This document shows, one piece after another, positions 1 through 64,000 of a stretch of 64,000 nucleotides of DNA. The notes under the pieces are model-generated. The model searched no databases and was not told the DNA's origin. It saw only the letters and a program-made list of their open reading frames with translations. Position 1 is the first letter of the stretch. Each line of letters opens with the position of its first letter. A program made the translations under genes and the position numbers. Source of the stretch: Halorubrum salsamenti (lineage in GTDB: Archaea; Halobacteriota; Halobacteria; Halobacteriales; Haloferacaceae); contig NZ_VCNL01000010.1 in the NCBI RefSeq assembly GCF_007671685.1, positions 1 to 64,000 on the forward strand. Reading direction: 5' to 3'.

Positions 1-39
1 GAAGACGCGCCACGACCAGTTCCATCTGATTCATCGCCA

Positions 40-588
40 TCAGACGAGATTACGCGGCTGTCGATGTGATCGACTGACACTGAGTACGTCCTGTTCTAAA
101 TGGGTGTTTGATTGTTTCCTGTTAGAATTCCCACCACCTTTTGAATCAGTACGCACGTGACCGAGTCCAGTGTATTGCTTCACAAGATTATCTGCACCTA
201 CCTCAGAGAGAACTTCATAAAGATCGAAGCCATCAACAAGTTTCACGTTTAGTTCATCAGCTAATTCTTTTGCTTGACGTGAAAATGAACTGGTTGTCAC
301 AACTACGACGGCGTCAATACCATCCCCTCTACGGAGAAGGCTGCTGTACTGTTGGATTTCGGGCCCTCCGACTTTGTTTTTGCTTCCCCATCGCTTCACT
401 TGTATCAGATGCTTCTGCTCGAATGGACTATCTTTCTCAGCAATAACATCAATTCCACGGTCATTTGAGCCGGATGTAACCTCTGTTTCCCACCCATATA
501 GATTCCACAACTTGGCGATAAATTCCTCAAAATCGTATTCGTCGATCTGCCGGAGGTTGGATAGAACCTCCTCCTGTTCAAAATCCAT
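40..588 (-). CDS. Mrr-like type IV restriction endonuclease
   Basis: A 182-residue protein with a complete Mrr-type PD-(D/E)XK fold pattern: an EEFIAKL helix near residues 21-27, GIDVIAEK with the catalytic Asp at about 47, and QVKRW with Gln63 and Lys65. Family members cut DNA, often modified DNA, and Mrr_cat domains are common in type IV restriction. The rest (about 140-182) is polar and without a recognisable domain. It stands alone downstream of the BREX helicase, on the same strand but separated by about 320 nt, so it is probably its own transcript. Its codons are more AT-rich than those of the BREX genes, which suggests a separate origin. The family call is secure; the substrate is unknown. 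Confidence 0.85.
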   Translation of the reverse strand: MDFEQEEVLSNLRQIDEYDFEEFIAKLWNLYGWETEVTSGSNDRGIDVIAEKDSPFEQKHLIQVKRWGSKNKVGGPEIQQYSSLLRRGDGIDAVVVVTTSSFSRQAKELADELNVKLVDGFDLYEVLSEVGADNLVKQYTGLGHVRTDSKGGGNSNRKQSNTHLEQDVLSVSRSHRQPRNLV

Positions 589-906
589 CTTAGTAGGACA
601 GAGAATTGCTACGACAAATTGTTGTTGGTGGAACTGAAGAATACTCAGTTAATACATCAGTCATATGTTGTCTTAGGAATTGGTTCTGTTAAATATGCGC
701 TGTATCTCGCACGGCTATCGGAACACCTCTCTGAACTGGTAGAATCCTCGGTGGTCAATACGCAGCTCTCATTGACCGGATAATTCAGGCGAGAATATGT
801 CTGAAAAAGAGGATTTCAACAGAGCCACTACAGCCGGGTCAGAACATATCTCCTGCTGAGGATTCCAACAGAGCCAACAAACAGAAAATCTCCGTCTGAT
901 CTACCC
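589..906. repeat. Intergenic region with insertion-sequence end remnants
   Basis: This spacer holds no gene that I can support. It contains sequences matching the ends of the cassette at 39.9 kb: GGTTCTGTTAAAT at 682-694, GATTTCAACAGAGCC at 812-826 and GATTCCAACAGAGCC at 861-875. The last two lie in an 18-nt direct repeat (809-826 and 858-875) with one mismatch. TGTATCTCGCAC at 700-711 recurs in inverse orientation at 39,932-39,943, just inside the cassette end. I see no target duplication around any pair, so these are probably scars of past insertions, not an intact element. Confidence 0.55.
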
Positions 907-3810
907 TCACTCGATCGGCAACGTCAGACAGTACCCCTCCACTTCGGGCTCAAGTGAGATCACCTGCCGGCGCCGTTTGAGCTCGGTTCTCCGTTCTGAA
1001 ACTCGTTCATCGAGTTGCTCCAGCCGACGCCGTTGTCCTCGAATCGAGATCTCCATGTCCTGACCGGCCGCAGCCTGCTGTTGGTACTCCGAGATGAACG
1101 CCTCAATTCGTTCGCGCTCGGCCGCCGCATAGGCCTCTAGGGTCTCCCGCTCCTGTTCGACCTCGGTCTCCCGGTCGGTCTTGATCTCCTGCTTCGTCGT
1201 CGACAACACGTTGGCCACGTACTCTTCCGCAGCGTTCTCAAGGATCTCCCGATCGCTGAGCAACTCCCGAATTGTTCCACTATCGGGCTTGGCCCGAATC
1301 GTGTCGGCTTCTAACACCTGCTCGCCGACGGGCCGGCGAGGACTGTGACTCCCCAGATCGACGAAGACCGGGACGATCTCCTCTTGGATGGTCTCACCTG
1401 TCCCGTCCTCGAACCCAACTCTATAGACGAAGGTGATCCCAGGCTGATCGACAAACGGCAGCAGCTTCAACCCGACTAACCCATCCTCGGCAGTCAACAA
1501 CTGTTCGCGCAGCCGTCGGACGAGAGAGTCATCGGGAGAAAGATACTCGATATCCTTATGCTCCATCGCGAAGTCTCGGGAGAAGGTTACTGGCCCACGC
1601 GTCGACTCACCACCGGAGTCCGACAGCACGGCCGGTACATGGGCGTCGTACAGCTGGGTCCCGCGCTTCTCGAGGCGCCCGCCGAAGGTCTCCAGGCCTC
1701 GATCGACGAAGGCCCGGATATCTGCCTCTGTCCCGAAGACATCTGCGGACTCATCGATTACGTCCTGAATGCGCTGCCGGCTCTCTGCGTCGAAGGTGCT
1801 TGGGTCGATTAGACTTCGATCGTACCACTCCAGCAGGGTTTGTTCGCGCTCCTCCATGAGCGACTCTAACTCTGCGGCGGTGGCTTCAGGTGGCTCTTCG
1901 TCCTGAACTGATCGCATGATCAAGTTGTCGATGTCGATATCGTCGAGCATCCCCAGCACGTCTGCCGTCGAACCGACCTTCGAACGGATATTCTCGACTT
2001 TCTCTTGTAACAGCTCGAAAATCTCTCCTTCCCGAGTGCCAGCGAACTGGAAATTCCAGACCTTCACCTCCTTGTCCTGTCCATAGCGGTGGATCCGCCC
2101 AATCCGCTGCTCCAAACGATTCGGGTTCCACGGGAGTTCGTAGTTCACCATGATGTGGCAACTGTGCTGGAGGTCGATCCCCTCACTCGCTGCATCCGTC
2201 GCGAACAGCAGCCGCGGTTCGCCGTGGTTGAATTGGTCTTCGATCTGCTGCCGCTCGTCCTTGTCGACATCGCCGTGGATCGTGAGAATCTCGTCGGCCC
2301 AAGGCTGGTCGGAAACCTCCGCTAACAGATAATCGAGTGTATCACGATACTCTGTAAACAGCAGTAGCTTCTCTTCGGGATTCTCCTCCAGTAGTTGCTG
2401 GATGTAACGTTTGACCTGCTGGGCCTTCGTGTCGACGGGGATGGATTCTGCCTGACTCACCAGGTCCTGTAACATCTCTATCTCCGTCCGGAGTGCGTCA
2501 TCGCCCTTGACGACGGTCAGGGTCTCCAGATCTTGCTCGGCCGCCTGTTGGTCAGCCTCCTCTAAGTCTTGGCCGTCGAGATAGGCCTCTGCCTCCTCCG
2601 AGAGCTCCCGGTTAGCGCCGCCTTCCTCCAACAACCCTTGGAGCCGTCGGCGCAGTGTCTCTCGAATCGCGCCCACACTGGAGACCAGCCGCTTTTGCAT
2701 CAACGCCATCGCGAAGCCCACAGCGGGCTCGTTGAGCTGCTCAGATCGGTTGTACACCTCTTGGACGTACTCCGTGACGCCATCGTACAGCTGTTCCTCG
2801 GCAGGCGTCATCGACACCTGCATCGTCTTCACTTCTCGGTTGGGAAAGATCCGTTCGCCGTTGTCATCGTAGATGGTCTGTTTCCCACGCCGGATCATCA
2901 CCTGCTCAACGGTCTCGCGACTCAGCTCCTGATCTTCTGCGACAAGCAGCGGATCGAGATAACTGATGAGTGAGCGAAAGCCGTCGCCCTTGCCATCATG
3001 CGGCGTCGCACTCAACAGCAGCGCCGACTCGGAGTTTCGAGTGACGCGTTCGGCCATTTGAGAGGTTACAGAGGGGCTCTCTCCTCGCTTGGCGGCCTTG
3101 TGAGCCTCGTCGATGATGACGACATCTCGGAAGGCGTCCTCCAGAGCGGGTTGAAACTCATCTTGGCGGAGGAACGCCATGCTCGTGATGAGTTGGACAT
3201 CGTCTTGGTCCCAGATGTTAGCCGCGTCGCCCAGTCGGCGTCGCTCGCCCTCCACCCAGGCTCGGTCGGCGAGGGTCAGATCGATGTCGAAAAAGCGGTT
3301 CATATCCCGGACCCACTTCTTCTGCAGGTGAGCGGGGACGACAAACAGGACGCTGTCAGCACGGTTTCGGGCTTGGAGCTCTTTGAGGATGAGTCCTGCC
3401 TCGATGGTCTTGCCTAGGCCAACGTCGTCAGCGATGAGTGCCCGCTGCCGGAGTGACTCCATTACCTGATTCACGCAGGCCAGTTGGTACGGTTCCAGCC
3501 GGACCAGCGAGTTCGAGATAGAGAGGAGTTGGCCCTGCTCGTGGGCGATCGTCAGGTTCAGTGCCTCCATCCGGAGGTCGAAGCGGTCGGCGTCGACGGC
3601 CTCGTGGTCGGGGTGGAACTGATCGACGTTCTCCGGGAGGGCCTCTACCTGACTGTCGATCGGCGTGATATCGACATCAGCGATGGAGACAGTCTTCGGC
3701 CCGACGCCTTCGATATAGGCGCGGAGATACTCAATGTCGCCGACTCTGTCGGTGCGGATGACCTCCGCGGGCTGGTCGTTGATCCGAACGCGATCTCCAG
3801 GTTCGTACAT
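907..3810 (-). CDS. brxHII: BREX SNF2/DEAD-like helicase (BrxHII-like)
   Basis: A 967-residue SNF2-type helicase: Walker A GLGKT at 131-135 following a Q-motif-like LEPYQLACV, Walker B/motif II DEAH at 234-237, and a C-terminal helicase lobe with ASEGIDLQ and QRIGRIHRYGQ. The N-terminal 50 residues form a small beta-rich domain, and the last 150 are a charged helical tail. It starts 6 nt after the end of pglX, so the two are almost certainly cotranscribed. Helicases of this size accompany PglX in BREX types 3 and 5 (BrxHII); the similar DISARM helicase DrmD is excluded by the BREX neighbours. It probably translocates on DNA in the methylation or exclusion step. Confidence 0.85.
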   Translation of the reverse strand: MYEPGDRVRINDQPAEVIRTDRVGDIEYLRAYIEGVGPKTVSIADVDITPIDSQVEALPENVDQFHPDHEAVDADRFDLRMEALNLTIAHEQGQLLSISNSLVRLEPYQLACVNQVMESLRQRALIADDVGLGKTIEAGLILKELQARNRADSVLFVVPAHLQKKWVRDMNRFFDIDLTLADRAWVEGERRRLGDAANIWDQDDVQLITSMAFLRQDEFQPALEDAFRDVVIIDEAHKAAKRGESPSVTSQMAERVTRNSESALLLSATPHDGKGDGFRSLISYLDPLLVAEDQELSRETVEQVMIRRGKQTIYDDNGERIFPNREVKTMQVSMTPAEEQLYDGVTEYVQEVYNRSEQLNEPAVGFAMALMQKRLVSSVGAIRETLRRRLQGLLEEGGANRELSEEAEAYLDGQDLEEADQQAAEQDLETLTVVKGDDALRTEIEMLQDLVSQAESIPVDTKAQQVKRYIQQLLEENPEEKLLLFTEYRDTLDYLLAEVSDQPWADEILTIHGDVDKDERQQIEDQFNHGEPRLLFATDAASEGIDLQHSCHIMVNYELPWNPNRLEQRIGRIHRYGQDKEVKVWNFQFAGTREGEIFELLQEKVENIRSKVGSTADVLGMLDDIDIDNLIMRSVQDEEPPEATAAELESLMEEREQTLLEWYDRSLIDPSTFDAESRQRIQDVIDESADVFGTEADIRAFVDRGLETFGGRLEKRGTQLYDAHVPAVLSDSGGESTRGPVTFSRDFAMEHKDIEYLSPDDSLVRRLREQLLTAEDGLVGLKLLPFVDQPGITFVYRVGFEDGTGETIQEEIVPVFVDLGSHSPRRPVGEQVLEADTIRAKPDSGTIRELLSDREILENAAEEYVANVLSTTKQEIKTDRETEVEQERETLEAYAAAERERIEAFISEYQQQAAAGQDMEISIRGQRRRLEQLDERVSERRTELKRRRQVISLEPEVEGYCLTLPIE

Positions 3811-3816
3811 CGCTTG

Positions 3817-6800
3817 TTAGAGGACGTTGTCGTCGACGGTCTTCGGGACGATCTGCTGTTCTGCGAGGGGTGTGATGTTGATCGCAACGCCGTGTTTGTG
3901 GTTCGGCTGGTAGCCAGCGGTCGTGATCTCCGAGAGCGCTCGATCCGCCCATTCATCAGAGATCTCGCTAGAGAGCGCTCCACAGGAGTGTGAGATATTC
4001 TCCCCGAGGCTAATGTACTCATCCACGTCGCTCGCGAGCTGGGAGATCAGCCGTTGTTCCTCCGAAATGCTTCCTTCATCGAGGCTGGTCTGATCAGCCC
4101 CCTCGAGTTTTTCGAAGTAGTACGTCATGTAGAGGATCCCATTGCTCGCGAAGTGTGAACTTCCGAGGAGGTCGTCTGCGAAGTAGTCGAACAGGTCGTA
4201 CAGATGGGCTTCGACAGGTTCGCTCGTGTCTTCGGCGTAGGCCTCGAAGGCCGTTTCGAGGTCATCTAGCGCGTCGATCCACTCCGCACGGTTGTCTTCG
4301 ATCTTCCCGTAGAAGTTCCCGGTGAACAGCTCGCCCATGTCGACGTCGTCCATCGCGGCGAGGTCGTCGACGGCCGCCAGCCGCCGTTCGGTCCGGTCCC
4401 GGAACTCGGCGACCCGATCGGCGGCCTCAGCGGCGGTCTCCCGATTGTCGTCGGATAAGCTCCGGGGAGCGGGCTGTACGAGCTCGGCCATGCACTCCTC
4501 AAATGCCTGGATCTGTTCGATTCCACTCTGGTAGCGGGTGTACTCTTTAGCGGCCTCGGACTGCTCGCTCGAAGATAGTGAGTCGTTGTTTCGACGGCGA
4601 TTCGCGGTGTTTCGACGATCTCGCAGGAGCTCTTTCCGCGGGTCGAGATAGCGGTTTTGTAGTCGATCGAACACCCCCTCGTCCAGCTGGTGATAGTCAA
4701 CGAGGCAGCGGAAGCCCTCGCCCTCGGTGTCAGAAACGAGTCGGTCAGTGGTGAGCTGCCAGAGGATGGGCGTCCGATCGAACTTCGTGACGTGATACGC
4801 AAAGAGATCCTCTTCAAGCCAGGCTCGGAGGTTGGGATAGGCCTCTTCGGCGGCGCTCCGACTCCCGAGCACGTCGTCGACTTCCGCGAGGCGGGCGTCA
4901 GCGTGGTCGCCCCAGACGCGTTCGAACTCCGCCTCGATGTGGGTGAGGAGGTCGTCCTCGCCCTTGACCGCAGAGAGGGGGATGATGCCATCGTCGCTCT
5001 CACGGACGGCGTGAAGAGTGAAGTGAAGGAGCAGATCCTTGGTCATTCCGTCAAAATTCTCGGGGATGTCGTCGATCGACTCCGGGTCTGCTACCTCTCG
5101 ATCTTCTGGACTTTCGACTGTCCTAAGGAAGATTTCTTTCCTGATTTTTTCGAGGGAGGTGGAATTTATATTGAGTGTATCACCGAGTACTTCATTGATT
5201 TCGTTTGCGAGGGATTCGATCCGCTGCTGCCGCCGCCGCCGAATCTCCTCCCCCTTTCGCGCAGCTGCCGAAAGAGACTGATCCTCATCGGCAGTCTCGA
5301 ACAGCTCTGTTGGTTTGATCGAAAGCGTCTCGATGTGGGGATGTGTGTAGAAGAATCCGGATACGGCGTGCTCAGGAAGGAGTTTTGGTCCGATATAATA
5401 GGGGCTACCCATGTTGTGAACGTTCTGCTTAACGAAGAGGTCATACTGTTTCTGCGTATTCTCACGAAGTTCGTCGTGATTTTCTAGCTCGCTGAACCAC
5501 GGCAACATCCCAATATATCCAGATTCCCACTTTCGTTCTGGTGTTAGACATAGCATGATGCCGTGAAAAACATCGGAATTCAATGCTCCGAGAAGGAGCC
5601 ATGGGTCGACATCATCGGTGAACAACATATTGCTTGCGTGCCCGAATAGTCCACCAGACGGGTAATATCCGAATCGACGCCCAGTTCGCTTTATATACGC
5701 CCAAGTCAAACCCTCACGTGTCTGGTACGACATATTCCGAAGGACTGAGTTTGGGGCCCGGTCAACCTCAGCACCATCGTCGGTCCAATTGATGACTTCG
5801 TCAACTTCTGGTAGCGTCCAGACATCCCCTCCGGCGTTAGTGAAAGGTCTAAAGACATCGTCTCTAGCTTCCCATTGTTTCCGAAGGAACCGATCATTAT
5901 CAGCAGTTGCAAGTCCCTGCTTCACGTCGCCGATCCCTTCCCCAGGAATCCCTGGTACCTCGGGATCAATCTTCATGTCTGTATCGTGAAGATTTCGAAC
6001 CTCAGATGGAAGCGAGTAACAGATCGGAGTCCCCGGAATTTGATCGAACTCGTCTAGATCAACTTTGAAGTACCTGTCCACAGAGCTTTGTGGTTCTCCG
6101 AATGCGGTATCAAGATAGACGGGCTCTTTCTCTCCCTTCTCACAGTCATGTAACCGGATGAACGTCCCTGTGGTACCTTCTCGTGCACCGCTTCGAACGA
6201 CAGTCCCAACAGTTCCGACCGTCGCATTATCCAAAATCCCGTACCCAAATTCAGAGAGGAAATCGAACGAACCACGTTCACCGATGAAATCGGAACGGAA
6301 TGACTCAAACGTTTGATTGAACAGGAATGACCAAGGGACGAGCATCCCAATTCGTCCGTCAGCAGTGACTAGCCGATCACATACTTCAAAGAAATTGATG
6401 TAGTACTCCTGAAGATATTCGTAGTGCCCTTCAGAATACTCACGAACTGGTTTCGGCATTCTACCACGGGATCCATACGGCGGATTCATCAACGCCGTAT
6501 CGTACTCCTGGGTCAGCACCACCAGCAGATTCAGGAAGCTCCGGAGGTTCTGCTCGCCAAACGAGTCGCCCGTTCGATCCGCAACGGCCCGCCGAAGCGC
6601 CTTCAGGAACGAATTGAGCGACTGGTGTGCGCCCTCGTTGTAATCTCCCAGCTCGGTCTGTGTCTTGCTGGCGTCGAACGCTTCTTCGAGCGTCCCGCTC
6701 ACGTCCAGTAAGCTCCCGAGCGCCTCGGTGTGCTGGAACGTCTCGATGATGTCGTCGAGTGCCTCCCGAAGATCGCTCCCTTCGCCGGTGATCTCGTCCA

Positions 6801-8034
6801 GCACGTCGACGGCCTCCTCGACTTCGGCGACGCGGGCGTCGGCACAGACGATGCCGACGTTGGGCATCTCGAAGGTCCCGTCCTCCTCCTCCTCCTCCTC
6901 GGCGCGAGTGCGAGCCTTGAGGTAGAGATTGAACGCCGAGAGCTGACAGGAGCGCAGATCGATGTCGACGCCGTAGAGGTTGTGCTCCAACACCTTCGCC
7001 GGAATCTCTGCTCGATCGAGGTCGGTCTCGGCCCACCAGATCCGCTCCAGAATGTCGAACGCGTAGAGGAGGAAGTGCCCGCTGCCGCAGGCGGGGTCGA
7101 TGACGCGCAGCTCGCGCGGGTGGTCGAACTCGGGGGCGTCGCCGGGCTCCTCGTCGGGAATGAGGTAGGTACAGAGCTCCGGAACGCTGGGAGAGTCCTC
7201 CGGCGTGACGAGGCGGTTCTTCCGCTCGTCGGGAGGGAGGGCGTCGGGCTCGGGGATGGCGTCTTCCTGCTCAGTCGCTTCGAGATACAGCTTCCCGAGG
7301 GAGTTGTCCGCGAGCATGCGCACGACCCAGTGCGGCGTGTAGAACTGATTCGCCGGCCCCACGTCCTCGGGTTCGAGCGAGTTCTTGGCGTCGAGCGCCT
7401 CGACGACCGGGCGGTTGTAGTACTCGTACACCCACCCGAGCACGTCGTCGGCGCGCCACACCGCGTCCGGAATCTCGTTGAGCTCCGCAACCGCGTCTTC
7501 GAAGAGATCCGGATCGATATCCAACACCGTGTACGGCGAGCTCGTATCGAAGAGGAGCTCGATCTCGTCGTCGAGCCGCTCACACGCATCCTCGAAGGCA
7601 ACGATGAGCGCGTCGTCGGGCCCGACATCGAACCGTTCGCCGAGAACTTGTTCCGCTGCCGGCGTCAGTCCGGAGTCGCCGATCTGGGTGACTGGTTGGT
7701 CGAGAAAGCCACGCACCTCCATACACCGGAGCGCTGCCAGCCGATTCACGAGCGTGTAGCCGACGCCGGTCACGTACTGATCGTAGGCCCACTGCCACGA
7801 CTTCTCGCCCGGATTTTCGTACTCGATCGCCTCGACTAACTGCTCTCGTACCGTCTCCGCTTCCCCAGAGAGCTCCTCACCACCCTCCTTAGCGCTCAGA
7901 TCATACTGATGTTCGAGCTCGTACTCGATCTCACGTTCGACGAGCTCCCGGAGATCGGTGACGACGTCCTCGAGATGCTCGCGCTCTGCCTTGTCGAGTT
8001 GGGCTTTCCGCGGAGATGAATCGGACCCAGACAC
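3817..8034 (-). CDS. pglX: BREX adenine-specific DNA methyltransferase PglX
   Basis: A 1,405-residue class I methyltransferase of the PglX type. The SAM-binding motif I, DPACGSGHFL, lies at 313-322 and the catalytic NPPYG at 517-521, which predicts N6-methyladenine. An acidic insert (run of Glu near 380-384) and a long C-terminal part for target recognition follow, as in other PglX proteins of 1,200-1,400 residues. Translation probably begins at a GTG; the next in-frame ATG is more than 100 codons in, inside conserved sequence. It is divergent from the brxA-pglZ operon and followed by the helicase. In BREX, PglX marks host DNA at one non-palindromic site so that the system can recognise unmarked phage DNA. 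Confidence 0.93.
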   Translation of the reverse strand: MSGSDSSPRKAQLDKAEREHLEDVVTDLRELVEREIEYELEHQYDLSAKEGGEELSGEAETVREQLVEAIEYENPGEKSWQWAYDQYVTGVGYTLVNRLAALRCMEVRGFLDQPVTQIGDSGLTPAAEQVLGERFDVGPDDALIVAFEDACERLDDEIELLFDTSSPYTVLDIDPDLFEDAVAELNEIPDAVWRADDVLGWVYEYYNRPVVEALDAKNSLEPEDVGPANQFYTPHWVVRMLADNSLGKLYLEATEQEDAIPEPDALPPDERKNRLVTPEDSPSVPELCTYLIPDEEPGDAPEFDHPRELRVIDPACGSGHFLLYAFDILERIWWAETDLDRAEIPAKVLEHNLYGVDIDLRSCQLSAFNLYLKARTRAEEEEEEDGTFEMPNVGIVCADARVAEVEEAVDVLDEITGEGSDLREALDDIIETFQHTEALGSLLDVSGTLEEAFDASKTQTELGDYNEGAHQSLNSFLKALRRAVADRTGDSFGEQNLRSFLNLLVVLTQEYDTALMNPPYGSRGRMPKPVREYSEGHYEYLQEYYINFFEVCDRLVTADGRIGMLVPWSFLFNQTFESFRSDFIGERGSFDFLSEFGYGILDNATVGTVGTVVRSGAREGTTGTFIRLHDCEKGEKEPVYLDTAFGEPQSSVDRYFKVDLDEFDQIPGTPICYSLPSEVRNLHDTDMKIDPEVPGIPGEGIGDVKQGLATADNDRFLRKQWEARDDVFRPFTNAGGDVWTLPEVDEVINWTDDGAEVDRAPNSVLRNMSYQTREGLTWAYIKRTGRRFGYYPSGGLFGHASNMLFTDDVDPWLLLGALNSDVFHGIMLCLTPERKWESGYIGMLPWFSELENHDELRENTQKQYDLFVKQNVHNMGSPYYIGPKLLPEHAVSGFFYTHPHIETLSIKPTELFETADEDQSLSAAARKGEEIRRRRQQRIESLANEINEVLGDTLNINSTSLEKIRKEIFLRTVESPEDREVADPESIDDIPENFDGMTKDLLLHFTLHAVRESDDGIIPLSAVKGEDDLLTHIEAEFERVWGDHADARLAEVDDVLGSRSAAEEAYPNLRAWLEEDLFAYHVTKFDRTPILWQLTTDRLVSDTEGEGFRCLVDYHQLDEGVFDRLQNRYLDPRKELLRDRRNTANRRRNNDSLSSSEQSEAAKEYTRYQSGIEQIQAFEECMAELVQPAPRSLSDDNRETAAEAADRVAEFRDRTERRLAAVDDLAAMDDVDMGELFTGNFYGKIEDNRAEWIDALDDLETAFEAYAEDTSEPVEAHLYDLFDYFADDLLGSSHFASNGILYMTYYFEKLEGADQTSLDEGSISEEQRLISQLASDVDEYISLGENISHSCGALSSEISDEWADRALSEITTAGYQPNHKHGVAINITPLAEQQIVPKTVDDNVL

Positions 8035-8159
8035 AATTGTATACTACCCTCAACGCAGGCTACATGAACCTTCGCATGGCAAGAGGGCGGATGTGCCCGA
8101 TGTGTTGGAATAAATCAGTACAAGAACATCTAAGTGGGCACCTCTCTCCATTTCTGTCC
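8035..8159. promoter_or_regulatory. Divergent BREX promoter region
   Basis: This 125-nt spacer separates the GTG of pglX (minus) from the ATG of the BrxA-like gene (plus) and must drive both arms. An AT-rich GGAATAAATC at about 8,107-8,116 is a plausible archaeal TATA box for the plus arm with a leader of roughly 20 nt. No clear inverted repeat was seen. Confidence 0.4.
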
Positions 8160-8996
8160 ATGGCAAACGGCCGGCCGCAGGGAGACGATTCCGAGATCCG
8201 ATCCCTGAACGGCCAGTTCAGTCCGGACGAGACGCATATCGGGCTCGTCGCTGCAAGCCTGGATCTGGAGCAGACCCGCGCGATTGTCGAGTTGTACAAC
8301 GAATGCGGAGATTGGACGACGACGAACGAGCAGTGGCTGGAACGCCGCGAAGCGGGCCGACTCACCATTGAGGGATCGCGTCGGGCGTACAACGCAATCA
8401 AACCCCGATTACAGGAAGGCGGTGGTGGCCTCCCACCACTCAAGCACTTGCCAGATATCCTCGGTGCATGCCGCAAAGAGCGGGACCAGCTACAGGTGTT
8501 GTTCTGCTATCTCGTCGCCGAGGATGCTGTCGTCCGCTATGTTCTCCATGAGTATCTCCAGCAACTCCAACGCCGGAGCGTCAGCGCGCTTGATTTCTCA
8601 AACGAGCAGATTATCGGATTCCTTGATGAGTTCCGGCATACCGACGGCTCTCAGCTGGACTTCTCAGAGTCGACGAAAGATCGCTGGGGGACGAACTTTC
8701 GGGGCACCCTGCGATCGGTCGGCGTGATTCAGTCTAAGCAGGGAACCGACGGCGATGTGCCGAGTATCGGCGACGTTCCCTTGGAGGTGGCTGCGTACTG
8801 GTCCTGGCAACAGCTGGATGACGAGTGGCTCATGAACCCGCTCGGATGGCGGTACCTCTTTCAGCCCGAATCATTCTGGAGCCCTCAAAGCAACCGGCTC
8901 GCAGAATCCACCCGGTGGTCCACGCATGAGTCCCACGGGCGGTTATGGTATGAACCGGTCGACGATTTCTACGCTAAACTCGGAGAGACAGAATGA
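8160..8996 (+). CDS. BREX BrxA-like protein
   Basis: A 278-residue protein opening the plus-strand BREX operon. I chose the ATG at 8,160 (MANGRPQ...) because the open frame upstream of it has Cys-rich, non-acidic residues and reaches into the pglX start. Its pattern of helices, including a segment around LDLEQTRAIVELY and a central WGTNFRGTLRSVGVI, resembles BrxA (DUF1819), a small DNA-binding BREX protein; it sits in the expected place before brxC. In published type 5 BREX loci the corresponding gene may carry another name (brxS), which I cannot verify. The stop overlaps the next start (ATGA, 8,993-8,996). Confidence 0.65.
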   Translation: MANGRPQGDDSEIRSLNGQFSPDETHIGLVAASLDLEQTRAIVELYNECGDWTTTNEQWLERREAGRLTIEGSRRAYNAIKPRLQEGGGGLPPLKHLPDILGACRKERDQLQVLFCYLVAEDAVVRYVLHEYLQQLQRRSVSALDFSNEQIIGFLDEFRHTDGSQLDFSESTKDRWGTNFRGTLRSVGVIQSKQGTDGDVPSIGDVPLEVAAYWSWQQLDDEWLMNPLGWRYLFQPESFWSPQSNRLAESTRWSTHESHGRLWYEPVDDFYAKLGETE

Positions 8997-11900
8997 TCGA
9001 CGACGACCATCTATTCGACGACCCCGACCCGCAGTTCGAAGAATCGATCCGCATCGACCGAGACCTCGAGATGGAGGACGCAGCTGAGCGGCGTGATGCC
9101 CAGTATCGTCGCTACTTGGATGACTATCATCTTACGGAAGCCACCGTCACCTTCCTGGAGGACCTCTTCAGCCACTTCCACGAGGAAACCCCCGACGCCG
9201 ACGAGCGGAACCACTGGCTCTATGGCTACTACGGTAGCGGAAAGAGCCACCTTCTGACTGCGCTGGACCTACTGGTCGACACCGAGCAAGTCGAAGCTGC
9301 CGGCAGTCAAGCTGTCTGGGACCGCTTCGACGACAACAATGCCGAACCGGCGCTAGGCGAGGCATGGGAGGCGATGCATGACGAGACGCTCATCGTCCCG
9401 ATCTCGATTAACTTGCTTCAGTACCAGGGCGTTCGCGAACAGAGCTTCAGTGAGATCGTCCTCCAGGAAGTCTACAAACAGCGGGGTTTCGCCGATCGAC
9501 TAGATGTCGCCTTCTTTGAGGAGGAATTCCAGCGTAGTGGCGGGCTGTTCGACACCCAGGCGGTCTGGAACCAGCGCGAGCAGCTCCTCAACCAGATCCT
9601 TGGCGACGAAGGCGTCACCGACCCAGCGTATGATTGGGACGACGTCCGACAGTACCAGATCCTCTCGGACATCCTGCTCCCGGATCTCACCGAGCGAGCG
9701 ACGGGGATGGTTGACAACCTAGAGGACATCCAGAACAAGAAGATCGGCCAAGAACTCGCCGTCCAGAAAATCGAGTCGTACAGACAGGAACTCGAGGATG
9801 AACATGACCGTCCGGTGAAGATCGCCCTCCTGATGGACGAGGTTACCCTCTTCATCGGGGGGAACTATCAGCGGCTGTCCGAACTGAATGCGCTCGCGGA
9901 GGGGATCAAAGACGTCGGCGAGGGCAACATCATCTCCGTCGTCACCGCCCAGTCGAACATCGAGGACGTTCAGCCCGGTCTCGCTGTCAAGCAGCTCAAC
10001 TTTGGAATCCTCAAAGATCGATTCCCACAGCAGTACGAGCTCCCGAGCCGCCACGTCGGGGAAATCGTCCAACAGCGCCTGCTCGCCAAATCCGAAGAGG
10101 GCACAGAGTGGATCGAGTCTAACGCACTCACGGCAACGGTCGATCCCAATATCATGCTCACCTATCGCGAGGTCACCCAGAACACAGCGCCACCACTCGA
10201 TTCTCTCGATAATGAGCAGTTCATCCAGTACTACCCGCTGCTTCCGTATCAGCCGGCGCTGTTCATGGAGATCCTCTCGAACCTCCGGAACCAGCTATCC
10301 GATGCCACGAAGTCCATCTTCTCGGGGACGGCTCGAGCTGTGCTGTCCCTAGTGGCAGGATTGCGTACAGAGTGGGCCGACAAGGACAGTGACATGCCGG
10401 TCATTAGCTTGGTCGATTTCTACGACCTCGTCCAGTACGAGCTACAGGACATCATTCCAGACAAGACCGACGTCATCGCCGACATCGAGGACGATCCAGA
10501 GACAGACAAGTTTGACGTCAAAGTGGCCAAAGCCGTCCTGCTGTTGTCCTATGTCCCCGAGATGATCCCCCAGACCGACTCAAATCTCGCAACCGCGGTC
10601 ATGGACGACCTCGAGGGAGACATTCGCTCGAACGTTCAAAACCGAGTGCGGAACTCCTTGGAGGGAAGCCTTGAGAAGTATATCCGCCCGGACACCAGCA
10701 CCGACGGATCCGATCTCCGGCTCACGGATCGGGAAGAGCAGCAACTTATCGCTGAGGCTAACGAGCTCGAGACTCAGCCCGACTGGAATGAGATCATCGA
10801 CACGCTGGACAACCGCCTGTGGGGCGATATCATCGCCGAACTCGACCTGCCGGTAAGCTACGAGTGGGGTACCGATGGCGACGATGAGACCGCTTATCCG
10901 GTCGGCTACGCCTTCCAGATCGATGGCACCGACCTCGAGACCGGCTACAGCGACAGTGAAGATCCGGTCTTCGACGTCGATGTCGTCGTCCGCGGACTGC
11001 GGCCGGACGTCGACACCGACCGAATCGCGCAGGACAAACTCTACTGGCTGCTGGAGACGGAGGGTGTCGGTGAACTCCGCACCCAGCTGTGCGAGTGGTG
11101 GGCCCTCGAGAAGGCGACACGTCGGACGAACCCGCCCGAATCAGTCGTCCGGGACCGGAGAGATGCTGCCAACCGCGTCGTTGACAAGCTACGTTCGGCA
11201 CTGGCCAACGGGGAGTTCACCGTCCAAGCTGACGACCTCTCGACGTTCCCGAACGCGCTGTCAGAGTACATTAGTGAAATCTACCCGGATTACTTCCACC
11301 CGGACTTGGCCAGGGTGAGTGAGGCACACCTGGATGAACTCCGCCAACTCGACGACGATGATGCGCTTCCAGGGTGGGCCGAGACCATTGGCGTTCCGGA
11401 GCAGTCGACAGGTGATTTCGCAACATTCAGCGACATCGCATTTGAGGTTCGGAAACGGGTCGGGACCCAAATCCAACAGAGTGAGCCTGGCGTCGACGTG
11501 GCCACGATCCTGGATCGGGTCACCGAGGAGGAACCGCTCTTTAGTGTTGAATCCAACAGCGGCCATGATCCATCCCCCGCACTGATCGCCGTACTCTGGG
11601 GCCTTTGCCGGGCAGGAGTGTTCAGAGTCACAACGATCGACGATGACCCGGCCGAGCTTGACGCCCTACTCAGCCCCCGCAGACACACTTCTCTTACCCT
11701 CTCGACGGTTCCTACTGGAAAGCGAGCGAAGGACGTTTTCGTTGAACACAACATCATTGAGCCGACCGAAAGCGAAAATCAGGGCTACATCAACGCCGCC
11801 GAGTGGCTCGAGAACATCGAGAGTCGGGCGAGCGGCCTCGCAAGCAACGTCGGTGTCAAAGCCGACACCACGTTCGAAACGGCGGGCGTCAAGACGTTCG

Positions 11901-12745
11901 TTGAGCGTCTCGCCACCGAAGCCGAAGCGATCGAGGATGCAGCCACAGAGCGACGCGAGGACGTTACCAGTGTCGAGACGGCTGAGCTTGAGGAGATGAT
12001 CGAGGCGGCAGAGGAACACGATGACATCTTGACGATGGCCGAGACTCACTGGGACGAACGCCTTCCTTTCCTCCTACAACTGGAAGGCCTCACCCGGCCT
12101 GAACTCCGCGAGGTGGAGTGGTTCAGCGACGATGTCCACGATCAACTCACGATCCTGGCCGACCAGGTCGAAACGGCCAGCGAGACGGACTGGTGGACCG
12201 ACGACGGATGGACCGCGTTCGTTGACGACCTCGATGCACGCCGACCCACCCTAGAGGCTCTTGAGAAGGCGTGGAGTGACCAGCAAGCCAAAACGACAGT
12301 CGACACACTCCAAGCGGATCTCGAGGGGCATCCGTGGCTCCAACAGCCAATGGAGCTCCCCACGACAGTCAGGGACGGGTTCAGAGTCACCTATCTCGAC
12401 CCGCTTCGAACCTTCCACACTACCGTCGAACACATCATGACTGTGGTCGAGGACCTGACCGACCCGGAGCCAAGCACGAACAACACGAGCGCCCTGACGA
12501 CGACACTGGGCCGACTTGATGGCCGTCTCGACTGGGATGCCCTCTCGACGGAGACGGTCGAGCAGCGCCGAGAGCAGCTCGCGACGGTCGACCGACTGGT
12601 CGACGGTGAGGTGCCCGGTGAGCTGACCGGTGTCGGCCTCCTGCCTGATGATGCTGACGCGCTTCGTGCACAAATCGAGGAACTCGAAGAGGAGGATATG
12701 GACCTAGACCTAATCGACGCCGACGGTGGGGTGATCGTCCGATGA
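8993..12745 (+). CDS. brxC: BREX ATPase BrxC/PglY, first copy
   Basis: A 1,250-residue P-loop ATPase of the BrxC/PglY family. Walker A GSGKSH is at 81-86, preceded by YGYY, and the Walker B region LLMDEV is at 279-284. The remainder is a long helical region with acidic coiled-coil-like stretches. BrxC proteins of about 1,200 residues are the large AAA-like core of BREX. It overlaps its neighbours by 4 nt on both sides, so it is translationally coupled with the BrxA-like and BrxB-like genes. A second brxC follows one gene later; the two share the P-loop context but are clearly diverged, which suggests a hetero-oligomer and not a redundant duplicate. Confidence 0.9.
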   Translation: MIDDDHLFDDPDPQFEESIRIDRDLEMEDAAERRDAQYRRYLDDYHLTEATVTFLEDLFSHFHEETPDADERNHWLYGYYGSGKSHLLTALDLLVDTEQVEAAGSQAVWDRFDDNNAEPALGEAWEAMHDETLIVPISINLLQYQGVREQSFSEIVLQEVYKQRGFADRLDVAFFEEEFQRSGGLFDTQAVWNQREQLLNQILGDEGVTDPAYDWDDVRQYQILSDILLPDLTERATGMVDNLEDIQNKKIGQELAVQKIESYRQELEDEHDRPVKIALLMDEVTLFIGGNYQRLSELNALAEGIKDVGEGNIISVVTAQSNIEDVQPGLAVKQLNFGILKDRFPQQYELPSRHVGEIVQQRLLAKSEEGTEWIESNALTATVDPNIMLTYREVTQNTAPPLDSLDNEQFIQYYPLLPYQPALFMEILSNLRNQLSDATKSIFSGTARAVLSLVAGLRTEWADKDSDMPVISLVDFYDLVQYELQDIIPDKTDVIADIEDDPETDKFDVKVAKAVLLLSYVPEMIPQTDSNLATAVMDDLEGDIRSNVQNRVRNSLEGSLEKYIRPDTSTDGSDLRLTDREEQQLIAEANELETQPDWNEIIDTLDNRLWGDIIAELDLPVSYEWGTDGDDETAYPVGYAFQIDGTDLETGYSDSEDPVFDVDVVVRGLRPDVDTDRIAQDKLYWLLETEGVGELRTQLCEWWALEKATRRTNPPESVVRDRRDAANRVVDKLRSALANGEFTVQADDLSTFPNALSEYISEIYPDYFHPDLARVSEAHLDELRQLDDDDALPGWAETIGVPEQSTGDFATFSDIAFEVRKRVGTQIQQSEPGVDVATILDRVTEEEPLFSVESNSGHDPSPALIAVLWGLCRAGVFRVTTIDDDPAELDALLSPRRHTSLTLSTVPTGKRAKDVFVEHNIIEPTESENQGYINAAEWLENIESRASGLASNVGVKADTTFETAGVKTFVERLATEAEAIEDAATERREDVTSVETAELEEMIEAAEEHDDILTMAETHWDERLPFLLQLEGLTRPELREVEWFSDDVHDQLTILADQVETASETDWWTDDGWTAFVDDLDARRPTLEALEKAWSDQQAKTTVDTLQADLEGHPWLQQPMELPTTVRDGFRVTYLDPLRTFHTTVEHIMTVVEDLTDPEPSTNNTSALTTTLGRLDGRLDWDALSTETVEQRREQLATVDRLVDGEVPGELTGVGLLPDDADALRAQIEELEEEDMDLDLIDADGGVIVR

Positions 12746-13380
12746 GCAAACCGGCGACTAATCCACTCGTCCAGTTCGCTACGGAGTTGGTCGACTTCGC
12801 CCGTGGCGAACGACGAGGGATCCGGAATCCCTTCGTCATGGTTCCCGTCGAACCGGAGATTGAGAACCAAGTTACCAACCGGCTTGAGGCGTGGGCGACC
12901 ACACCTGACGGTGCCCTCGCCAACTGGGAGGATGCCACAGACACCGACGGCAATGCTGTAAGCGTAACGCCCGTCCGACTGGATGCTCTCCTGCCTGAAA
13001 CGACAGCATTCGAGACTACCGTTGATCTCGGCCCCCTCGAGCGTGTGGAGGCGGCCGCCGTCGAGGACACACTCAAGCGAAACCTCGCCTCGGAGTTGGT
13101 CGATGGACTCATCGCCGACTACATCGAGGATGGCAGGGTAACCAACGACCGCTCATCAGTGCTTGTCCTCCTGAATCTCGGGAGTCTGTACCCGTTCACC
13201 CGAGCCTCGGAGTTACTCGATGAGCTCGACCGCAAAAACGTCAACACCACTGTTGGAATCCCCTTCCCAGGGTCGGTTACTGGTGGTCGTTTGAGCTTCT
13301 TCGACGAGCGTGCGCGCCACTACTACCCGGCGCACCGAATCGGCAACAAAGTGACTGCGGGGTACCTGACCGATGTCTGA
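12742..13380 (+). CDS. BREX BrxB-like (DUF1788) protein
   Basis: A 212-residue protein between the two brxC genes. The segment VLVLLNLGSLYPFTRASELL (about 133-152), followed by a GIPFPG loop and a C-terminal SFFDERARHYYPAHRI, matches the DUF1788/BrxB pattern, in which an N-L-G-S-L-[FY]-P-F core and a YYRAF-like end are conserved. BrxB is small and has no known enzymatic motif. The position between two BrxC copies is typical of the haloarchaeal type 5 arrangement, where this gene may be listed as brxT. It overlaps brxC1 by 4 nt and brxC2 by 8 nt. Confidence 0.7.
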   Translation: MSKPATNPLVQFATELVDFARGERRGIRNPFVMVPVEPEIENQVTNRLEAWATTPDGALANWEDATDTDGNAVSVTPVRLDALLPETTAFETTVDLGPLERVEAAAVEDTLKRNLASELVDGLIADYIEDGRVTNDRSSVLVLLNLGSLYPFTRASELLDELDRKNVNTTVGIPFPGSVTGGRLSFFDERARHYYPAHRIGNKVTAGYLTDV

Positions 13381-16300
13381 ATTTGATACACTGGCTGACC
13401 TATTCCCGGCGGACCGCCAACCGACTCGCGAACTTGAGCCGATCCAGAAGGTCGACAAGACCGACCAGATCGAACGCGACATCGATGAGTTCTACGAGAC
13501 AAAAAGCGCCAGGCGCGTGCTGCGGGAAACCGCTGCGATCGTCGCTAACGATGATGTCGACCATCGGTTCCGGTACGTTCATGCGACCTTCGGCTCTGGG
13601 AAGTCCCATCTGCTGAAACTCATCGGCGTCGCCACCGGCGAGCTGGACGGTCTGGAAGAATACGCTCACGAGCTCGCACACAAAACAACCGGCTTCAAGG
13701 AGTTCCGAGATGCGCTTGCTGACTCTCACATCGATCACCTACAGCCGCTATTCCTGAACCTCCTTGACCGGGATCGGGACGACACCAAACTCCCGCTGAT
13801 CCTGTATGAAGAGCTCGGACGGCGCCGTGGATACCACACCTCTCTCCCGTGGCTCCTGGAGTTTTGCTGGCAACTCGACATCGAACACGACCTGTGGGAC
13901 GCCCTCTCGAGCCATGAATATGAGGGGCTGACACTTGACGAGGTCGTCGACCGGCCAGCCTCCCTCCGACCGTGGCTCCAGCAGGCAATCCCTGAGCTCG
14001 ACGGCGCCGCCGCGGCCGGGTTGAACTCTGCGGCCGCCGTTGACGCACGGATCGATGATGCGGCGGCTGCGATCAAGCCCGAATCGTTCGGCCCCAACGA
14101 CCTCGTTGACCGCCTCCACCGGACGAAACGCCATCTCGAACGCGACGGTGAGACCCACCAGTTCCTGATCGGGCTGGACGAAATCGCGATCTACGTCGGC
14201 GACCAGCAGCGACGGTACGAGGAGGTCGTCGAGACCGTCACCACCCTCATCGACGGGCTCAACCCGCCCATCCTCGGCACGGGCCAATGGCCGATGCGGG
14301 ACATGCAGCAGAACTTCATTGGCGATGTCGACGACGAAGCGTGGTACGCCCAGGAGGTCAAACTCGAGGGTGCCGACACCGAGACCATCGTCCGGAAACG
14401 TTGGCTACAGAAATCGTCAGACGGAGCCGACTACATCAAATCCGGTCTCCTTGACGGCGCCCCGGAGATCGAGCCAGAAATTGCCGAAGAAGCCACCCCA
14501 CCGGATCACAACGACTCGGTCGAAGCCTACCCCTTCCGCGATCTAGACCTGTGGCTCCTTCGAGATTCAATGCAGGGGCTGATCGAGGGCGACCGAGACA
14601 CTGACCGCGACTATATTCAGGGCCGTGCCCTCCTTGCCCGAGTTCGTTCGCTGTTCGTCAAGCACGGTTGGGCAAGCCAGCCGCCGGGCGTCGTCGTCCC
14701 CTGGGACGAACTGTTCGACATCATCAACGCTGACACCGAACTCATCTCCAGCTGGGCGACAGACCTGATCAACCGAGTTGAGAACACGCTTGAAAATCAA
14801 ACCGCCACTCGAACAGCTAAGGCGCTGTTCTTGCTCAGTCAGGTCGACACTATTCCCCGCACTGCGGACAACCTGACACGACTTTTAGCCAGTGATGTCG
14901 ACACGGATCTCGACGCACGTTCCGGAGAGGTCGAGACTCAGCTCGAGGCGATGGCCCGGAAGAATCTGATTCGGAAGAGCACCGAAACTGCCGAACCGAC
15001 CTATACGATCCTCTCGGAAGAGGACATCCAATTCTGGCAGGAAGTCCAACAGGAAGCCACTGACCTCCCTGAACACCAGGTCCAGAACAACATCCAGGAG
15101 CTTATCCAAGAGTCCGATCCGACCCGACTCCCGGATCATGAAGGGACCCAGATAGGGACCTTCGGCGACCGTAGTGGGATCGAGTACACCGTCCGGTACG
15201 TCGTCGACCGCTCGATTCCGGACTCCGTTACTGAGGAGTACGACACGATCGTCATCCGACTGTTGGTCCATGATTCTGAGACGATTAGTAGCCAGCGACC
15301 ACAGTGGCAAGACGCCCATAGCGGGCCGACCGGACGTGAAGACGTCTTGGTCACGGTCGAACTCACCGAGACGATTCGCCGGCAGGTGCGAGAACTGATC
15401 GGGATGCAGCGGGTGCTGAGCGGGATGGCTGACCCAAGCCCGGAGCATCGACTCCAACAACAGGACATGCAGCAAGAGGTCGAAGACGAACTAGACGAAC
15501 GGCTCGACGGAGCTGTAGTGTATCTCCCGCAGCGGGAGGCCGCCTACGGTACCTACCTCGAAGACATCGATACCGCAGTTGTAACTGCTGTTGACGAGAA
15601 GTTCCCGAACCGGAAAAACATCGACCATAGCCTTCAACTCGAGGATCTCCAGGACCTCATTGAATTCTTCCATGAAGGGGGTTCATGGCCCCTGAGCGAG
15701 GATGATGCAGACGAGCTGGGCGTGAATCCGATCCCACGGACCATTAATAACGGCTGGGCGATGGAGTTTCTCGAACTCGATCGGTTCACAGATGACGAGC
15801 GAGTCACTGGGAACCGGATCTTAGAGACGATCAACGGCCGGGGCGGGGCGTTCCTCGGCACTCCCCTCGAAGCGCTCCAAACGCTGCTGTTCGTGTTGGT
15901 TGCCGACAATAGAATCGCTCTCCGTGCGGATGGTGAGCGACTAACTGATACTCGAACGATCGCCCGCACCATCACCCGGACAACGCTGTTCGAAGACGCG
16001 ATCATCGTATTTGATCCATCACCCCCGCCGGAGGACCTGAGTGACGTCTATGCGGCACTGGTCGGTGAGAAACCGGAGACCGATGATACCCAGGAGCTGC
16101 TGGACGGACTGAAAGAGTGGGCCACCGAGCACCCAGACGCATTCAACACCGTCATCGCACGGACGAGCCTCGAATTCGACAGCCGCCATTCGCTCGACGC
16201 CCTCGAGGATGCTCTCAGGCCGGCCTTCGCTGGTGAAGCGTTGGACGCGGATTACCTGACTAACGAATCCGTCGTCGAGCAGGCCGAGCGGTATTCCGAA

Positions 16301-17059
16301 GCTGCTCCCCTGTTCACGACTGATGACGACACGATGGATCCGCTCTGGGACCGGGCAGCCGACATTAGCGCGTGGCTCACAAAGCACTACCCGACAGCGA
16401 CGATCACGGGACATCTCAGCACAAGCACGAGCGGCTCACAGCTCCCGAGCGCTGACACGCTAGAGTCCCATCTCGAGGAAGCTAGGGCCTTCAGAGTCGA
16501 AACGCTCCAGGAGCTCTACAGACAGCTAACGGGTGAGGAAGCGACCGCTGAGGAGGTTCAGACACTACGTGCAGACCTCACCGACGCACTACAGAACCGA
16601 GCCCTGAGTGCGGACATTGAGCGAGTAAGTGAGTCGTATCCGCAGGTGGAATTCCAGACACTCCAGGCCGTTATCGACGACGCTGCGGCCGCTGACGAAC
16701 CCCTGCCCGAGGAAGCCTTTGCCGACGGCGATCTACGAAAAAACGCTGAAACGCTCGCTAACGGCCGCGAACTCCTTGATACCGGGCAGAACGGTACCTC
16801 GATATATGACCAACTCAGCGATGTCAACGAAGCCCTCGATGAATGCCACGATGGGTTCGTTACCCAGCAGATCAGCCAGGCCGTCAGCGGGACCACGATC
16901 CCGACCACCGATCGCGCAACACAACTGCTCAAGCAAGGACGCGCAATCCTCGAGGAGAATGAGTGTGGTGATACCCCGCCTGAACACGAACTCTGGCAAC
17001 AAATTTCGAGCTATGACGATGGAACGATCGTCGTCATCGACACGGAGGAGACTCAATGA
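13373..17059 (+). CDS. brxC: BREX ATPase BrxC/PglY, second copy
   Basis: A 1,228-residue second BrxC/PglY ATPase. Walker A GSGKSH is at 74-79 and the Walker B region FLIGLDEIAIYVGDQ at 264-278. Only the ATPase region is easily matched to the first copy; the rest differs in sequence and in the position of the acidic segments. It starts 8 nt inside the BrxB-like gene and ends with an ATGA overlap with pglZ, so it is part of one coupled operon. Two intact BrxC proteins are a feature of the type 5 and type 2-like BREX families; both P-loops are complete here, so both are probably active. Confidence 0.88.
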   Translation: MSEFDTLADLFPADRQPTRELEPIQKVDKTDQIERDIDEFYETKSARRVLRETAAIVANDDVDHRFRYVHATFGSGKSHLLKLIGVATGELDGLEEYAHELAHKTTGFKEFRDALADSHIDHLQPLFLNLLDRDRDDTKLPLILYEELGRRRGYHTSLPWLLEFCWQLDIEHDLWDALSSHEYEGLTLDEVVDRPASLRPWLQQAIPELDGAAAAGLNSAAAVDARIDDAAAAIKPESFGPNDLVDRLHRTKRHLERDGETHQFLIGLDEIAIYVGDQQRRYEEVVETVTTLIDGLNPPILGTGQWPMRDMQQNFIGDVDDEAWYAQEVKLEGADTETIVRKRWLQKSSDGADYIKSGLLDGAPEIEPEIAEEATPPDHNDSVEAYPFRDLDLWLLRDSMQGLIEGDRDTDRDYIQGRALLARVRSLFVKHGWASQPPGVVVPWDELFDIINADTELISSWATDLINRVENTLENQTATRTAKALFLLSQVDTIPRTADNLTRLLASDVDTDLDARSGEVETQLEAMARKNLIRKSTETAEPTYTILSEEDIQFWQEVQQEATDLPEHQVQNNIQELIQESDPTRLPDHEGTQIGTFGDRSGIEYTVRYVVDRSIPDSVTEEYDTIVIRLLVHDSETISSQRPQWQDAHSGPTGREDVLVTVELTETIRRQVRELIGMQRVLSGMADPSPEHRLQQQDMQQEVEDELDERLDGAVVYLPQREAAYGTYLEDIDTAVVTAVDEKFPNRKNIDHSLQLEDLQDLIEFFHEGGSWPLSEDDADELGVNPIPRTINNGWAMEFLELDRFTDDERVTGNRILETINGRGGAFLGTPLEALQTLLFVLVADNRIALRADGERLTDTRTIARTITRTTLFEDAIIVFDPSPPPEDLSDVYAALVGEKPETDDTQELLDGLKEWATEHPDAFNTVIARTSLEFDSRHSLDALEDALRPAFAGEALDADYLTNESVVEQAERYSEAAPLFTTDDDTMDPLWDRAADISAWLTKHYPTATITGHLSTSTSGSQLPSADTLESHLEEARAFRVETLQELYRQLTGEEATAEEVQTLRADLTDALQNRALSADIERVSESYPQVEFQTLQAVIDDAAAADEPLPEEAFADGDLRKNAETLANGRELLDTGQNGTSIYDQLSDVNEALDECHDGFVTQQISQAVSGTTIPTTDRATQLLKQGRAILEENECGDTPPEHELWQQISSYDDGTIVVIDTEETQ

Positions 17060-19164
17060 AACAGCAGCCAACTCACTCACTGACTGACGAAGCACGACAA
17101 CAGCTCCAACAGGCTTTCCCAGACAGTCACACCGCAGCGGTCAGAGTTGTGTGGTGGGACGACGGCGGCTATCTCGCGGACATCGTCAAGGATGCAACAC
17201 AGAAGATGGACATTGGCTTTCGGGCCGCCGATGAGTTCCCCCTCGACCTTCGAACTGACGCCGTTGAGGAAGAACGCGAGATGGACCGACCAGTCGTGTG
17301 GTACGTCCCCGAGGCGAAAGCGGGGCGTGATTGGTTCCGCGATATCCGGGAAACTGGTGGTGAAGTAGCCTGCAGTATCGAAGAACTCACGGCCGATCTC
17401 TATGCGGTCAAACCCTGGGACATCTTCGACGTCGAGCGGCACGACGCCACTACGCGGGCGGAGGTCGCCGACCTGATTAAGCAGAAGTTCCAACAGCGGG
17501 GGATCCCCCAGTACGACGCTCTCCGCGAGGAGATTATCACGAAGGGTGGCGGGAAGTTGATCGACCACCTCCTTCGGGATGGCTGGCCGGAAATCAGTCG
17601 AGATCCAGAGACAGTCGCTGATGTTCGTCGCAGACTCAACGACGACGTTCCAATTTCAGCCGATGCCGGCCCGGACGAGATTACGGAAACGGTCCGGCGC
17701 TGGGCTGTCGCTCAGGCACTCCATCAGAGTGGCGTCGACGCCTCACTGTTCGAGGAGGGGTATGGCGAATCTGCATACAGCCCCCTGACGGAGCTGCTCA
17801 ACATGGGTGGGACCAGGGCTCGGGCCGAGCAGTATCTGGATGTAGAGTACTGGTCGGATGTCATCCAGAGTCTCGATGATGTCTGGGAGTACGCTGACTG
17901 TCCAGTCGACCGCGCCCTCGATGAAGCTCTTTGGGAGGTGTGGCACGATCGGTTCGAGGCCGGTGATCTCGCCACTTGTATTGATCATGCACAGACGAGA
18001 CAGACCGCACTGACTGTTTATCCTGAGCATACCAGCTGGCGCAATATCTGGGCCCAAGCAGAGCACCTCGCACGATTGCAACATCAGTTCGAAGCTTGGG
18101 AGAATCGAACCAGTGACGATGATCCGTTCACGGCGTATGCGGACTCGGAAGACGGAAGTTGGCAGATTGATGACGAAGTGCTCCGACTCCAGCTGACAGG
18201 TACTCCCGAGACAGGGATCCCGGCTGCCCACCCAGCGAAGACAACGTTACCGACCCTTCGGGACGAGTTGCTCGGCGATCGGTATCGGGAGTATCTCGAC
18301 ACGCTTGCCAACGAGGTTGAGGCGTCGATGCAGGTCAAGAACCCCCTAGCTGATAAGGACTCAGCGTATGAGTGGTGGACCGATCATGAAGACGAGTTCG
18401 AGAAGGCCGGGACCGTTGCCGTCTTGCTGATCGACGCATTACGGTTCGACCTCGGTCAGCGACTCGCCGAAGCACTCACCGATTCCTTCGACGTCACCCA
18501 CGAAACCCGCCTCTCGACGCTTCCCTCCGAGACGAAGTTCGGGATGGCCGCACTCACGCCTGGGCGGGCGTTCCGATTTTCTGTTGACATGTACAATGGG
18601 GCGCTTACACCTTTCCAGGGGGAGCGATCGCTCTCGACCAAACAGCGGCGGGTTGACTTCCTCAGCGACGAAGGCTGGGAAGTCCCCGACAATCGGGATT
18701 CTGGATGGGGTCATCATCACATTGCTTACTACGATAAGGAGATCGACGAAGTTGGCGAAGGCGAGATCGGCGAGATGGTCCATCACTTTGACGACTACGT
18801 CAACGATCTTGCGGCGATGATTCGGGACAAGCTCGATAACAAGAACTGGGACCGAATCTACGTCGTTACTGACCACGGATTTGTTCTCCTTCCGGAAGGG
18901 ACGACCACCGAGGCCGTTCCCTCAAAGGCCCCCGACAGTGAGGTGAAGTATCGCCGTGTCGCAGGGGATGACCTGAGTGGGCTTTCCAACGGCGTACACA
19001 TCTCTACGAACACGCCCGGACTCGACTATCTCGACACGGATATCCAGATCCTCGCTGATCCGCGCCAGTACTTCAGCAAGCAGGGGTACAGCGGCGATCG
19101 TTACTACCACGGAGGGCTTCTTCCCCAGGAGTGTATGCTCTCGTTCCTCGAAATCCAGAAGTAA
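17056..19164 (+). CDS. pglZ: BREX PglZ, alkaline-phosphatase-superfamily protein
   Basis: A 702-residue protein with the PglZ domain in its C-terminal half: the metal-binding Asp of VLLIDALRFDLGQRL at about 460, the TRLSTLPSETKFGM region at about 483-496 that holds the candidate nucleophile, and a VVTDHGF metal site near 600. The N-terminal 400 residues are helical and helicase-accessory-like. PglZ is the signature gene of all BREX systems; in other types it is required for both methylation and phage defence, but its substrate is not settled. It closes the plus-strand operon and converges with the methyltransferase at 19,194, 29 nt away. Confidence 0.93.
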   Translation: MKQQPTHSLTDEARQQLQQAFPDSHTAAVRVVWWDDGGYLADIVKDATQKMDIGFRAADEFPLDLRTDAVEEEREMDRPVVWYVPEAKAGRDWFRDIRETGGEVACSIEELTADLYAVKPWDIFDVERHDATTRAEVADLIKQKFQQRGIPQYDALREEIITKGGGKLIDHLLRDGWPEISRDPETVADVRRRLNDDVPISADAGPDEITETVRRWAVAQALHQSGVDASLFEEGYGESAYSPLTELLNMGGTRARAEQYLDVEYWSDVIQSLDDVWEYADCPVDRALDEALWEVWHDRFEAGDLATCIDHAQTRQTALTVYPEHTSWRNIWAQAEHLARLQHQFEAWENRTSDDDPFTAYADSEDGSWQIDDEVLRLQLTGTPETGIPAAHPAKTTLPTLRDELLGDRYREYLDTLANEVEASMQVKNPLADKDSAYEWWTDHEDEFEKAGTVAVLLIDALRFDLGQRLAEALTDSFDVTHETRLSTLPSETKFGMAALTPGRAFRFSVDMYNGALTPFQGERSLSTKQRRVDFLSDEGWEVPDNRDSGWGHHHIAYYDKEIDEVGEGEIGEMVHHFDDYVNDLAAMIRDKLDNKNWDRIYVVTDHGFVLLPEGTTTEAVPSKAPDSEVKYRRVAGDDLSGLSNGVHISTNTPGLDYLDTDIQILADPRQYFSKQGYSGDRYYHGGLLPQECMLSFLEIQK

Positions 19165-19193
19165 GAGTTAAACCCAGGATAGTCGTCAGGGGG

Positions 19194-20450
19194 TTAATCT
19201 GTATTCGCGACCGGCGTGGACGGCGCTGCCGAAGAAATCTCTGCGGGTTCTTGGAACCGGTACCTGGAGCCCTCCAAGTAACGCTCCTCAGCGTCAAACG
19301 CGAGCCACTTTCTCCCGGTCTGTTGGGCCATCTGTCCAGTGGTGTTACTCCCAGCAAAGATGTCCAACACCGTGTCTCCAGGCTCAGTCAAAAACTGAAT
19401 GAAGAATTTCGGGAGCTCACGAGGGAACCGAGCTGGATGAATATCGGTGTCCGTCTCTTTGCAGGCTTGGAGATATGGAGTTTGTGAACGCGTGTTCGCG
19501 ATCTCGAGTACGTTGTCCTCAGTATAGGCGCCCCCCAGTGTTTGAACGAGCTCCTCGGTCAACCCCTCCTCGAGAATGACCTCCAAGAGATTCTCCGGCA
19601 CATCGAGTTTTTCGAGCAGCTCCGACGGACTCTCGTCGACCGTTTCATCGTCGATTGCGTTTCTGAAGTTGGGACGAATTGCCCCGTCTTCGGCTGGTTT
19701 GTCGAAGGTATCACTAATTTTGTGCTCGCTCGGACGGGTCTTGGCATCGTATCCCGTCTCGATGAGCCGCTTCTGTGCATCGCTATACTCTTTGAGTACC
19801 CGCCGATTATCCGGCTTCTCTCGAGCATTTCCCTTCGAGAGCCACCAGACGTGATTCACAGCGTCCTTGACCCGAATCCGCTCGATAGTTACCCACTGGG
19901 CGGGCGTTGGGAGCTTGGCTGGATTATACCAGTAGAAGTCCTGAGCGAGATTGAAGCTTTCACCAATACGGTCGGTGAGGAGCCCGTCATCGTCCGTGAG
20001 CGCCGTGAGGAGTTTGAAGTGATAGTGTGAGCGAAGCGGTTGGCCCTTCTGCCAACCGCCGCCGATATCGATCACGAGTGAGCCATCAGCAGCAAGCGCG
20101 CTGTAGGCCCGCTCAGCAAAGTCAAGGAACCAGTCGACGTATTCTTCAGGGGACTTGTTCCCGTATTCCTTCTTCCGTTGGAGCGCAAACGGTGGCGAAG
20201 TAACCACGAGATCGATCGATTCGTCCTCAACCGCTTCCAGTAGCGATCGACTATCACCGGCGTATGCAGCCCCTTGGATCGGGTTCCCACCAACAGCCTC
20301 GACAGACGGCTGAACCTTGACACTCTCGTTCCCAGCTGTCGTGACGTACTGTGGCCTTTCAGCACCCAAGAGATCCGTCACTTGGCTCGGCTCCGTCGTC
20401 GCCATCAGGTCCGTAGGGGATGACGCCTGGCCGTCATTATATCGACTCAT
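19194..20450 (-). CDS. PvuII-type N4-cytosine DNA methyltransferase 1
   Basis: A 418-residue beta-class methyltransferase: catalytic TSPPF at 84-88, followed by ALQRKKEYGN as in M.PvuII-like enzymes, then DIGGGW, FYWYNPAKLP and a C-terminal SAM-binding DIFAGSNTTG. The S-P-P-[FY] form points to N4-cytosine methylation. About 60 residues between ISDTF and the ANTRSQTPY segment are an insert relative to M.PvuII, probably target recognition. The ATG at 20,450 is preceded at 26-36 nt by a minus-strand TATA box (TTTTTATATG), which supports this start. The gene is convergent with pglZ and divergent from the putative nuclease. The target site cannot be read from the sequence. Confidence 0.87.
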   Translation of the reverse strand: MSRYNDGQASSPTDLMATTEPSQVTDLLGAERPQYVTTAGNESVKVQPSVEAVGGNPIQGAAYAGDSRSLLEAVEDESIDLVVTSPPFALQRKKEYGNKSPEEYVDWFLDFAERAYSALAADGSLVIDIGGGWQKGQPLRSHYHFKLLTALTDDDGLLTDRIGESFNLAQDFYWYNPAKLPTPAQWVTIERIRVKDAVNHVWWLSKGNAREKPDNRRVLKEYSDAQKRLIETGYDAKTRPSEHKISDTFDKPAEDGAIRPNFRNAIDDETVDESPSELLEKLDVPENLLEVILEEGLTEELVQTLGGAYTEDNVLEIANTRSQTPYLQACKETDTDIHPARFPRELPKFFIQFLTEPGDTVLDIFAGSNTTGQMAQQTGRKWLAFDAEERYLEGSRYRFQEPAEISSAAPSTPVANTD

Positions 20451-20468
20451 TGAGCTGTCCTACCTATT

Positions 20469-20504
20469 CAGCTCATCATATAAAAATGTCTGTAGGATGA
20501 GCTG
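20469..20504. promoter_or_regulatory. Inverted repeat around the methyltransferase 1 TATA box
   Basis: CAGCTCATC at 20,469-20,477 and GATGAGCTG at 20,496-20,504 form a perfect 9-bp inverted repeat with an 18-nt spacer. The spacer contains the minus-strand TATA box of the methyltransferase, and a further TGAGCTG lies at 20,451-20,457 just before the ATG. A site bracketing the TATA box would block TBP if bound, so a repressor or self-binding by a restriction-modification protein is plausible. Confidence 0.5.
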
Positions 20505-20596
20505 AACACGACGGCTTCTCAGAGGGCCGTCTTCGCTCCTGCCCCCTCCCGACGACACTACTAATACAGTGGTTACAAATCAATCTACAATTACAT

Positions 20597-22123
20597 ATGG
20601 TGGGGAACGAATCTGATCTCCCCTTTGGAGATGCGTTTAGCCCGGCGCAGCTCGATGTCGATACTGGGGGGTACACGAAGCTCGCTGCGGTCCTCAACCT
20701 GGTCGCAGAACACGAGGGTGAAGAAGCGAAGTTCAAGTCAGTCGTTGCTGAGTGCTTCTTCGAAAACTCTGGAACCTCCGATGAGCGAGCACGACTCGTC
20801 GTCCTCGGACTCAAGGGCCAGGGGTATCAGCTCGTTACGGACGATTTCTACTTCACCGATCTCGGCGAGCGGCTGTACGACCTCAAGGACGACGAAGACC
20901 AGCTGTATCGAGAATTCGCCCGGCATATTCTGCTGAACCTCCACGGGCGGCAAGTGGTTGACATAATTCGAGACCTCAAATCTGCCGGGCAGGATACGAC
21001 GGCAGACGATATCAAGGACGCTCTCAATCGCTATTACGACATCAGGGTTGGAGAGACGTCGAATCACTGGAGTCAGATGCGTGGCTGGCTCGCTGAAGCA
21101 GGGATTCTCGACACAGGAAGTCCGTACTACGAGATAAACACGAGCAGGCTCAACGAGATACTGGGGCTTACTGCGGAGGAGCTCGAAGCGCTCGAAGAAC
21201 TCACCGATGAACAGCGGGCGTTTCTCCGAGCACTAGCGGTGATCAACCCTGACGAAGCAATCGAGAATACGGAAGTCAGAAAGCTGGCAACGAATATCCA
21301 CGATCAAGACATCCCGCAAGCGAAAATCACGGAGAACATTCTTGACCCACTCGCAGCGGTTGGATATCTCGAAGTTACCTCCCAGCGTGGCTCACCAAAC
21401 CTTATCGAGACGACTGAAGCATTCGGTGCTGAAGTTCTTGAACCAATACTAGAACAGTACGCCGATCGAACGGGAATCCCACGAGAGGCGCTTCGACTCA
21501 ATTTCACTGAGCTCAAAAACGCACTCGATGATGGAAGCTCATCCGAAGAGGAGACCGCACTCACAGCGCTTGGAGTCCGACTTGGGCGACAATTAGGGCT
21601 GACGTATGTTGGGCGACGAACCGACGATAACGGGACGAACGAGGCAACCACGGATGTCATCATGGATGATGCGAACCCAACGTTAACGCGGTGGTTGATC
21701 CACTGTTCTGCCTCACGGTCGAAGGTAACGCCGACACAGATTGCAAGCGTCACGACAACCGCTCGGCTCACGAATGCTAATACTATCCTCTATGTCGCCC
21801 GGTCTGGGTTTCGCGAGGATGCAACCCAGATGGCTGCCCGGATTATGCAAAACGAGCCATACACGATTTTGAAGCTGAGCAGACAGCCAGATCCGGCATA
21901 CGATGAGAATCCAGCTGTACTGAACGAAGCGCTTGAAGCCCAGCTCCATTCCATTCGCCGAACCAAGGAGATCCCCGACGACGGGCCCTTCCGCGGCCGC
22001 TCATTCGGAATCGAGAAGGACACAGGCGCGGCCCAAAGTATGGTACAAGAGTTTGAGGATGATTTCGAACGATTTCAGGAGTCAGAATCCGAGAAGGGAG
22101 ATCTAACAGACTTCACAGAATAA
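20597..22123 (+). CDS. Putative restriction endonuclease with Mrr-like C-terminal domain
   Basis: A 508-residue protein between divergent and downstream methyltransferases. Residues 1-300 look like winged-helix and helical DNA-binding segments. Residues 320-425 resemble a restriction-endonuclease fold: TALGVRLGRQLGLTYVGR, TTDVIMDD with Asp353, WLIHCSASRSK at 366-376 and ANTILYVARSGF. The usual (E/Q)xK is replaced by HCSAS, so the canonical catalytic lysine is missing or displaced to Lys376. It may be the nuclease partner of the three methyltransferases or an inactive DNA-binding relative. Strong context, moderate sequence support. Confidence 0.55.
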   Translation: MVGNESDLPFGDAFSPAQLDVDTGGYTKLAAVLNLVAEHEGEEAKFKSVVAECFFENSGTSDERARLVVLGLKGQGYQLVTDDFYFTDLGERLYDLKDDEDQLYREFARHILLNLHGRQVVDIIRDLKSAGQDTTADDIKDALNRYYDIRVGETSNHWSQMRGWLAEAGILDTGSPYYEINTSRLNEILGLTAEELEALEELTDEQRAFLRALAVINPDEAIENTEVRKLATNIHDQDIPQAKITENILDPLAAVGYLEVTSQRGSPNLIETTEAFGAEVLEPILEQYADRTGIPREALRLNFTELKNALDDGSSSEEETALTALGVRLGRQLGLTYVGRRTDDNGTNEATTDVIMDDANPTLTRWLIHCSASRSKVTPTQIASVTTTARLTNANTILYVARSGFREDATQMAARIMQNEPYTILKLSRQPDPAYDENPAVLNEALEAQLHSIRRTKEIPDDGPFRGRSFGIEKDTGAAQSMVQEFEDDFERFQESESEKGDLTDFTE

Positions 22124-22212
22124 AGAGCCATGCAAGATAGAGAACAGTTCCCAATTAAACAAGTAATACGGAAAGTCGCTCCACTTACTACTGTCGAGAG
22201 AGATTTCTCGAT

Positions 22213-23289
22213 ATGACTTCGCCGTCGCCGGTAACGGATCTCCTCTCTCACTCCGCGGCCTATTCGACGGACAACGGAGCGGCTTATCTCGGGGACAGTC
22301 GTGATCTCCTCGAAGATCTGCCGTCAAATTCGATTGATATCGTGGTAACTTCACCACCGTTCGAGCTTGCTCACCAGAAAGAGTACGGCGACGATTGGGA
22401 CGAAGATGATCAGGATTACCAATCGTGGTTTCTCGAATTCGCTGAGGAGGTCAAGCGAGTTCTGGCCCCCCATGGCAGCTTCGTCATCGAAATTGGCGGC
22501 GCATTCAACAAGGGAGAACCTTCGCGATCGACTTACCAGTTCGAGCTTCTCACCGAACTCACTAACGATGAGGTGGGCTTCAAGCTCGCTCAGGATTTCT
22601 ACTGGCACAATCCAGCGAAACTCCCGTCGCCCGCAGAGTGGGTCAACCGGAGACGTATCCGGGCGAGTGATGCAGTGACGCATATCTGGTGGCTCGCACT
22701 GAACATCTCTACTGATAGTGCGACTGAACCAAACAGTCAACCGATTCCAGAGGCGGATAATCGCCGAGTACTGACGGATTATAGTGAGAGCCAGCAAGAT
22801 CTCATGGAGAAAGGCGAATACAACGCTGGAAAGCGTCCGTCAGGCCACAATATTAGCGAAGAGGGGTTTTTCACCGATTCAGGGGGCGCAATTCCTGATA
22901 ATATGATTTCGGCGACGAACACAGGCAGCCAGACCCACTACGATAAGATGTGTGAGCGGGCGGGGTTAGACAAGCATCCAGCACGTTTTCCAAAAGAGAT
23001 TCCGGAGTTCTTCGTGAAGTTCCTTACCCCCAACCCACCGTACGATGATTGGGAACGCGGGTATCTCGATAAGCCGGTTGTGCTGGATATATTCGGCGGG
23101 TCCAATATCACGGGGAAGACTGCAGAGGATTTCGGCCGATATTGGCTTTCCTTCGAGAAAGACGCAAAGTATCTCGAAGCCTCTGAAGTGCGGTTTCTTA
23201 CTGGCATGGAGGTCGAACGGAAGTTCAACGATACTCAACTCGGCTTAGATGAATTTGGCGAGGAGACGGGCTCCGCATCCGACTCCTAA
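22213..23289 (+). CDS. PvuII-type N4-cytosine DNA methyltransferase 2
   Basis: A 358-residue beta-class methyltransferase with TSPPF at 46-50, EIGGAF, FYWHNPAKLP, KRPSGHNIS, and a SAM-binding DIFGGSNITGKTAE near 293. It is close in length and order of motifs to M.PvuII, and closer to methyltransferase 3 than to methyltransferase 1 (shared FVIEIGGAF and the FLTPNPPYD(D/E)W block). It follows the putative nuclease in the same direction after 89 nt. It is convergent with methyltransferase 3, with only 6 nt between the stops. Lower GC than the BREX genes suggests independent arrival. Confidence 0.87.
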   Translation: MTSPSPVTDLLSHSAAYSTDNGAAYLGDSRDLLEDLPSNSIDIVVTSPPFELAHQKEYGDDWDEDDQDYQSWFLEFAEEVKRVLAPHGSFVIEIGGAFNKGEPSRSTYQFELLTELTNDEVGFKLAQDFYWHNPAKLPSPAEWVNRRRIRASDAVTHIWWLALNISTDSATEPNSQPIPEADNRRVLTDYSESQQDLMEKGEYNAGKRPSGHNISEEGFFTDSGGAIPDNMISATNTGSQTHYDKMCERAGLDKHPARFPKEIPEFFVKFLTPNPPYDDWERGYLDKPVVLDIFGGSNITGKTAEDFGRYWLSFEKDAKYLEASEVRFLTGMEVERKFNDTQLGLDEFGEETGSASDS

Positions 23290-23295
23290 CCTCGT

Positions 23296-24504
23296 CTAGT
23301 CGTCGCCAACCTCAGCGAACTCACCGAAATTGTTTGACTCATCGTTTAGAGAGTCACGAATGTCGTCTTCCTCCATAAATCGGAACTGCGACGTCTGAAC
23401 GTACTGCTCCTCTTTCTCGAACCCGAGCCAATACCGCCCATTTGTTTCTGCGACTTTGCCAGTCAGGTTACTGCCAGCGAAGATGTCTAACACGACCGGA
23501 CGGTCCAGTTCGCCTCGATCCCACTCATCGTATGGTGGGTTTGGCGTGAGGAAGTTGATGAAGAACTCGGGGATTTTCCGAGGAAATCGTGCAGGGTGGT
23601 GGTCGAAGTCGAACTCACGACACATTCGGAGGTAATGCGTATTACTGGCCGTGTTAGATGCCTCGACAAGGTTGTCGGGTGTCGATCCACCCATACCGAG
23701 GATCCGAAGCAAGTCTCCCGCCGAGAGGTCCTCGGGGTCCTCATCAGAGATGAGCTCGATGAACTCCATCGCAGATATCTCGTCGTATCGGTCGAGCACA
23801 TCCTCGGCTTCGAAGCCCTCAATCAAGTTATCCGGGATGGCTCCATCATTCACGTTTGCGAACGATTCTGCGTCAATATCCCACCCAGAGCCCCGCTTTC
23901 CGTCGTTATACTCCCCCGTTTCGAGCAGTTCCTTGTGACTCTCGCTGTATTCTTGGAGCACGCGCTGGTTGCTTGCCTCCGGGTGTGGATGTTCTCCTTC
24001 CTTGACCGCAGAGTCCTTGTTGACGTCCTTTGAGAGCCACCAGATGTGGGTGACAGCGTCGGTAACGCGGATTTTCCGAACATTTACCCATTCGATCGGG
24101 TTGGGGAGTTTTGCCGGGTTGTACCAGTAGAAATCCTGTGCGAGGTCGAAATCACCCTCTTCGACGAGGCGGGTGAGGAGCTGGAACTGGTAAGGTGAGC
24201 GCTTCGGCCACCCCTTCTGGAATGCGCCACCAATCTCGATGACGAAGCTGCCATGGGGCGCTAGAACACGATGTACCTCTTTGGCAAACTCCATGAACCA
24301 GTCGTTGTACCCTTCTTGATCCTCATTTCCGTACTCCTTTTTGTGCTGTAAGGCAAACGGAGGAGAGGTAACGACGAGATCTATACAATCATCGTCAAGC
24401 TCTGTCAGTAATTGTTTGCTGTCATCAGTAAACGCACCGCCAAGATCAGAAGAGTACGTGGGATCTGAGTCCATCAAATCGAGAACGGCTGGCTCATCCG
24501 TCAT
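23296..24504 (-). CDS. PvuII-type N4-cytosine DNA methyltransferase 3
   Basis: A 402-residue paralogue with TSPPF at 46-50, ALQHKKEYGN, FVIEIGGAF, FYWYNPAKLP, and DIFAGSNLTGK near the C-terminus. Residues about 230-280 are an insert also present, in different form, in methyltransferase 1 (LLRILGMGG versus LVQTLGGAY), which probably carries target specificity. A TTTATACT box lies only about 5-12 nt before the first ATG, so the true start may be the Met at codon 11 (24,474), giving a leaderless message. It is the third enzyme of the same subfamily within 5.3 kb. Confidence 0.86.
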   Translation of the reverse strand: MTDEPAVLDLMDSDPTYSSDLGGAFTDDSKQLLTELDDDCIDLVVTSPPFALQHKKEYGNEDQEGYNDWFMEFAKEVHRVLAPHGSFVIEIGGAFQKGWPKRSPYQFQLLTRLVEEGDFDLAQDFYWYNPAKLPNPIEWVNVRKIRVTDAVTHIWWLSKDVNKDSAVKEGEHPHPEASNQRVLQEYSESHKELLETGEYNDGKRGSGWDIDAESFANVNDGAIPDNLIEGFEAEDVLDRYDEISAMEFIELISDEDPEDLSAGDLLRILGMGGSTPDNLVEASNTASNTHYLRMCREFDFDHHPARFPRKIPEFFINFLTPNPPYDEWDRGELDRPVVLDIFAGSNLTGKVAETNGRYWLGFEKEEQYVQTSQFRFMEEDDIRDSLNDESNNFGEFAEVGDD

Positions 24505-24839
24505 TTAGTATAAAGAAGTTCAGTCACCCATTTGAAAGTGTAGTGATTATCCTCGCCAGATAGTGTCCTTCACACTGGTTCATCTATTTCCAGTGGACAC
24601 TCATACTATTCAGTCTCAATGCTGCCGGGGTGAGGATAGTCGCCCGATAGTGCTCTCAGCCGTTGGCATACCTCGCCATGAGTGCGCCGATATGCGGCCC
24701 GATGATACCACAGAGGGTGGGAGCTCCTGTAGCGTCGCCTCCACCTCAGCGGTATCGGGTCCTTCTCCGGTTCTCAACATCCATTTCACAAATGGATCGA
24801 CGTGAAATGAACGTTTCAGCGAAAAACTGGTTTACCCTA

Positions 24840-24915
24840 TATAGGTCACGGTTTTGCCATTCGTCTCGAATGATTCTCCGCATATCTAGCAGGTATACTC
24901 GCCTTCGATTTTTAT
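24840..24915 (-). pseudogene. Zinc-finger fragment with an internal stop
   Basis: On the minus strand one frame reads KIEGEYTC, a TAG, then ICGESFETNGKTVTYIG and a TAA. C-x-x-C followed by GESFET is typical of haloarchaeal small zinc-finger proteins, and the stop lies between the two cysteines. No start codon is available. A weak call: it is short and could be coincidence. Confidence 0.25.
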
Positions 24916-24983
24916 GGATAACGCCAGACATCTATGCGCCCGCGCCCTCCCGGGGAGCGACAAAATAGAATTACAGCCCTTAG

Positions 24984-25184
24984 TGCCCGGAACGGAGGCG
25001 CGAACAGTCGCTCGCCGACGGCGATCCCACAAGTGCTGAGCTCCGCGAGCGTCGCGATGTCATCGCGTTCTGGCGCGAGAACAAGGAGGACCGTCGACTC
25101 ATCCAGGACGTACTCGAACTCTACTCCGACGTCGAAGCCGCTCGCGAACAGCTGACCGACGTGGCCGACCGCGCCACGAGCTAA
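24984..25184 (+). pseudogene. C-terminal remnant of a helical protein
   Basis: A 66-codon frame preceded directly by a TAG and without a start codon reads PERRREQSLADGDPTSAE, then RERRDVIAFWRENKEDRR, then LIQDVLELYSDVEAAREQ to a TAA. The acidic, amphipathic composition is that of a real haloarchaeal protein tail, unlike the overlapping minus-strand frame. The parent family was not recognised. It is probably a leftover from a deletion at this junction. Confidence 0.45.
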
Positions 25185-25309
25185 TCCTTCTCTCTTACAG
25201 AATGATATTTCCCGACGGTCGCGACCGCTATACACAGTGAGGCGATTTACTGGGAGAATGGACGCCCTCGCTTCCAACTTGGCGGGTCTAAACCGCTAGT
25301 TCATCGAGC

Positions 25310-26635
25310 TCACTCGAAGAGATCACGTACGGCAGCAGCTCGTCGGTGTTCAACACCGTCTACCGCGTCCAGCGTCGTCTTAACGCCGTCGGTGAAGAGG
25401 ATGGCATCCATGTCGGCGGTGTCGAGTTGGTCGTCAAAGACGTACCCATCTTGGCCGGCCTCCTGAGCGAAGTGGACGTACTCCAAGAGCTCCCGCAAGC
25501 CCGTCGCGAACGTCGACTGTGACCGGGTGTACTTAGCTTCCCCCAGGCGAACGCGATCAAGTCGCTCGCTGTCGTCCGTTTTTTCATACTCGACGACGAG
25601 CAGGTCGGGTCGACCGCTGTAGTAACTGTGCTGCTTGCCTGATTCGAGAAATGACTCAACAAGCGACTCGTGTCGTTCGAGCGCCTCGGCACGGCGAATC
25701 ATCGGTGTCGGAACGTCCCAGTCCCGTCGTAACTCCGCGGCGTCAAAGTGCGCAGTGAAGAAGTCCAGTGGCCCGCCTTGATCGTAGTACACGGCGACGC
25801 GTCGCCGGTCGTTCTCCATCAGTGCGAGTTCATCCATACCGGGTTCGATACGCTGGAGTGCGAGTTCGTCGTGGTCGCGTTGGAGTCGGCGAATCTCGGA
25901 CAACACGCAGAATAGTTCGAACAGGACGTAGTCTTTGGTGGGGGTAACTATCGTCTCACGGAACAGCTTCTGTACGTCGGGCTCATCGTAGCGATCGTTC
26001 AAGAGATCCTCGTATAGTCGATACAGCTCAGCGGCCTTTGAGTAAAGCCGGTGGCGTGAGCGGCGCGTCGTAGCCAGATCTTGGTCAGTGATCTCGATCG
26101 TATCGGCTGGTGGGAGTTGGTTGAGGTAGACGTTACTCTCCAAAGTGCGCTGAAAATCGACGATGTCGGCGTCATCCCACATAGACCGCCACGATCGATC
26201 GGCGTTCTCAATGTCCTCACGAAGTGGGGCTGCGATTGTCGCAAGCAACTTCTTGACGACCCGGTTCTCGGGAATGTCGAGCTCAATGGCCGGATTACTG
26301 ATAACGAACAGCGTCTTGTCGCCGGTTTGTGGACGTTGCTGGAAGGTCTGTTGCCACTGGATCGGACCGCGCACCTCACCATGAGTGACCTCATCGTGTT
26401 GTTGTTGTTCGGTCTTCACGCGACGAAGTCGCTCCTCAAGCCGCTCGACGTACTGGACCACGTCACTGTAAAGCACGAAGTGTAGCTGTTTGAGCTGATT
26501 GAGATTCTCGATATTTAGACCAGCATAGTCAACGGAGGTAGCCAACCGCTGTGGATTCATTGTTCCGGCACCGAGGTAGCTTATCAACTCTGGAGTGATG
26601 AGCGAACCCAGCTCGTCGGGGGGCGTTGTAGTCAT
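25310..26635 (-). CDS. mcrC: McrC-like nuclease subunit (PD-(D/E)XK)
   Basis: A 441-residue protein whose C-terminal third is a PD-(D/E)XK nuclease: YYSGRPDLLVVEY with Asp344 and LGEAKYTRS with Glu367 and Lys369. The N-terminal part is helical, as in the DUF2357/McrC-type subunits that bind an McrB motor. It follows the McrB-like gene by 15 nt on the same strand, so they form an operon. Together they would cut DNA carrying modified bases or otherwise flagged DNA. The nuclease residues are complete, so the protein should be active. Confidence 0.8.
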   Translation of the reverse strand: MTTTPPDELGSLITPELISYLGAGTMNPQRLATSVDYAGLNIENLNQLKQLHFVLYSDVVQYVERLEERLRRVKTEQQQHDEVTHGEVRGPIQWQQTFQQRPQTGDKTLFVISNPAIELDIPENRVVKKLLATIAAPLREDIENADRSWRSMWDDADIVDFQRTLESNVYLNQLPPADTIEITDQDLATTRRSRHRLYSKAAELYRLYEDLLNDRYDEPDVQKLFRETIVTPTKDYVLFELFCVLSEIRRLQRDHDELALQRIEPGMDELALMENDRRRVAVYYDQGGPLDFFTAHFDAAELRRDWDVPTPMIRRAEALERHESLVESFLESGKQHSYYSGRPDLLVVEYEKTDDSERLDRVRLGEAKYTRSQSTFATGLRELLEYVHFAQEAGQDGYVFDDQLDTADMDAILFTDGVKTTLDAVDGVEHRRAAAVRDLFE

Positions 26636-26650
26636 CTTACACCCCTACTG

Positions 26651-29104
26651 TTACTTATCCAGGCCGAACATATCGTAGGCCTTCCGGCGGAGGTAGGGCA
26701 TATCGATCCGCAGTTCGACATCGATCGGTTCAGCCGTCCTGTCCTCGGCTTGGAGTGGCCGGCCGTCTGCGAGATCATCCAGTAGCTGCCGTTGATCTCG
26801 CTCTCGGAGTCCCTCCATCTGTGGAAACACGAGACTGAGCAGTGCCGAAGTGAGTGGCGTCGACGCGTCGCCTCCCTCATGGGCGTGTAGGTGGAGGAGG
26901 ATATCCAAGACGATCGCTGGCCCGATTGAGCGATAGTCATTGACAATCGCCCAGATAACTGACAGCTCCTCGTGGTACTCCTTAAGAGTATCCTGTAGCT
27001 CTGGTCGATCTCGAGTCCACGTCGTCGAGTAGTTTTGTCCCTCGTGGTCCGGGTCAAGAAGCATTCGTGAGACCACCGTCTTGTCGCCGTCAACGGTCAA
27101 ATCCGGCACCCCAACGTGGACGAAACTGAATCGGCGCATAAATGCGAATGAGAGGTCGTATAGTGACGTTTTGTCGATAGTGTTCATCGTTCCAATCAGC
27201 CACCAGTTCGGCGTGACTGGATAGCGATTCTCGTCGGTTGCAATCGCTGGGAGGTCCGTTTCCTTATCCACCCAGTCAATCTGGATGCGCCCGTCGTCCT
27301 CGTAGGGCAACTGGACAGAGTCTCCCGCCAGCACGGAAAACAACGGCCCGATCGCCTTGTCGATATTGGCACGATTCAGTTCGTCTACGACAAGCCACCT
27401 GTTTTGAATCTGTCCGTCATCATCTCGAAAGCACCGGAGGAAGAGTCGAGGGTCAAATTCGAGTTTGTCGCCAGTCTGATCGGGGACGTAGCCACCGACC
27501 GTATCGAATGTCGTCCACTCTGCCGTGGCAGTTGTAAAAAGGTAGTCATCGATTACCCTCTCGTGCTGGGCCGCTGCTTGCTCGGCTACGTGCTTTGCGA
27601 GCTTGCTCTTTCCGGTCCCGGGCGGTCCAGTGAAAATGAGATACTTCCCGGAGTTCAGCGCTGCGTCGATCTGCTGCTTAAGCCGCGGTCGCTCCTCTTT
27701 ATGAAAGTACAGTTGTGCGGGGAGATCTATGTCAAACTCCGTCTCAACCAGTCGCGCCTTGAGCCGCTCTAGCTGATCATCAGCTGATCGCTCGTTGACT
27801 TGGCTGAGGATGTACTTGCCCGTTGTTTCCGTTAGGTTGTAGAGATATCCATCCCGGAGATCCGCGTCGTCAACTGGTTCGTACTGGGTATTCTCGCCGG
27901 TACCGCTGCGCAGGTATTTGAGAATCTGCGACGCCGCCACTGGGGCATTAAACGCCGTAAAGATGGCCGTAGTCCGGCAAATGGGGGTTCCATTGGCCTC
28001 AACACTCGTCGGTTCCTCAGTCACCGTTGAGTATCCAAGGATTGACCCGTCGTAGTGATGGAACACTGTATCATCGACTGTCAACCGACCGACTTCAGTA
28101 TCGAAATCGCCACCAGAGCTAGCTTCTAGTGTCACTGTTTCCCCATCTTCGGGAGGCGCTTGGTTGACCCAGTAGTATGGCGCTTGGTCGACACGTGTAC
28201 TACAGGGCAACCACTGCGCGAAATCAAAATCATTCTCTTCTGAGGTATGGTGATAAAAGAGATGCTCCACGACTTGGAGGTCTGTTGCCCACTCAGGCAC
28301 GAACACGTCTTGGGAAGATTCCGCAATTTTGACCAAGTCGAATCGGTCGATTGCTTCTGTGACGTTCGTGGCGAACGTGACATACTCGGCGGGAGGAGCT
28401 TCCTGTGGATCCGGTGGTGTGTATCCGAGCGACTCCATCCCCTCCGCGGTTGGTTCATTCAGAATTGGGAACTTCATCGGCGCTAAGGCCCGGAGCGCTT
28501 CGGAACCCGTCGAGACTCCGAACCTGTTGATCTCGACGACGGGGTCGATGCGCTCCTCTCGAATTGCCCTCTCGAAGATCTTGGAGACCTCCTCGGGCGT
28601 GTAGTCAGGTGAAATCCAGTTCGACGCAATCCAGTCGACGCTTGGCGCCGGGCGCAGCGTCCACAGCATTTCCAGAAACTCCGCTAGCGTCTCCTCGGAA
28701 GGTTGGTCAAGAAACTGATTGCCGGTGATTTGCTTCTGTTCAACGAGGTCCCAGTAGGTCTCATCCACATCATCGCTCAGTCGACTCTCGCGCCAATCTC
28801 GCTCAATCTGCTCCAGCGCTGGGTCGAAGTGATCACGATGAAAATCGGCCTCCGCGTCGACCGTGTCTGACCAGGTCTCTCGCCCACACTTGCTCTGTAC
28901 GGTTTGGTCTTCAACGTCTATCTCTGCCGCAACTCGCTGCTGTGCCTCTTTCCGCCGTTCATGAGTGGGCTGGTTCGGATCGGTTTCAGTTAGGAATACC
29001 TCGACAACCCGAGTGATCTGCTCGGTCTTCGCATCGCTACTGTTCCATCCTGTCGGCAGATGATCATCCATCAGTTCAGAGAGATTCCGTTCGTCGTCAG
29101 TCAT
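26651..29104 (-). CDS. mcrB: EVE-domain McrB-like AAA+ ATPase
   Basis: An 817-residue AAA+ motor from the ATG at 29,104 (MTDDERNLSELMDD); an upstream in-frame start would add 22 unlike residues. The McrB signature is complete: GPPGTGKS near 492-499, DELNRANIDKAIGPL near 573 and GTMNTIDKTSLYDLSFAFMR near 638. Residues about 305-385 (YYWVNQAP, then VFHHYDGSILGYSTV) look like an EVE/PUA-like domain, a known McrB fusion that reads modified bases. The N-terminal 300 residues are acidic and unassigned. The adjacent McrC-like gene supplies the nuclease. Confidence 0.85.
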   Translation of the reverse strand: MTDDERNLSELMDDHLPTGWNSSDAKTEQITRVVEVFLTETDPNQPTHERRKEAQQRVAAEIDVEDQTVQSKCGRETWSDTVDAEADFHRDHFDPALEQIERDWRESRLSDDVDETYWDLVEQKQITGNQFLDQPSEETLAEFLEMLWTLRPAPSVDWIASNWISPDYTPEEVSKIFERAIREERIDPVVEINRFGVSTGSEALRALAPMKFPILNEPTAEGMESLGYTPPDPQEAPPAEYVTFATNVTEAIDRFDLVKIAESSQDVFVPEWATDLQVVEHLFYHHTSEENDFDFAQWLPCSTRVDQAPYYWVNQAPPEDGETVTLEASSGGDFDTEVGRLTVDDTVFHHYDGSILGYSTVTEEPTSVEANGTPICRTTAIFTAFNAPVAASQILKYLRSGTGENTQYEPVDDADLRDGYLYNLTETTGKYILSQVNERSADDQLERLKARLVETEFDIDLPAQLYFHKEERPRLKQQIDAALNSGKYLIFTGPPGTGKSKLAKHVAEQAAAQHERVIDDYLFTTATAEWTTFDTVGGYVPDQTGDKLEFDPRLFLRCFRDDDGQIQNRWLVVDELNRANIDKAIGPLFSVLAGDSVQLPYEDDGRIQIDWVDKETDLPAIATDENRYPVTPNWWLIGTMNTIDKTSLYDLSFAFMRRFSFVHVGVPDLTVDGDKTVVSRMLLDPDHEGQNYSTTWTRDRPELQDTLKEYHEELSVIWAIVNDYRSIGPAIVLDILLHLHAHEGGDASTPLTSALLSLVFPQMEGLRERDQRQLLDDLADGRPLQAEDRTAEPIDVELRIDMPYLRRKAYDMFGLDK

Positions 29105-29281
29105 ATCTAAACAAGTCTGCGTCGACCCATCAAAATAGCACCGCCAGAATACACCAACCCAAGGAGACACCCCGATGCGTTATTCTCAATTGTCATAGAA
29201 TTACGGTGCCTGTCAGATCGTAGCATTCTGTACCCGTGAACGCTTTCGACCGGGCTAGCGATCGGACCATTGAGACAAGCA

Positions 29282-31057
29282 TCACTGGTTGATCTGGGCG
29301 AGCGCCCATGATGCCCGCTTGCGGACATCTGCGTTGTCATCCCCACGAGCGCGATCTTCAAGCTCCGAGATCGCTTCTTTGGCAGAGAGATACCCAAGTG
29401 CCCAGCAGCCGTTCTCACGGACCCGTGGATCGTCATCCGACAGCAGCTCAATAAACGTCGGCGTGACGTGCGCAACCGATTCTGGGAAGTCGTCAGCGAC
29501 GCGGCTCAGCGCACCACTTGCGTTAATTCGAGTGTACGTGTCATCGACCGTTAGCAAGGGAGCGATCGCCTCAGTATACGGCTCAACGACGTCGGTGTGA
29601 ATAATCGCCACATCGCCAATCAGCGCGATTGCGTTATTCCGGAGCTGTGGATTCTCAGCGCTAAACAGGGTTGCAACATCGTCAACGATCTCGACGGCAA
29701 TGCTCGGGTGTTCACCGACGACCCGACCGAGCCCAGCAGTCGCGTTCAACCGGACAGTGTCCGACAGCGAGTCATCAAGGATGACTTCGCCGAGTGGTTC
29801 AGCAACTGGTTTCACTGCTTCTGGATACTCACGTGAGATCCGCGATAGCGCATACACCGCGTGCGGGAGTGAATTAGCCTCATCTTCGATGATCGCTGTG
29901 AGCGCCGGAATTGCGTCCACGGCGTCCTCAGGACATTCATTAGCAATTGTAGCAACACATCTGGTCGCTTCACGTCGGACAGAGAGTATATTTGAATCCA
30001 GATATGGAACAATATCGTCAGCGAGTGGAACAATTGCCCCTGGATCGGTATCGCCGATGGTTCTGAGGGTAGCCAGCACATCCACCTGTGCGGAGCGGCC
30101 TTCTTCTGCCAGTAACGTCTGGAGGATTGGAATGGCTGGTGTACACTCTGTTGGGCGTACCGTGGCCACTTGACGTAGGGCTCGGAGTGCGTTTTCATCT
30201 TGTCTCCTATCACCGTCGGTGCGGTCTAAAATCGAGAGAAGCGATGAAACACGGACTTCCTTAGGATGCGTACTGGCGAGGCGGCGAAGTCCCAGTGCTT
30301 CCTCGGCAGGCGTCTCTGCGTCAGCCGTGTACAGCTCCGGGGGCGGTTCAACCACGGAAAGCAACTCAATCGCGTCGACGGGGACCGTGAACTGGTCACT
30401 GTCTGGTGCGAGCGGGGTACACTGGAGTGCTGGCGCTATCGAGGGTCGTTCGAGTGCCACAGCATCCATCGACACGTCATGACAGAGCCGCTTTCGTTCA
30501 GTCCCATCATCTATGTACGTGATCTCAAATCCGGCCGCATCGGTGTAGTCGTCGAGAAACGACGAGAGCATCGACGCGTCCGACGGCATGATCCCGGCGG
30601 ACGTAGGGAGCCCACCGTCGGTCACGATATCACGAACCCACGGGAGGTCGGAATGAATCTGTCCCTGTTTGACTGCGGGGACGAACTCCCACGCATGGTA
30701 GTGGTCCCACCCGTCAACACCACTCAGATCGAGGTCGTCAACAACGACGTAGCCGTCCGCGTCCGGGTGGAGGTCGGCGATGAGTGACAGACGCTCGCGC
30801 CGAAGCGGGAACTGCTCGTACCGGCCGTCGGGTTGTTTCTCGCCAAGCCACTCGTCCCAATTGTCGGGGTGGCGACCGACGATGTCGACGACACCCAGAA
30901 TCGCGGCTTCCGCAGCCAGCGTCTGGTTCCCGATGGCGTAGACCGCGTGTGGCATTTCGTGGGCGAGATGGCGTACCCACTCTAGCGGGACAGCGTCATG
31001 GCGGGGATGTGGATTCACGTCAACGGTCCAGTCCCGGTCGAACGCGAACAGGAGCAT
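29282..31057 (-). CDS. HAD-like N-terminal domain fused to HEAT repeats
   Basis: A 591-residue protein. Residues 1-150 have HAD-type motifs: FDRDWTV with Asp7, Asp9 and Thr11, a following AIGNQT, and VVVDDLDLSG that could be the acidic metal motif. Residues about 270-590 are at least seven HEAT/ARM-like repeats (for example VRREATRCVATIANECP and VRENGCWALGYLSAKEA). HEAT repeats are protein-binding scaffolds; HAD domains are usually phosphatases or nucleases. The start codon overlaps the stop of the VWA gene by one base (TGATG), so the two are coupled and probably work together. No established system with this pair is known to me. Confidence 0.7.
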   Translation of the reverse strand: MLLFAFDRDWTVDVNPHPRHDAVPLEWVRHLAHEMPHAVYAIGNQTLAAEAAILGVVDIVGRHPDNWDEWLGEKQPDGRYEQFPLRRERLSLIADLHPDADGYVVVDDLDLSGVDGWDHYHAWEFVPAVKQGQIHSDLPWVRDIVTDGGLPTSAGIMPSDASMLSSFLDDYTDAAGFEITYIDDGTERKRLCHDVSMDAVALERPSIAPALQCTPLAPDSDQFTVPVDAIELLSVVEPPPELYTADAETPAEEALGLRRLASTHPKEVRVSSLLSILDRTDGDRRQDENALRALRQVATVRPTECTPAIPILQTLLAEEGRSAQVDVLATLRTIGDTDPGAIVPLADDIVPYLDSNILSVRREATRCVATIANECPEDAVDAIPALTAIIEDEANSLPHAVYALSRISREYPEAVKPVAEPLGEVILDDSLSDTVRLNATAGLGRVVGEHPSIAVEIVDDVATLFSAENPQLRNNAIALIGDVAIIHTDVVEPYTEAIAPLLTVDDTYTRINASGALSRVADDFPESVAHVTPTFIELLSDDDPRVRENGCWALGYLSAKEAISELEDRARGDDNADVRKRASWALAQINQ

Positions 31058-33171
31058 CAGTCACGCACCTCCTGTGGCGTCGCGGCCGCCTGCTGACACA
31101 GTGTCTCCAAAAGTTCCACCTCCTGTTGTATCGACGCATCATCCACAGCCGCCATCTCGTCAACAAGGTAGCTGCGAAGCTGGTCGAACCGCTCAGTGTA
31201 TCGGTCAGGAACGACCAGCGGCACGGACTCACGCTCGTGCTGGCCGCGCTGGTTAGGGAGTAGCCAGTCGTCGACACCGGTCGCGCCGTCAGCGCGGTCA
31301 TGAATGTCCGCCGTCCACGTCCGGAGTTCACGAGCGTACCGGGCCAGCGCAACCGCCTTCCGGACGCCTTCGTGCGCGTACGTCCCGGACTCGTCAGGAA
31401 CGTCGACAGTGACGCGCTCGGTGTACTCGCCACCGTCCCGTTCCGTCCACGAGGCGACCAGATCGAGATCGGCATCTGGGCTCGTCTGCTCGAGGCGAAT
31501 GAGAACGACGCCCCCCCGAGCCTCGCCGTCCTGCTTAGCGGAGGGGAACAGCGTCCCGACGTGCATCAGACGGTCGGTCGCGGCGTCCGCGGACGGCGAT
31601 CCGTGAACCGCCTCGGTCTCGTAGCCGTCCGCGTCGAGGTCAAGGTTCAGATCGTACACCAGCGGGGTAACCATGTAATCGAACTCCTCGCCCAGCCGAC
31701 GCTCAAACTCTGCGGCCGAGTGGATGAAGTAGTGGTTCGCTCCGCGGATACCCGACAAGGTGTCAGCGAGTTCCGCGTTCGCGTCCAGTCCCATGCCGAC
31801 GAACGTTGTGTGGACGCCCTCGGCAGCCGCGTCCGCGAACAGCTGCGTCAGTTCGCTGTCCCCGGTTGCTCCCGTGTTCGGCATCATGTCGGTCATGAAG
31901 ACGACACGGCGCTCGACGTCAGGGTTGGGCGCCTCCTCGACTAACATGTCGACGGCCGCCTCGAACCCGTCCGCGAGGTTCGTACTGCCGCCAGCAGCGA
32001 TTTCGCGGATGTGGCGACGGATCGCCGGCATATCAGTCGTTCCGACATCACGGAGCGGTTTCGCGACGTGGGCACGGTGGTTGTAGAGGACAACGCCTAA
32101 GCGGTCCTCGGGGTGGAGCTGCTCGGTAAGCGCGCACAGCGACTGTGTCGCTGCGTCGAGTTTCGTCGACGCTGCGTCCTCGGCCTCGCGCTTGCGGCCG
32201 TGTTCATCGTAGTAGTACGCGTCGAAGGAGCTGTCCATCGACCCGGAGACGTCGAGGACGGCGACGAGATCCAGCCGCGGCCGCTCGAACTCGTCGGCCG
32301 AGAGAGTCGAATCCAGCCCCACCGACAGGTAGCGTTCGGTCTCCCCACTGATCGGGTGGTCACTCACGGCAGCCGCGTAGCGCGGCGCGAACAGGGCCTC
32401 CGATTCGGTCCGCGTGCCCGTCTCAAAGTGATAATCGTAGAACAGCCCCTCGTCGCTGATCGCCTCCGGCTGTGGCGTATACCTGTTTGCGACGTTTTCC
32501 CGAAAGTTGGCCACGTCTTTCGCCCCGCCAGCGGCGAGACCGACCGTCTCCGGGCTCGCCATGTCCGCACTTGCTGGCGCCGGTGATGCGCTCTCCATCA
32601 CCTGATTTTCGAGCATCTGATCGGCCTCGGCGGTCTCCCGAAGTTCGTACGCGTCGACGTGGCGCCCACAGGACTCACAGACGTAGTCGGGTGGGGTGAC
32701 CGACCTGTCGTCGTCCATCGGCGTCCAGTCGTCGATGAGCGACCGGTTCTCCCGAACGCGACGGACCGTCGCACTGGCATCGATGATTCCGAACGGTTCG
32801 TCGAGAGAGAGCTGTGACGCGGCTTGCGTGACGGCTGCTCCAGCTGCATCGACGACCTGTCCTGGTCGAAGCTGTCCCCCGCAATCAGGACACTCAGCCC
32901 TGATGTCGTCTGCTGAGGTGACAGGGGCAGCGCCCAGCAGCCCCGAGATGCGGTGGGTTGCCCCGGTTTTCAGGCCTAGGAGTGCCTCGCTGCCAGGCGT
33001 GGCGAGTACCGTGAACTGCTTCCCCGATTGATCGACGACCAGCAAGCGGTGGACGTGTTCTCCGTCGCAGTCGATGGTTCGCCGAGTGATGAATTCGACT
33101 GCGATATCGTGACGCTTCCCGTCCTCTATGTCCGCGTACATCGTATCCATGGTATCTGTGTGGCCTGCCAT
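31057..33171 (-). CDS. VWA-domain protein with zinc ribbons
   Basis: About 704 residues from the first ATG at 33,171 (a TTG at 33,186 and ATGs at 33,150 and 33,141 are alternatives). Two CxxC pairs (CPDCGGQL near 94-97 and CESCGRHV near 165-168) can form a zinc ribbon. The von Willebrand A domain follows: VLDVSGSM near 306-313 with the DxSxS metal site, and GGSTNLADG for the third MIDAS element. The C-terminal part is beta-rich, then helical. VWA proteins assemble metal-dependent complexes and often partner AAA ATPases. It is first in a coupled pair with the HAD-HEAT gene; an AAA ATPase is divergent 318 nt upstream. Confidence 0.8.
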   Translation of the reverse strand: MAGHTDTMDTMYADIEDGKRHDIAVEFITRRTIDCDGEHVHRLLVVDQSGKQFTVLATPGSEALLGLKTGATHRISGLLGAAPVTSADDIRAECPDCGGQLRPGQVVDAAGAAVTQAASQLSLDEPFGIIDASATVRRVRENRSLIDDWTPMDDDRSVTPPDYVCESCGRHVDAYELRETAEADQMLENQVMESASPAPASADMASPETVGLAAGGAKDVANFRENVANRYTPQPEAISDEGLFYDYHFETGTRTESEALFAPRYAAAVSDHPISGETERYLSVGLDSTLSADEFERPRLDLVAVLDVSGSMDSSFDAYYYDEHGRKREAEDAASTKLDAATQSLCALTEQLHPEDRLGVVLYNHRAHVAKPLRDVGTTDMPAIRRHIREIAAGGSTNLADGFEAAVDMLVEEAPNPDVERRVVFMTDMMPNTGATGDSELTQLFADAAAEGVHTTFVGMGLDANAELADTLSGIRGANHYFIHSAAEFERRLGEEFDYMVTPLVYDLNLDLDADGYETEAVHGSPSADAATDRLMHVGTLFPSAKQDGEARGGVVLIRLEQTSPDADLDLVASWTERDGGEYTERVTVDVPDESGTYAHEGVRKAVALARYARELRTWTADIHDRADGATGVDDWLLPNQRGQHERESVPLVVPDRYTERFDQLRSYLVDEMAAVDDASIQQEVELLETLCQQAAATPQEVRD

Positions 33172-33488
33172 TCCCCGGACAGCCAACGGGTGGTTGCCGA
33201 TAGTGTGTGCGCTCGCCCCGGAAACGAAGGGGGAGTAACCATCATTACGATGCGTCTTTATCCACCTTCACACTCATTAGTGTGCTCCAAGATGTGATAA
33301 ATGCTTCGCCAATGAGCAAGATAGAGCAGATATTAGAGAGAAAAGACCCATCAGAGTGTTCTTTGTAGCGTGTTTGTAGAATACTATACTCTAGAAGATG
33401 GATTATTAGTAAGTAACCGCCTCTATACTGTCGAGTATTAAGTCGAAACAATCATTGCGAAGGGCGTCGTGGGTTAGTCAACAAACCC
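33172..33488. promoter_or_regulatory. Divergent intergenic region, VWA gene and AAA ATPase
   Basis: An AT-rich spacer of about 320 nt separates two divergent genes. CACACT-CATT-AGTGTG at 33,270-33,285 is a perfect 6-bp inverted repeat close to the VWA side and may be an operator. GAGTATTAAGTC around 33,430-33,442 could serve as the plus-strand TATA box. I see no small gene here. Confidence 0.35.
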
Positions 33489-35054
33489 ATGCCTATCGAC
33501 GCTGGTGACGCTCTCGTCCGGGCGCTTCACGACCATAATCCGTGGTGGGAACACGGGACAGAAGCATTCTCACTCCCGGCACGGCAAAAAAGCGATTTCT
33601 ATCATCTCGCCCGTCCCGACGAGTCCGGCAGCCAGTTCGAGGACCAACCGCTTCTCGGCCTCGTTGGACGGCGGGGGGTCGGCAAAACCACGCTCCTCCA
33701 CCAGTTCATTCACCATCGCATCGAGACTGGCGACGATCCGGAACGATTCCTCTATCTTCCCTTCGACGCCGATCCGCTCTACCAACTCCAGTCGGACGAA
33801 CAGCTACGACGCGCAGTTCGGTACTACGAGAGCAGGGTTCTCGGCCGCATCGAAGCAGACCACCCACACTTCATCCTAATCGACGATGTTCACCAGATCG
33901 AGCATCCGAACAAGCCGACCATCGACGGGTGGGGCGTCCCCGTCGCAGAATTGCTCGAGGACGTCCCGGGACGACACGTCGTCTTGACCGCCAGCGCCGG
34001 CATTCAAGTCGAACGGGAACTCGAAAGCATCGCGATGCCGGCCGAAGACTACGATATCCAGCCCATTCTCCCTGAGAAGTTCCGGGACTACCTCTTCACG
34101 CTGTATCCAGATCTTGAGGAAGAAGACACTCGCGTGAGCCCCACCTCTCTTCGAACCGGGGAGAACAGCCTGCCAGCGGCTCTCCAGAGTGGCGAGACCG
34201 AGTCACTCGTCGCAGAGCTTCGGCAGAAGTACGAAAAGGTTGCAGACGTCGAACGACGCATCCAGTCACAGGTTGTCGACTACCTCGCGATGGGTGGCAC
34301 CATCAGCTATGACCTCGACGGCGCCGCCGAGTCCGCAGCAGATCTGACGGAAGATGACTACGCACAGCTGCGCGAGGACGTTCGCGATGCCCTGTATCAA
34401 GAGGTCCCCGGCTTCGAATCAATTCAAACGATCGCGGATCTCGAACGCCTCTGTGCGCTCGCCGCTCGGAATCGCGGGGCTGAGCCGTTCCGGTATCAGG
34501 ACCTCGTCGAACTGTTTGACGTTGACCGGCGGACGATCGCTGACAGCTACCTGCCCGCGTTGGCAGAGTTGTACCTGTTGACTGGTGTAACCGAGTACGA
34601 CAACAGCCGCCCCCGATCGGTGCGACTGTATCTCCGTGACACAGGGCTGACGACAGCGCTCGCCGACGGCGACGCCTCGACCGTCCGCAGTAATTTCGAC
34701 CGTGAGGCTGACCTTGCTCGTGTCGCCGCGTTCGACCATACGATGCGGTTTGCCTACGGGATCAACGCTGTACAAGGTAATGATCAACCGCCAGCTGTCC
34801 AGTACTGGCGTGGCCGGGGGGGTGAGGTCGATTTTGTCTTCGAGGTGGATGGCACTCCCGTCCCGATTGGGCTAGCGTATCAGTCACGCGAGCGTGAGGA
34901 CTCGCTCAAAGCGATTCGAGAGTTCAAAGAAGCGTACAACGTGCCACTTGGCTTCCTCCTCGTTGGTGACACAGTTCGCGGCAGACAACCAATTGAGGCT
35001 CTCGGTGAGGGAGTCATCCAACTTCCGTACTGGTTGTACTTGCTTCTATGCTAG
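33489..35054 (+). CDS. AAA ATPase with C-terminal DUF4143-like nuclease-fold domain
   Basis: A 521-residue ATPase: Walker A GRRGVGKTTLL at 60-70 and Walker B HFILIDDVHQIE at about 127-138, an AAA_14-type domain. A winged-helix segment lies near 325-370 (YQDLVELFDVDRRTIADSYL). The C-terminal 130 residues (YWRGRGGEVDFVFEVDGTPVPIGLAYQ) match the DUF4143 pattern, related to the PD-(D/E)XK fold, but with Ala-Tyr where the catalytic lysine would be. Such proteins are widespread in archaea with unknown roles. It stands alone, divergent from the VWA gene. Confidence 0.8.
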   Translation: MPIDAGDALVRALHDHNPWWEHGTEAFSLPARQKSDFYHLARPDESGSQFEDQPLLGLVGRRGVGKTTLLHQFIHHRIETGDDPERFLYLPFDADPLYQLQSDEQLRRAVRYYESRVLGRIEADHPHFILIDDVHQIEHPNKPTIDGWGVPVAELLEDVPGRHVVLTASAGIQVERELESIAMPAEDYDIQPILPEKFRDYLFTLYPDLEEEDTRVSPTSLRTGENSLPAALQSGETESLVAELRQKYEKVADVERRIQSQVVDYLAMGGTISYDLDGAAESAADLTEDDYAQLREDVRDALYQEVPGFESIQTIADLERLCALAARNRGAEPFRYQDLVELFDVDRRTIADSYLPALAELYLLTGVTEYDNSRPRSVRLYLRDTGLTTALADGDASTVRSNFDREADLARVAAFDHTMRFAYGINAVQGNDQPPAVQYWRGRGGEVDFVFEVDGTPVPIGLAYQSREREDSLKAIREFKEAYNVPLGFLLVGDTVRGRQPIEALGEGVIQLPYWLYLLLC

Positions 35055-35101
35055 ATTATTGGCTAATCGATTGTGAGTTGAAAACATAATCAGATCAACA
35101 A

Positions 35102-35392
35102 TATGCCATATCTTGGACTGTTGAACAGAAGACCCAGCAAGACCAACACCACTCGACTGCCCAGGAAGCGGCTCCGACGTCGGAAGGTCCTCCTGTGGAT
35201 GAGGGTGAGGTCCGCGACGTGACGATCGAGACGACCGGCGATCAAGGCGATGGCATCGCGAAGGTTGAACGGGGCTACGTCGTGATCGTCCCCAGCGGAC
35301 AACCAGGTCATGCGCCGATAGTCGAGGTCGAGCAAGTCCAAGAAAATGTCGCGTTTGCCAGCATCGTCGAACGCGACTCGCGGGCGCTGTAA
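35102..35392 (+). pseudogene. 5'-truncated TRAM-domain gene
   Basis: The C-terminal 65 residues (from a GTG at 35,195) are an intact TRAM domain: VDEGEVRDVTIET, GDQGDGIAKVERGYVVIVP, then VQENVAFASIVE. Haloarchaeal TRAM proteins have an N-terminal part and a Gln/Glu-rich linker before this; here the linker (EQKTQQDQHHSTAQEAAP) is still readable in the same frame back to about 35,102, but there is no ATG and no N-terminal part. So the gene lost its 5' end, although a short protein could still be made from the GTG. TRAM domains bind RNA. Confidence 0.6.
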
Positions 35393-35458
35393 CGTCCTTG
35401 TACTAGCGACTTTTTATTTGACCGGTGTCACCGACACCTCCACCGTCTCAATCCACAC

Positions 35459-35806
35459 CTACTCACCTTCTGGTTTGCCGACGTACTCTGATTTCATCGT
35501 CCCGTTCTCACGATAGTAGCGATAGAGATACGGCCCGTGCATATCTACGGGGTTCCCGCTGACGCATTTACAGCTCGCGTCGCCACAGGTGACTTTCTCT
35601 TTGACGACCGTTCCTTTTTCTGAATTGTCGGGCTCATCGATAGGCTCGGCTGTATCGGGAAGTTCGTCGGTGTTGACTGGCTGGTCGCGGTACTCGATGA
35701 GTGCCCCAACGTAGTGCTGTATCTCCTGAAGTGTCTCCGTATCTTGCTTCGGGAGCCCCTCTGCGAGATACTTCGGGAGTGAGGTGGGTGGTAACGGCTG
35801 ACCCAT
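35459..35806 (-). CDS. Small protein with Cys cluster (DUF6788-like)
   Basis: A 115-residue protein. The C-terminal half reads CGDASCKCVSG, then HGPYLYRYYRENGTMKSEYVGK, a pattern known from DUF6788-type proteins, where a C-x4-C-x-C cluster precedes HGPYWYxYY and a lysine-rich KSKYIGK. Function is unknown; these often occur on mobile elements. It starts at an ATG with no overlapping gene and is probably monocistronic. Confidence 0.65.
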   Translation of the reverse strand: MGQPLPPTSLPKYLAEGLPKQDTETLQEIQHYVGALIEYRDQPVNTDELPDTAEPIDEPDNSEKGTVVKEKVTCGDASCKCVSGNPVDMHGPYLYRYYRENGTMKSEYVGKPEGE

Positions 35807-35893
35807 GCCTTATGTAACAATTGGAGCCTCTTGAGCGCTCGGTTGATACATAAGAAATTGACCCTACTCCACTAACTGTGAGCGCTTCAGCAA

Positions 35894-36049
35894 TCACTCG
35901 AGATCGTAGGCCACAATCTCGTGAGAGCCACACTGTGGACATTCGTCGACATCTTTCTCCACGGTGTATCCACAGTGACGGCACTCGTGGTGCGCTGTCG
36001 ATAGCGTCTCGAGCCTGACGATCTGCTGAATGAACTGTTTACTGAGCAT
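35894..36049 (-). CDS. Small zinc-ribbon protein
   Basis: A 51-residue protein starting at the ATG at 36,049 (MLSKQFIQQIVRLETL). It has two CxxC knuckles, CRHCGYTVEKDVDECPQCG, which make one zinc ribbon, and an acidic tail. It overlaps the end of the upstream zinc-ribbon gene by 11 nt, so the two are cotranscribed. Function unknown. Confidence 0.65.
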   Translation of the reverse strand: MLSKQFIQQIVRLETLSTAHHECRHCGYTVEKDVDECPQCGSHEIVAYDLE

Positions 36050-36254
36050 TATTGGGGTCGACAATTTCGCCACAGCTTGGACATTCGGCCCACACGCCCG
36101 GATCGCCGCCAGCGGTCTCATAGTGGATGATTGCGTGCCGACCCGTGACTGCCTCGCCACAGAACGAGCAGTCGCCACGGACTGTCTCTGAGCCATCAGG
36201 GGTCATACTCACGAACTCGGGAGTTACTTCAGGGGGAGAGGGAGCGTGTGACAC
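36039..36254 (-). CDS. Small zinc-binding protein
   Basis: A protein of 71 residues from a GTG at 36,254, or 55 from the ATG at 36,206 (MTPDGSETVRGDC). CSFCGEAV and CPSCGEIVDP supply four zinc ligands. The family is one of many short haloarchaeal zinc proteins and was not identified. It leads a two-gene operon with the 51-residue zinc-ribbon gene. Confidence 0.65.
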   Translation of the reverse strand: MSHAPSPPEVTPEFVSMTPDGSETVRGDCSFCGEAVTGRHAIIHYETAGGDPGVWAECPSCGEIVDPNNAQ

Positions 36255-36388
36255 TGTTTTAGAGCTGGTTCAGTCAGTGAGACTGCCCAGCCGTGCTCCC
36301 TCACCTCGAAATCACACACGCTGTAACTTATACTTCGGGCGAGCGGGGCGAAAGTATTTCTCAGCGTCACCAGGTCGATTTTGACGCC

Positions 36389-37561
36389 TCAAAACAGTGA
36401 CTCCAACTCTCCATCACTATCCATCAGTTCCGAGAATTTATCCTCGCTTTCGTCGGTTATCTCACCGAGATTCTGCTGTGCTTCGATCGCGACCTGTTGG
36501 AGCTCTTTCACCCGTGGGACGTTCGTCACCCCACCGAGCAGCACGAGCGCTGCGACGGTCCCCTCTCCGCGGCGCGGGTAGTCACCACCGCGGACCTCCA
36601 TCGATCCGGTCTGCTCTTCGAGCCACTTGCGACCGTGCTCGATTCCCTTCCGATTGAGATACACCAGTGGTCCGGCGACGACAAGCAGCGCCCGTTCGGT
36701 GCCGTTTACCTCACATGGTAGTGTGAGCCGGCCGAGGGTCGCATTCCGCACGAGACTCGTGATCCGGTTGGTGGCCTCCGTGCTGTCGATCCTATTGTCC
36801 GACTCGCCGCGGAGTCGCGAGAGCAACCCCGTCCGCTCTGGTTCATCGACTGCGACGTCGGCGTAGCCCAGCGAGGAGATCCCGCCGCCTTTGAGCGTAT
36901 TGATGATCTCCGAAGAGTCGACCACGCTCTCGGCGATGTCACTTCCCTTGGTTATTTCGCCCGCACTGAAGAGCACGCCGAATCGTTGGACAAGCTCCTC
37001 GTTGATTGCGTCGAACCCTTCGCCAACGGACTCGCCCGAACTCCGCCATGCGTCGTTGTCGAACAGCATGAGGTTATCTACCTCATCGACGAACGTTTTG
37101 AGCGATCGGGCAGCATTCAGCGTGTAGATCCCACCCTCATCGCTACCAGGAAGAATGCCCAGGCCGTACACGGGTTCGGTGTAGATCTGTTTGAGGTTCT
37201 TAGCGATCACGGGCGCTCCACCCGATCCGGTCCCCCCACCAAGCCCGGCGACGACCAGAAACGCGTCGATCTCGTGGACCGGTACCGAGTCAAGCGCCCC
37301 TTGGATCTCGCCGATGTCTTCCTCGGCCACCTCCGCGCCAAGTTCGTTATCGGCGCCCACGCCGTGGCCTTTCACTCGCGACTGCCCGATCAGGATCCGA
37401 CGATCCGGCGAGAGGTGGTCGATGCCCTGGAGGTCTGCTTTCGCCGTGTTGACAGCAATCGCTCCACGAACAATATCCGCACCCGTGCGAGCGTCGTAGG
37501 CCAAGAACTCGTCGACCACCTTCCCGCCCGCCTGTCCGACCCCGATTAGTGCGAGTTTCAT
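36389..37561 (-). CDS. cetZ: CetZ tubulin/FtsZ-superfamily GTPase
   Basis: A 390-residue CetZ protein: N-terminal MKLALIGVGQAGGKVVDEF and the tubulin signature GGGTGSG at 108-114, then an acidic GTPase core. The ATG at 37,561 is chosen because the superfamily starts at this strand; the five residues before it are not conserved. A TAATAATATG box about 20 nt upstream suggests a leaderless message. CetZ proteins in haloarchaea control cell shape, not division. Finding one in an accessory region suggests a plasmid or island copy in addition to chromosomal ones. Confidence 0.93.
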   Translation of the reverse strand: MKLALIGVGQAGGKVVDEFLAYDARTGADIVRGAIAVNTAKADLQGIDHLSPDRRILIGQSRVKGHGVGADNELGAEVAEEDIGEIQGALDSVPVHEIDAFLVVAGLGGGTGSGGAPVIAKNLKQIYTEPVYGLGILPGSDEGGIYTLNAARSLKTFVDEVDNLMLFDNDAWRSSGESVGEGFDAINEELVQRFGVLFSAGEITKGSDIAESVVDSSEIINTLKGGGISSLGYADVAVDEPERTGLLSRLRGESDNRIDSTEATNRITSLVRNATLGRLTLPCEVNGTERALLVVAGPLVYLNRKGIEHGRKWLEEQTGSMEVRGGDYPRRGEGTVAALVLLGGVTNVPRVKELQQVAIEAQQNLGEITDESEDKFSELMDSDGELESLF

Positions 37562-37688
37562 GTGAACACACCACATATTATTACGCGGGTGGAACAGATA
37601 AACGTTCGAAGAATACTGGGAAAGCGGCGTGAGGTGGTTCCAATGGTGACCCCAATACCCTACTACCTTCGTTTCATAGGTGCTGGCA

Positions 37689-37922
37689 ATGCCGAATTCG
37701 CGGCGGCCGATCGCACCAGCCGAGGAAGACGTCCTTGATTACCTTGAGGCGTATTTCGAGGAGTTGGGCGAGACCGACTCGCTGACTCATGAGACGGCGA
37801 TCACATACCTGGCAGGTCAGGGAATCGAGCCTGTTGATGCGCGCGATATCCTTGAGCAGTTACTCCTGAAGGGCTATCTATACGAGGTTGGTGACAAAAT
37901 CCGGATTCCGCCACGCTCGTGA
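37689..37922 (+). CDS. Small winged-helix-like hypothetical protein
   Basis: A 77-residue protein from the ATG at 37,689 (an in-frame GTG lies 9 nt earlier). HETAITYLAGQGI and ARDILEQLLLKGYLYEVGDKIRI read like helix-helix-wing, as in small DNA-binding proteins of haloarchaea. It is divergent from cetZ and may be a regulator of it, but that is only positional inference. Confidence 0.6.
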   Translation: MPNSRRPIAPAEEDVLDYLEAYFEELGETDSLTHETAITYLAGQGIEPVDARDILEQLLLKGYLYEVGDKIRIPPRS

Positions 37923-38076
37923 CGAGTTGGTACGTCTGTTCTCTATCGGACTCTTCTCTCTACTATCGCATAGTTCACCCTTGTACCAAATACAACGGTC
38001 GCCCGCCAGGTGGATCGTTACTTCCGATATGCCAGAAATCGATAGTATTTCATGAATATAACTCGAATCATGAACG

Positions 38077-38358
38077 ATGTACGATCTCACTGGCTTTCAG
38101 CGCGATCTCCTGTATGTTGTTGCGGGGCTTGAGGACCCCCACGGGCTCGCGATCAAAGACGAACTCGAAGACTACTACGAAAAAGAAATCCACCATGGCC
38201 GACTGTATCCAAATCTCGACACGCTTGTCGAGAAGGGGCTGGTCGAGAAAAGCCAGCGTGATCGACGGACCAACGAGTATACTACTACTCGTCGGGGCAC
38301 CAGAGAGATCAAGGCGCGGACTGAATGGGAACAACAGTATATCGATCATACGAACTGA
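38077..38358 (+). CDS. PadR-family regulator (PhiH1-repressor-like)
   Basis: A 93-residue winged-helix protein: DLTGFQRDLLYVVAGLEDPHGLAIKDELE, then YYEKEIHHGRLYPNLDTLVEKGLVEK and a YTTTRRGTREI wing. This is the PadR fold in the compact form of the halovirus PhiH1 repressor group. It probably acts as a homodimer repressor. No target was identified; the gene is convergent with the 180-residue hypothetical gene, 11 nt away. Confidence 0.85.
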   Translation: MYDLTGFQRDLLYVVAGLEDPHGLAIKDELEDYYEKEIHHGRLYPNLDTLVEKGLVEKSQRDRRTNEYTTTRRGTREIKARTEWEQQYIDHTN

Positions 38359-38369
38359 CACTCTTGATC

Positions 38370-38912
38370 CTACTCTGAGTCGTGTTTATACGGTTGATCT
38401 AGACCACCAGCAATCTCATCGACTTTCTCCTTGAGAGAGGCATCTGGAGAGACTAATTCATCGGGCTCGTACTGTCTGAGATAGTCGAGATATTTCGGTT
38501 TGAATTCCACAAGAATTTGCCACATTTTGATCAGAATTTCATCGACTTCATCACTATCGACCTCGACGTAAATATCTCTCAAAGACCGGTTCCCACTATT
38601 GGCTGTCCAGCTACTTGTTTGAGGGTCATATTCATCAAGAATTGTTTCCGCCGAGTCCACCAAATCGGTCGCAAGTTCACTCTTTGCCTGATACTTGGGT
38701 TCGTCTTCCGTTACTTCTGGATAATTGTCATAATATCCGTGTCGTCCTGGTGGGTCATTAAGTATGACCGTTGCCGTTCCATCATCGTGATGGTTTACCA
38801 GGACTGTCGAGTTCTCACAATCGAATCCTAGTTTACCGCATTTGATTGGAAATGTATAGACTCGATCAATCTCATCACGCATCCGAGAGCTTAGGTTAGG
38901 ACTCGCGGTCAT
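38370..38912 (-). CDS. Hypothetical protein
   Basis: A 180-residue soluble acidic protein beginning MTASPNLSSRMRDEIDR. No family was recognised. There is a beta-rich middle (NSTVLVNHHDDGTATVILND) and a helical C-terminus. Two cysteines (KCGKLGFDCEN) are not in a zinc-knuckle arrangement. Codon use is more AT-rich than in the defence genes. It converges with the PadR gene. Confidence 0.6.
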   Translation of the reverse strand: MTASPNLSSRMRDEIDRVYTFPIKCGKLGFDCENSTVLVNHHDDGTATVILNDPPGRHGYYDNYPEVTEDEPKYQAKSELATDLVDSAETILDEYDPQTSSWTANSGNRSLRDIYVEVDSDEVDEILIKMWQILVEFKPKYLDYLRQYEPDELVSPDASLKEKVDEIAGGLDQPYKHDSE

Positions 38913-39151
38913 ATCCGCGATGGAATCTCCTTGATAGTATATGTGGGGGTCGTGAATTAGAGTGTTTTACAACTAGACGTCTAGGTGGTGTGTCTGGAGG
39001 TCGCAGATACTACGGTCCGGTCCCGCCGGCGTGTCTGTTTCGAGGCAATATCGAAGTTGCCGCGTGGGATCGACGTTGTAGCAGGTGTATCCATCTGGCT
39101 GGTCGAACGCGCGGGTGGGTATTTATTAACATCTCCTGCCTGCGTTACGAC

Positions 39152-39883
39152 ATGTCAAAGAAAGCTGTTGTACAAGGTGAATGGCACATCTTCGCAACGG
39201 ATCGTAAATCGTTGATGGACCGTGACACCGAGCAATATCAGGCCCTCTACTGCGAAGGTCGAAGTGGGACGATCACCCCTCACCCTCTTCGTATTCGGTA
39301 CAACCTCTACGTAATTGGAATCCTAACTCTCAAAATATGTTACCTGTTTGTTGGTCATCTCTATTCTAAAATACCAGTCAGTTCCGGCTATGAAATCGGA
39401 AAAGAAGCGAGGTGTGAAGATCTGTATTTCGACGATACCATTGATCTTGAAACGCGGGAGATATTCGATTCCTATAGCCTCAGGACAGTGAATCTGACTC
39501 TCGGCATTTTGCTAACGACATTTGTGTTCCAATTTCTATACACTTTCATGGCTAACACTTTTTCTATCGGTTTCCCCGGAATCTTTACAATTACAACTTC
39601 AATCCCAATCTGGATACTGACACTGTTACTCGGAGTGCTTCTTCCTTTTGTATATTCCTCGCTTCTAATTAGCTATGCGAACACCGGTGCCCGCGACAAA
39701 AAGATGGCTAACACCATCACTGAAAGGTGTAACGAGCGAGGTCATGATTCCGTACTCGTTCTCGTGGGTGACAAGCATGTTTGCCCCCTCACTGAGGAAC
39801 TCGAAAAACACGGATGGGAGGTAGATCCTCATCGTAGCAACACTCTACCCGCACGAATCCATCAGCACCTCGAATTTGACTAA
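39152..39883 (+). CDS. Membrane protein with two or three TM helices
   Basis: A 243-residue protein from the ATG at 39,152; TTTATTAA at 39,122-39,129 lies 23-30 nt upstream, which fits a leaderless promoter. Hydrophobic segments occur near 48-66, 118-138 and 146-172, and a soluble C-terminus reads VLVLVGDKHVCPLTEELEKHGWEV, resembling the TraB/GumN-type GxxHV motif. That similarity is short. The gene is AT-rich. The 2.77-kb cassette is inserted 4 nt after its stop codon. Confidence 0.6.
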   Translation: MSKKAVVQGEWHIFATDRKSLMDRDTEQYQALYCEGRSGTITPHPLRIRYNLYVIGILTLKICYLFVGHLYSKIPVSSGYEIGKEARCEDLYFDDTIDLETREIFDSYSLRTVNLTLGILLTTFVFQFLYTFMANTFSIGFPGIFTITTSIPIWILTLLLGVLLPFVYSSLLISYANTGARDKKMANTITERCNERGHDSVLVLVGDKHVCPLTEELEKHGWEVDPHRSNTLPARIHQHLEFD

Positions 39884-40265
39884 AAACACGCTTAGGCTCT
39901 GTTGAAATATTTAAGATCTGATATGATCTGCGTGCGAGATACAGAGGCTGAATGCATCACGAACTCGAACTGCTTTACTCGATCGGGGGCGTCGCGAAGA
40001 TCACACGCCGGAGAATATCAGAAATCTGATCAATAGCGGCACAACTGGCCGGCCAACTCATTTCTTCCCATTTGTTGCCCGGATAGCGAGCGCTCGACTC
40101 CACGGCGCGCCGGTCGAACCCGGCTGTCCTGCCGCCGTGTGTTGGTTATACCGTACAGCAGGCTCGACGATAATCGGCCGTGTAGCCCTATCTGACCTAG
40201 ACGGAGGTGTCAGGCCAGCCGGCTCCAGCGGTAGTTCAGTTGGAGCGAGACACAGCGGTCCCGCG

Positions 40266-40573
40266 CTACTGGTCAGGAGTAACCGCTGACCAGTCCGGGA
40301 CCCACTCGTCGTCGCCCTGCATCGCAACCAGTACTCGAATGCGTGGGGCGTCCCCGCGACGGAATCGGTCAGCGAATCGTAGTCCTTGATCTCGTGGGCA
40401 CGTAGTGGGATGTCCGAGCTGTCGAACAGTACTCGTCCAAACTCCTAGGCGTGCGCCACGCGCGGTGGGGGATCATCCGTGCTGTACTCCTTATCAAGCA
40501 GCGCCTCACACACAAGCAGGACGTGCTGCGTGTGCCAGCCGGACGCTGAAACCTCGCAGTGTTCGCCGATCAT
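40266..40573 (-). pseudogene. Last gene of the cassette operon, broken by a stop and a frameshift
   Basis: From the ATG at 40,573 the frame reads MIGEHCEVSASGWHTQHV and ends PPPRVAHA at a TAG (40,445). The same frame continues sensibly after the TAG (EFGRVLFDSSDIPLRAHEIK to about SVAGTP), and a second frame then gives RIRVLVAMQGDDEWVPDW and a final TAG at 40,266. A CAG-to-TAG change and one indel would explain this. No family was recognised. A 42-residue product may still be made. Confidence 0.5.
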
Positions 40574-40605
40574 GTTTAGAAAAACGGTGGTGAGTGGCTC
40601 CGTAA

Positions 40606-40755
40606 CTACTCCGAGAGTGCGTATGTCGTCCCAGCGATAGCGATGCCGACGATGCATCCGCCGACGATCGCTCCCGCCGCGAACGCACCGAGGCTGCCCG
40701 CGAGGGTCATTTCAACCGTTCCGATGCTGCCGATGACTGCTGCTTCCTGAATCAT
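40606..40755 (-). CDS. 49-residue single-span membrane peptide
   Basis: MIQEAAVIGSIGTVEMTL followed by a Gly/Ala-rich hydrophobic stretch (about 18-45, AGSLGAFAAGAIVGGCIVGI). It lies 4 nt after the preceding gene of the operon. Small Gly-rich membrane peptides are common in haloarchaeal viruses and plasmids, but this one is unassigned. Confidence 0.55.
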   Translation of the reverse strand: MIQEAAVIGSIGTVEMTLAGSLGAFAAGAIVGGCIVGIAIAGTTYALSE

Positions 40756-40759
40756 GATC

Positions 40760-41152
40760 TTACTCCTCCGTGAGACCGCGGAGTGTCGGCGTACAGTACG
40801 GGCACTCATCGCCGAACACCATCTCGTGAACGCCGCCACACCCCGAGCACTGATCGAAGTGTCGGGGGAAGAAGTCCGTGTCACTGACCGGGCGAGCGGT
40901 CAGAATCGTGCCGCGCTTGATGACGAGTAGGACTCCATCGTCCATCTCGCCAGAGCGGTAGTATCTTACCTCGTCGGCCTCCGAGTACGGGTCATCGTCA
41001 TTCGGTCGCCAGACTCGAACCCGTGCCGCGAGCGATGCGACCTCATCATGAGAGCGCGAATCGCCGCGTTTGTCGGTGAACTGCTCCTCCGCGTGCAGCG
41101 ACCAGCGCGGCCAGTCTCCGCTTGATGCGCCGGACCGCGGATGCGTACTCAT
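40760..41152 (-). CDS. Hypothetical protein with C-terminal zinc ribbon
   Basis: A 130-residue protein. The end reads CSGCGGVHEMVFGDECPYC, which makes one zinc ribbon; the N-terminal half is charged (LHAEEQFTDKRGDSRSHDEV). A middle segment, VLLVIKRGTILTARPVSDTDF, looks beta-rich. Its start overlaps the preceding gene (ATGA). No family was recognised; it belongs to the cassette. Confidence 0.6.
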   Translation of the reverse strand: MSTHPRSGASSGDWPRWSLHAEEQFTDKRGDSRSHDEVASLAARVRVWRPNDDDPYSEADEVRYYRSGEMDDGVLLVIKRGTILTARPVSDTDFFPRHFDQCSGCGGVHEMVFGDECPYCTPTLRGLTEE

Positions 41153-41442
41153 TGGTCCTCCCCCAACTGATTCTTGCTCTTCTCCTCGGCCGGAAGATAC
41201 AGATCTGGGATCTCGTCGTCGCGCCAGTCCGCAGTCTCGTAGCCGTCCGGCCGCTCGCCAACGGACCAGATGGCCGCGCGCGTGTCGGTCGGGAGCTTGC
41301 GCGGAGCGGGAGTCTCCGATTGGTGCTGATTGCTGCCCTGTGCATCTGTAGGATCATCGGAGGCATCGCCTCCGGGGTCCTCGGTCGTCTGGGAGAGCGG
41401 TGGAGACAAATGCTCCCCGCCCCATAGGTCATCTGAGGTCAT
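41149..41442 (-). CDS. Hypothetical acidic protein, first gene of cassette operon
   Basis: A 97-residue hydrophilic protein from the ATG at 41,442 (MTSDDLWGGEHLSPPLSQ). It is rich in Asp, Glu, Ser and Pro, has no domain that I recognise, and may be partly disordered. The frame stays open upstream to 41,616, but that part is basic and overlaps the operator repeats, so I do not include it. Confidence 0.5.
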   Translation of the reverse strand: MTSDDLWGGEHLSPPLSQTTEDPGGDASDDPTDAQGSNQHQSETPAPRKLPTDTRAAIWSVGERPDGYETADWRDDEIPDLYLPAEEKSKNQLGEDQ

Positions 41443-41528
41443 TGCATTTAGGGAGTCCCCCGTTTCTGTGGGCTTCCAGATGGCGGCCCGTTGGACCCGG
41501 GCCGCATCACAGATCGGCTGGGAGTCCC

Positions 41529-41645
41529 AACTATAGGTAGTGATCCGATGGAACTTAATTCTACCTATAGTTCGAGGTATCTCTCTAAATACCCGCCAGA
41601 GAAGCAAATAAGGCACCTAATCAGTAATCTTTCAACTATAGGTAG
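41529..41645. promoter_or_regulatory. Three copies of AACTATAGGTAG at the divergent cassette promoter
   Basis: The 12-mer AACTATAGGTAG occurs exactly at 41,529-41,540 and 41,634-41,645 on the plus strand and as CTACCTATAGTT at 41,561-41,572. CTATAG is palindromic, so each copy could bind a dimer. They lie between the divergent operon start (41,442) and the beginning of the plus-strand gene, and overlap the latter's first codons. Most likely operators for the cassette's own regulator. Confidence 0.7.
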
Positions 41646-42339
41646 CAACAGATACTTGTCCACCCACCCCATACAGGAACTCATGGTTCATGTAGACAGA
41701 AGACTGGCCGCTGTCCGTGATGCCGGGGAGGCGGTGATCAACGTACTGGATATCGGATTCAGACCAGCGAGAGTGACGGATGCGCACGAAGAGCAGGATC
41801 TTAGGGAAGATTCGAGATACGGCCCGTGTCTGAAAGCATTACGTAGTGCTATGACCGGATTCGGTTCTGTTGAGGTGAATCAGCACCAAGGAGACCCCCC
41901 GACGATTACGCTCACTGCAGAACGCTACTTCAAAGATGAGTTGCTCTGCAGTCTTTTCGTCCTCTATCGGAGTGACGGTACGGGGCAGGTTCACCTCAGC
42001 GCGGAGACAGCTAACGACACTATACATCCGATAGAAGGGGAAGAGTTTGAGCTGACGCCGTTGCAGGTGGGACGGTACGTAGCGCAGGCAGAATTGGCGA
42101 TATTAGTTGCTGAACTGGGGTCTTGTGCAGAGGCATTAGATTACTGGATCGTTGAGGAACAGCCCCTCTCATATGATCGAAAGGAAGGACGCTACGTACA
42201 TGATTCCGATAGCACGAGCCCCCTTGCCTCGGACTGGCACACTACCCGCGGAGTGACAAAGCAGGCTGTGAGGAAAAACGCCCTTTCAGCCTCGAACAAG
42301 CTTCATAAGCAGAGCGAAGACTCAGACACTTGGATCTGA
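41548..42339 (+). CDS. Probable DNA-binding regulator of the cassette
   Basis: A 263-residue protein from the ATG at 41,548; an ATG at 41,683 (MVHVDRRLAAVRD) would give 218 residues and leave the operator repeats non-coding. The C-terminus reads DWHTTRGVTKQAVRKNALS, a good helix-turn-helix candidate. The middle has no recognised domain. It is divergent from the cassette operon and its 5' end overlaps three AACTATAGGTAG copies, so autoregulation is likely. The family is unknown. Confidence 0.6.
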   Translation: MELNSTYSSRYLSKYPPEKQIRHLISNLSTIGSNRYLSTHPIQELMVHVDRRLAAVRDAGEAVINVLDIGFRPARVTDAHEEQDLREDSRYGPCLKALRSAMTGFGSVEVNQHQGDPPTITLTAERYFKDELLCSLFVLYRSDGTGQVHLSAETANDTIHPIEGEEFELTPLQVGRYVAQAELAILVAELGSCAEALDYWIVEEQPLSYDRKEGRYVHDSDSTSPLASDWHTTRGVTKQAVRKNALSASNKLHKQSEDSDTWI

Positions 42340-42356
42340 ATTGGTTGCTAATCCGG

Positions 42357-42533
42357 CTATAGATTTGTGATCAAGGCCCCGTCGTCTCGGTGGCCGAACG
42401 TCAGCAATCGGTAGCACTGCGCCGTCGATTCGGCGTAGCCGGCGGACACGCCGATCGTGAACAGCACCATTCTGACTCCTGCAAGCGTGGGACTGTCAAG
42501 CCAGACACGCTTGCCTAGGCGCTGGAGGGCCAT
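42357..42533 (-). CDS. Possible small hypothetical gene
   Basis: A 58-residue frame from the ATG at 42,533: MALQRLGKRVWLDSPTLAG, then VRMVLFTIGVSAGYAEST and a short polar tail. It lies at the right end of the cassette, convergent with the regulator gene. The reading is plausible but has no homology support. Confidence 0.3.
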   Translation of the reverse strand: MALQRLGKRVWLDSPTLAGVRMVLFTIGVSAGYAESTAQCYRLLTFGHRDDGALITNL

Positions 42534-42688
42534 GCAAAGGTGAGATGCGTTCCCACGTATCTGCGTTCCTCCAGTTGAACTAATTTTCCATCGTGACCGA
42601 CTCGCGCTCTGTATGTAGCACAGCCTCAGCGAACTATCAGCTACCAATCATTTCAACAAAGCCCACGCTTACTAATCTCCACACGTAC

Positions 42689-43073
42689 TCAGTCTACTTC
42701 GACCTGATCTTCCAACTCGGAAATCCGCTTCTCCTGCTCGATCATGATTGCCATCCACATCGGTGCGAGGGCGAATCTCGGGTCTCCAGCCGCCCGGCGA
42801 GCCGGTCGAGTAGCGACGTGTATTGGTACGCGGTGAACCCGCAAGCGACTTCGATCCGGTCGAGGACACGGTCGGCCGCGCGAGTTCGCAGAGCCGGGTC
42901 GTGTTCGCTCGGTTCGCGCCATCGACCCAGAACGTGGGACCGTCACCGCTGAGGACGCGATCGAGTAGCAGCGCTTGGACTGGCGTAACACCAAGGTCTT
43001 CGTCGATGTCGACGATCGCGACGCCCGGAACGAGATCGGGAAGATCGGCGGTCGGTAGTCGGCGTGCGTTCAT
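42689..43073 (-). pseudogene. Frameshifted RecA/RadA-like gene remnant
   Basis: Three frames in order make one protein: MNARRLPTADLPDLVPG through FWVDGANRANTTRLCELA (first frame), ADRVLDRIEVACGFTAYQYT (second frame, shift near 42,875) and FALAPMWMAIMIEQEKRI (third frame, shift near 42,775) to a stop at 42,689. DRVLDRIEVA-GFTAYQ is characteristic of short haloarchaeal RecA/RadA-like proteins, which are usually over 200 residues. So there are two indels and probably an internal loss. The cassette inserted 18 nt beyond its end. Confidence 0.65.
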
Positions 43074-43163
43074 GGAACCGACGATGAATAGGGACCTAAA
43101 AGGGGAGAACCACGGACAGACGGTGAAAAAAGAAGTGGTTCGGAACAGAGACCGTTTCCGACC

Positions 43164-43802
43164 TCAGGATACGCGCTCTACCACGAGGCGGCCGTGGTTC
43201 TCCCGGTTTGGACCCGTATAGTACGTCCCTTCGAGCGTTTCTGTCGCGGGGTTGTACTCAACCGTGGTCGTCCCAGCGTGCTGATCCAACTCGTCGTGGA
43301 AGTCATCGCCTCCGTTATCGTAGTTGTAGGTCAGTGTGGGTGATCCGTCGTTGAAGAGGATGGTCGCACCCGTGCTCTCTGAGGTCGTGTTTGGGCCGTC
43401 CAACTCAACAAAAATCCGGTCCCACGACTGTTTAATTCGCAGAGTCGCTTCCATTTTCACGAGGCCGTATCCGAGTTCGTTGACAGCAACTACATCCTCG
43501 TCATCGTACTCATCTGTGTCCGTGTAGAGGTGGCCGGTCCATTCACCATTAAGATCCGGCGGTGAACCGATCACCATCGATATAGGGCGGTAGTTCCATA
43601 GCCCCCTCGACACGATGAGGTACACGACTGTCGACGCGAGAACGAACGAGATTGTCACGTTATCGAAGAAATCGTAACCCGTGAGTGAGGCGAGTACCGG
43701 ACCGAAATTATCGGCTATCAGGACACCCGCTGCACCGAACCCAAAGAGGGCGACACGGCGGCGTCGTGGCTGGTCTGTCGAGAATCCGTGTGCCCCGCGC
43801 AT
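43164..43802 (-). CDS. cap15: CBASS effector, Cap15-like two-TM beta-barrel protein
   Basis: A 212-residue protein with two transmembrane helices (about 16-34 and 48-66), then a beta-rich domain. Key pattern: LNGEWTGHLYTD, RIKQSWDRIFVELDGPNTTS with a following TLTYNYDN, and LEGTYYTGPNRENHGRLVV. This is the two-TM/beta-strand effector (S-2TMbeta, Cap15) layout, in which the barrel binds a cyclic dinucleotide and the TM part disrupts the membrane. Its start shares one base with the CD-NTase stop (TAATG), so expression is coupled. The downstream 90 nt hold nothing visible. Confidence 0.8.
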   Translation of the reverse strand: MRGAHGFSTDQPRRRRVALFGFGAAGVLIADNFGPVLASLTGYDFFDNVTISFVLASTVVYLIVSRGLWNYRPISMVIGSPPDLNGEWTGHLYTDTDEYDDEDVVAVNELGYGLVKMEATLRIKQSWDRIFVELDGPNTTSESTGATILFNDGSPTLTYNYDNGGDDFHDELDQHAGTTTVEYNPATETLEGTYYTGPNRENHGRLVVERVS

Positions 43803-44731
43803 TAGAGGTCGTCGAACATTGCCCGCATCTTCCCAATGTACTTCTCAGCCTCGTCGGTGTTCCATTGAGTGTTCTCGTCACCGAATAGGGCCTCCATCTC
43901 TGACACCTGATCGAAGTCAGTGAGGTCCGTGCTTTCTCGTTCGAACCACGAGAGCACGTCATCGAACCGGTCGGTAAAATCGGACGTTTTCAGAATACGA
44001 TCGGGGACGTTGTAGATCAGGCACTCGATGTAGTAGGAGGGCGTGTCGAGGGTGAACCAGTGGTTGTCGTTGTAGTGACCCCGCGCGTTTTTGAACATCC
44101 GCACGGTCTCGCGGAAGTTGTCGTGTTTCGCGTTCCCGTTTTCGTAGTGTACTTTCGGGAAGTTACTCCACCACTCGTTACCCATGAGGGGCTTGAACAT
44201 CATCCCCTCTGTGTATTCGGGGTCTCCATCCTCGGGATAGGTGTGGTAGATGCGGTACTCCTGAGCGGCGACCACGTCAACGTCGATGGGGAGCGGGTTA
44301 TGACGGCCCGATATCTCAATCGCCTTTCCAGAGTTCTCGATAGGGTCCTTCAGCCGGTTTTCGCGATAGAACTGACGCAGGGCTTGAACAACACTATCAC
44401 GAAAGCCGTCGTCGTAGCCGTAATCAGCCGGGGAGTTCTCATCGTGGTACCGTTCCCGCTGCTCAGCGGTGAGATCACTGAGATCCCGCTTCCACGGGGA
44501 TCTGAGTTGTACGATCAGATCGAGGTCGCTCGATCCTCTCGTGTTTGTGTAGTTCTTGTACGACCCCTGCGCGTAGACTGTGAACGCGTTGATGTCGGTC
44601 TGTTGAACGAGAGCTGACCGATCACGATTCAGGTCACGCTTTATCCTCTCTCGGGCAGTCTTCGAGTTCTGGTTTGCGGCTGTCTCTCGCTTGGCCCATG
44701 TATCGGGAATCTTGGACTTCCGAACCGCCAT
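43802..44731 (-). CDS. CBASS CD-NTase (cyclic nucleotide synthase)
   Basis: A 309-residue nucleotidyltransferase from the ATG at 44,731 (a GTG lies one codon earlier). GSYKNYTNTRGSSDLDLIV gives the Gly-Ser at 56-57 and catalytic Asp69 and Asp71; PLPIDVDVVAAQ near 147-158 gives the third acidic residue. This is the CD-NTase pattern; cap2/cap3 genes are absent, so it is a minimal type I CBASS with the Cap15-like effector. After infection it should make a cyclic di- or trinucleotide that activates the effector. The clade and product cannot be read from sequence alone. Confidence 0.88.
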   Translation of the reverse strand: MAVRKSKIPDTWAKRETAANQNSKTARERIKRDLNRDRSALVQQTDINAFTVYAQGSYKNYTNTRGSSDLDLIVQLRSPWKRDLSDLTAEQRERYHDENSPADYGYDDGFRDSVVQALRQFYRENRLKDPIENSGKAIEISGRHNPLPIDVDVVAAQEYRIYHTYPEDGDPEYTEGMMFKPLMGNEWWSNFPKVHYENGNAKHDNFRETVRMFKNARGHYNDNHWFTLDTPSYYIECLIYNVPDRILKTSDFTDRFDDVLSWFERESTDLTDFDQVSEMEALFGDENTQWNTDEAEKYIGKMRAMFDDL

Positions 44732-44734
44732 CAC

Positions 44735-45205
44735 TCGCCCGCCTCCGCTGCGTTTCGGGATGTGGTGTGTTCAATGGACATCCGGATGAAACAACTGATT
44801 CCGGAGACATAAGCGTAGCCAGACCGGTGTGGAAGTAGTAATCACCACTAGAATTTGCCAGAAGGCGGGGCTATCCCACGGGAAGAGAAGGGGGGTTGAG
44901 TGGGGTTCCGCCGGGATCGGAAAATGATATAGCGATATACAATATAATATTGAACCCGTGCCGCTAAAATGGGCTCTCGCAGCCGATATCGTCCGATAAG
45001 CTCTCACAGAATCACGTAGCGGCCGAAAAAATTTACTTTGTCTTAGCTGAGTAAGACAGAGTAAGTTCTTAGTGACCCCCACCCGTGGCCTCAAACGAGC
45101 CAGATTCAGAATTATGGCCGACTCTTTCTCACACAGTTGCTCCAGCCGGATCGCGGAGTCTACAGCGGCGGTCCGACGGCACAACCCCCACACTCCGGAG
45201 GCCCA
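44735..45205. other. Divergent spacer between CBASS and integrase, with an inverted repeat
   Basis: No gene is supported in these 470 nt. TTACTTTGTCTTA (45,033-45,045) and TAAGACAGAGTAA (45,052-45,064) form a 13-bp inverted repeat with one mismatch and a 6-nt spacer. It is 141 nt before the integrase start and could be an integrase operator or a recombinase arm site. An AT-rich tract near 44,925-44,955 (ATATACAATATAATATTG) may contain the CBASS promoter. Confidence 0.5.
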
Positions 45206-46507
45206 ATGACGGGCCGCCGCTCCGTCGAGACGCCGATCGACGACACGTTCACGAAGTACCTCACTGACAAAGGGAAAGGTGACGCCGGCGAGCAGGGCGC
45301 GTACCGAACCGACGCCGAGCGCGAGCTACATCGATTCCGACGCTGGTGTCTCGGCAAGACGGCCGATTCGGCGAACGCCACGCCGCCGGAGTCGTGGGCT
45401 GGCGTCGTCGACGGCGACACGGTCCGATTCGAGGACCTCGACACAACGGTCTTCTCGGACTATGCACGATATCTCTCGACCGCCGGGTACGCCGCCGGCA
45501 CGGTTCTCACCTACTACGCGCACGTCGCGTCATGGTGCGGCTGGGCGCACGCCCAGGGCTATCTCCCACGGCACCACGCCCGCGAATCGGATGCCGAAGA
45601 CCCGCTCCCCAAGAACGACGGCCGACGCCCAGGCGACCAGCAGGCGTGGGAGCCGATCCACCGCGATCTGATCACGCAGTTCGTCGACCGGCGGGTCTCT
45701 GAAGCGTTCGACGAGTTCGGTGCGATCGAAGTTCCCCACACTGATTGCGGTGACCCTGAGAGTAAGTTGTGGCAGGCCAAACAGCAGGCACGGTTCGAGG
45801 CGTACCAACGGTGCCGTGAGCAGGCGCTCGTATACGTCGTCGCCTACACCGGCCTACGTGGCTCGGAGTTCCTTTCCGCGCCGAAGGAGGACCGCGAGGG
45901 TCGCAACGGGATTCGCTGGCGTGACCTGTCGTTCGCGGACAGCAGCGTCACCGTGTTCCGGAAGAGTCGCGAGTGGAAGGAGGCGTCACTCCCCAAGCCC
46001 GTCATCGGTCCCCTACGCCGGTACGCCGAGGTACTGGACGTGCCGGACTCGTGGCCGGTGTTTACGACGCTCCACCGGCCGTCGCTCGCCTCACACGTCA
46101 CCAAGGGGCTCACCAATGCCGGTCTCGACGATGATGAGATTGAACGCGTCCGGGCAGGTACTCCCGACCTGATCGTCGCCGCCGAGCACCACCTCGACGC
46201 GCCGAAGCCGCTCACCACGGACGGCGCACGTTCGATCATGGAGCGGCTCTGGAACAACGATGCGATCACGAAGCGTCGCGACGAACTGGATCTCTCACTC
46301 GATGGCGATTATCTCGAACTCCACGGCGGCCGGCGGGGCGTTGGTGAGGTCCTCGTTCGACAGTTCGGCTACGCCGCAGCTGCTCGGTATCTCGACAACA
46401 GCGAGGAACAAGTCCGAGAGGCCTACCAGCACATCGAGGCGGCTGAGCGCGCCGATATGGCGACAGAGGCGTTCTCACAGACAGACCAGCGAGTCAGTGA
46501 CCAGTAG
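45206..46507 (+). CDS. Tyrosine recombinase (integrase) 1
   Basis: A 433-residue integrase from the ATG at 45,206 (MTGRRSVETPIDDTF); an ATG 69 nt earlier is possible. The N-terminal half has a SAM-like core-binding domain (FSDYARYLSTAGYAAGTVLTYY). The catalytic residues are in order: Arg in AYTGLRGSEF near 218, Lys in KEASLPKP, HGGRR near 372-376, and Tyr in EEQVREAYQHI near 406. It is typical of integrated haloarchaeal plasmids and viruses. No attL/attR pair was recognised in the window. Confidence 0.87.
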   Translation: MTGRRSVETPIDDTFTKYLTDKGKGDAGEQGAYRTDAERELHRFRRWCLGKTADSANATPPESWAGVVDGDTVRFEDLDTTVFSDYARYLSTAGYAAGTVLTYYAHVASWCGWAHAQGYLPRHHARESDAEDPLPKNDGRRPGDQQAWEPIHRDLITQFVDRRVSEAFDEFGAIEVPHTDCGDPESKLWQAKQQARFEAYQRCREQALVYVVAYTGLRGSEFLSAPKEDREGRNGIRWRDLSFADSSVTVFRKSREWKEASLPKPVIGPLRRYAEVLDVPDSWPVFTTLHRPSLASHVTKGLTNAGLDDDEIERVRAGTPDLIVAAEHHLDAPKPLTTDGARSIMERLWNNDAITKRRDELDLSLDGDYLELHGGRRGVGEVLVRQFGYAAAARYLDNSEEQVREAYQHIEAAERADMATEAFSQTDQRVSDQ

Positions 46508-46571
46508 AGCTCTGTCGAGGTCAACGACGAATGATGTCCGTAGCCTCTGCGGCCAGTGCGTCAGAAAGCGA

Positions 46572-46703
46572 TCATCCAGAGAACTGGTACCGGTTTTGGA
46601 CGGACGTGATGAAGTTGAAGGCCTTCACGAGTTGAACTGCGTCCTCGTAGCCATGCTGTGAGAGGGCGCGCTCAATCCCGCGGAACGCGGGCAAGTCAGG
46701 GAG
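46572..46703 (-). pseudogene. Short coding remnant after the nuclease stop codon
   Basis: Directly after the TAA of the nuclease gene, the same frame continues for 43 codons with protein-like sequence, LPDLPAFRGIERALSQHG, then YEDAVQLVKAFNFITSVQ, to a TGA at 46,572. It has no ATG. It may be the end of a lost gene, a stop-codon-separated extension of the nuclease, or a short gene using TTG. The family is unknown. Confidence 0.4.
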
Positions 46704-47750
46704 TTAGTGCCCGGCTGCGGGATGCGTATCGTCGTCTCGATCGGTATCAATCGGTTCGTAGCCGTAGTCCATCCCCACAGGAGTGAAGCCAGGAACGTAG
46801 CTGAACCGTTTGCCAGGTTCTCCGTAGGAGAACATCGCGGGGAGAGTGCCCCGATCAACACGAGCGTTGTACTGTGGAGGCCATTCGTTGAGTTCAGTCG
46901 TCGGCTTGTACACTTGAGGCGCAGGAAGCGCACCCCGTTCAAGATCCCGCAGATCGAGAATTCGAACTTCGAAATGACGGGCGAGTTCTTCAGCCCGAGG
47001 TGTGATCTCAGTTGTGTGACAGAGGATCGGCATTGCCCGACAGGCAAACGCGACCGTACACAACCGGAAGATTGTCGATGGCGTGATCGTGTCGCTTGTC
47101 CAGTCTTTACACTGAGCGACAATCCAATCAGTCGGCTTCTGTTGTTTTGGCTTCCGGCTGGCGACGACATCGACCTCAAGACCGAACAGGTGCTGGCGCG
47201 TCTCTGCTCGATACCCCCACCGCATCAACGCGCGCTGGAGTTGATACTCAAGCCATCGCCCATCGCCAACCCCACGCCCAGCCACGTCCGCATAAACAGA
47301 TCGGTGAGTAGAGAGCCTCTCAAGCTTCGTGGTGGTGTCCGTCGACTCCTCAAAAAGTGCGTCCTGAAGGATGACGATGTGGTCTCGAATCGTTTCGAGT
47401 GTTTGCTCGATCGAATGCTCTTGTGAGGTGTGGTCGTACCCCTGAATGGAGAGATCCTCAAGCAGCCGATTGAGACGTAATTCGATATGATAGAGTGCCT
47501 GAGCAGGGCCATCCCACGTCACCACCTCATAATCGTCTTGGGACGGGGGATGCTCTGTATCTCCAATCTGTCGACGGGTCGTTTTGAGCGCGTACAACGC
47601 GAGGAACAACCGCCGCCGTGTGGTGACAGTTTGGACGGTCGAGAGTGTCTCTTCTTCTGAGAGAGCGTCCCGGAACGCCTCAGTCGCGTCGATAAGCTTG
47701 GTGAGTCCACGATCAAAGCCCGGTGGAAGCGAGAGTGGTTCGTCCGTCAT
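46704..47750 (-). CDS. PD-(D/E)XK nuclease, third gene of a regulated operon
   Basis: A 348-residue protein from the ATG at 47,750 (MTDEPLSLPPGFD). The nuclease core reads GRWLEYQLQRALMRWGYR, LFGLEVDVVASRK with the catalytic Asp, then DWIVAQCKDWTSD with the Q-x-K. The N-terminal 150 residues are helical and probably bind DNA or a partner. The start overlaps the stop of the preceding gene (ATGA). The core is like Mrr/Holliday-junction-resolvase-type folds. A DNA-cutting role is likely; the trigger is unknown. Confidence 0.75.
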   Translation of the reverse strand: MTDEPLSLPPGFDRGLTKLIDATEAFRDALSEEETLSTVQTVTTRRRLFLALYALKTTRRQIGDTEHPPSQDDYEVVTWDGPAQALYHIELRLNRLLEDLSIQGYDHTSQEHSIEQTLETIRDHIVILQDALFEESTDTTTKLERLSTHRSVYADVAGRGVGDGRWLEYQLQRALMRWGYRAETRQHLFGLEVDVVASRKPKQQKPTDWIVAQCKDWTSDTITPSTIFRLCTVAFACRAMPILCHTTEITPRAEELARHFEVRILDLRDLERGALPAPQVYKPTTELNEWPPQYNARVDRGTLPAMFSYGEPGKRFSYVPGFTPVGMDYGYEPIDTDRDDDTHPAAGH

Positions 47751-48433
47751 TGAGAGAGCGGGCTGGGAGTGAAGTGGTGGCGAGTCAGTGCGGTTTCTGA
47801 GAGCGGTCGGAGTGTTGGCTGTCCGTGAGTGCGAAGATGGTGGTAGAACTCGTCTATCGTCGCAGGATACCACTGTTGGCTATCGCGCTCGCGGTAGCGG
47901 AGCTCGCCGTCGACAGAGACGATCACACCTTGTTTAGTTGTAGCCGTCTTCGCGAACACGAGCGCAGGCGGATCTGGACGCGCCCAGCTGTCACGGATCC
48001 ACTCAACCATCGTTTCGAGCGGTGTCGGGTCGACGGGGTCAGGGTGCCGGGCGGCTGCTGGCGCGCGGATCGCGACATCCTCGACATGGTCGCTACCACA
48101 GGAGCGCCACTCCGCGCCAGTCCACTCGAGTTCACGGCTTGTCCAGGACTCGCCTGTGCTGTCGGGTTCGAAGAGGAGGCGACGCGGTGGCGCACTCAGT
48201 GGGTTCCACTGAAGCAGGCAGGCACCGTCGTCAGCAAGCGTGACGTCATCGCGACCGCGGTGAGACGCGAACAGTACGGCGTCGATCTGTGCCCGTGCCC
48301 GCCGCAGAGTTGCGAGTGGATCGCCACCCGGCATCGAAACGACGTCGTCACCATCGTTGACAGCCTCGAACAACCGGTGAAAGTTGGAGTCGATCTCTCT
48401 GAGCGTCTCCAGTTCACGCTGGTAGTCAGCCAT
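47747..48433 (-). CDS. Unknown protein, middle gene of the nuclease operon
   Basis: A 228-residue protein from MADYQRELETLREIDS. It has a helical N-terminus and beta-rich middle (RRLLFEPDSTGESWTSRELE) and two conserved-looking tryptophan segments. No family was recognised. It overlaps the DUF7344 gene by 1 nt upstream and the nuclease gene by 4 nt downstream, so all three are coupled. It could be a sensor or an antitoxin-like partner of the nuclease; that is inference. Confidence 0.6.
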   Translation of the reverse strand: MADYQRELETLREIDSNFHRLFEAVNDGDDVVSMPGGDPLATLRRARAQIDAVLFASHRGRDDVTLADDGACLLQWNPLSAPPRRLLFEPDSTGESWTSRELEWTGAEWRSCGSDHVEDVAIRAPAAARHPDPVDPTPLETMVEWIRDSWARPDPPALVFAKTATTKQGVIVSVDGELRYRERDSQQWYPATIDEFYHHLRTHGQPTLRPLSETALTRHHFTPSPLSQ

Positions 48434-48816
48434 CAGGCGCCCTCCGAGTCCGGCTTGTAACACGCAGTCTGGAGTCGACGGATGTGTTCGGCAAGCGGTT
48501 CGGTCGCGTCCGTCGGCGTCACCGTTTTTGAACGGTCATCATACGCGACGGCACCGCTCTGATCGAGTTTCTCGAGATGGGTTTGGATCAGCGAGACGTA
48601 TACCGAGGTCCGTTTGTCACTGCCGACCTTGCTGGGATCTATCGCATGTTCGATGGCCGCGATCTCAATAGCCAGATCACCGGCAGAAATCCCTCTTGTG
48701 GACTGTGAGAGGGAAAGTAAGACACGCCGGCGGCGACTGTTCGCGATTGCGGTGAACGCGCGCTCTGGATCCATCGGGATGGCGAGTGAGGATGGCCCGT
48801 CGGTTGGTGTGCTCAC
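48433..48816 (-). CDS. DUF7344-type winged-helix protein
   Basis: A 127-residue protein from a GTG at 48,816 (an ATG at codon 15 is an alternative). AFTAIANSRRRRVLLSLSQ followed by VYVSLIQTHLEKLDQSGAV and an YDDRSKTVTPT wing is the common haloarchaeal DUF7344 winged-helix pattern. It heads the three-gene operon, which suggests a transcriptional repressor of it. The family call is good; the target is inferred from position. Confidence 0.8.
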   Translation of the reverse strand: MSTPTDGPSSLAIPMDPERAFTAIANSRRRRVLLSLSQSTRGISAGDLAIEIAAIEHAIDPSKVGSDKRTSVYVSLIQTHLEKLDQSGAVAYDDRSKTVTPTDATEPLAEHIRRLQTACYKPDSEGA

Positions 48817-49292
48817 TCAGATCGCCCCACAGATTGATGTCGGCCGGGGGTTCGGTAGCGAGGGCTCGGTGAGCCATCACGGGTGTACTGTACAACGTGG
48901 AGTGTCAGAAGGCCAGTGTCGAGAGCGACACGCTGAGACACAGAGTTATCACTCCTGGCCCTGTTTGGATTGCTTGCTGTCATTAGGTGGCAGCACGACT
49001 CCTCCGGCGTCACACCGCCGGAGGGTTCCGTCAGGAATCGTGCGTGTATTGTTGAGAACCGGTTGTGACTTTTATATGAGGGTCACAAACTATAGTTCTT
49101 GAATTCACTGTTTAAAACGCTTCTAACTACGGTATCCGATTGGTTTCTTAAGCACCTGTTAAACTACACACCATCCCATCTGGTGGCTAAAAATAATTCT
49201 CACGCGGCGTCCAACTTTGGTTTCCAAGGACATGATTGATGAGCAACCTCTGGACGGGCATGGTGTCATTTATATATTATATTTCTGATAAT
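48817..49292. promoter_or_regulatory. Intergenic region with hairpin and leaderless promoter
   Basis: No gene is supported here. CCTCCGGCG at 49,001-49,009 and CGCCGGAGG at 49,016-49,024 form a perfect 9-bp inverted repeat with a 6-nt loop (TCACAC). It might be a terminator-like hairpin or operator; no T-run follows it. At 49,269-49,277, TTTATATAT is a strong TATA box 16-24 nt before the start at 49,293. Confidence 0.5.
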
Positions 49293-49571
49293 ATGGGTCT
49301 CAGCGCTAACAACCCGAGACACGTACACATCACGAAGTGCGGCCTCTGTGAGGAGTGCGTCGATCTAAACAGAGCGATTCCGGCCCCGTGTGGAGAGTTA
49401 TACCACAAAGATTGCGGGGCAAAGTACACCGGTGCGCTGGACTGGTTCCGCGGTGCCTTCAGAGCATACAAAGACAGCATCGTGTATCGGTCCCACCCCA
49501 CGCCGAGCGGAGGACTGGTACTCACGGACCGAGTCAATCAGGTGTGTTGTAGCCCTCAGTCATCTGGATGA
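49293..49571 (+). CDS. Small Cys-rich protein (zinc-binding)
   Basis: A 92-residue protein from the ATG at 49,293, placed by the TATA box just upstream. CGLCEECVDLNRAIPAPCG followed by YHKDCGAKY gives four or five Cys and a His, likely one zinc site. The last 38 nt overlap the end of integrase 2 on the other strand. No family was recognised. The promoter and Cys pattern make it more likely than not to be real. Confidence 0.5.
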   Translation: MGLSANNPRHVHITKCGLCEECVDLNRAIPAPCGELYHKDCGAKYTGALDWFRGAFRAYKDSIVYRSHPTPSGGLVLTDRVNQVCCSPQSSG

Positions 49572-50856
49572 GCTCGTCTGTTCGGTCGAGGAGAGTCCCC
49601 GGGTTTGACTGAAGCACAGGCTTGAGCTTCTTGATGGCGCGGAGATCGTCGGCATTCACTTCCCCGTCCATCACCAGCCCGAGTAGATCACGGTCGGTCC
49701 CAGTCTCGGAAATTTGGCGAAGAGTGTCCTGTTCGTCGACGCTCGCATCAACTGGAGCTGGACACCACAGGCACGTTTCGCGGTGCCGGGGCGTGTATTC
49801 ACCGCATTCGAGGCACTTGATCGGTGCAATCTCGGCTCTACTTTCGGCCTCGTCAACCGGATGTCCGTCCGCCGCAGCTATATGCTTCCCCGTCTCCCCG
49901 GCGAACGCCGAAATGTAGTGAGCGGCAGCGTTCGAGCCACGCTCCCACCCGAAGTGATTCTCTAAGTCGACCTGATTAATTTCCCTCCTAGACGCCAGAA
50001 CACTGGCTCTCGAGCGACGAAAATTCTGTGGATTACAGGGCTTAGCGATTTCTACAGCATCACGCGCCTTGTAGAAAGGATACGAGTACTGCGTGTAACT
50101 AATTGATTCGTTCCGGGTGAGCTTCGTCCATATCAGCGTGCTGTCCGTGATCCCACCGTCATCGCGAGCAGGATGGAACTCTTTCCAGCGACGCAGATAG
50201 GGCGCACCAACGTAGAGGTAGACGTCTCTCGCTCCTGTTTTCGTATCCTCCGGGATTGAGAGAAGGATATGATCACCACGATCTTCGACATCTCCCCACG
50301 TGAGATTCCAGAGTTCGCTCTCAGGGCGCGCACCAGACGACCACTGAATCGCAAGAATCGCTGGGTCCCGATGGTTGTATTCTGCACGGTCCTCGATCAG
50401 TCGGGTCACGTCTGACCAGCGCAGAATATCTGAGGCAGATGGCGTCGGGTTGTTTGTCCCGTGACTTGTTTTGATCGATGCAAAACGGACCGGGAGGTCC
50501 TCCGCGTCGTCGACATCAAGCATCACCGATGCGAACTTCCGCAGCCCGCTGTAGTAGTCATTCTTCGACTCACCAGCCAGGGATTTTGAGGAAACCCAGG
50601 AAGTTATTTCATCAACTGCATCAGCGCCGGTGGACTCCGAAAGTGAATCTGTTAATCGTTGTGTCCCACAAGCGATTAAAAATACGACGGTTAGAACCGA
50701 GTTATGGCGAGTTATACCAATTTTGTCGGACTGGTCACGAATAGTTTTGAGGCGCGTGTCAAATTTCTTGAGAGTCTCCCGATCAGCAGAACAGAGATCC
50801 GTACTCTCGGAGATACGCTCCCGAAGGCGTCGGAGATTCCGAGCTGCCTTAGACAT
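49534..50856 (-). CDS. Tyrosine recombinase 2 with zinc ribbon
   Basis: A 440-residue phage-type integrase. Catalytic candidates: Arg in WSSGARPESELWNLTW, Lys in EDTKTGARDVYL, PQNFRRSRASVLASR for the box II Arg (with Gln where His is usual), and Tyr in NAAAHYISAF. A C-terminal zinc ribbon (CLECGEYTPRHRETCLWC) follows, as in many haloarchaeal plasmid integrases. It is not closely related to integrase 1. Its gene sits next to the partition pair, as on integrative plasmids. Confidence 0.83.
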   Translation of the reverse strand: MSKAARNLRRLRERISESTDLCSADRETLKKFDTRLKTIRDQSDKIGITRHNSVLTVVFLIACGTQRLTDSLSESTGADAVDEITSWVSSKSLAGESKNDYYSGLRKFASVMLDVDDAEDLPVRFASIKTSHGTNNPTPSASDILRWSDVTRLIEDRAEYNHRDPAILAIQWSSGARPESELWNLTWGDVEDRGDHILLSIPEDTKTGARDVYLYVGAPYLRRWKEFHPARDDGGITDSTLIWTKLTRNESISYTQYSYPFYKARDAVEIAKPCNPQNFRRSRASVLASRREINQVDLENHFGWERGSNAAAHYISAFAGETGKHIAAADGHPVDEAESRAEIAPIKCLECGEYTPRHRETCLWCPAPVDASVDEQDTLRQISETGTDRDLLGLVMDGEVNADDLRAIKKLKPVLQSNPGTLLDRTDELIQMTEGYNTPD

Positions 50857-51081
50857 GATCGGTGGTTATCTTCGCGGCGTTCTTTCGGATCAACCCTTGC
50901 CGTCTATCGATCTCGGCATATCCATGGACTGAATTCATTACTAAACCCTCTCACCCCTGTGGGAGGATACAAAATAAGTTTTTATGATTTTCTTATAAAA
51001 CACCCTCCTCTCACATGCGTGCTAACCAGCTAAAGGAAACTAGAACGGGGCAATAGAAGGACAACGTATCGAAAGACCGTA

Positions 51082-51591
51082 TCAGTCGAGACCGAGCTCT
51101 GCCTCGATAGTCGTCTCGTTGATCGCCGCCCGTACCAACGCCGGATAGAACCGCTCATTCTTCGGAAGCTGCTCGCCATGCTCACGCTGCCATTCAACGT
51201 TGACCTCTGAGTACCGGATGTCGAGATCGTCGACGACGTCGTCAGGGAGATAGATCGTACGCCCGTTCCAATCTTCGCGCAGCACGAAACCCTCATCGCC
51301 CGGCCCGAGTGTGTCAGACGTTTTTGGCGTTTCGATCGTTTCACCCGTTTCAGTCGTTTTTGTCGCCTCAGTCGTTTCAGTCATTTCAGACGATGGGGTG
51401 GAGGTCCCTTCAGTCGCATCGATCGTTTCAGTCGTTTCAGTCGTTTCTGTTGTGTCAGTCGTTTTGTCCGTTTCAGTCGTGTCGGTTGTTTCAGTCGCCT
51501 CAGTCGTCGCCCCAAAACGGTCGGCGATACCGCCCATCTTCTCCCCAGTCTTTCCCAGCTCCTCGCTGGCGTCGTCGTTATCGTCACTCAT
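51082..51591 (-). CDS. ParA partner protein with Thr/Glu repeat tract
   Basis: A 169-residue protein. Residues about 28-90 are a low-complexity tract of ETTETTETIDAT-type tripeptides; residues about 100-169 are a compact domain (FVLREDWNGRTIYLPDDV, then YPALVRAAINETTIEAEL) that may bind DNA. It starts 8 nt inside the end of parA, as partition partners (ParB-like) often do. It has no ParB nuclease or helix-turn-helix signature, so it is a haloarchaeal-type partner. The repeat DNA that encodes the tract is described separately. Confidence 0.65.
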   Translation of the reverse strand: MSDDNDDASEELGKTGEKMGGIADRFGATTEATETTDTTETDKTTDTTETTETTETIDATEGTSTPSSEMTETTEATKTTETGETIETPKTSDTLGPGDEGFVLREDWNGRTIYLPDDVVDDLDIRYSEVNVEWQREHGEQLPKNERFYPALVRAAINETTIEAELGLD

Positions 51592-52424
51592 TCGCTTCCC
51601 TCACGAGGTCTGCCTCAACGAGTGCCGCGACATCGGCGAGTACTTCGGCCATGTCGCTGTCGAGTTCATCGGCCGCAAAGATGGAGCGCTCCTGGGCGGC
51701 AATCGCACGCTGAAGATCGACTCGCTTGTACACGTCGAACACCGGAATCTCAAGTCCGTCTTCAAACTCGGAATGCAACTGCTCGAGCATGGCGTCGGCC
51801 TGTTTGTTGTGCTCGACGCGGTTCGCGATGATCCCGAGAATTCGTACCGTACCAAAGTACTCCCGGACGCTGTCGATCTGCTTCTGGAGTCGATCAAGAC
51901 CCTGAACAGAGAGTGCCTCTGCGTAGGCAGGAATCAACACTCCATCGCTGGCAACCAACGCGTTGTCCGTGAGCACGTTGATGCTCGGCATGTTGTCTAC
52001 GAGAACGACATCATACCCTGTTGCGAGCTCGTCGAGAACCATCTTCAGCCGTTCTCGAGCGCGGGGTTCGCCATTGAGTTCGCCGCCAGTGCGGTCGACC
52101 ATCCGTTCGTTCGCGGGAAGGAGATCAAACTCCTCACCAGTGATGATGATATCGTCGACGCCGTCTGCGCGGCTAGGATCGAGCAGCAGCTCGTGGAGCG
52201 ACACTTCCCGGTCAAGGTCGCTGTACGCCTCGTCGTAGCCGAGGATCGACGTGAGGGCCCCCTCGGGAGCCAAGTCAACCACGAGGACGTCAAGCCCGCG
52301 GTCGGCGAGTGCGCCGGCGACGTGGATTGTGAGCGTCGTTTTTCCAACCCCCCCTTTTTGATTGAGCATCGCCACAATCGCCGAAGGCGTTTCGATCGTT
52401 TCAGCCGTTTCAGCCGTTTCAGTC
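51326..52424. repeat. GTTTCAGTC iterons shared by parA and its partner gene
   Basis: GTTTCAGTC occurs at 51,347-51,355, 51,374-51,382, 51,425-51,433, 51,434-51,442, 51,470-51,478, 51,488-51,496 and 52,416-52,424; GTTTCAGCC is at 52,398-52,406 and 52,407-52,415. Several are exactly 9 bp apart. GGCGTTTCGATCGTTTCA occurs at both 51,326-51,343 and 52,386-52,403. These iterons lie inside coding sequence and are in one phase with the Glu-Thr codons, so they could be a centromere (parS-like) or only a codon effect. Confidence 0.6.
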
Positions 52425-52426
52425 AT
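51584..52426 (-). CDS. parA: ParA/Soj partition ATPase
   Basis: A 280-residue ParA. The deviant Walker A KGGVGKT is at 24-30, followed by VLVVDLAPEGALTSILGYD; VVLVDNMPSINVLTDNAL is the switch II region. DLAPEG replaces the usual DLDPQ. The N-terminus (MTETAETAETIETP) resembles the Glu-Thr tract of the partner protein encoded downstream. The pair indicates a plasmid or a plasmid-derived island. A GAAAC-containing inverted region lies directly before the start (52,431-52,452), which may be the ParA operator. Confidence 0.92.
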   Translation of the reverse strand: MTETAETAETIETPSAIVAMLNQKGGVGKTTLTIHVAGALADRGLDVLVVDLAPEGALTSILGYDEAYSDLDREVSLHELLLDPSRADGVDDIIITGEEFDLLPANERMVDRTGGELNGEPRARERLKMVLDELATGYDVVLVDNMPSINVLTDNALVASDGVLIPAYAEALSVQGLDRLQKQIDSVREYFGTVRILGIIANRVEHNKQADAMLEQLHSEFEDGLEIPVFDVYKRVDLQRAIAAQERSIFAADELDSDMAEVLADVAALVEADLVREANE

Positions 52427-52805
52427 GTAGTGAAACGAGAGAAACGCGATCGTTATAATACTATGTCAGACAGGGAATTGCCTGAGTAAACTCGATAATC
52501 ATGAGCAGAGCGGGCCATAATCACAGTGAAGAGAAGGTGATAAGGGTAGCAGCGTCACAACGACGGCGCGAAAATTCGTACTGACGTTTTCGAAATGTTT
52601 CGGTTCGGCTTGTCGAGCTGAGCCTGCCGCCCAACAGTATTCCCCAACTCGAATAATGTATCAACTTCACTCCCTGCGGTCATCGATATTGGACTGTTGT
52701 CTTCCGCGATTTTACTCGCACCACCACGGACTCAAGTTCGTCTGTACTGCTGTTTGGCTACTAGGAGAGAACCAACACCGAACGGAGAATTAGTGACTAG
52801 GCAAG
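52427..52805. other. Intergenic region upstream of parA
   Basis: These 379 nt hold no gene. GAAACGCGATCG at 52,441-52,452 is an imperfect inverse of CGATCGTTTC in the parA 5' end (52,393-52,402). The rest has no iterons, AT-rich tract or replication gene nearby, so an origin cannot be claimed. Confidence 0.4.
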
Positions 52806-55745
52806 TTATACAGTATCATCCCCAAAGAGATCATCAAACTCGGGCGGGTCGTCAGTTGAGCCATTTGTCGGTTCCTCGTGATCGAATGACTCCGGGTCCT
52901 CTGTTTGGCCGAGATACACCGTTTCCTCGTCAGTTTGAGTTGTCATGTGGCCGTGCTCATTAATGTGGATCGTCCCGCCGCCTTTGAGTCGATAGACGAT
53001 GTCGGCGGCAGCCGTAACTTCCTCGTTGGTGATAAACGAGCGTCCCGATCCGATGCGTTCGAACGGGCGTCCCTCTGCATCCACACTGATCTTGTACCCG
53101 TGAGTGGGCCCCTCGTACGAATCGCCTGGTTCAAGATCGGTTACGTCAGGGACCGATGGTTTGGTATACGTCTGTACATCGGGTCGCTCGCCGTCGACCA
53201 GTTCGCCCTCTAACACTGAGTCTTCAACCTCCCAATGGAGATGCTCAACGTCCGCGTTCCCAAGCTGTTCTTCCCAGTCGTATTCGCGGAAGATGTTCTC
53301 ATCGACCGTGTCTCGTGCGTACAGGACGTACAGTTCCGACTGCCGATCCGGGTTGTCTCCTGTTCGAAGAATCCGTCCAAGCGTTTGGATACGTTGACGA
53401 ACGCTACCGCTTGAGACCCGAATGATGCCGGTGTCGGCATCGGGGACGTCAACACCCTCGATCAGGGCTTTGACACTGAGCATCACGTTTGCGTGGTCAT
53501 CGGCACGGAACCACTCCATCGCGAACTCATTCCACACCTCGCGGCGGTGTCCAGAGTGATACATCACCGGCCAATAGTCGGGCTGTGCGAACAGATCCTC
53601 AATTGCCTTATCGACCTCTTTGAGCTCCGGAAATTCGTCGTACAGCTGTGATCGATAGCCACTGGCGCTTTCTTGCGACACTTCACGCTCTCGTGTTTGC
53701 CCGAGCCGTTCGTACGGAGCGATCAGCTGTTTGAGCTGCTCGATACGCTCTTGGAACACGATCGCTTTCTCACCGGGATCAATCTCCTCTAAGAGGCGCA
53801 GCGTGATCGCCTGTCGGGCGACGGCATTTTGCACAAGGTTCCGGCGCTGTCGGGTGAGCGTGAAGAACTGACCCACTGCTGGATGGGGTGACTCATCCGA
53901 GTTGAGAATGGTGTGTAATTTCTGATGGAGGTTGCCGTTCAGCTGGTACAGCCGGTTGGCGTACCGCGTGCGGATTTCTGTAAGGGCATCCGTGATCTCG
54001 CGGCTGAGGCTGTCGTACTTTTGTCGCTCAGTGGGTGCGAGATCAAACCCGACATAGTTGATTTTGAAGCTTGGGATAAGCTTGCGTTCAATTGCTTCGC
54101 TGTACGTGAGGGTGTAGAACGGCTCGCCTAAGCGGTTGAAGAGGTTGGCCTCATCGTCGCTGGGATCACGTTCGCTGTGCGGCTTTTCCGTTGGCGTCGC
54201 CGAAAGCCCCAGCGTCGCAGTGTGATGATACCCTAAGACGTTCGAGTGGACATCACCAGTGTAATTGTGGCACTCGTCTGCAACAAGCAGGTGTGACGGT
54301 GTTCCAGCCGCTTCAAGACAGGAGGCGAGATAGTCGTTTTTGACAGCGGTGTTGACGATCGTTACGAGTACCGTGATGTCGTCATCGGCGAACGAATCGC
54401 GGTGGCCATCGCCTGCCCAGCCGAGATCCTCGATGGGGACGTTGAGCTTCTGGGTTAATTCGGTGAGCCACTGATACATCAACACCTTCGTCGGGACAAC
54501 GATGGTCACAACGCCGTCGTCAGTCTCATCGAGCCACCGACGGATGACTTCCAACGCCATCACCGTCTTGCCGGCGCCAGTCACCACCTCTGCAATTCCC
54601 TCTTGAGGAGCAGTGTGATCTGTCCCTGTAAACCAGGTGTTAGCTGCCTCCGCTTGCCAGTCATACAGCGCAAAGTCATTCGAAAACTCGTAGGAACGGT
54701 CCCCTACAAACTGAGTCAGGTCTGCTCGAGTAAGCCCGCTACCACTTTTAACGAGTTCTTGGCGGGCTGTTTTCGGATCCCCGGCGTCATGAATCCGCTG
54801 GAGATCATCAGCTGAAAGTCCGCGAAGCCGGCTCTCAACAATATCGTATCGGCTGTTGATTTTCGTTCGTAGGCCTCTGCGTTTGGTTTCAACATCTCGG
54901 AACTCATCTTTCCGCTGGAGATTTGGCTCGACATTGTCCCCGTCACGCGCACTCGGCTTGAGATAGTGGCGGTGAAACTGGCGGTACCACTGTTTGCGTT
55001 TCGACCAGCCACCCGATTCGCGGTACATGTAGTACTTCATCAACGCCTGTTTGGCGCGTTTCGGAGGGTGGTCGCCGAGAGCGCCTTCCCGTTTGAGATA
55101 ATTCTCGTATTTTCTGAAGAGGTCTGGCTGCCGCAGCCGGGTGAGCGCTTGCTCCGGATCAACGTCCGTAGGAATTTGGTATTTACCGTCGACGTCTTCG
55201 AGATATCCCAGATGACACAGGAGTTCAGGGTAGCCACGAAGCCCCTGTTGACTAAACTGATAGCCGTACTCTGTCTCTAGCGTTGTTTTAATTTTGCGTG
55301 AGCTTGCTGGCTGCTCACACTCATAGGTAATCGCATGGAAGATCCGTTCGAGCGCTTCGAACCCCTCGGGGTATTCGGCTCGAAGCACCCAGCTGCGTTT
55401 CAGCGCGTTGTACACGCAATTGGCAAACGACAGCTCACCAGCCAACCATCGCTGGCTGTCGATCCCGACAGCAAGTCGTTCGGCATCATCAGGACCGACT
55501 TCGTCAGCTTCGCGGATGAATCCTGAGCGCGCCAGGTCACTGATAATGTGACGCGTCCACGAATCGCTGAGCGTATCGTCATGGTCTCGTTCAATCGCGA
55601 CTTGACATGGCTGGATGAACTCCGCTCGGGTTGGGGGCGTTGGCTGCTTAGCAAGAGTAGTGAGAATCGTCTCGTAACGGCCCTGCTCGTTTGGCAACCC
55701 TGGAATCGGTGGTGGGAAGCGTCGAACCAATAGTTCATCTACCAA
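52806..55745 (-). CDS. SF2 helicase with C-terminal repeat-type domain
   Basis: A 979-residue DEAD/DEAH-like helicase starting at a TTG (an in-frame TGA lies three codons upstream, and no early ATG exists). Walker A VTGAGKT is near 387-393, motif II is DECH near 488, LGLSATPT follows, and the C-terminal lobe has GVDVPDADTGI and QRIQTLGRILRTG. Residues about 875-947 (GYKISVDAEGRP, then GGGTIHINEHGHMTTQ and VYLGQ) are a separate small domain that also makes up the two proteins encoded at 56,107-57,872. The N-terminal 350 residues are helical and unassigned. It probably works with those proteins on DNA. Confidence 0.82.
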   Translation of the reverse strand: MVDELLVRRFPPPIPGLPNEQGRYETILTTLAKQPTPPTRAEFIQPCQVAIERDHDDTLSDSWTRHIISDLARSGFIREADEVGPDDAERLAVGIDSQRWLAGELSFANCVYNALKRSWVLRAEYPEGFEALERIFHAITYECEQPASSRKIKTTLETEYGYQFSQQGLRGYPELLCHLGYLEDVDGKYQIPTDVDPEQALTRLRQPDLFRKYENYLKREGALGDHPPKRAKQALMKYYMYRESGGWSKRKQWYRQFHRHYLKPSARDGDNVEPNLQRKDEFRDVETKRRGLRTKINSRYDIVESRLRGLSADDLQRIHDAGDPKTARQELVKSGSGLTRADLTQFVGDRSYEFSNDFALYDWQAEAANTWFTGTDHTAPQEGIAEVVTGAGKTVMALEVIRRWLDETDDGVVTIVVPTKVLMYQWLTELTQKLNVPIEDLGWAGDGHRDSFADDDITVLVTIVNTAVKNDYLASCLEAAGTPSHLLVADECHNYTGDVHSNVLGYHHTATLGLSATPTEKPHSERDPSDDEANLFNRLGEPFYTLTYSEAIERKLIPSFKINYVGFDLAPTERQKYDSLSREITDALTEIRTRYANRLYQLNGNLHQKLHTILNSDESPHPAVGQFFTLTRQRRNLVQNAVARQAITLRLLEEIDPGEKAIVFQERIEQLKQLIAPYERLGQTREREVSQESASGYRSQLYDEFPELKEVDKAIEDLFAQPDYWPVMYHSGHRREVWNEFAMEWFRADDHANVMLSVKALIEGVDVPDADTGIIRVSSGSVRQRIQTLGRILRTGDNPDRQSELYVLYARDTVDENIFREYDWEEQLGNADVEHLHWEVEDSVLEGELVDGERPDVQTYTKPSVPDVTDLEPGDSYEGPTHGYKISVDAEGRPFERIGSGRSFITNEEVTAAADIVYRLKGGGTIHINEHGHMTTQTDEETVYLGQTEDPESFDHEEPTNGSTDDPPEFDDLFGDDTV

Positions 55746-56106
55746 TGTGTTTCACCCCCGGCGAGCTGAGCTGTGTATGGAATTTCAATAGAGGCTAGAG
55801 AAGAGACGTTGCTTGTGTCATACTGAGACGTACACGTAGGTGCCGGGTGTAATCTACCGTGAGCGGTATTCCAGTCGGTGAAGCGCGTCTGAATCATTCG
55901 TATGACACCAAAGCCCACATGATAACGTAGTATCGTTCAACCAAGTAGAGATAACAATCTTGCGCTTGATTATTTTATTAGGCCGCGGTTAGAGTCGTAT
56001 TGAAGAGGCCGCTGAATACAGATTTCAACAGAGCCGTGTGTGGATGATTTGAGGAAAAAATCACACATCGTCTGAGGCAGGGATATCGTCCGCTTGTCCG
56101 AACCAA
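55746..56106. other. Spacer with an insertion-sequence end
   Basis: No gene is visible in 361 nt. GATTTCAACAGAGCC at 56,021-56,035 is identical to the sequence at 812-826 and matches the cassette end family. No left partner or target duplication was found. A weaker copy, AATTTCAATAGAGGC, is at 55,781-55,795. An old insertion here may have separated the helicase gene from the repeat-domain genes. Confidence 0.45.
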
Positions 56107-57000
56107 TTATTGATCGGCATCCCGTGCCGCTGCGACGAAATACCGCTGATCTGAAACGATCGGTTTGGGGGCCACCCCCTGGTCGAACTGGCTAAGATGC
56201 CCAAGATACACTGGCAACAGCCCGTCGGGAGCGTCCTCACTCTCAGTATGTTGGAGCCGCCGGGTCACTAGCCGCTGGGCAGCCGGACCAGCAGCCTCAC
56301 GCCAGTTCTGATACGCCTCCATCACCGCTGCGTCCATCTCTGCCGGCACAGTACGCCGATTAAGGTTCCCCCAGATATGGCCGTGTTCGTTGATATAGAG
56401 TCGTCCTCCTTCTGGCCTGAACTGTGTGTATTTGGCGACAAGCTCGTCATGATCAAAGGCAGAGTCAAACTGATAATCCTGCCAGCGCCAGCGTAAGACG
56501 CCATCAGAACAGACACTCCACGCCTCTCCGTGATGGAATGGAAGCCCGGTCCACACACGGATTGCTGATTGGGTCGTAAGGAGATCGGGATCGTTGGAGA
56601 AGTCACTAAAATCGAAGGTGCCTCCGATCTGACCGAGATACACGGGGATGTATCCTGAGTTTACCTCAGCAGCGCCTACCTGATCGTAGGATCCAGCGGG
56701 GACCTTTGTAAGCACTTCACCGCTTGCCGTGAGTCGCACACTGCCGTAGCCGTCTGGTTTCCCCACCTCACGAAGCAGTTCATGGAGTCCATCGGGCACG
56801 CTCCGGAGTGCCTGGATTTCACCACGGTGACTCCATCGGAGAGCAGTGCCGTGTGACTGTGAGGCGATAATACTGTAACGAGAGCCGCGATACGCGGAGG
56901 GCCACGGATCAGTTGGCGTGACTGTCACCTGGCGATCGGCAGCGGTGGGGACCTCGGTCGACACGGCTGTCAGGGACGCTGTAGGCGGTGTTTCTGTCAT
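56107..57000 (-). CDS. Tandem repeat-domain protein A
   Basis: A 297-residue protein with two copies of a domain of about 100 residues. Copy 1 runs from YRGSRYSIIASQSHG through GSVRLTASGEVLTKV to IPVYLGQIGG; copy 2 runs from WSVCSDGVLRWRWQDYQF through GGRLYINEHGHIWGN to LLPVYLGHL. The same core (a strand near the start, then GG-hydrophobic-x-[TN]-E/Q-x-G, then VY[VL]G) is found at the C-terminus of the helicase. The domain is not one I recognise. The start overlaps the stop of protein B by 4 nt (ATGA). No catalytic motif is visible; a binding role is likely. Confidence 0.7.
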   Translation of the reverse strand: MTETPPTASLTAVSTEVPTAADRQVTVTPTDPWPSAYRGSRYSIIASQSHGTALRWSHRGEIQALRSVPDGLHELLREVGKPDGYGSVRLTASGEVLTKVPAGSYDQVGAAEVNSGYIPVYLGQIGGTFDFSDFSNDPDLLTTQSAIRVWTGLPFHHGEAWSVCSDGVLRWRWQDYQFDSAFDHDELVAKYTQFRPEGGRLYINEHGHIWGNLNRRTVPAEMDAAVMEAYQNWREAAGPAAQRLVTRRLQHTESEDAPDGLLPVYLGHLSQFDQGVAPKPIVSDQRYFVAAARDADQ

Positions 57001-57872
57001 GTATCGTCACTAGGATCGACACGGTGGTCATCCGGTGACAACTCTTTGCTCTCGTAAGAATCGACCGCGGCCGCCCACCCCTCCAGCGAGGCTTCTTCCT
57101 CATCCGTGAGGGGGTCAGTCAGTCGGGTTGGTTCCTCAACGTGGATCGGACGGTTCGTCGCATCCAGTGTTCCAACGTACACCGGAATCATATCGACATC
57201 ACCCCGGTTACGACGGAGCTGTAACACCCGCTTGACCGGACGGGGCAGCGCCCGAAACTGCTCACGCACGTCCGACGGCGAGCGATCTGGTGGGATCTGT
57301 GTGAGCACATCGCCTTGCGGCGTCACACGAAAGGAGCCCCCCTGCGGACGGAGTCGTCGGAGTTCGCTCACGATCGTGTCCGGCAGTGAGTCAGCAAATG
57401 GATGACGGAGCTTGCTCTCGGCATTATGCCACCAGAACCGGTCACCAGTAAACGAGTACTTGGCACCGTCGTACACGCTACTCCACAGATTCCCTGGTTG
57501 GAGCTCTGTCGGGCTCAGCGCGACGGAATGAGTAGGATCGTCCGGAGGCACAAGCCGGCCAGTCAGATCAGTAGATCCAACGTAGAGCGCTTCATACGCA
57601 TCATCTGCACCAGCCATTTCAGCCCGTGTGAGCACATCACCCGCCTCAGTGACTCGAATACGCCCGCCTTGTCGTTTGATCCCCAGGAGATTCTCGACGA
57701 TAGCATCCGGTACTGGATCGAGACGGAGTCGATCCGTACCGTTGTACGCCTGCCACCAGACCTCCCCCTCTGCGTTCACGCTGAAACTGTAGCCGCGATA
57801 GTAGTCTGTCCAGCTCTCACCGGGCGCAGAAGGAGTCTCCGAACCCGCATCGGAGGTTCTGTCAGTCGTCAT
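56997..57872 (-). CDS. Tandem repeat-domain protein B
   Basis: A 291-residue protein from the ATG at 57,872; an ATTATATGTG box 25-35 nt upstream supports this start. It holds two copies of the domain seen in protein A and the helicase: YYRGYSFSVNAEGEVWWQ through GGRIRVTEAGDVLTRA to EALYVGST, and YDGAKYSFTGDRFWWHNA through GGSFRVTPQGDVLTQI to MIPVYVGTLD. The order and spacing are the same as in protein A, so the pair arose by duplication. It leads the operon and is divergent from the AddB-like gene, with 194 nt between. Confidence 0.7.
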   Translation of the reverse strand: MTTDRTSDAGSETPSAPGESWTDYYRGYSFSVNAEGEVWWQAYNGTDRLRLDPVPDAIVENLLGIKRQGGRIRVTEAGDVLTRAEMAGADDAYEALYVGSTDLTGRLVPPDDPTHSVALSPTELQPGNLWSSVYDGAKYSFTGDRFWWHNAESKLRHPFADSLPDTIVSELRRLRPQGGSFRVTPQGDVLTQIPPDRSPSDVREQFRALPRPVKRVLQLRRNRGDVDMIPVYVGTLDATNRPIHVEEPTRLTDPLTDEEEASLEGWAAAVDSYESKELSPDDHRVDPSDDT

Positions 57873-58066
57873 ATGAGACCATTCTGGCGCTGACACATAT
57901 AATCGGTGGCAGCCAGCAGTACGACAAGTATTGCTTCGCGGCTGGCGGAGTGTAAATCAATAGAACCCCACGGCTCAGTCTCTGGGATCCACACAACTGG
58001 GCAGATCACGTAGGTGGCCTCAACCTATGCCGAAAGTTCATATGTGACTCCTGGGACAAGTAGTAT
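57873..58066. promoter_or_regulatory. Divergent promoter of repeat-domain and AddB-like genes
   Basis: The 194-nt spacer has a minus-strand ATTATATGTG box near 57,896-57,905 serving protein B, and a plus-strand TTCATATGTG near 58,036-58,045, 22-31 nt before the AddB-like ATG. Both look leaderless. No operator repeat was seen, but the layout allows joint control of the two arms. Confidence 0.4.
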
Positions 58067-61000
58067 ATGTCAACGCAGGATTTGCTTGTGGGTCCTCATC
58101 TCTCTGAACTTGAAGCGGCAGCGTTCGAGCGGGTCAAATCGGAGATCGGCGACCAGCCGAACAGTATCATATATCTCTCCCAGCGGGTCCGGTCTGATAC
58201 CACTACGCGCCAGCGGTGGAGTCAGTACGGCTCCACAGCATGTCTACGTATCGAGACGTTCGACCGACTCGTCACGACGTGCTATGAACGAGACCAGTAC
58301 AAAGGAGAAGTCACTCACATTGATCAGCCCTTGCTATACCGGCTTGTCGAGGCTGGCATCGAACAGTTAGAAACATCAAATCCGTTTTCAGCTGACGGAC
58401 AGCTGCCACGGGCAGGGCTAGTTCAAGAGGCCGAACAGCTGTACACGGCGCTGGAACGTGGGGGACTGCTATCAGCAGACGCAATGGAAACACGACTCTC
58501 CGAGCTCGGCCTCTCGGATCGCGCCAACGCCGTGGCAGCCCTCGCGACTGCGATCGAGGAGGTTCGTGACAGCATGTTGGCTGACGAACTCCCCGAGACT
58601 TATCAGACCGAGCGGATGCACCAGCTTACGACGACTACAACGCCGCTCGAAGAGCTACTCCCGGCTGTTGATGCCGTCGTAGTGGGGGGATTCACCCGCT
58701 TTGACGCGCTCGAACGCCAGCTGCTCGAGCGGATCACTGAGACCTGGCCGACCGTCGCATTGCTCCCGTCACAACATGAGGGCGGTGAACCGGCCGGTGT
58801 TGATGCTGGCGCTCAGCCTGCAGCCGAGACGTATAACGCACTTGGCTTTACCCCAACACCGATCTCGACGGACGCACGCCCAGCGATCGCCAACCGACGG
58901 CGGGTGACACAGAACCTGTATCGCCACCCGGACGAGTCACCGCCCGTTGCCGACATCGATCCAGCCGCGCTTGCGCTAACGATCACCGACTCTGAGACAC
59001 TTCCAACCGAGGTCAGAGCAGCCGCACGAGAGATTCGGCAGCGGCTGGCAGCTGGCACCGATCCAGAAACCATCGGTGTCGTACTCACAAATTCGGCCGA
59101 ATACAGCGATACAGTTCGCGAGGTGTTTGACGCCTATGAGATCCCGTTTGTACTACAGACAGAGCAGCCCCTCGCCGAAACCGCGATCGGCACCGCCGTC
59201 GAAGCGGTCTGCCAGCTGGCGACAGAGCCACGCTCCGTCGAGACACTACTGGATCTGCTCACGAACCCGCTGGTGACAGCCACGGACACAGAGGGTACTG
59301 TGGATCACCATTCGCTGGCGCGGGTGGCAAGCCGGACAGACACAATAGCGCTTGCTCCGGTCATAGAACATCTCGATGCGGAAACGACTGCGGGTATTGA
59401 GGCACTGATAGCCGATGTTGACGCCGTTGCACAGAGCCCGCTTGCAGATCTGCCCACACGTCTCACCACACTGTTAGACCAACTGGGAATCACGACCTCG
59501 CTGTCAGACGCCACAGACAACGCCGACCTAAACCTTGACCAGGAGATGCGTGCAGCCGACCGACTTAATCGCATCAGCGAGACACTTGCGATGACCGCGG
59601 GAGTCGCGGACCACGATCAGGGGACCGTTATGGAGCGCCTTGAGCGTGCCATCACGTATGGAGCCGTCAGGGCACCCGCAGCGGCCGAGGAACACAGTGT
59701 CGTTGTCTGTGGGCTGTCCGATGCGGACGCTCGGGAGTGGGATTACGTGTACGTGCTTGGGATGACCGCCGCGCACCTGCCATCGGATCCCGAGCACATG
59801 GCGTTTACTCAGCCCATCTACGATGCCCATCGGGATTTCGCACAGCAAGATACCTCCCTGGAGGCACGCTACCATCTCGGCACGTTGCTCCGTAGTGGCG
59901 CCACGCTACGGCTGTCAGCGCCCCAACGGACTCTCGGCGGGGAACCGCACGTCCAACCGGATCTTCTCACCGAGCTCCGACGTGTCATCGACTATGAGGC
60001 GATCACGACAACGCCAGAGGAGACGCCAGGCACACGTGAAGATGTCCAAACGGCGATCAGTACTGCTGTCACTGCTGGAGACGAGTCACGGCCACAACCC
60101 CACATTGACGCCGCGGTCGCAGCCGGGACATTCAGTGAGGCGATCGGCGATCGGATGCATGCCGGCGCCGCCTGTGCGGCAGCTCGTGCTGATCCGGAGC
60201 GGCTCTCAGCGTATGATGGCCAGCTGTCTCCCGAGATGGTTGCCCAGCTACACCCAGAGACCGCGCGGGAACCCTACAGCGCGAGCCGCCTCGAAACATA
60301 CGCTGCCTGTGGGTACAAATACTACATGCAGCGGGTGCTTGAGATCGGCGCGCCCGAACCACTCACGCGTGAGCCGCACGCAGGGCTTCGGGGCTCATAC
60401 ATCCATGATGTGCTCGAACACTACTACCGAACGGTCCAATCCGATGTGGGTGAGCCGGTCGATCCTGGCGGTGACTTTCAGACTCGGCAGGCAACACTGC
60501 TAACCGTGGCTCGCGATCGGCTGGCGGACGCCTTCGCTGGGTACGCCGCCACAGCGTTCCAAGAGGAGTGGCTCACCGGTGTGCTAGCGGGACTCGACAC
60601 ACCAGCCGAGAACCCCTATTACGGGCCGACGGCCACGAAAGACGGCGAGCCGGTCGCAAAGGGGTTGCTCTACCGCTTCCTCGAACACGAATTTGCCGAG
60701 CCAGCCAAAACGACTGCTCGCCCAACATGGCTTGAAGCACGCATTGGAGATCCACACCCAGGAGGGACACCGGTGGGAGACGGGCCAGCCAGCATCCAGA
60801 CCCCGACTGGCGAAATCCAACTACATGGCCTGGTCGACCGTGTTGATACGGTGCGGGGGACGAGCCCGACGCAGGCGGTCGTCCGCGACTACAAAACTGG
60901 CTCTGCGATTCCAAGCGCCAGCGATGCCCTGCTCGGCCTCCAGTTTCAACTCCCACTATATGCGCTCATGATCGAAGCCGCACTGCCAGAGCTCGAGACA

Positions 61001-61414
61001 GTGGGAGCGGCCTACTACCAGATATCCCCCCCGACAGCAGTCTCGTCGCGACGCGGCCTCGTCACCTCACAGGAGATGGCTGTCTACCACGGCGACGACG
61101 AGGTGTCGACACCACTATTGCGCCACTCGTACCCGCACTTTGAAACGCACACTGCGTTCCGACGGTTCCTCACTGAGAAAACGCCAGCCCGGCTAGGCGA
61201 GCTCACAGCAGGCATTGCTGGCGGACAGTTCCAGCCAACACTGCTTGAGCCAGCGGATGCCGGCTGTCGTCACTGTGACTACGCACAGGTGTGTGACGTA
61301 CGCCATCATCAGCGACAGGAGACGATCGAAACAATCGACACCGAGGGGATACCCGCCTATGTGCCGCCTGCTGCGCGCGGTCTGTCGCCAGGAGACGTTG
61401 TGGAGGTGAACTAA
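58067..61414 (+). CDS. addB: AddB-like helicase/nuclease subunit with Fe-S cluster motif
   Basis: A 1,115-residue protein of the AddB/RecB-nuclease type. The C-terminal nuclease has GLRGSYIHDVLEHYY, GLVDRVD with the metal Asp, then VVRDYKTGS. One Cys near 748 (YAACGYKYYMQRV) and CRHCDYAQVC near 1,066-1,075 make the four-cysteine Fe-S pattern of AddB. The N-terminal two thirds is a helicase-like fold without an intact Walker A, also as in AddB. It ends 2 nt before addA, which it surely works with in double-strand end processing. On a defence island this may be repair or anti-phage DNA degradation. Confidence 0.82.
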   Translation: MSTQDLLVGPHLSELEAAAFERVKSEIGDQPNSIIYLSQRVRSDTTTRQRWSQYGSTACLRIETFDRLVTTCYERDQYKGEVTHIDQPLLYRLVEAGIEQLETSNPFSADGQLPRAGLVQEAEQLYTALERGGLLSADAMETRLSELGLSDRANAVAALATAIEEVRDSMLADELPETYQTERMHQLTTTTTPLEELLPAVDAVVVGGFTRFDALERQLLERITETWPTVALLPSQHEGGEPAGVDAGAQPAAETYNALGFTPTPISTDARPAIANRRRVTQNLYRHPDESPPVADIDPAALALTITDSETLPTEVRAAAREIRQRLAAGTDPETIGVVLTNSAEYSDTVREVFDAYEIPFVLQTEQPLAETAIGTAVEAVCQLATEPRSVETLLDLLTNPLVTATDTEGTVDHHSLARVASRTDTIALAPVIEHLDAETTAGIEALIADVDAVAQSPLADLPTRLTTLLDQLGITTSLSDATDNADLNLDQEMRAADRLNRISETLAMTAGVADHDQGTVMERLERAITYGAVRAPAAAEEHSVVVCGLSDADAREWDYVYVLGMTAAHLPSDPEHMAFTQPIYDAHRDFAQQDTSLEARYHLGTLLRSGATLRLSAPQRTLGGEPHVQPDLLTELRRVIDYEAITTTPEETPGTREDVQTAISTAVTAGDESRPQPHIDAAVAAGTFSEAIGDRMHAGAACAAARADPERLSAYDGQLSPEMVAQLHPETAREPYSASRLETYAACGYKYYMQRVLEIGAPEPLTREPHAGLRGSYIHDVLEHYYRTVQSDVGEPVDPGGDFQTRQATLLTVARDRLADAFAGYAATAFQEEWLTGVLAGLDTPAENPYYGPTATKDGEPVAKGLLYRFLEHEFAEPAKTTARPTWLEARIGDPHPGGTPVGDGPASIQTPTGEIQLHGLVDRVDTVRGTSPTQAVVRDYKTGSAIPSASDALLGLQFQLPLYALMIEAALPELETVGAAYYQISPPTAVSSRRGLVTSQEMAVYHGDDEVSTPLLRHSYPHFETHTAFRRFLTEKTPARLGELTAGIAGGQFQPTLLEPADAGCRHCDYAQVCDVRHHQRQETIETIDTEGIPAYVPPAARGLSPGDVVEVN

Positions 61415-61416
61415 CA

Positions 61417-64000
61417 ATGGTAGAGTACGACCGTCTGACGGACGAACAACAACGAGCCGTTGACGCACTCGATCGGAACGTCACGCTGACTGCCGGCGCC
61501 GGAACAGGGAAGACGACAACGCTCACGGCGAGATATCTCAAAATGATCGAAGCGGGTATTGCGGAAAGCGACGATCCAGCAAACGATCTGCTTCTACCAG
61601 AACAGATCCTCACGACGACGTTTACCGAGCGGGCCGCAAACGAATTGGAAAGCAGCATCCGGACAGAAATTACGGAACGTATCGCCACGCTTGATGCCGA
61701 GGAGTTTCCTGCATGGCGCCGGATTGCTGACGAGCTTGAGCATGGCTACATTCACACCCTCCACGGGTTCTGTGCACGCCTGCTGCGCGAACATGCGCTA
61801 CGACTTGAGCCACTTGATCCGGGGTTCACGACGCTTGACGAAAATGAGGCGACCGCGATGGTCCACGACGTTGTAGAGACGACGCTCCGGGACCACGAGA
61901 CACACACGGCGACACAAACGCTTGCCCGACGGTTTTCGCGAGCACAGCTCCATGACGTACTCACCGATCTGTTGAGCGAGCGCCCAGCAAGTCTCACGTG
62001 GGCACAGCGGTGGGCAGACGCCAGCAAAGCAGAATATCTCTCTTTCGTCGAAACCGAACTACATCCGATCGATCCAGATGAGGCGGCTGCTCGCTTAGCC
62101 GATCCGACCGTGGTCGGTCCACTCACAACACTACAGGGGCTGGTGGCGGATCCACCAGCCATCTCAACGGAGGGGAAAGCGTGGCAACGTGCGGTCAAAG
62201 TGGTGGAGTTGTTGGAAGACGGGTATGATGATGGCGTCCCCTCACGGGCCAAGCAAACGCTCATCGCACAGCTCAGCGGCGCATTGACCACGGCGGACGG
62301 CGCCAAATACGCGAGTTACACTGGCGCCGCAACGCACTGGAACGATCACCCACAGAAGACAACATTCGACACAGCCATCGAAGAGCTTGTTGCGGCGCTT
62401 GAGCCGGAAACCTACGCTGTGGAGGTAGATCTAGAGCGAGACCGCCAAAGCTACCCGTTCGTGACGGCACTCGCCGAACTCACGCAAATCGCTGGTGAGG
62501 CGTACGCTGAGCGCAAACAACAGCAGAATACCGCCGACTTCACAGATCTCGTCTCATACACCGTGGACTTTCTGGCAGCACCCAAGAACGCCCATATCCG
62601 CAAGGAGCTACAGGCCCAGTTCGAGTATGTAATGTTAGATGAGTTTCAGGATACGGACCCCAGACAGTGGGATCTGATTCGGTTACTCACGACCTCACCA
62701 CAGGGTGAATTCGACGCGAACAATATTTTCGTGGTCGGAGACGTTAAACAGAGCATCTATCGATTCCGGAACGCCGACGTCACCCAGTTCAAAGAAATTA
62801 CAGATATGCTTGCCGCCGCAGGTTCGGCGACCGACGCTACAGGCGGGGACACAGCGGCAGACGATCAACTCTCCACGAACTTCCGGACGCTCCCCGCAGT
62901 GCTTGAACCGATCAACGAACTGTTCGGTGCGGTGTTTGATGTCGACGGCGAACCGTACGAGGCAACGCCACAACCGCTCACTCCAGCCCGTGGGGATCCG
63001 GCAAGCCTCGGGAGTACAGAGTATCTCGCAGTCCCAACAGATTCGGAGTTGCGAGCCAATCGGTGTGGCCAGTATGACGCGTTCGCTACGGCCGGTCCTG
63101 AGCATGACGTTGAACTGGAAGCGATGGCGCTAGCAGCACGGCTCTCACAGGTGTTAGCCGAACCGTATCAGGTATATCCCGAATCAGACGAAGACCGGGC
63201 AGGTGATGAGCCGCGAGCAATCAAGCCAACAGATATCGCAGTGTTGTTGCGCAGCCGGACACACCTCAAGAGCTTCGAGCGGGCCTTCGAAGACGCTGGA
63301 GTTCCATATTCGGTAGCATCCGGCATTGGGTTCTATGAGACGACCGAAATTACCGCCCTCCTGAATCTGTTTCGCGCCCTCGCGGATCCGCAGGATGAGC
63401 GAGCGTTGTATGCCACATTACGCTCACCACTCTTTGGATTCACTGATGACACGCTGGCAGCGCTCAAAACGGACGGCGACACGCTGTGGAGGGCGTTAGC
63501 CGACGCAGACGCCACAGAACTACAGACCGCGTATGAACTTCTCACGACGTGGCGCGAGGACGCCGGCGTCTCGGAGCCGTCGCCAGCGACAGTTGACGGC
63601 TCGTGGGGCGCATACCTCACAGAGATTATTGACGCGACAGGCTACCTCGTCAGCGTGAGTGCCGGTGAGCGGGGCCAACAGGCGGTGGCGAACGTCGAGA
63701 AGTTTCGCGAACAACTGCGGGGCTTTAGCGATGAGGGCGTGCGCAGTCTCACAACGCTCGTGAACCGGATTGAGCGGCGCGTTGAGTTAGGCGGGCGTGA
63801 GAGTGAAGCCGACACCACAGATGAGGGCGTCCAAATCCTCACAATCCATGACGCGAAGGGGATGGAGTTCCCGTTCGTCGTTGTCCCCCAGATCAGTCGG
63901 CCGTTCAAAGACGACGCCGCGATCGGCGACGGCAAAGTCGAATTCGAGCGAATCGGGGATCAGTACGCCGTCGGCATGAAAGCGCCCAGTCCGGATGACC
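61417..64000 (+). CDS. addA: AddA/UvrD-like helicase, 3' end beyond the window
   Basis: 861 codons are visible and the frame is open at the window end. Walker A AGAGTGKTTTL is at 26-36, motif II YVMLDEFQDTDP near 404-415, GDVKQSIYRFRNAD follows, and ILTIHDAKGMEFPFVVVP near 807-824 is motif V. This is the UvrD/AddA order. A C-terminal nuclease domain, if present, would lie outside. It starts with an ATG 2 nt after the AddB-like stop, so they are one operon. It should unwind DNA ends with its AddB partner. Confidence 0.88.
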   Translation, partial: MVEYDRLTDEQQRAVDALDRNVTLTAGAGTGKTTTLTARYLKMIEAGIAESDDPANDLLLPEQILTTTFTERAANELESSIRTEITERIATLDAEEFPAWRRIADELEHGYIHTLHGFCARLLREHALRLEPLDPGFTTLDENEATAMVHDVVETTLRDHETHTATQTLARRFSRAQLHDVLTDLLSERPASLTWAQRWADASKAEYLSFVETELHPIDPDEAAARLADPTVVGPLTTLQGLVADPPAISTEGKAWQRAVKVVELLEDGYDDGVPSRAKQTLIAQLSGALTTADGAKYASYTGAATHWNDHPQKTTFDTAIEELVAALEPETYAVEVDLERDRQSYPFVTALAELTQIAGEAYAERKQQQNTADFTDLVSYTVDFLAAPKNAHIRKELQAQFEYVMLDEFQDTDPRQWDLIRLLTTSPQGEFDANNIFVVGDVKQSIYRFRNADVTQFKEITDMLAAAGSATDATGGDTAADDQLSTNFRTLPAVLEPINELFGAVFDVDGEPYEATPQPLTPARGDPASLGSTEYLAVPTDSELRANRCGQYDAFATAGPEHDVELEAMALAARLSQVLAEPYQVYPESDEDRAGDEPRAIKPTDIAVLLRSRTHLKSFERAFEDAGVPYSVASGIGFYETTEITALLNLFRALADPQDERALYATLRSPLFGFTDDTLAALKTDGDTLWRALADADATELQTAYELLTTWREDAGVSEPSPATVDGSWGAYLTEIIDATGYLVSVSAGERGQQAVANVEKFREQLRGFSDEGVRSLTTLVNRIERRVELGGRESEADTTDEGVQILTIHDAKGMEFPFVVVPQISRPFKDDAAIGDGKVEFERIGDQYAVGMKAPSPDD

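What the first reader, a model, noticed from the sequence alone, without database searches (positions are those of the whole stretch)
52806..64000. Helicase, two tandem-repeat proteins and AddAB may form an undescribed system
One domain of about 75-100 residues occurs five times in three adjacent minus-strand genes: once at the helicase C-terminus and twice in each of two coupled proteins. The core is an aromatic-rich strand, a Gly-Gly-hydrophobic segment ending in E/Q-x-G-x-[VIM], and VY[VL]G. Seen directly. A divergent AddB/AddA pair shares the control region. That the genes act together, and in defence, is inference from sharing and position. I know no named system with this content.
Basis: partly seen in the sequence, partly recalled or inferred. 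Interest (0 to 1): 0.78.

Follow-up and report, generated by a model that had tools for sequence, protein, structure and literature searches.

The report
Haloarchaeal helicase core with exchangeable partners
In salt-loving archaea, one helicase and two proteins built from a previously undescribed repeated domain always travel together, often on plasmids, and are wired into several different virus- and plasmid-fighting gene sets (including an Argonaute set already shown to work), so they look like a shared engine for undescribed defence systems.

Summary
A ~75-110-residue domain occurs five times in three minus-strand genes of the window, and twice more in a gene past the window end (C2:71446-72342). 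Nowhere else in the genome carries it. It matches nothing significant in Pfam, NCBIfam, PADLOC, PHROGs or PDB; AlphaFold2 gives a confident beta3-alpha-beta3 module.

In 391 haloarchaeal genomes, all 21 with an intact copy of this XPB-like helicase (HEL) also have both repeat-protein types beside it, so HEL+RepA+RepB/C is a real three-gene unit. It is patchy (19 of 86 genera) and often on plasmids. The unit is joined to different partners: SNF2 + zinc/coiled-coil protein + degenerate Mrr + its own RepC (commonest); Argonaute + PLD nuclease (the tested APAP locus of Natrinema pellirubrum); NERD-like nuclease; Dnd/Pbe/DndH phosphorothioation genes; AddAB-like pairs. The window locus is a mosaic of two such systems.

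AddAB is optional: it occurs mostly without the core and lies no closer to it than to BREX. Its subfamily does, however, share operons with SNF2 + a short zinc-protein relative elsewhere.

Best reading: an undescribed modular defence core with exchangeable effectors. Defence by HEL/Rep itself is inferred, not shown.

The parts
52806..55745 (-). HEL: SF2 XPB-like helicase, 979 aa (TTG start), helical N-terminal ~340 aa, intact Walker A (GAGKT, residue 390) and DECH box (490), C-terminal repeat domain; no nuclease domain found
52914..53126 (-). domain copy 1 (HEL C-terminus)
55746..56106 (-). 361-bp spacer between RepB and HEL (9-38 bp in the other RepA-RepB/C-HEL operons measured); possible junction of the mosaic locus, no convincing ORF
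56107..57000 (-). RepB: two domain copies, 297 aa; groups with Argonaute/NERD-type RepB
56188..56541 (-). domain copy 2 (RepB second), with helical insert carrying the conserved RLVxRRL motif
56623..56913 (-). domain copy 3 (RepB first)
56997..57896 (-). RepA: two domain copies, 299 aa; 4-base overlap with RepB
57162..57494 (-). domain copy 4 (RepA second)
57564..57821 (-). domain copy 5 (RepA first)
57897..58066 (.). 170-bp divergent control region between RepA and AddB
58067..61414 (+). AddB: PDDEXK_1 nuclease, 1115 aa; optional module
61417..64000 (+). AddA: UvrD helicase, 1256 aa, complete on the contig to 65187. Followed on the contig (same numbering, beyond the window) by SNF2 65317-67098, zinc/coiled-coil protein 67095-70508, Mrr-like 70496-71449 and RepC 71446-72342 (domain copies 6 and 7)

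Best explanation
HEL, RepA and a RepB/C protein form one machine: an ATP-driven DNA translocase or strand separator (HEL) held to two adaptor proteins by their shared beta3-alpha-beta3 domain. HEL and RepA are the common part; RepB/C is the module-specific adaptor that hands DNA to whichever effector set is encoded with it (Argonaute-PLD, NERD-like nuclease, Dnd/Pbe machinery, AddAB-like helicase-nuclease, or SNF2 + zinc/coiled-coil protein + Mrr-like domain), giving defence against viruses and plasmids. The window carries a mosaic version: HEL-RepB-RepA, plus AddBA, plus SNF2-zinc-Mrr-RepC. Shown here: shared domain, strict co-occurrence of the three core genes, operon-like joining to different nuclease sets, RepC tracking its module on the tree, mosaic ancestry. 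Inferred: physical complex, DNA translocation, adaptor role, and defence by the core itself.
For: 21/21 intact HELs have RepA and RepB/C at the same locus. HEL carries the same domain as the Reps. One HEL + one RepA + two RepB/C in composite loci G000, G337, G125. RepC of SNF2 modules is one clade (99/99) including the G000 and G337 copies, whose other RepB/C lies elsewhere on the tree. RepC is translationally coupled to its module (gaps -4, -4, -4 in L056). pAgo-PLD-RepA-RepB-HEL run with gaps 64, 100, -1, 38 in Natrinema pellirubrum, where pAgo-PLD alone restricts plasmid and virus (PMC11442185). Dnd/Pbe/DndH neighbours in G030, G125, G337, G314. RepB joined to a PDDEXK-UvrD pair in G125, and RepC followed by one in G319. 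Patchy, often plasmid-borne. HEL fold is XPB-like, a DNA translocase family.
Against: No experiment on HEL or Rep. APAP worked in H. hispanica without RepA/RepB/HEL (PMC11442185). Defence islands bring unrelated systems together; the Argonaute link is one locus, the four NERD loci are near-identical (one origin), Pbe two, Dnd one. AddAB proximity is no greater than for BREX. Rep domain has no known relative, so its binding partner is a guess. HEL's discordant tree position in G000 involves long branches.
Confidence: 0.55

Rival explanations
1. HEL-RepA-RepB/C is a complete defence system of its own, and Argonaute, Dnd, NERD and SNF2 genes are only defence-island neighbours.
For: Defence genes cluster; AddB is as near to BREX as to the core. 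APAP works without the core (PMC11442185). In L067 the core has no recognised nuclease partner nearby, though on a 14-kb contig.
Against: RepC sits inside the SNF2 operon with 4-base overlaps and shares that module's history; the core itself has no detectable nuclease.
Confidence: 0.22
2. The core is a self/non-self reader for modified DNA (phosphorothioate or methyl marks): Rep domains read the mark, HEL moves along DNA, as in phosphorothioate-dependent restriction.
For: HEL's best curated matches are PbeA (6e-47) and the phosphorothioation restriction model TIGR04095 (4e-31); Dnd/Pbe/DndH neighbours in four loci; a Dam-like methylase gene, by eye from its sequence, beside the core in L061 and L067.
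Against: Most loci, including the window, have no Dnd genes next to the core; matches are confined to the helicase region; HEL lacks the PLD domain of PbeA.
Confidence: 0.15
3. A plasmid-borne DNA repair or replication-restart complex rather than defence.
For: XPB-like and AddAB-type enzymes also serve repair (established knowledge of these families); at least five loci on plasmids.
Against: Patchy in 19 of 86 genera, joined to nucleases of known defence systems, BREX in the same island.
Confidence: 0.08

Closest known systems
APAP (long-A Argonaute + PLD, haloarchaea; PMC11442185)
   Same: The N. pellirubrum APAP genes lie directly upstream of RepA-RepB-HEL on pNATPE02; the authors note only that a helicase gene occurs near some ago-agaP operons.
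   Different: The paper tested ago-agaP alone; the Rep proteins appear there at most as hypothetical genes. The window has no Argonaute in the locus.
PbeABCD / CxC-DndE systems (PMC6459918, PMC10853773)
   Same: HEL's helicase core is nearest to PbeA among PADLOC models; the core adjoins Pbe genes in G125 and G337.
   Different: PbeA is PLD + SF2; HEL has no PLD, a different N-terminus and a C-terminal Rep domain. PbeB-D are not in the window locus.
DUF499-centred BREX-related / Hma systems (PMC12839542)
   Same: SNF2 + short zinc/coiled-coil protein lies beside DUF499 or DUF1156 genes on haloarchaeal plasmids; the SNF2 protein matches HmaA (1e-54); degenerate restriction-nuclease domain in both.
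   Different: No DUF499 ATPase or DUF1156 methylase found in the Rep locus; HEL and Reps absent from those systems where looked at.
AddAB / RexAB
   Same: P0004 and P0005 (the in-window part of AddA) are AddB- and AddA-like by curated models.
   Different: Below all AddAB equivalog cut-offs; patchy, island-borne and optional to the core.

Membership tests
PbeABCD | PbeA with PLD (HKD) domain fused to SF2 helicase | tested here: not met
   No PLD in P0001; PADLOC PbeA match covers only residues 354-798
PbeABCD | PbeC (CxC ABC ATPase) and DndE-like PbeD in the locus | tested here: not met
   None among the nine genes of the window locus; present beside the core in G125 and G337
APAP (Argonaute-PLD) | Argonaute and PLD genes in the operon | tested here: not met
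   Absent from the window locus; present in N. pellirubrum
DUF499-centred BREX-related / Hma | DUF499 ATPase + DUF1156-type methylase + SNF2 helicase | tested here: not met
   SNF2 present; no DUF499 or DUF1156 match among the locus proteins
BREX | BrxC, PglX, PglZ within the system | tested here: not met
   A separate BREX set lies at 907-19164, about 34 kb away
AddAB (AddA/AddB pair only) | UvrD helicase subunit plus AddB subunit with PDDEXK nuclease domain, adjacent | tested here: met
   both below equivalog cut-offs
This core (HEL+RepA+RepB/C) | Three genes at one locus, 2+2+1 domain copies | tested here: met
   21 of 21 intact HEL loci
Antiviral defence system (any) | Protection shown in cells | not testable with these tools
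   No experiment on HEL or Rep found

The most novel reading that the evidence does not exclude
A domain with no match in the libraries searched builds a shared adaptor-translocase chassis that gives mechanistically unrelated immune effectors (guided Argonaute, phosphorothioate restriction, AddAB-like and SNF2-type nuclease sets) access to DNA, with one helicase serving two effector modules at once in composite loci such as this window.
Probability: 0.3. Interest if true: 0.88.

Novelty: new variant of a known kind. Interest (0 to 1): 0.72.

Why it matters
It would add a recurrent multi-gene defence-like unit, built on an undescribed domain, to the poorly charted archaeal repertoire. It also makes a stated open question testable: mesophilic Argonautes lack helicase activity, and the APAP authors guessed that a neighbouring helicase helps; here that helicase always comes with two repeat proteins, so the missing set of genes can be named.

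Tried and rejected
Sliding-clamp likeness: PCNA tops the Foldseek list for RepB, but E about 0.1 and TM 0.13-0.16 mean no match; viral structure library also nothing. AddAB as an obligatory part: rejected. RepB and RepC as a recent duplication in G000: rejected, AU p 1.8e-46. Viral origin: no RepB/C homologue in viral contigs or phages and no RepA homologue in viral contigs. Occurrence outside Halobacteria: none in a phylum-wide sample of 227 genomes in which all 4 hits were haloarchaea; how many of the 227 lie outside the class is not told. Weak single-domain hits in G230, G245 and G333 (L073-L075) judged chance. Sigma-70 scan and TTTAWA search were uninformative.

Full report
What is there. 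The five domain copies are real and at the stated places. The weakest copy, at the helicase C-terminus, was tested independently: a profile of HEL copies from 16 genomes recovers only HEL and Rep proteins among 3610 ORFs, RepA best at 1.5e-7, and HHalign gives 97.8%. Across 94 copies the near-invariant features are two tryptophans and three glycines, with a G-G/R-x-T-E region and P-V-Y-x-G. AlphaFold2 on 20 RepB/C sequences is confident (mean pLDDT 91.6) and shows beta3-alpha-beta3 twice; the helicase copy has the same order of elements. In RepB/C the second copy carries a two-helix insert with an invariant RLVxRRL motif. No library holds a significant relative.

The window cuts the locus in half. 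The plus-strand genes continue on the 78.9-kb contig: AddB, AddA, SNF2 helicase, a 1137-aa protein with coiled coil and about 38 CxxC motifs, a Mrr-like protein, and RepC with two more domain copies. The last four overlap by 4-13 bases. The Mrr assignment rests on relatives (PF04471, E 1e-6 in L056); in the alignment the catalytic Q/E-x-K position is mostly lost (read by eye), so it is probably inactive.

Co-occurrence. In 391 haloarchaeal genomes the domain profile hits 28, the helicase profile 25, of which 21 are intact. All 21 intact helicases have RepA and a RepB/C in the same locus. Exceptions are remnants: helicase fragments in G265, G383 and G092; a locus interrupted by Ns in G314; RepC without helicase in G319. 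The hypergeometric value (7e-34) ignores shared ancestry and only says that the three travel together. Nineteen of 86 genera, several families, and at least five plasmids (Halobaculum magnesiiphilum, Halalkaliarchaeum sp. AArc-CO, Natrinema pellirubrum, Haloferax lucentense, Halorhabdus tiamatea) point to lateral spread. The NERD-type loci are near-identical in different genera, a recent transfer.

Partners. (i) SNF2-zinc-Mrr-RepC: 11 of the 21, plus G000 and G337 as composites. (ii) NERD/Card1-like nuclease + possible ribbon-helix-helix protein: 4, one origin. (iii) Argonaute + PLD: N. pellirubrum. (iv) Dnd/Pbe: G030 (DndC, DndD), G125 and G337 (PbeA-like, PbeC, DndE-like); a DndH-like protein directly upstream of RepA in G314 and a relative 6 kb from RepC in Haloarcula amylovorans (L081). 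(v) AddAB-like: canonical AddBA in G000 and beside the NERD operon in G162; a second PDDEXK-UvrD pair following RepB in G125 and RepC in G319, and next to HEL in G337. G200 has no recognised partner on its short contig.

Trees. SNF2-type RepC form a clade (99/99) that includes G000's RepC; G000's RepA and RepB group with Argonaute/NERD types (100/100; 97/95), while its HEL groups with the Pbe-type HEL of G125 (99/98). Forcing agreement is rejected (AU p 0.0005-0.0007), as is a recent RepB/RepC duplication (1.8e-46). The window locus is therefore a mosaic, and the 361-bp spacer between RepB and HEL may mark the seam. Long branches advise caution.

AddAB. AddB homologues are in 57 of 292 genomes, mostly without the core. 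Within 10 kb an AddB lies near 3/17 core loci and 10/62 BREX PglZ loci (counted by hand; Fisher p=1). So position alone is no evidence. By genome, AddB is commoner where the core is (8/17 versus 49/275, p 0.008), which shared defence islands could also explain. More specific: three of ten close relatives of the window's AddB (G110, G135, G100) lie in a run SNF2 - short zinc-protein relative - AddB - AddA (with one extra gene in G100), and on haloarchaeal plasmids that SNF2 pair adjoins DUF1156 and/or DUF499 genes, i.e. BREX-related/Hma-type systems. In the window AddBA sits beside SNF2 and the zinc protein, so it may belong to that module rather than to HEL-Rep.

How it may work. HEL is an XPB-like SF2 enzyme with intact motifs and no nuclease; the nucleases differ between loci. 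In composite loci there is one HEL and one RepA but two RepB/C, each following its own module. The simplest reading is a shared translocase (HEL-RepA) plus an adaptor (RepB/C) per effector set. Complex formation, translocation and protection are inference.

What is known. Papers on archaeal and BREX/Dnd/YprA-type defence that were searched do not describe these repeat proteins. PMC11442185 showed that N. pellirubrum ago-agaP restricts plasmid and virus in Haloarcula hispanica and remarked that a helicase gene neighbours some such operons; RepA-RepB-HEL directly follow those genes. Only open-licence papers were searched, so prior description elsewhere cannot be excluded.

Limits. Genes were called as longest ORFs; genomes are a sample of the class; bacteria and most other archaea were not searched with the domain profile; structures are of single chains.

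Noticed in passing
window 907-19164: Complete BREX set: BrxHII, PglX, BrxA-like, two different BrxC, BrxB, PglZ (type 5-like arrangement).
   Followed up: partly
window 19194-24504: Three N6/N4 DNA methylase genes and a Mrr_cat gene (20597-22123) next to the BREX set.
   Followed up: no
window 25310-33186: AAA_5 protein with a 441-aa partner (possibly McrBC-like), a HEAT-repeat protein and a vWA protein; relatives of the vWA, HEAT and AAA proteins recur near core or AddAB loci (e.g. G337, G072).
   Followed up: partly
window 36389-37576: CetZ tubulin-like gene (PF21011, 2e-77) inside the defence island.
   Followed up: no
window 38001-40000: GC dips to 0.47 against about 0.57 around it; integrase-like gene at 49534-50856.
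   Followed up: no
L187, L191 and other haloarchaeal plasmids: SNF2 helicase plus a ~390-aa coiled-coil/zinc-ribbon protein beside DUF1156 and/or DUF499 genes, sometimes followed by AddB-AddA: looks like a split-helicase variant of BREX-related/Hma systems.
   Followed up: partly
L062:966-6375, L055:2034-7569, L146:10693 onward: A second AddAB-like pair (PDDEXK 857-907 aa + UvrD 947-976 aa) unlike the window's AddAB, next to RepB, RepC or HEL.
   Followed up: partly
L159, L160, L165: A 747-aa Argonaute relative directly beside AddA in three genomes (G100, G159, G074).
   Followed up: no
L047, L051, L054, L058, L112, L148: MBL-fold protein, often with vWA and ~400-aa proteins, repeatedly found near the core.
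   Followed up: no
C2:67095-70508 (beyond window): Residues 143-401 of the zinc protein match viral family phrog_36169 (7e-17, unknown function), though no phage record matched by tblastn.
   Followed up: partly
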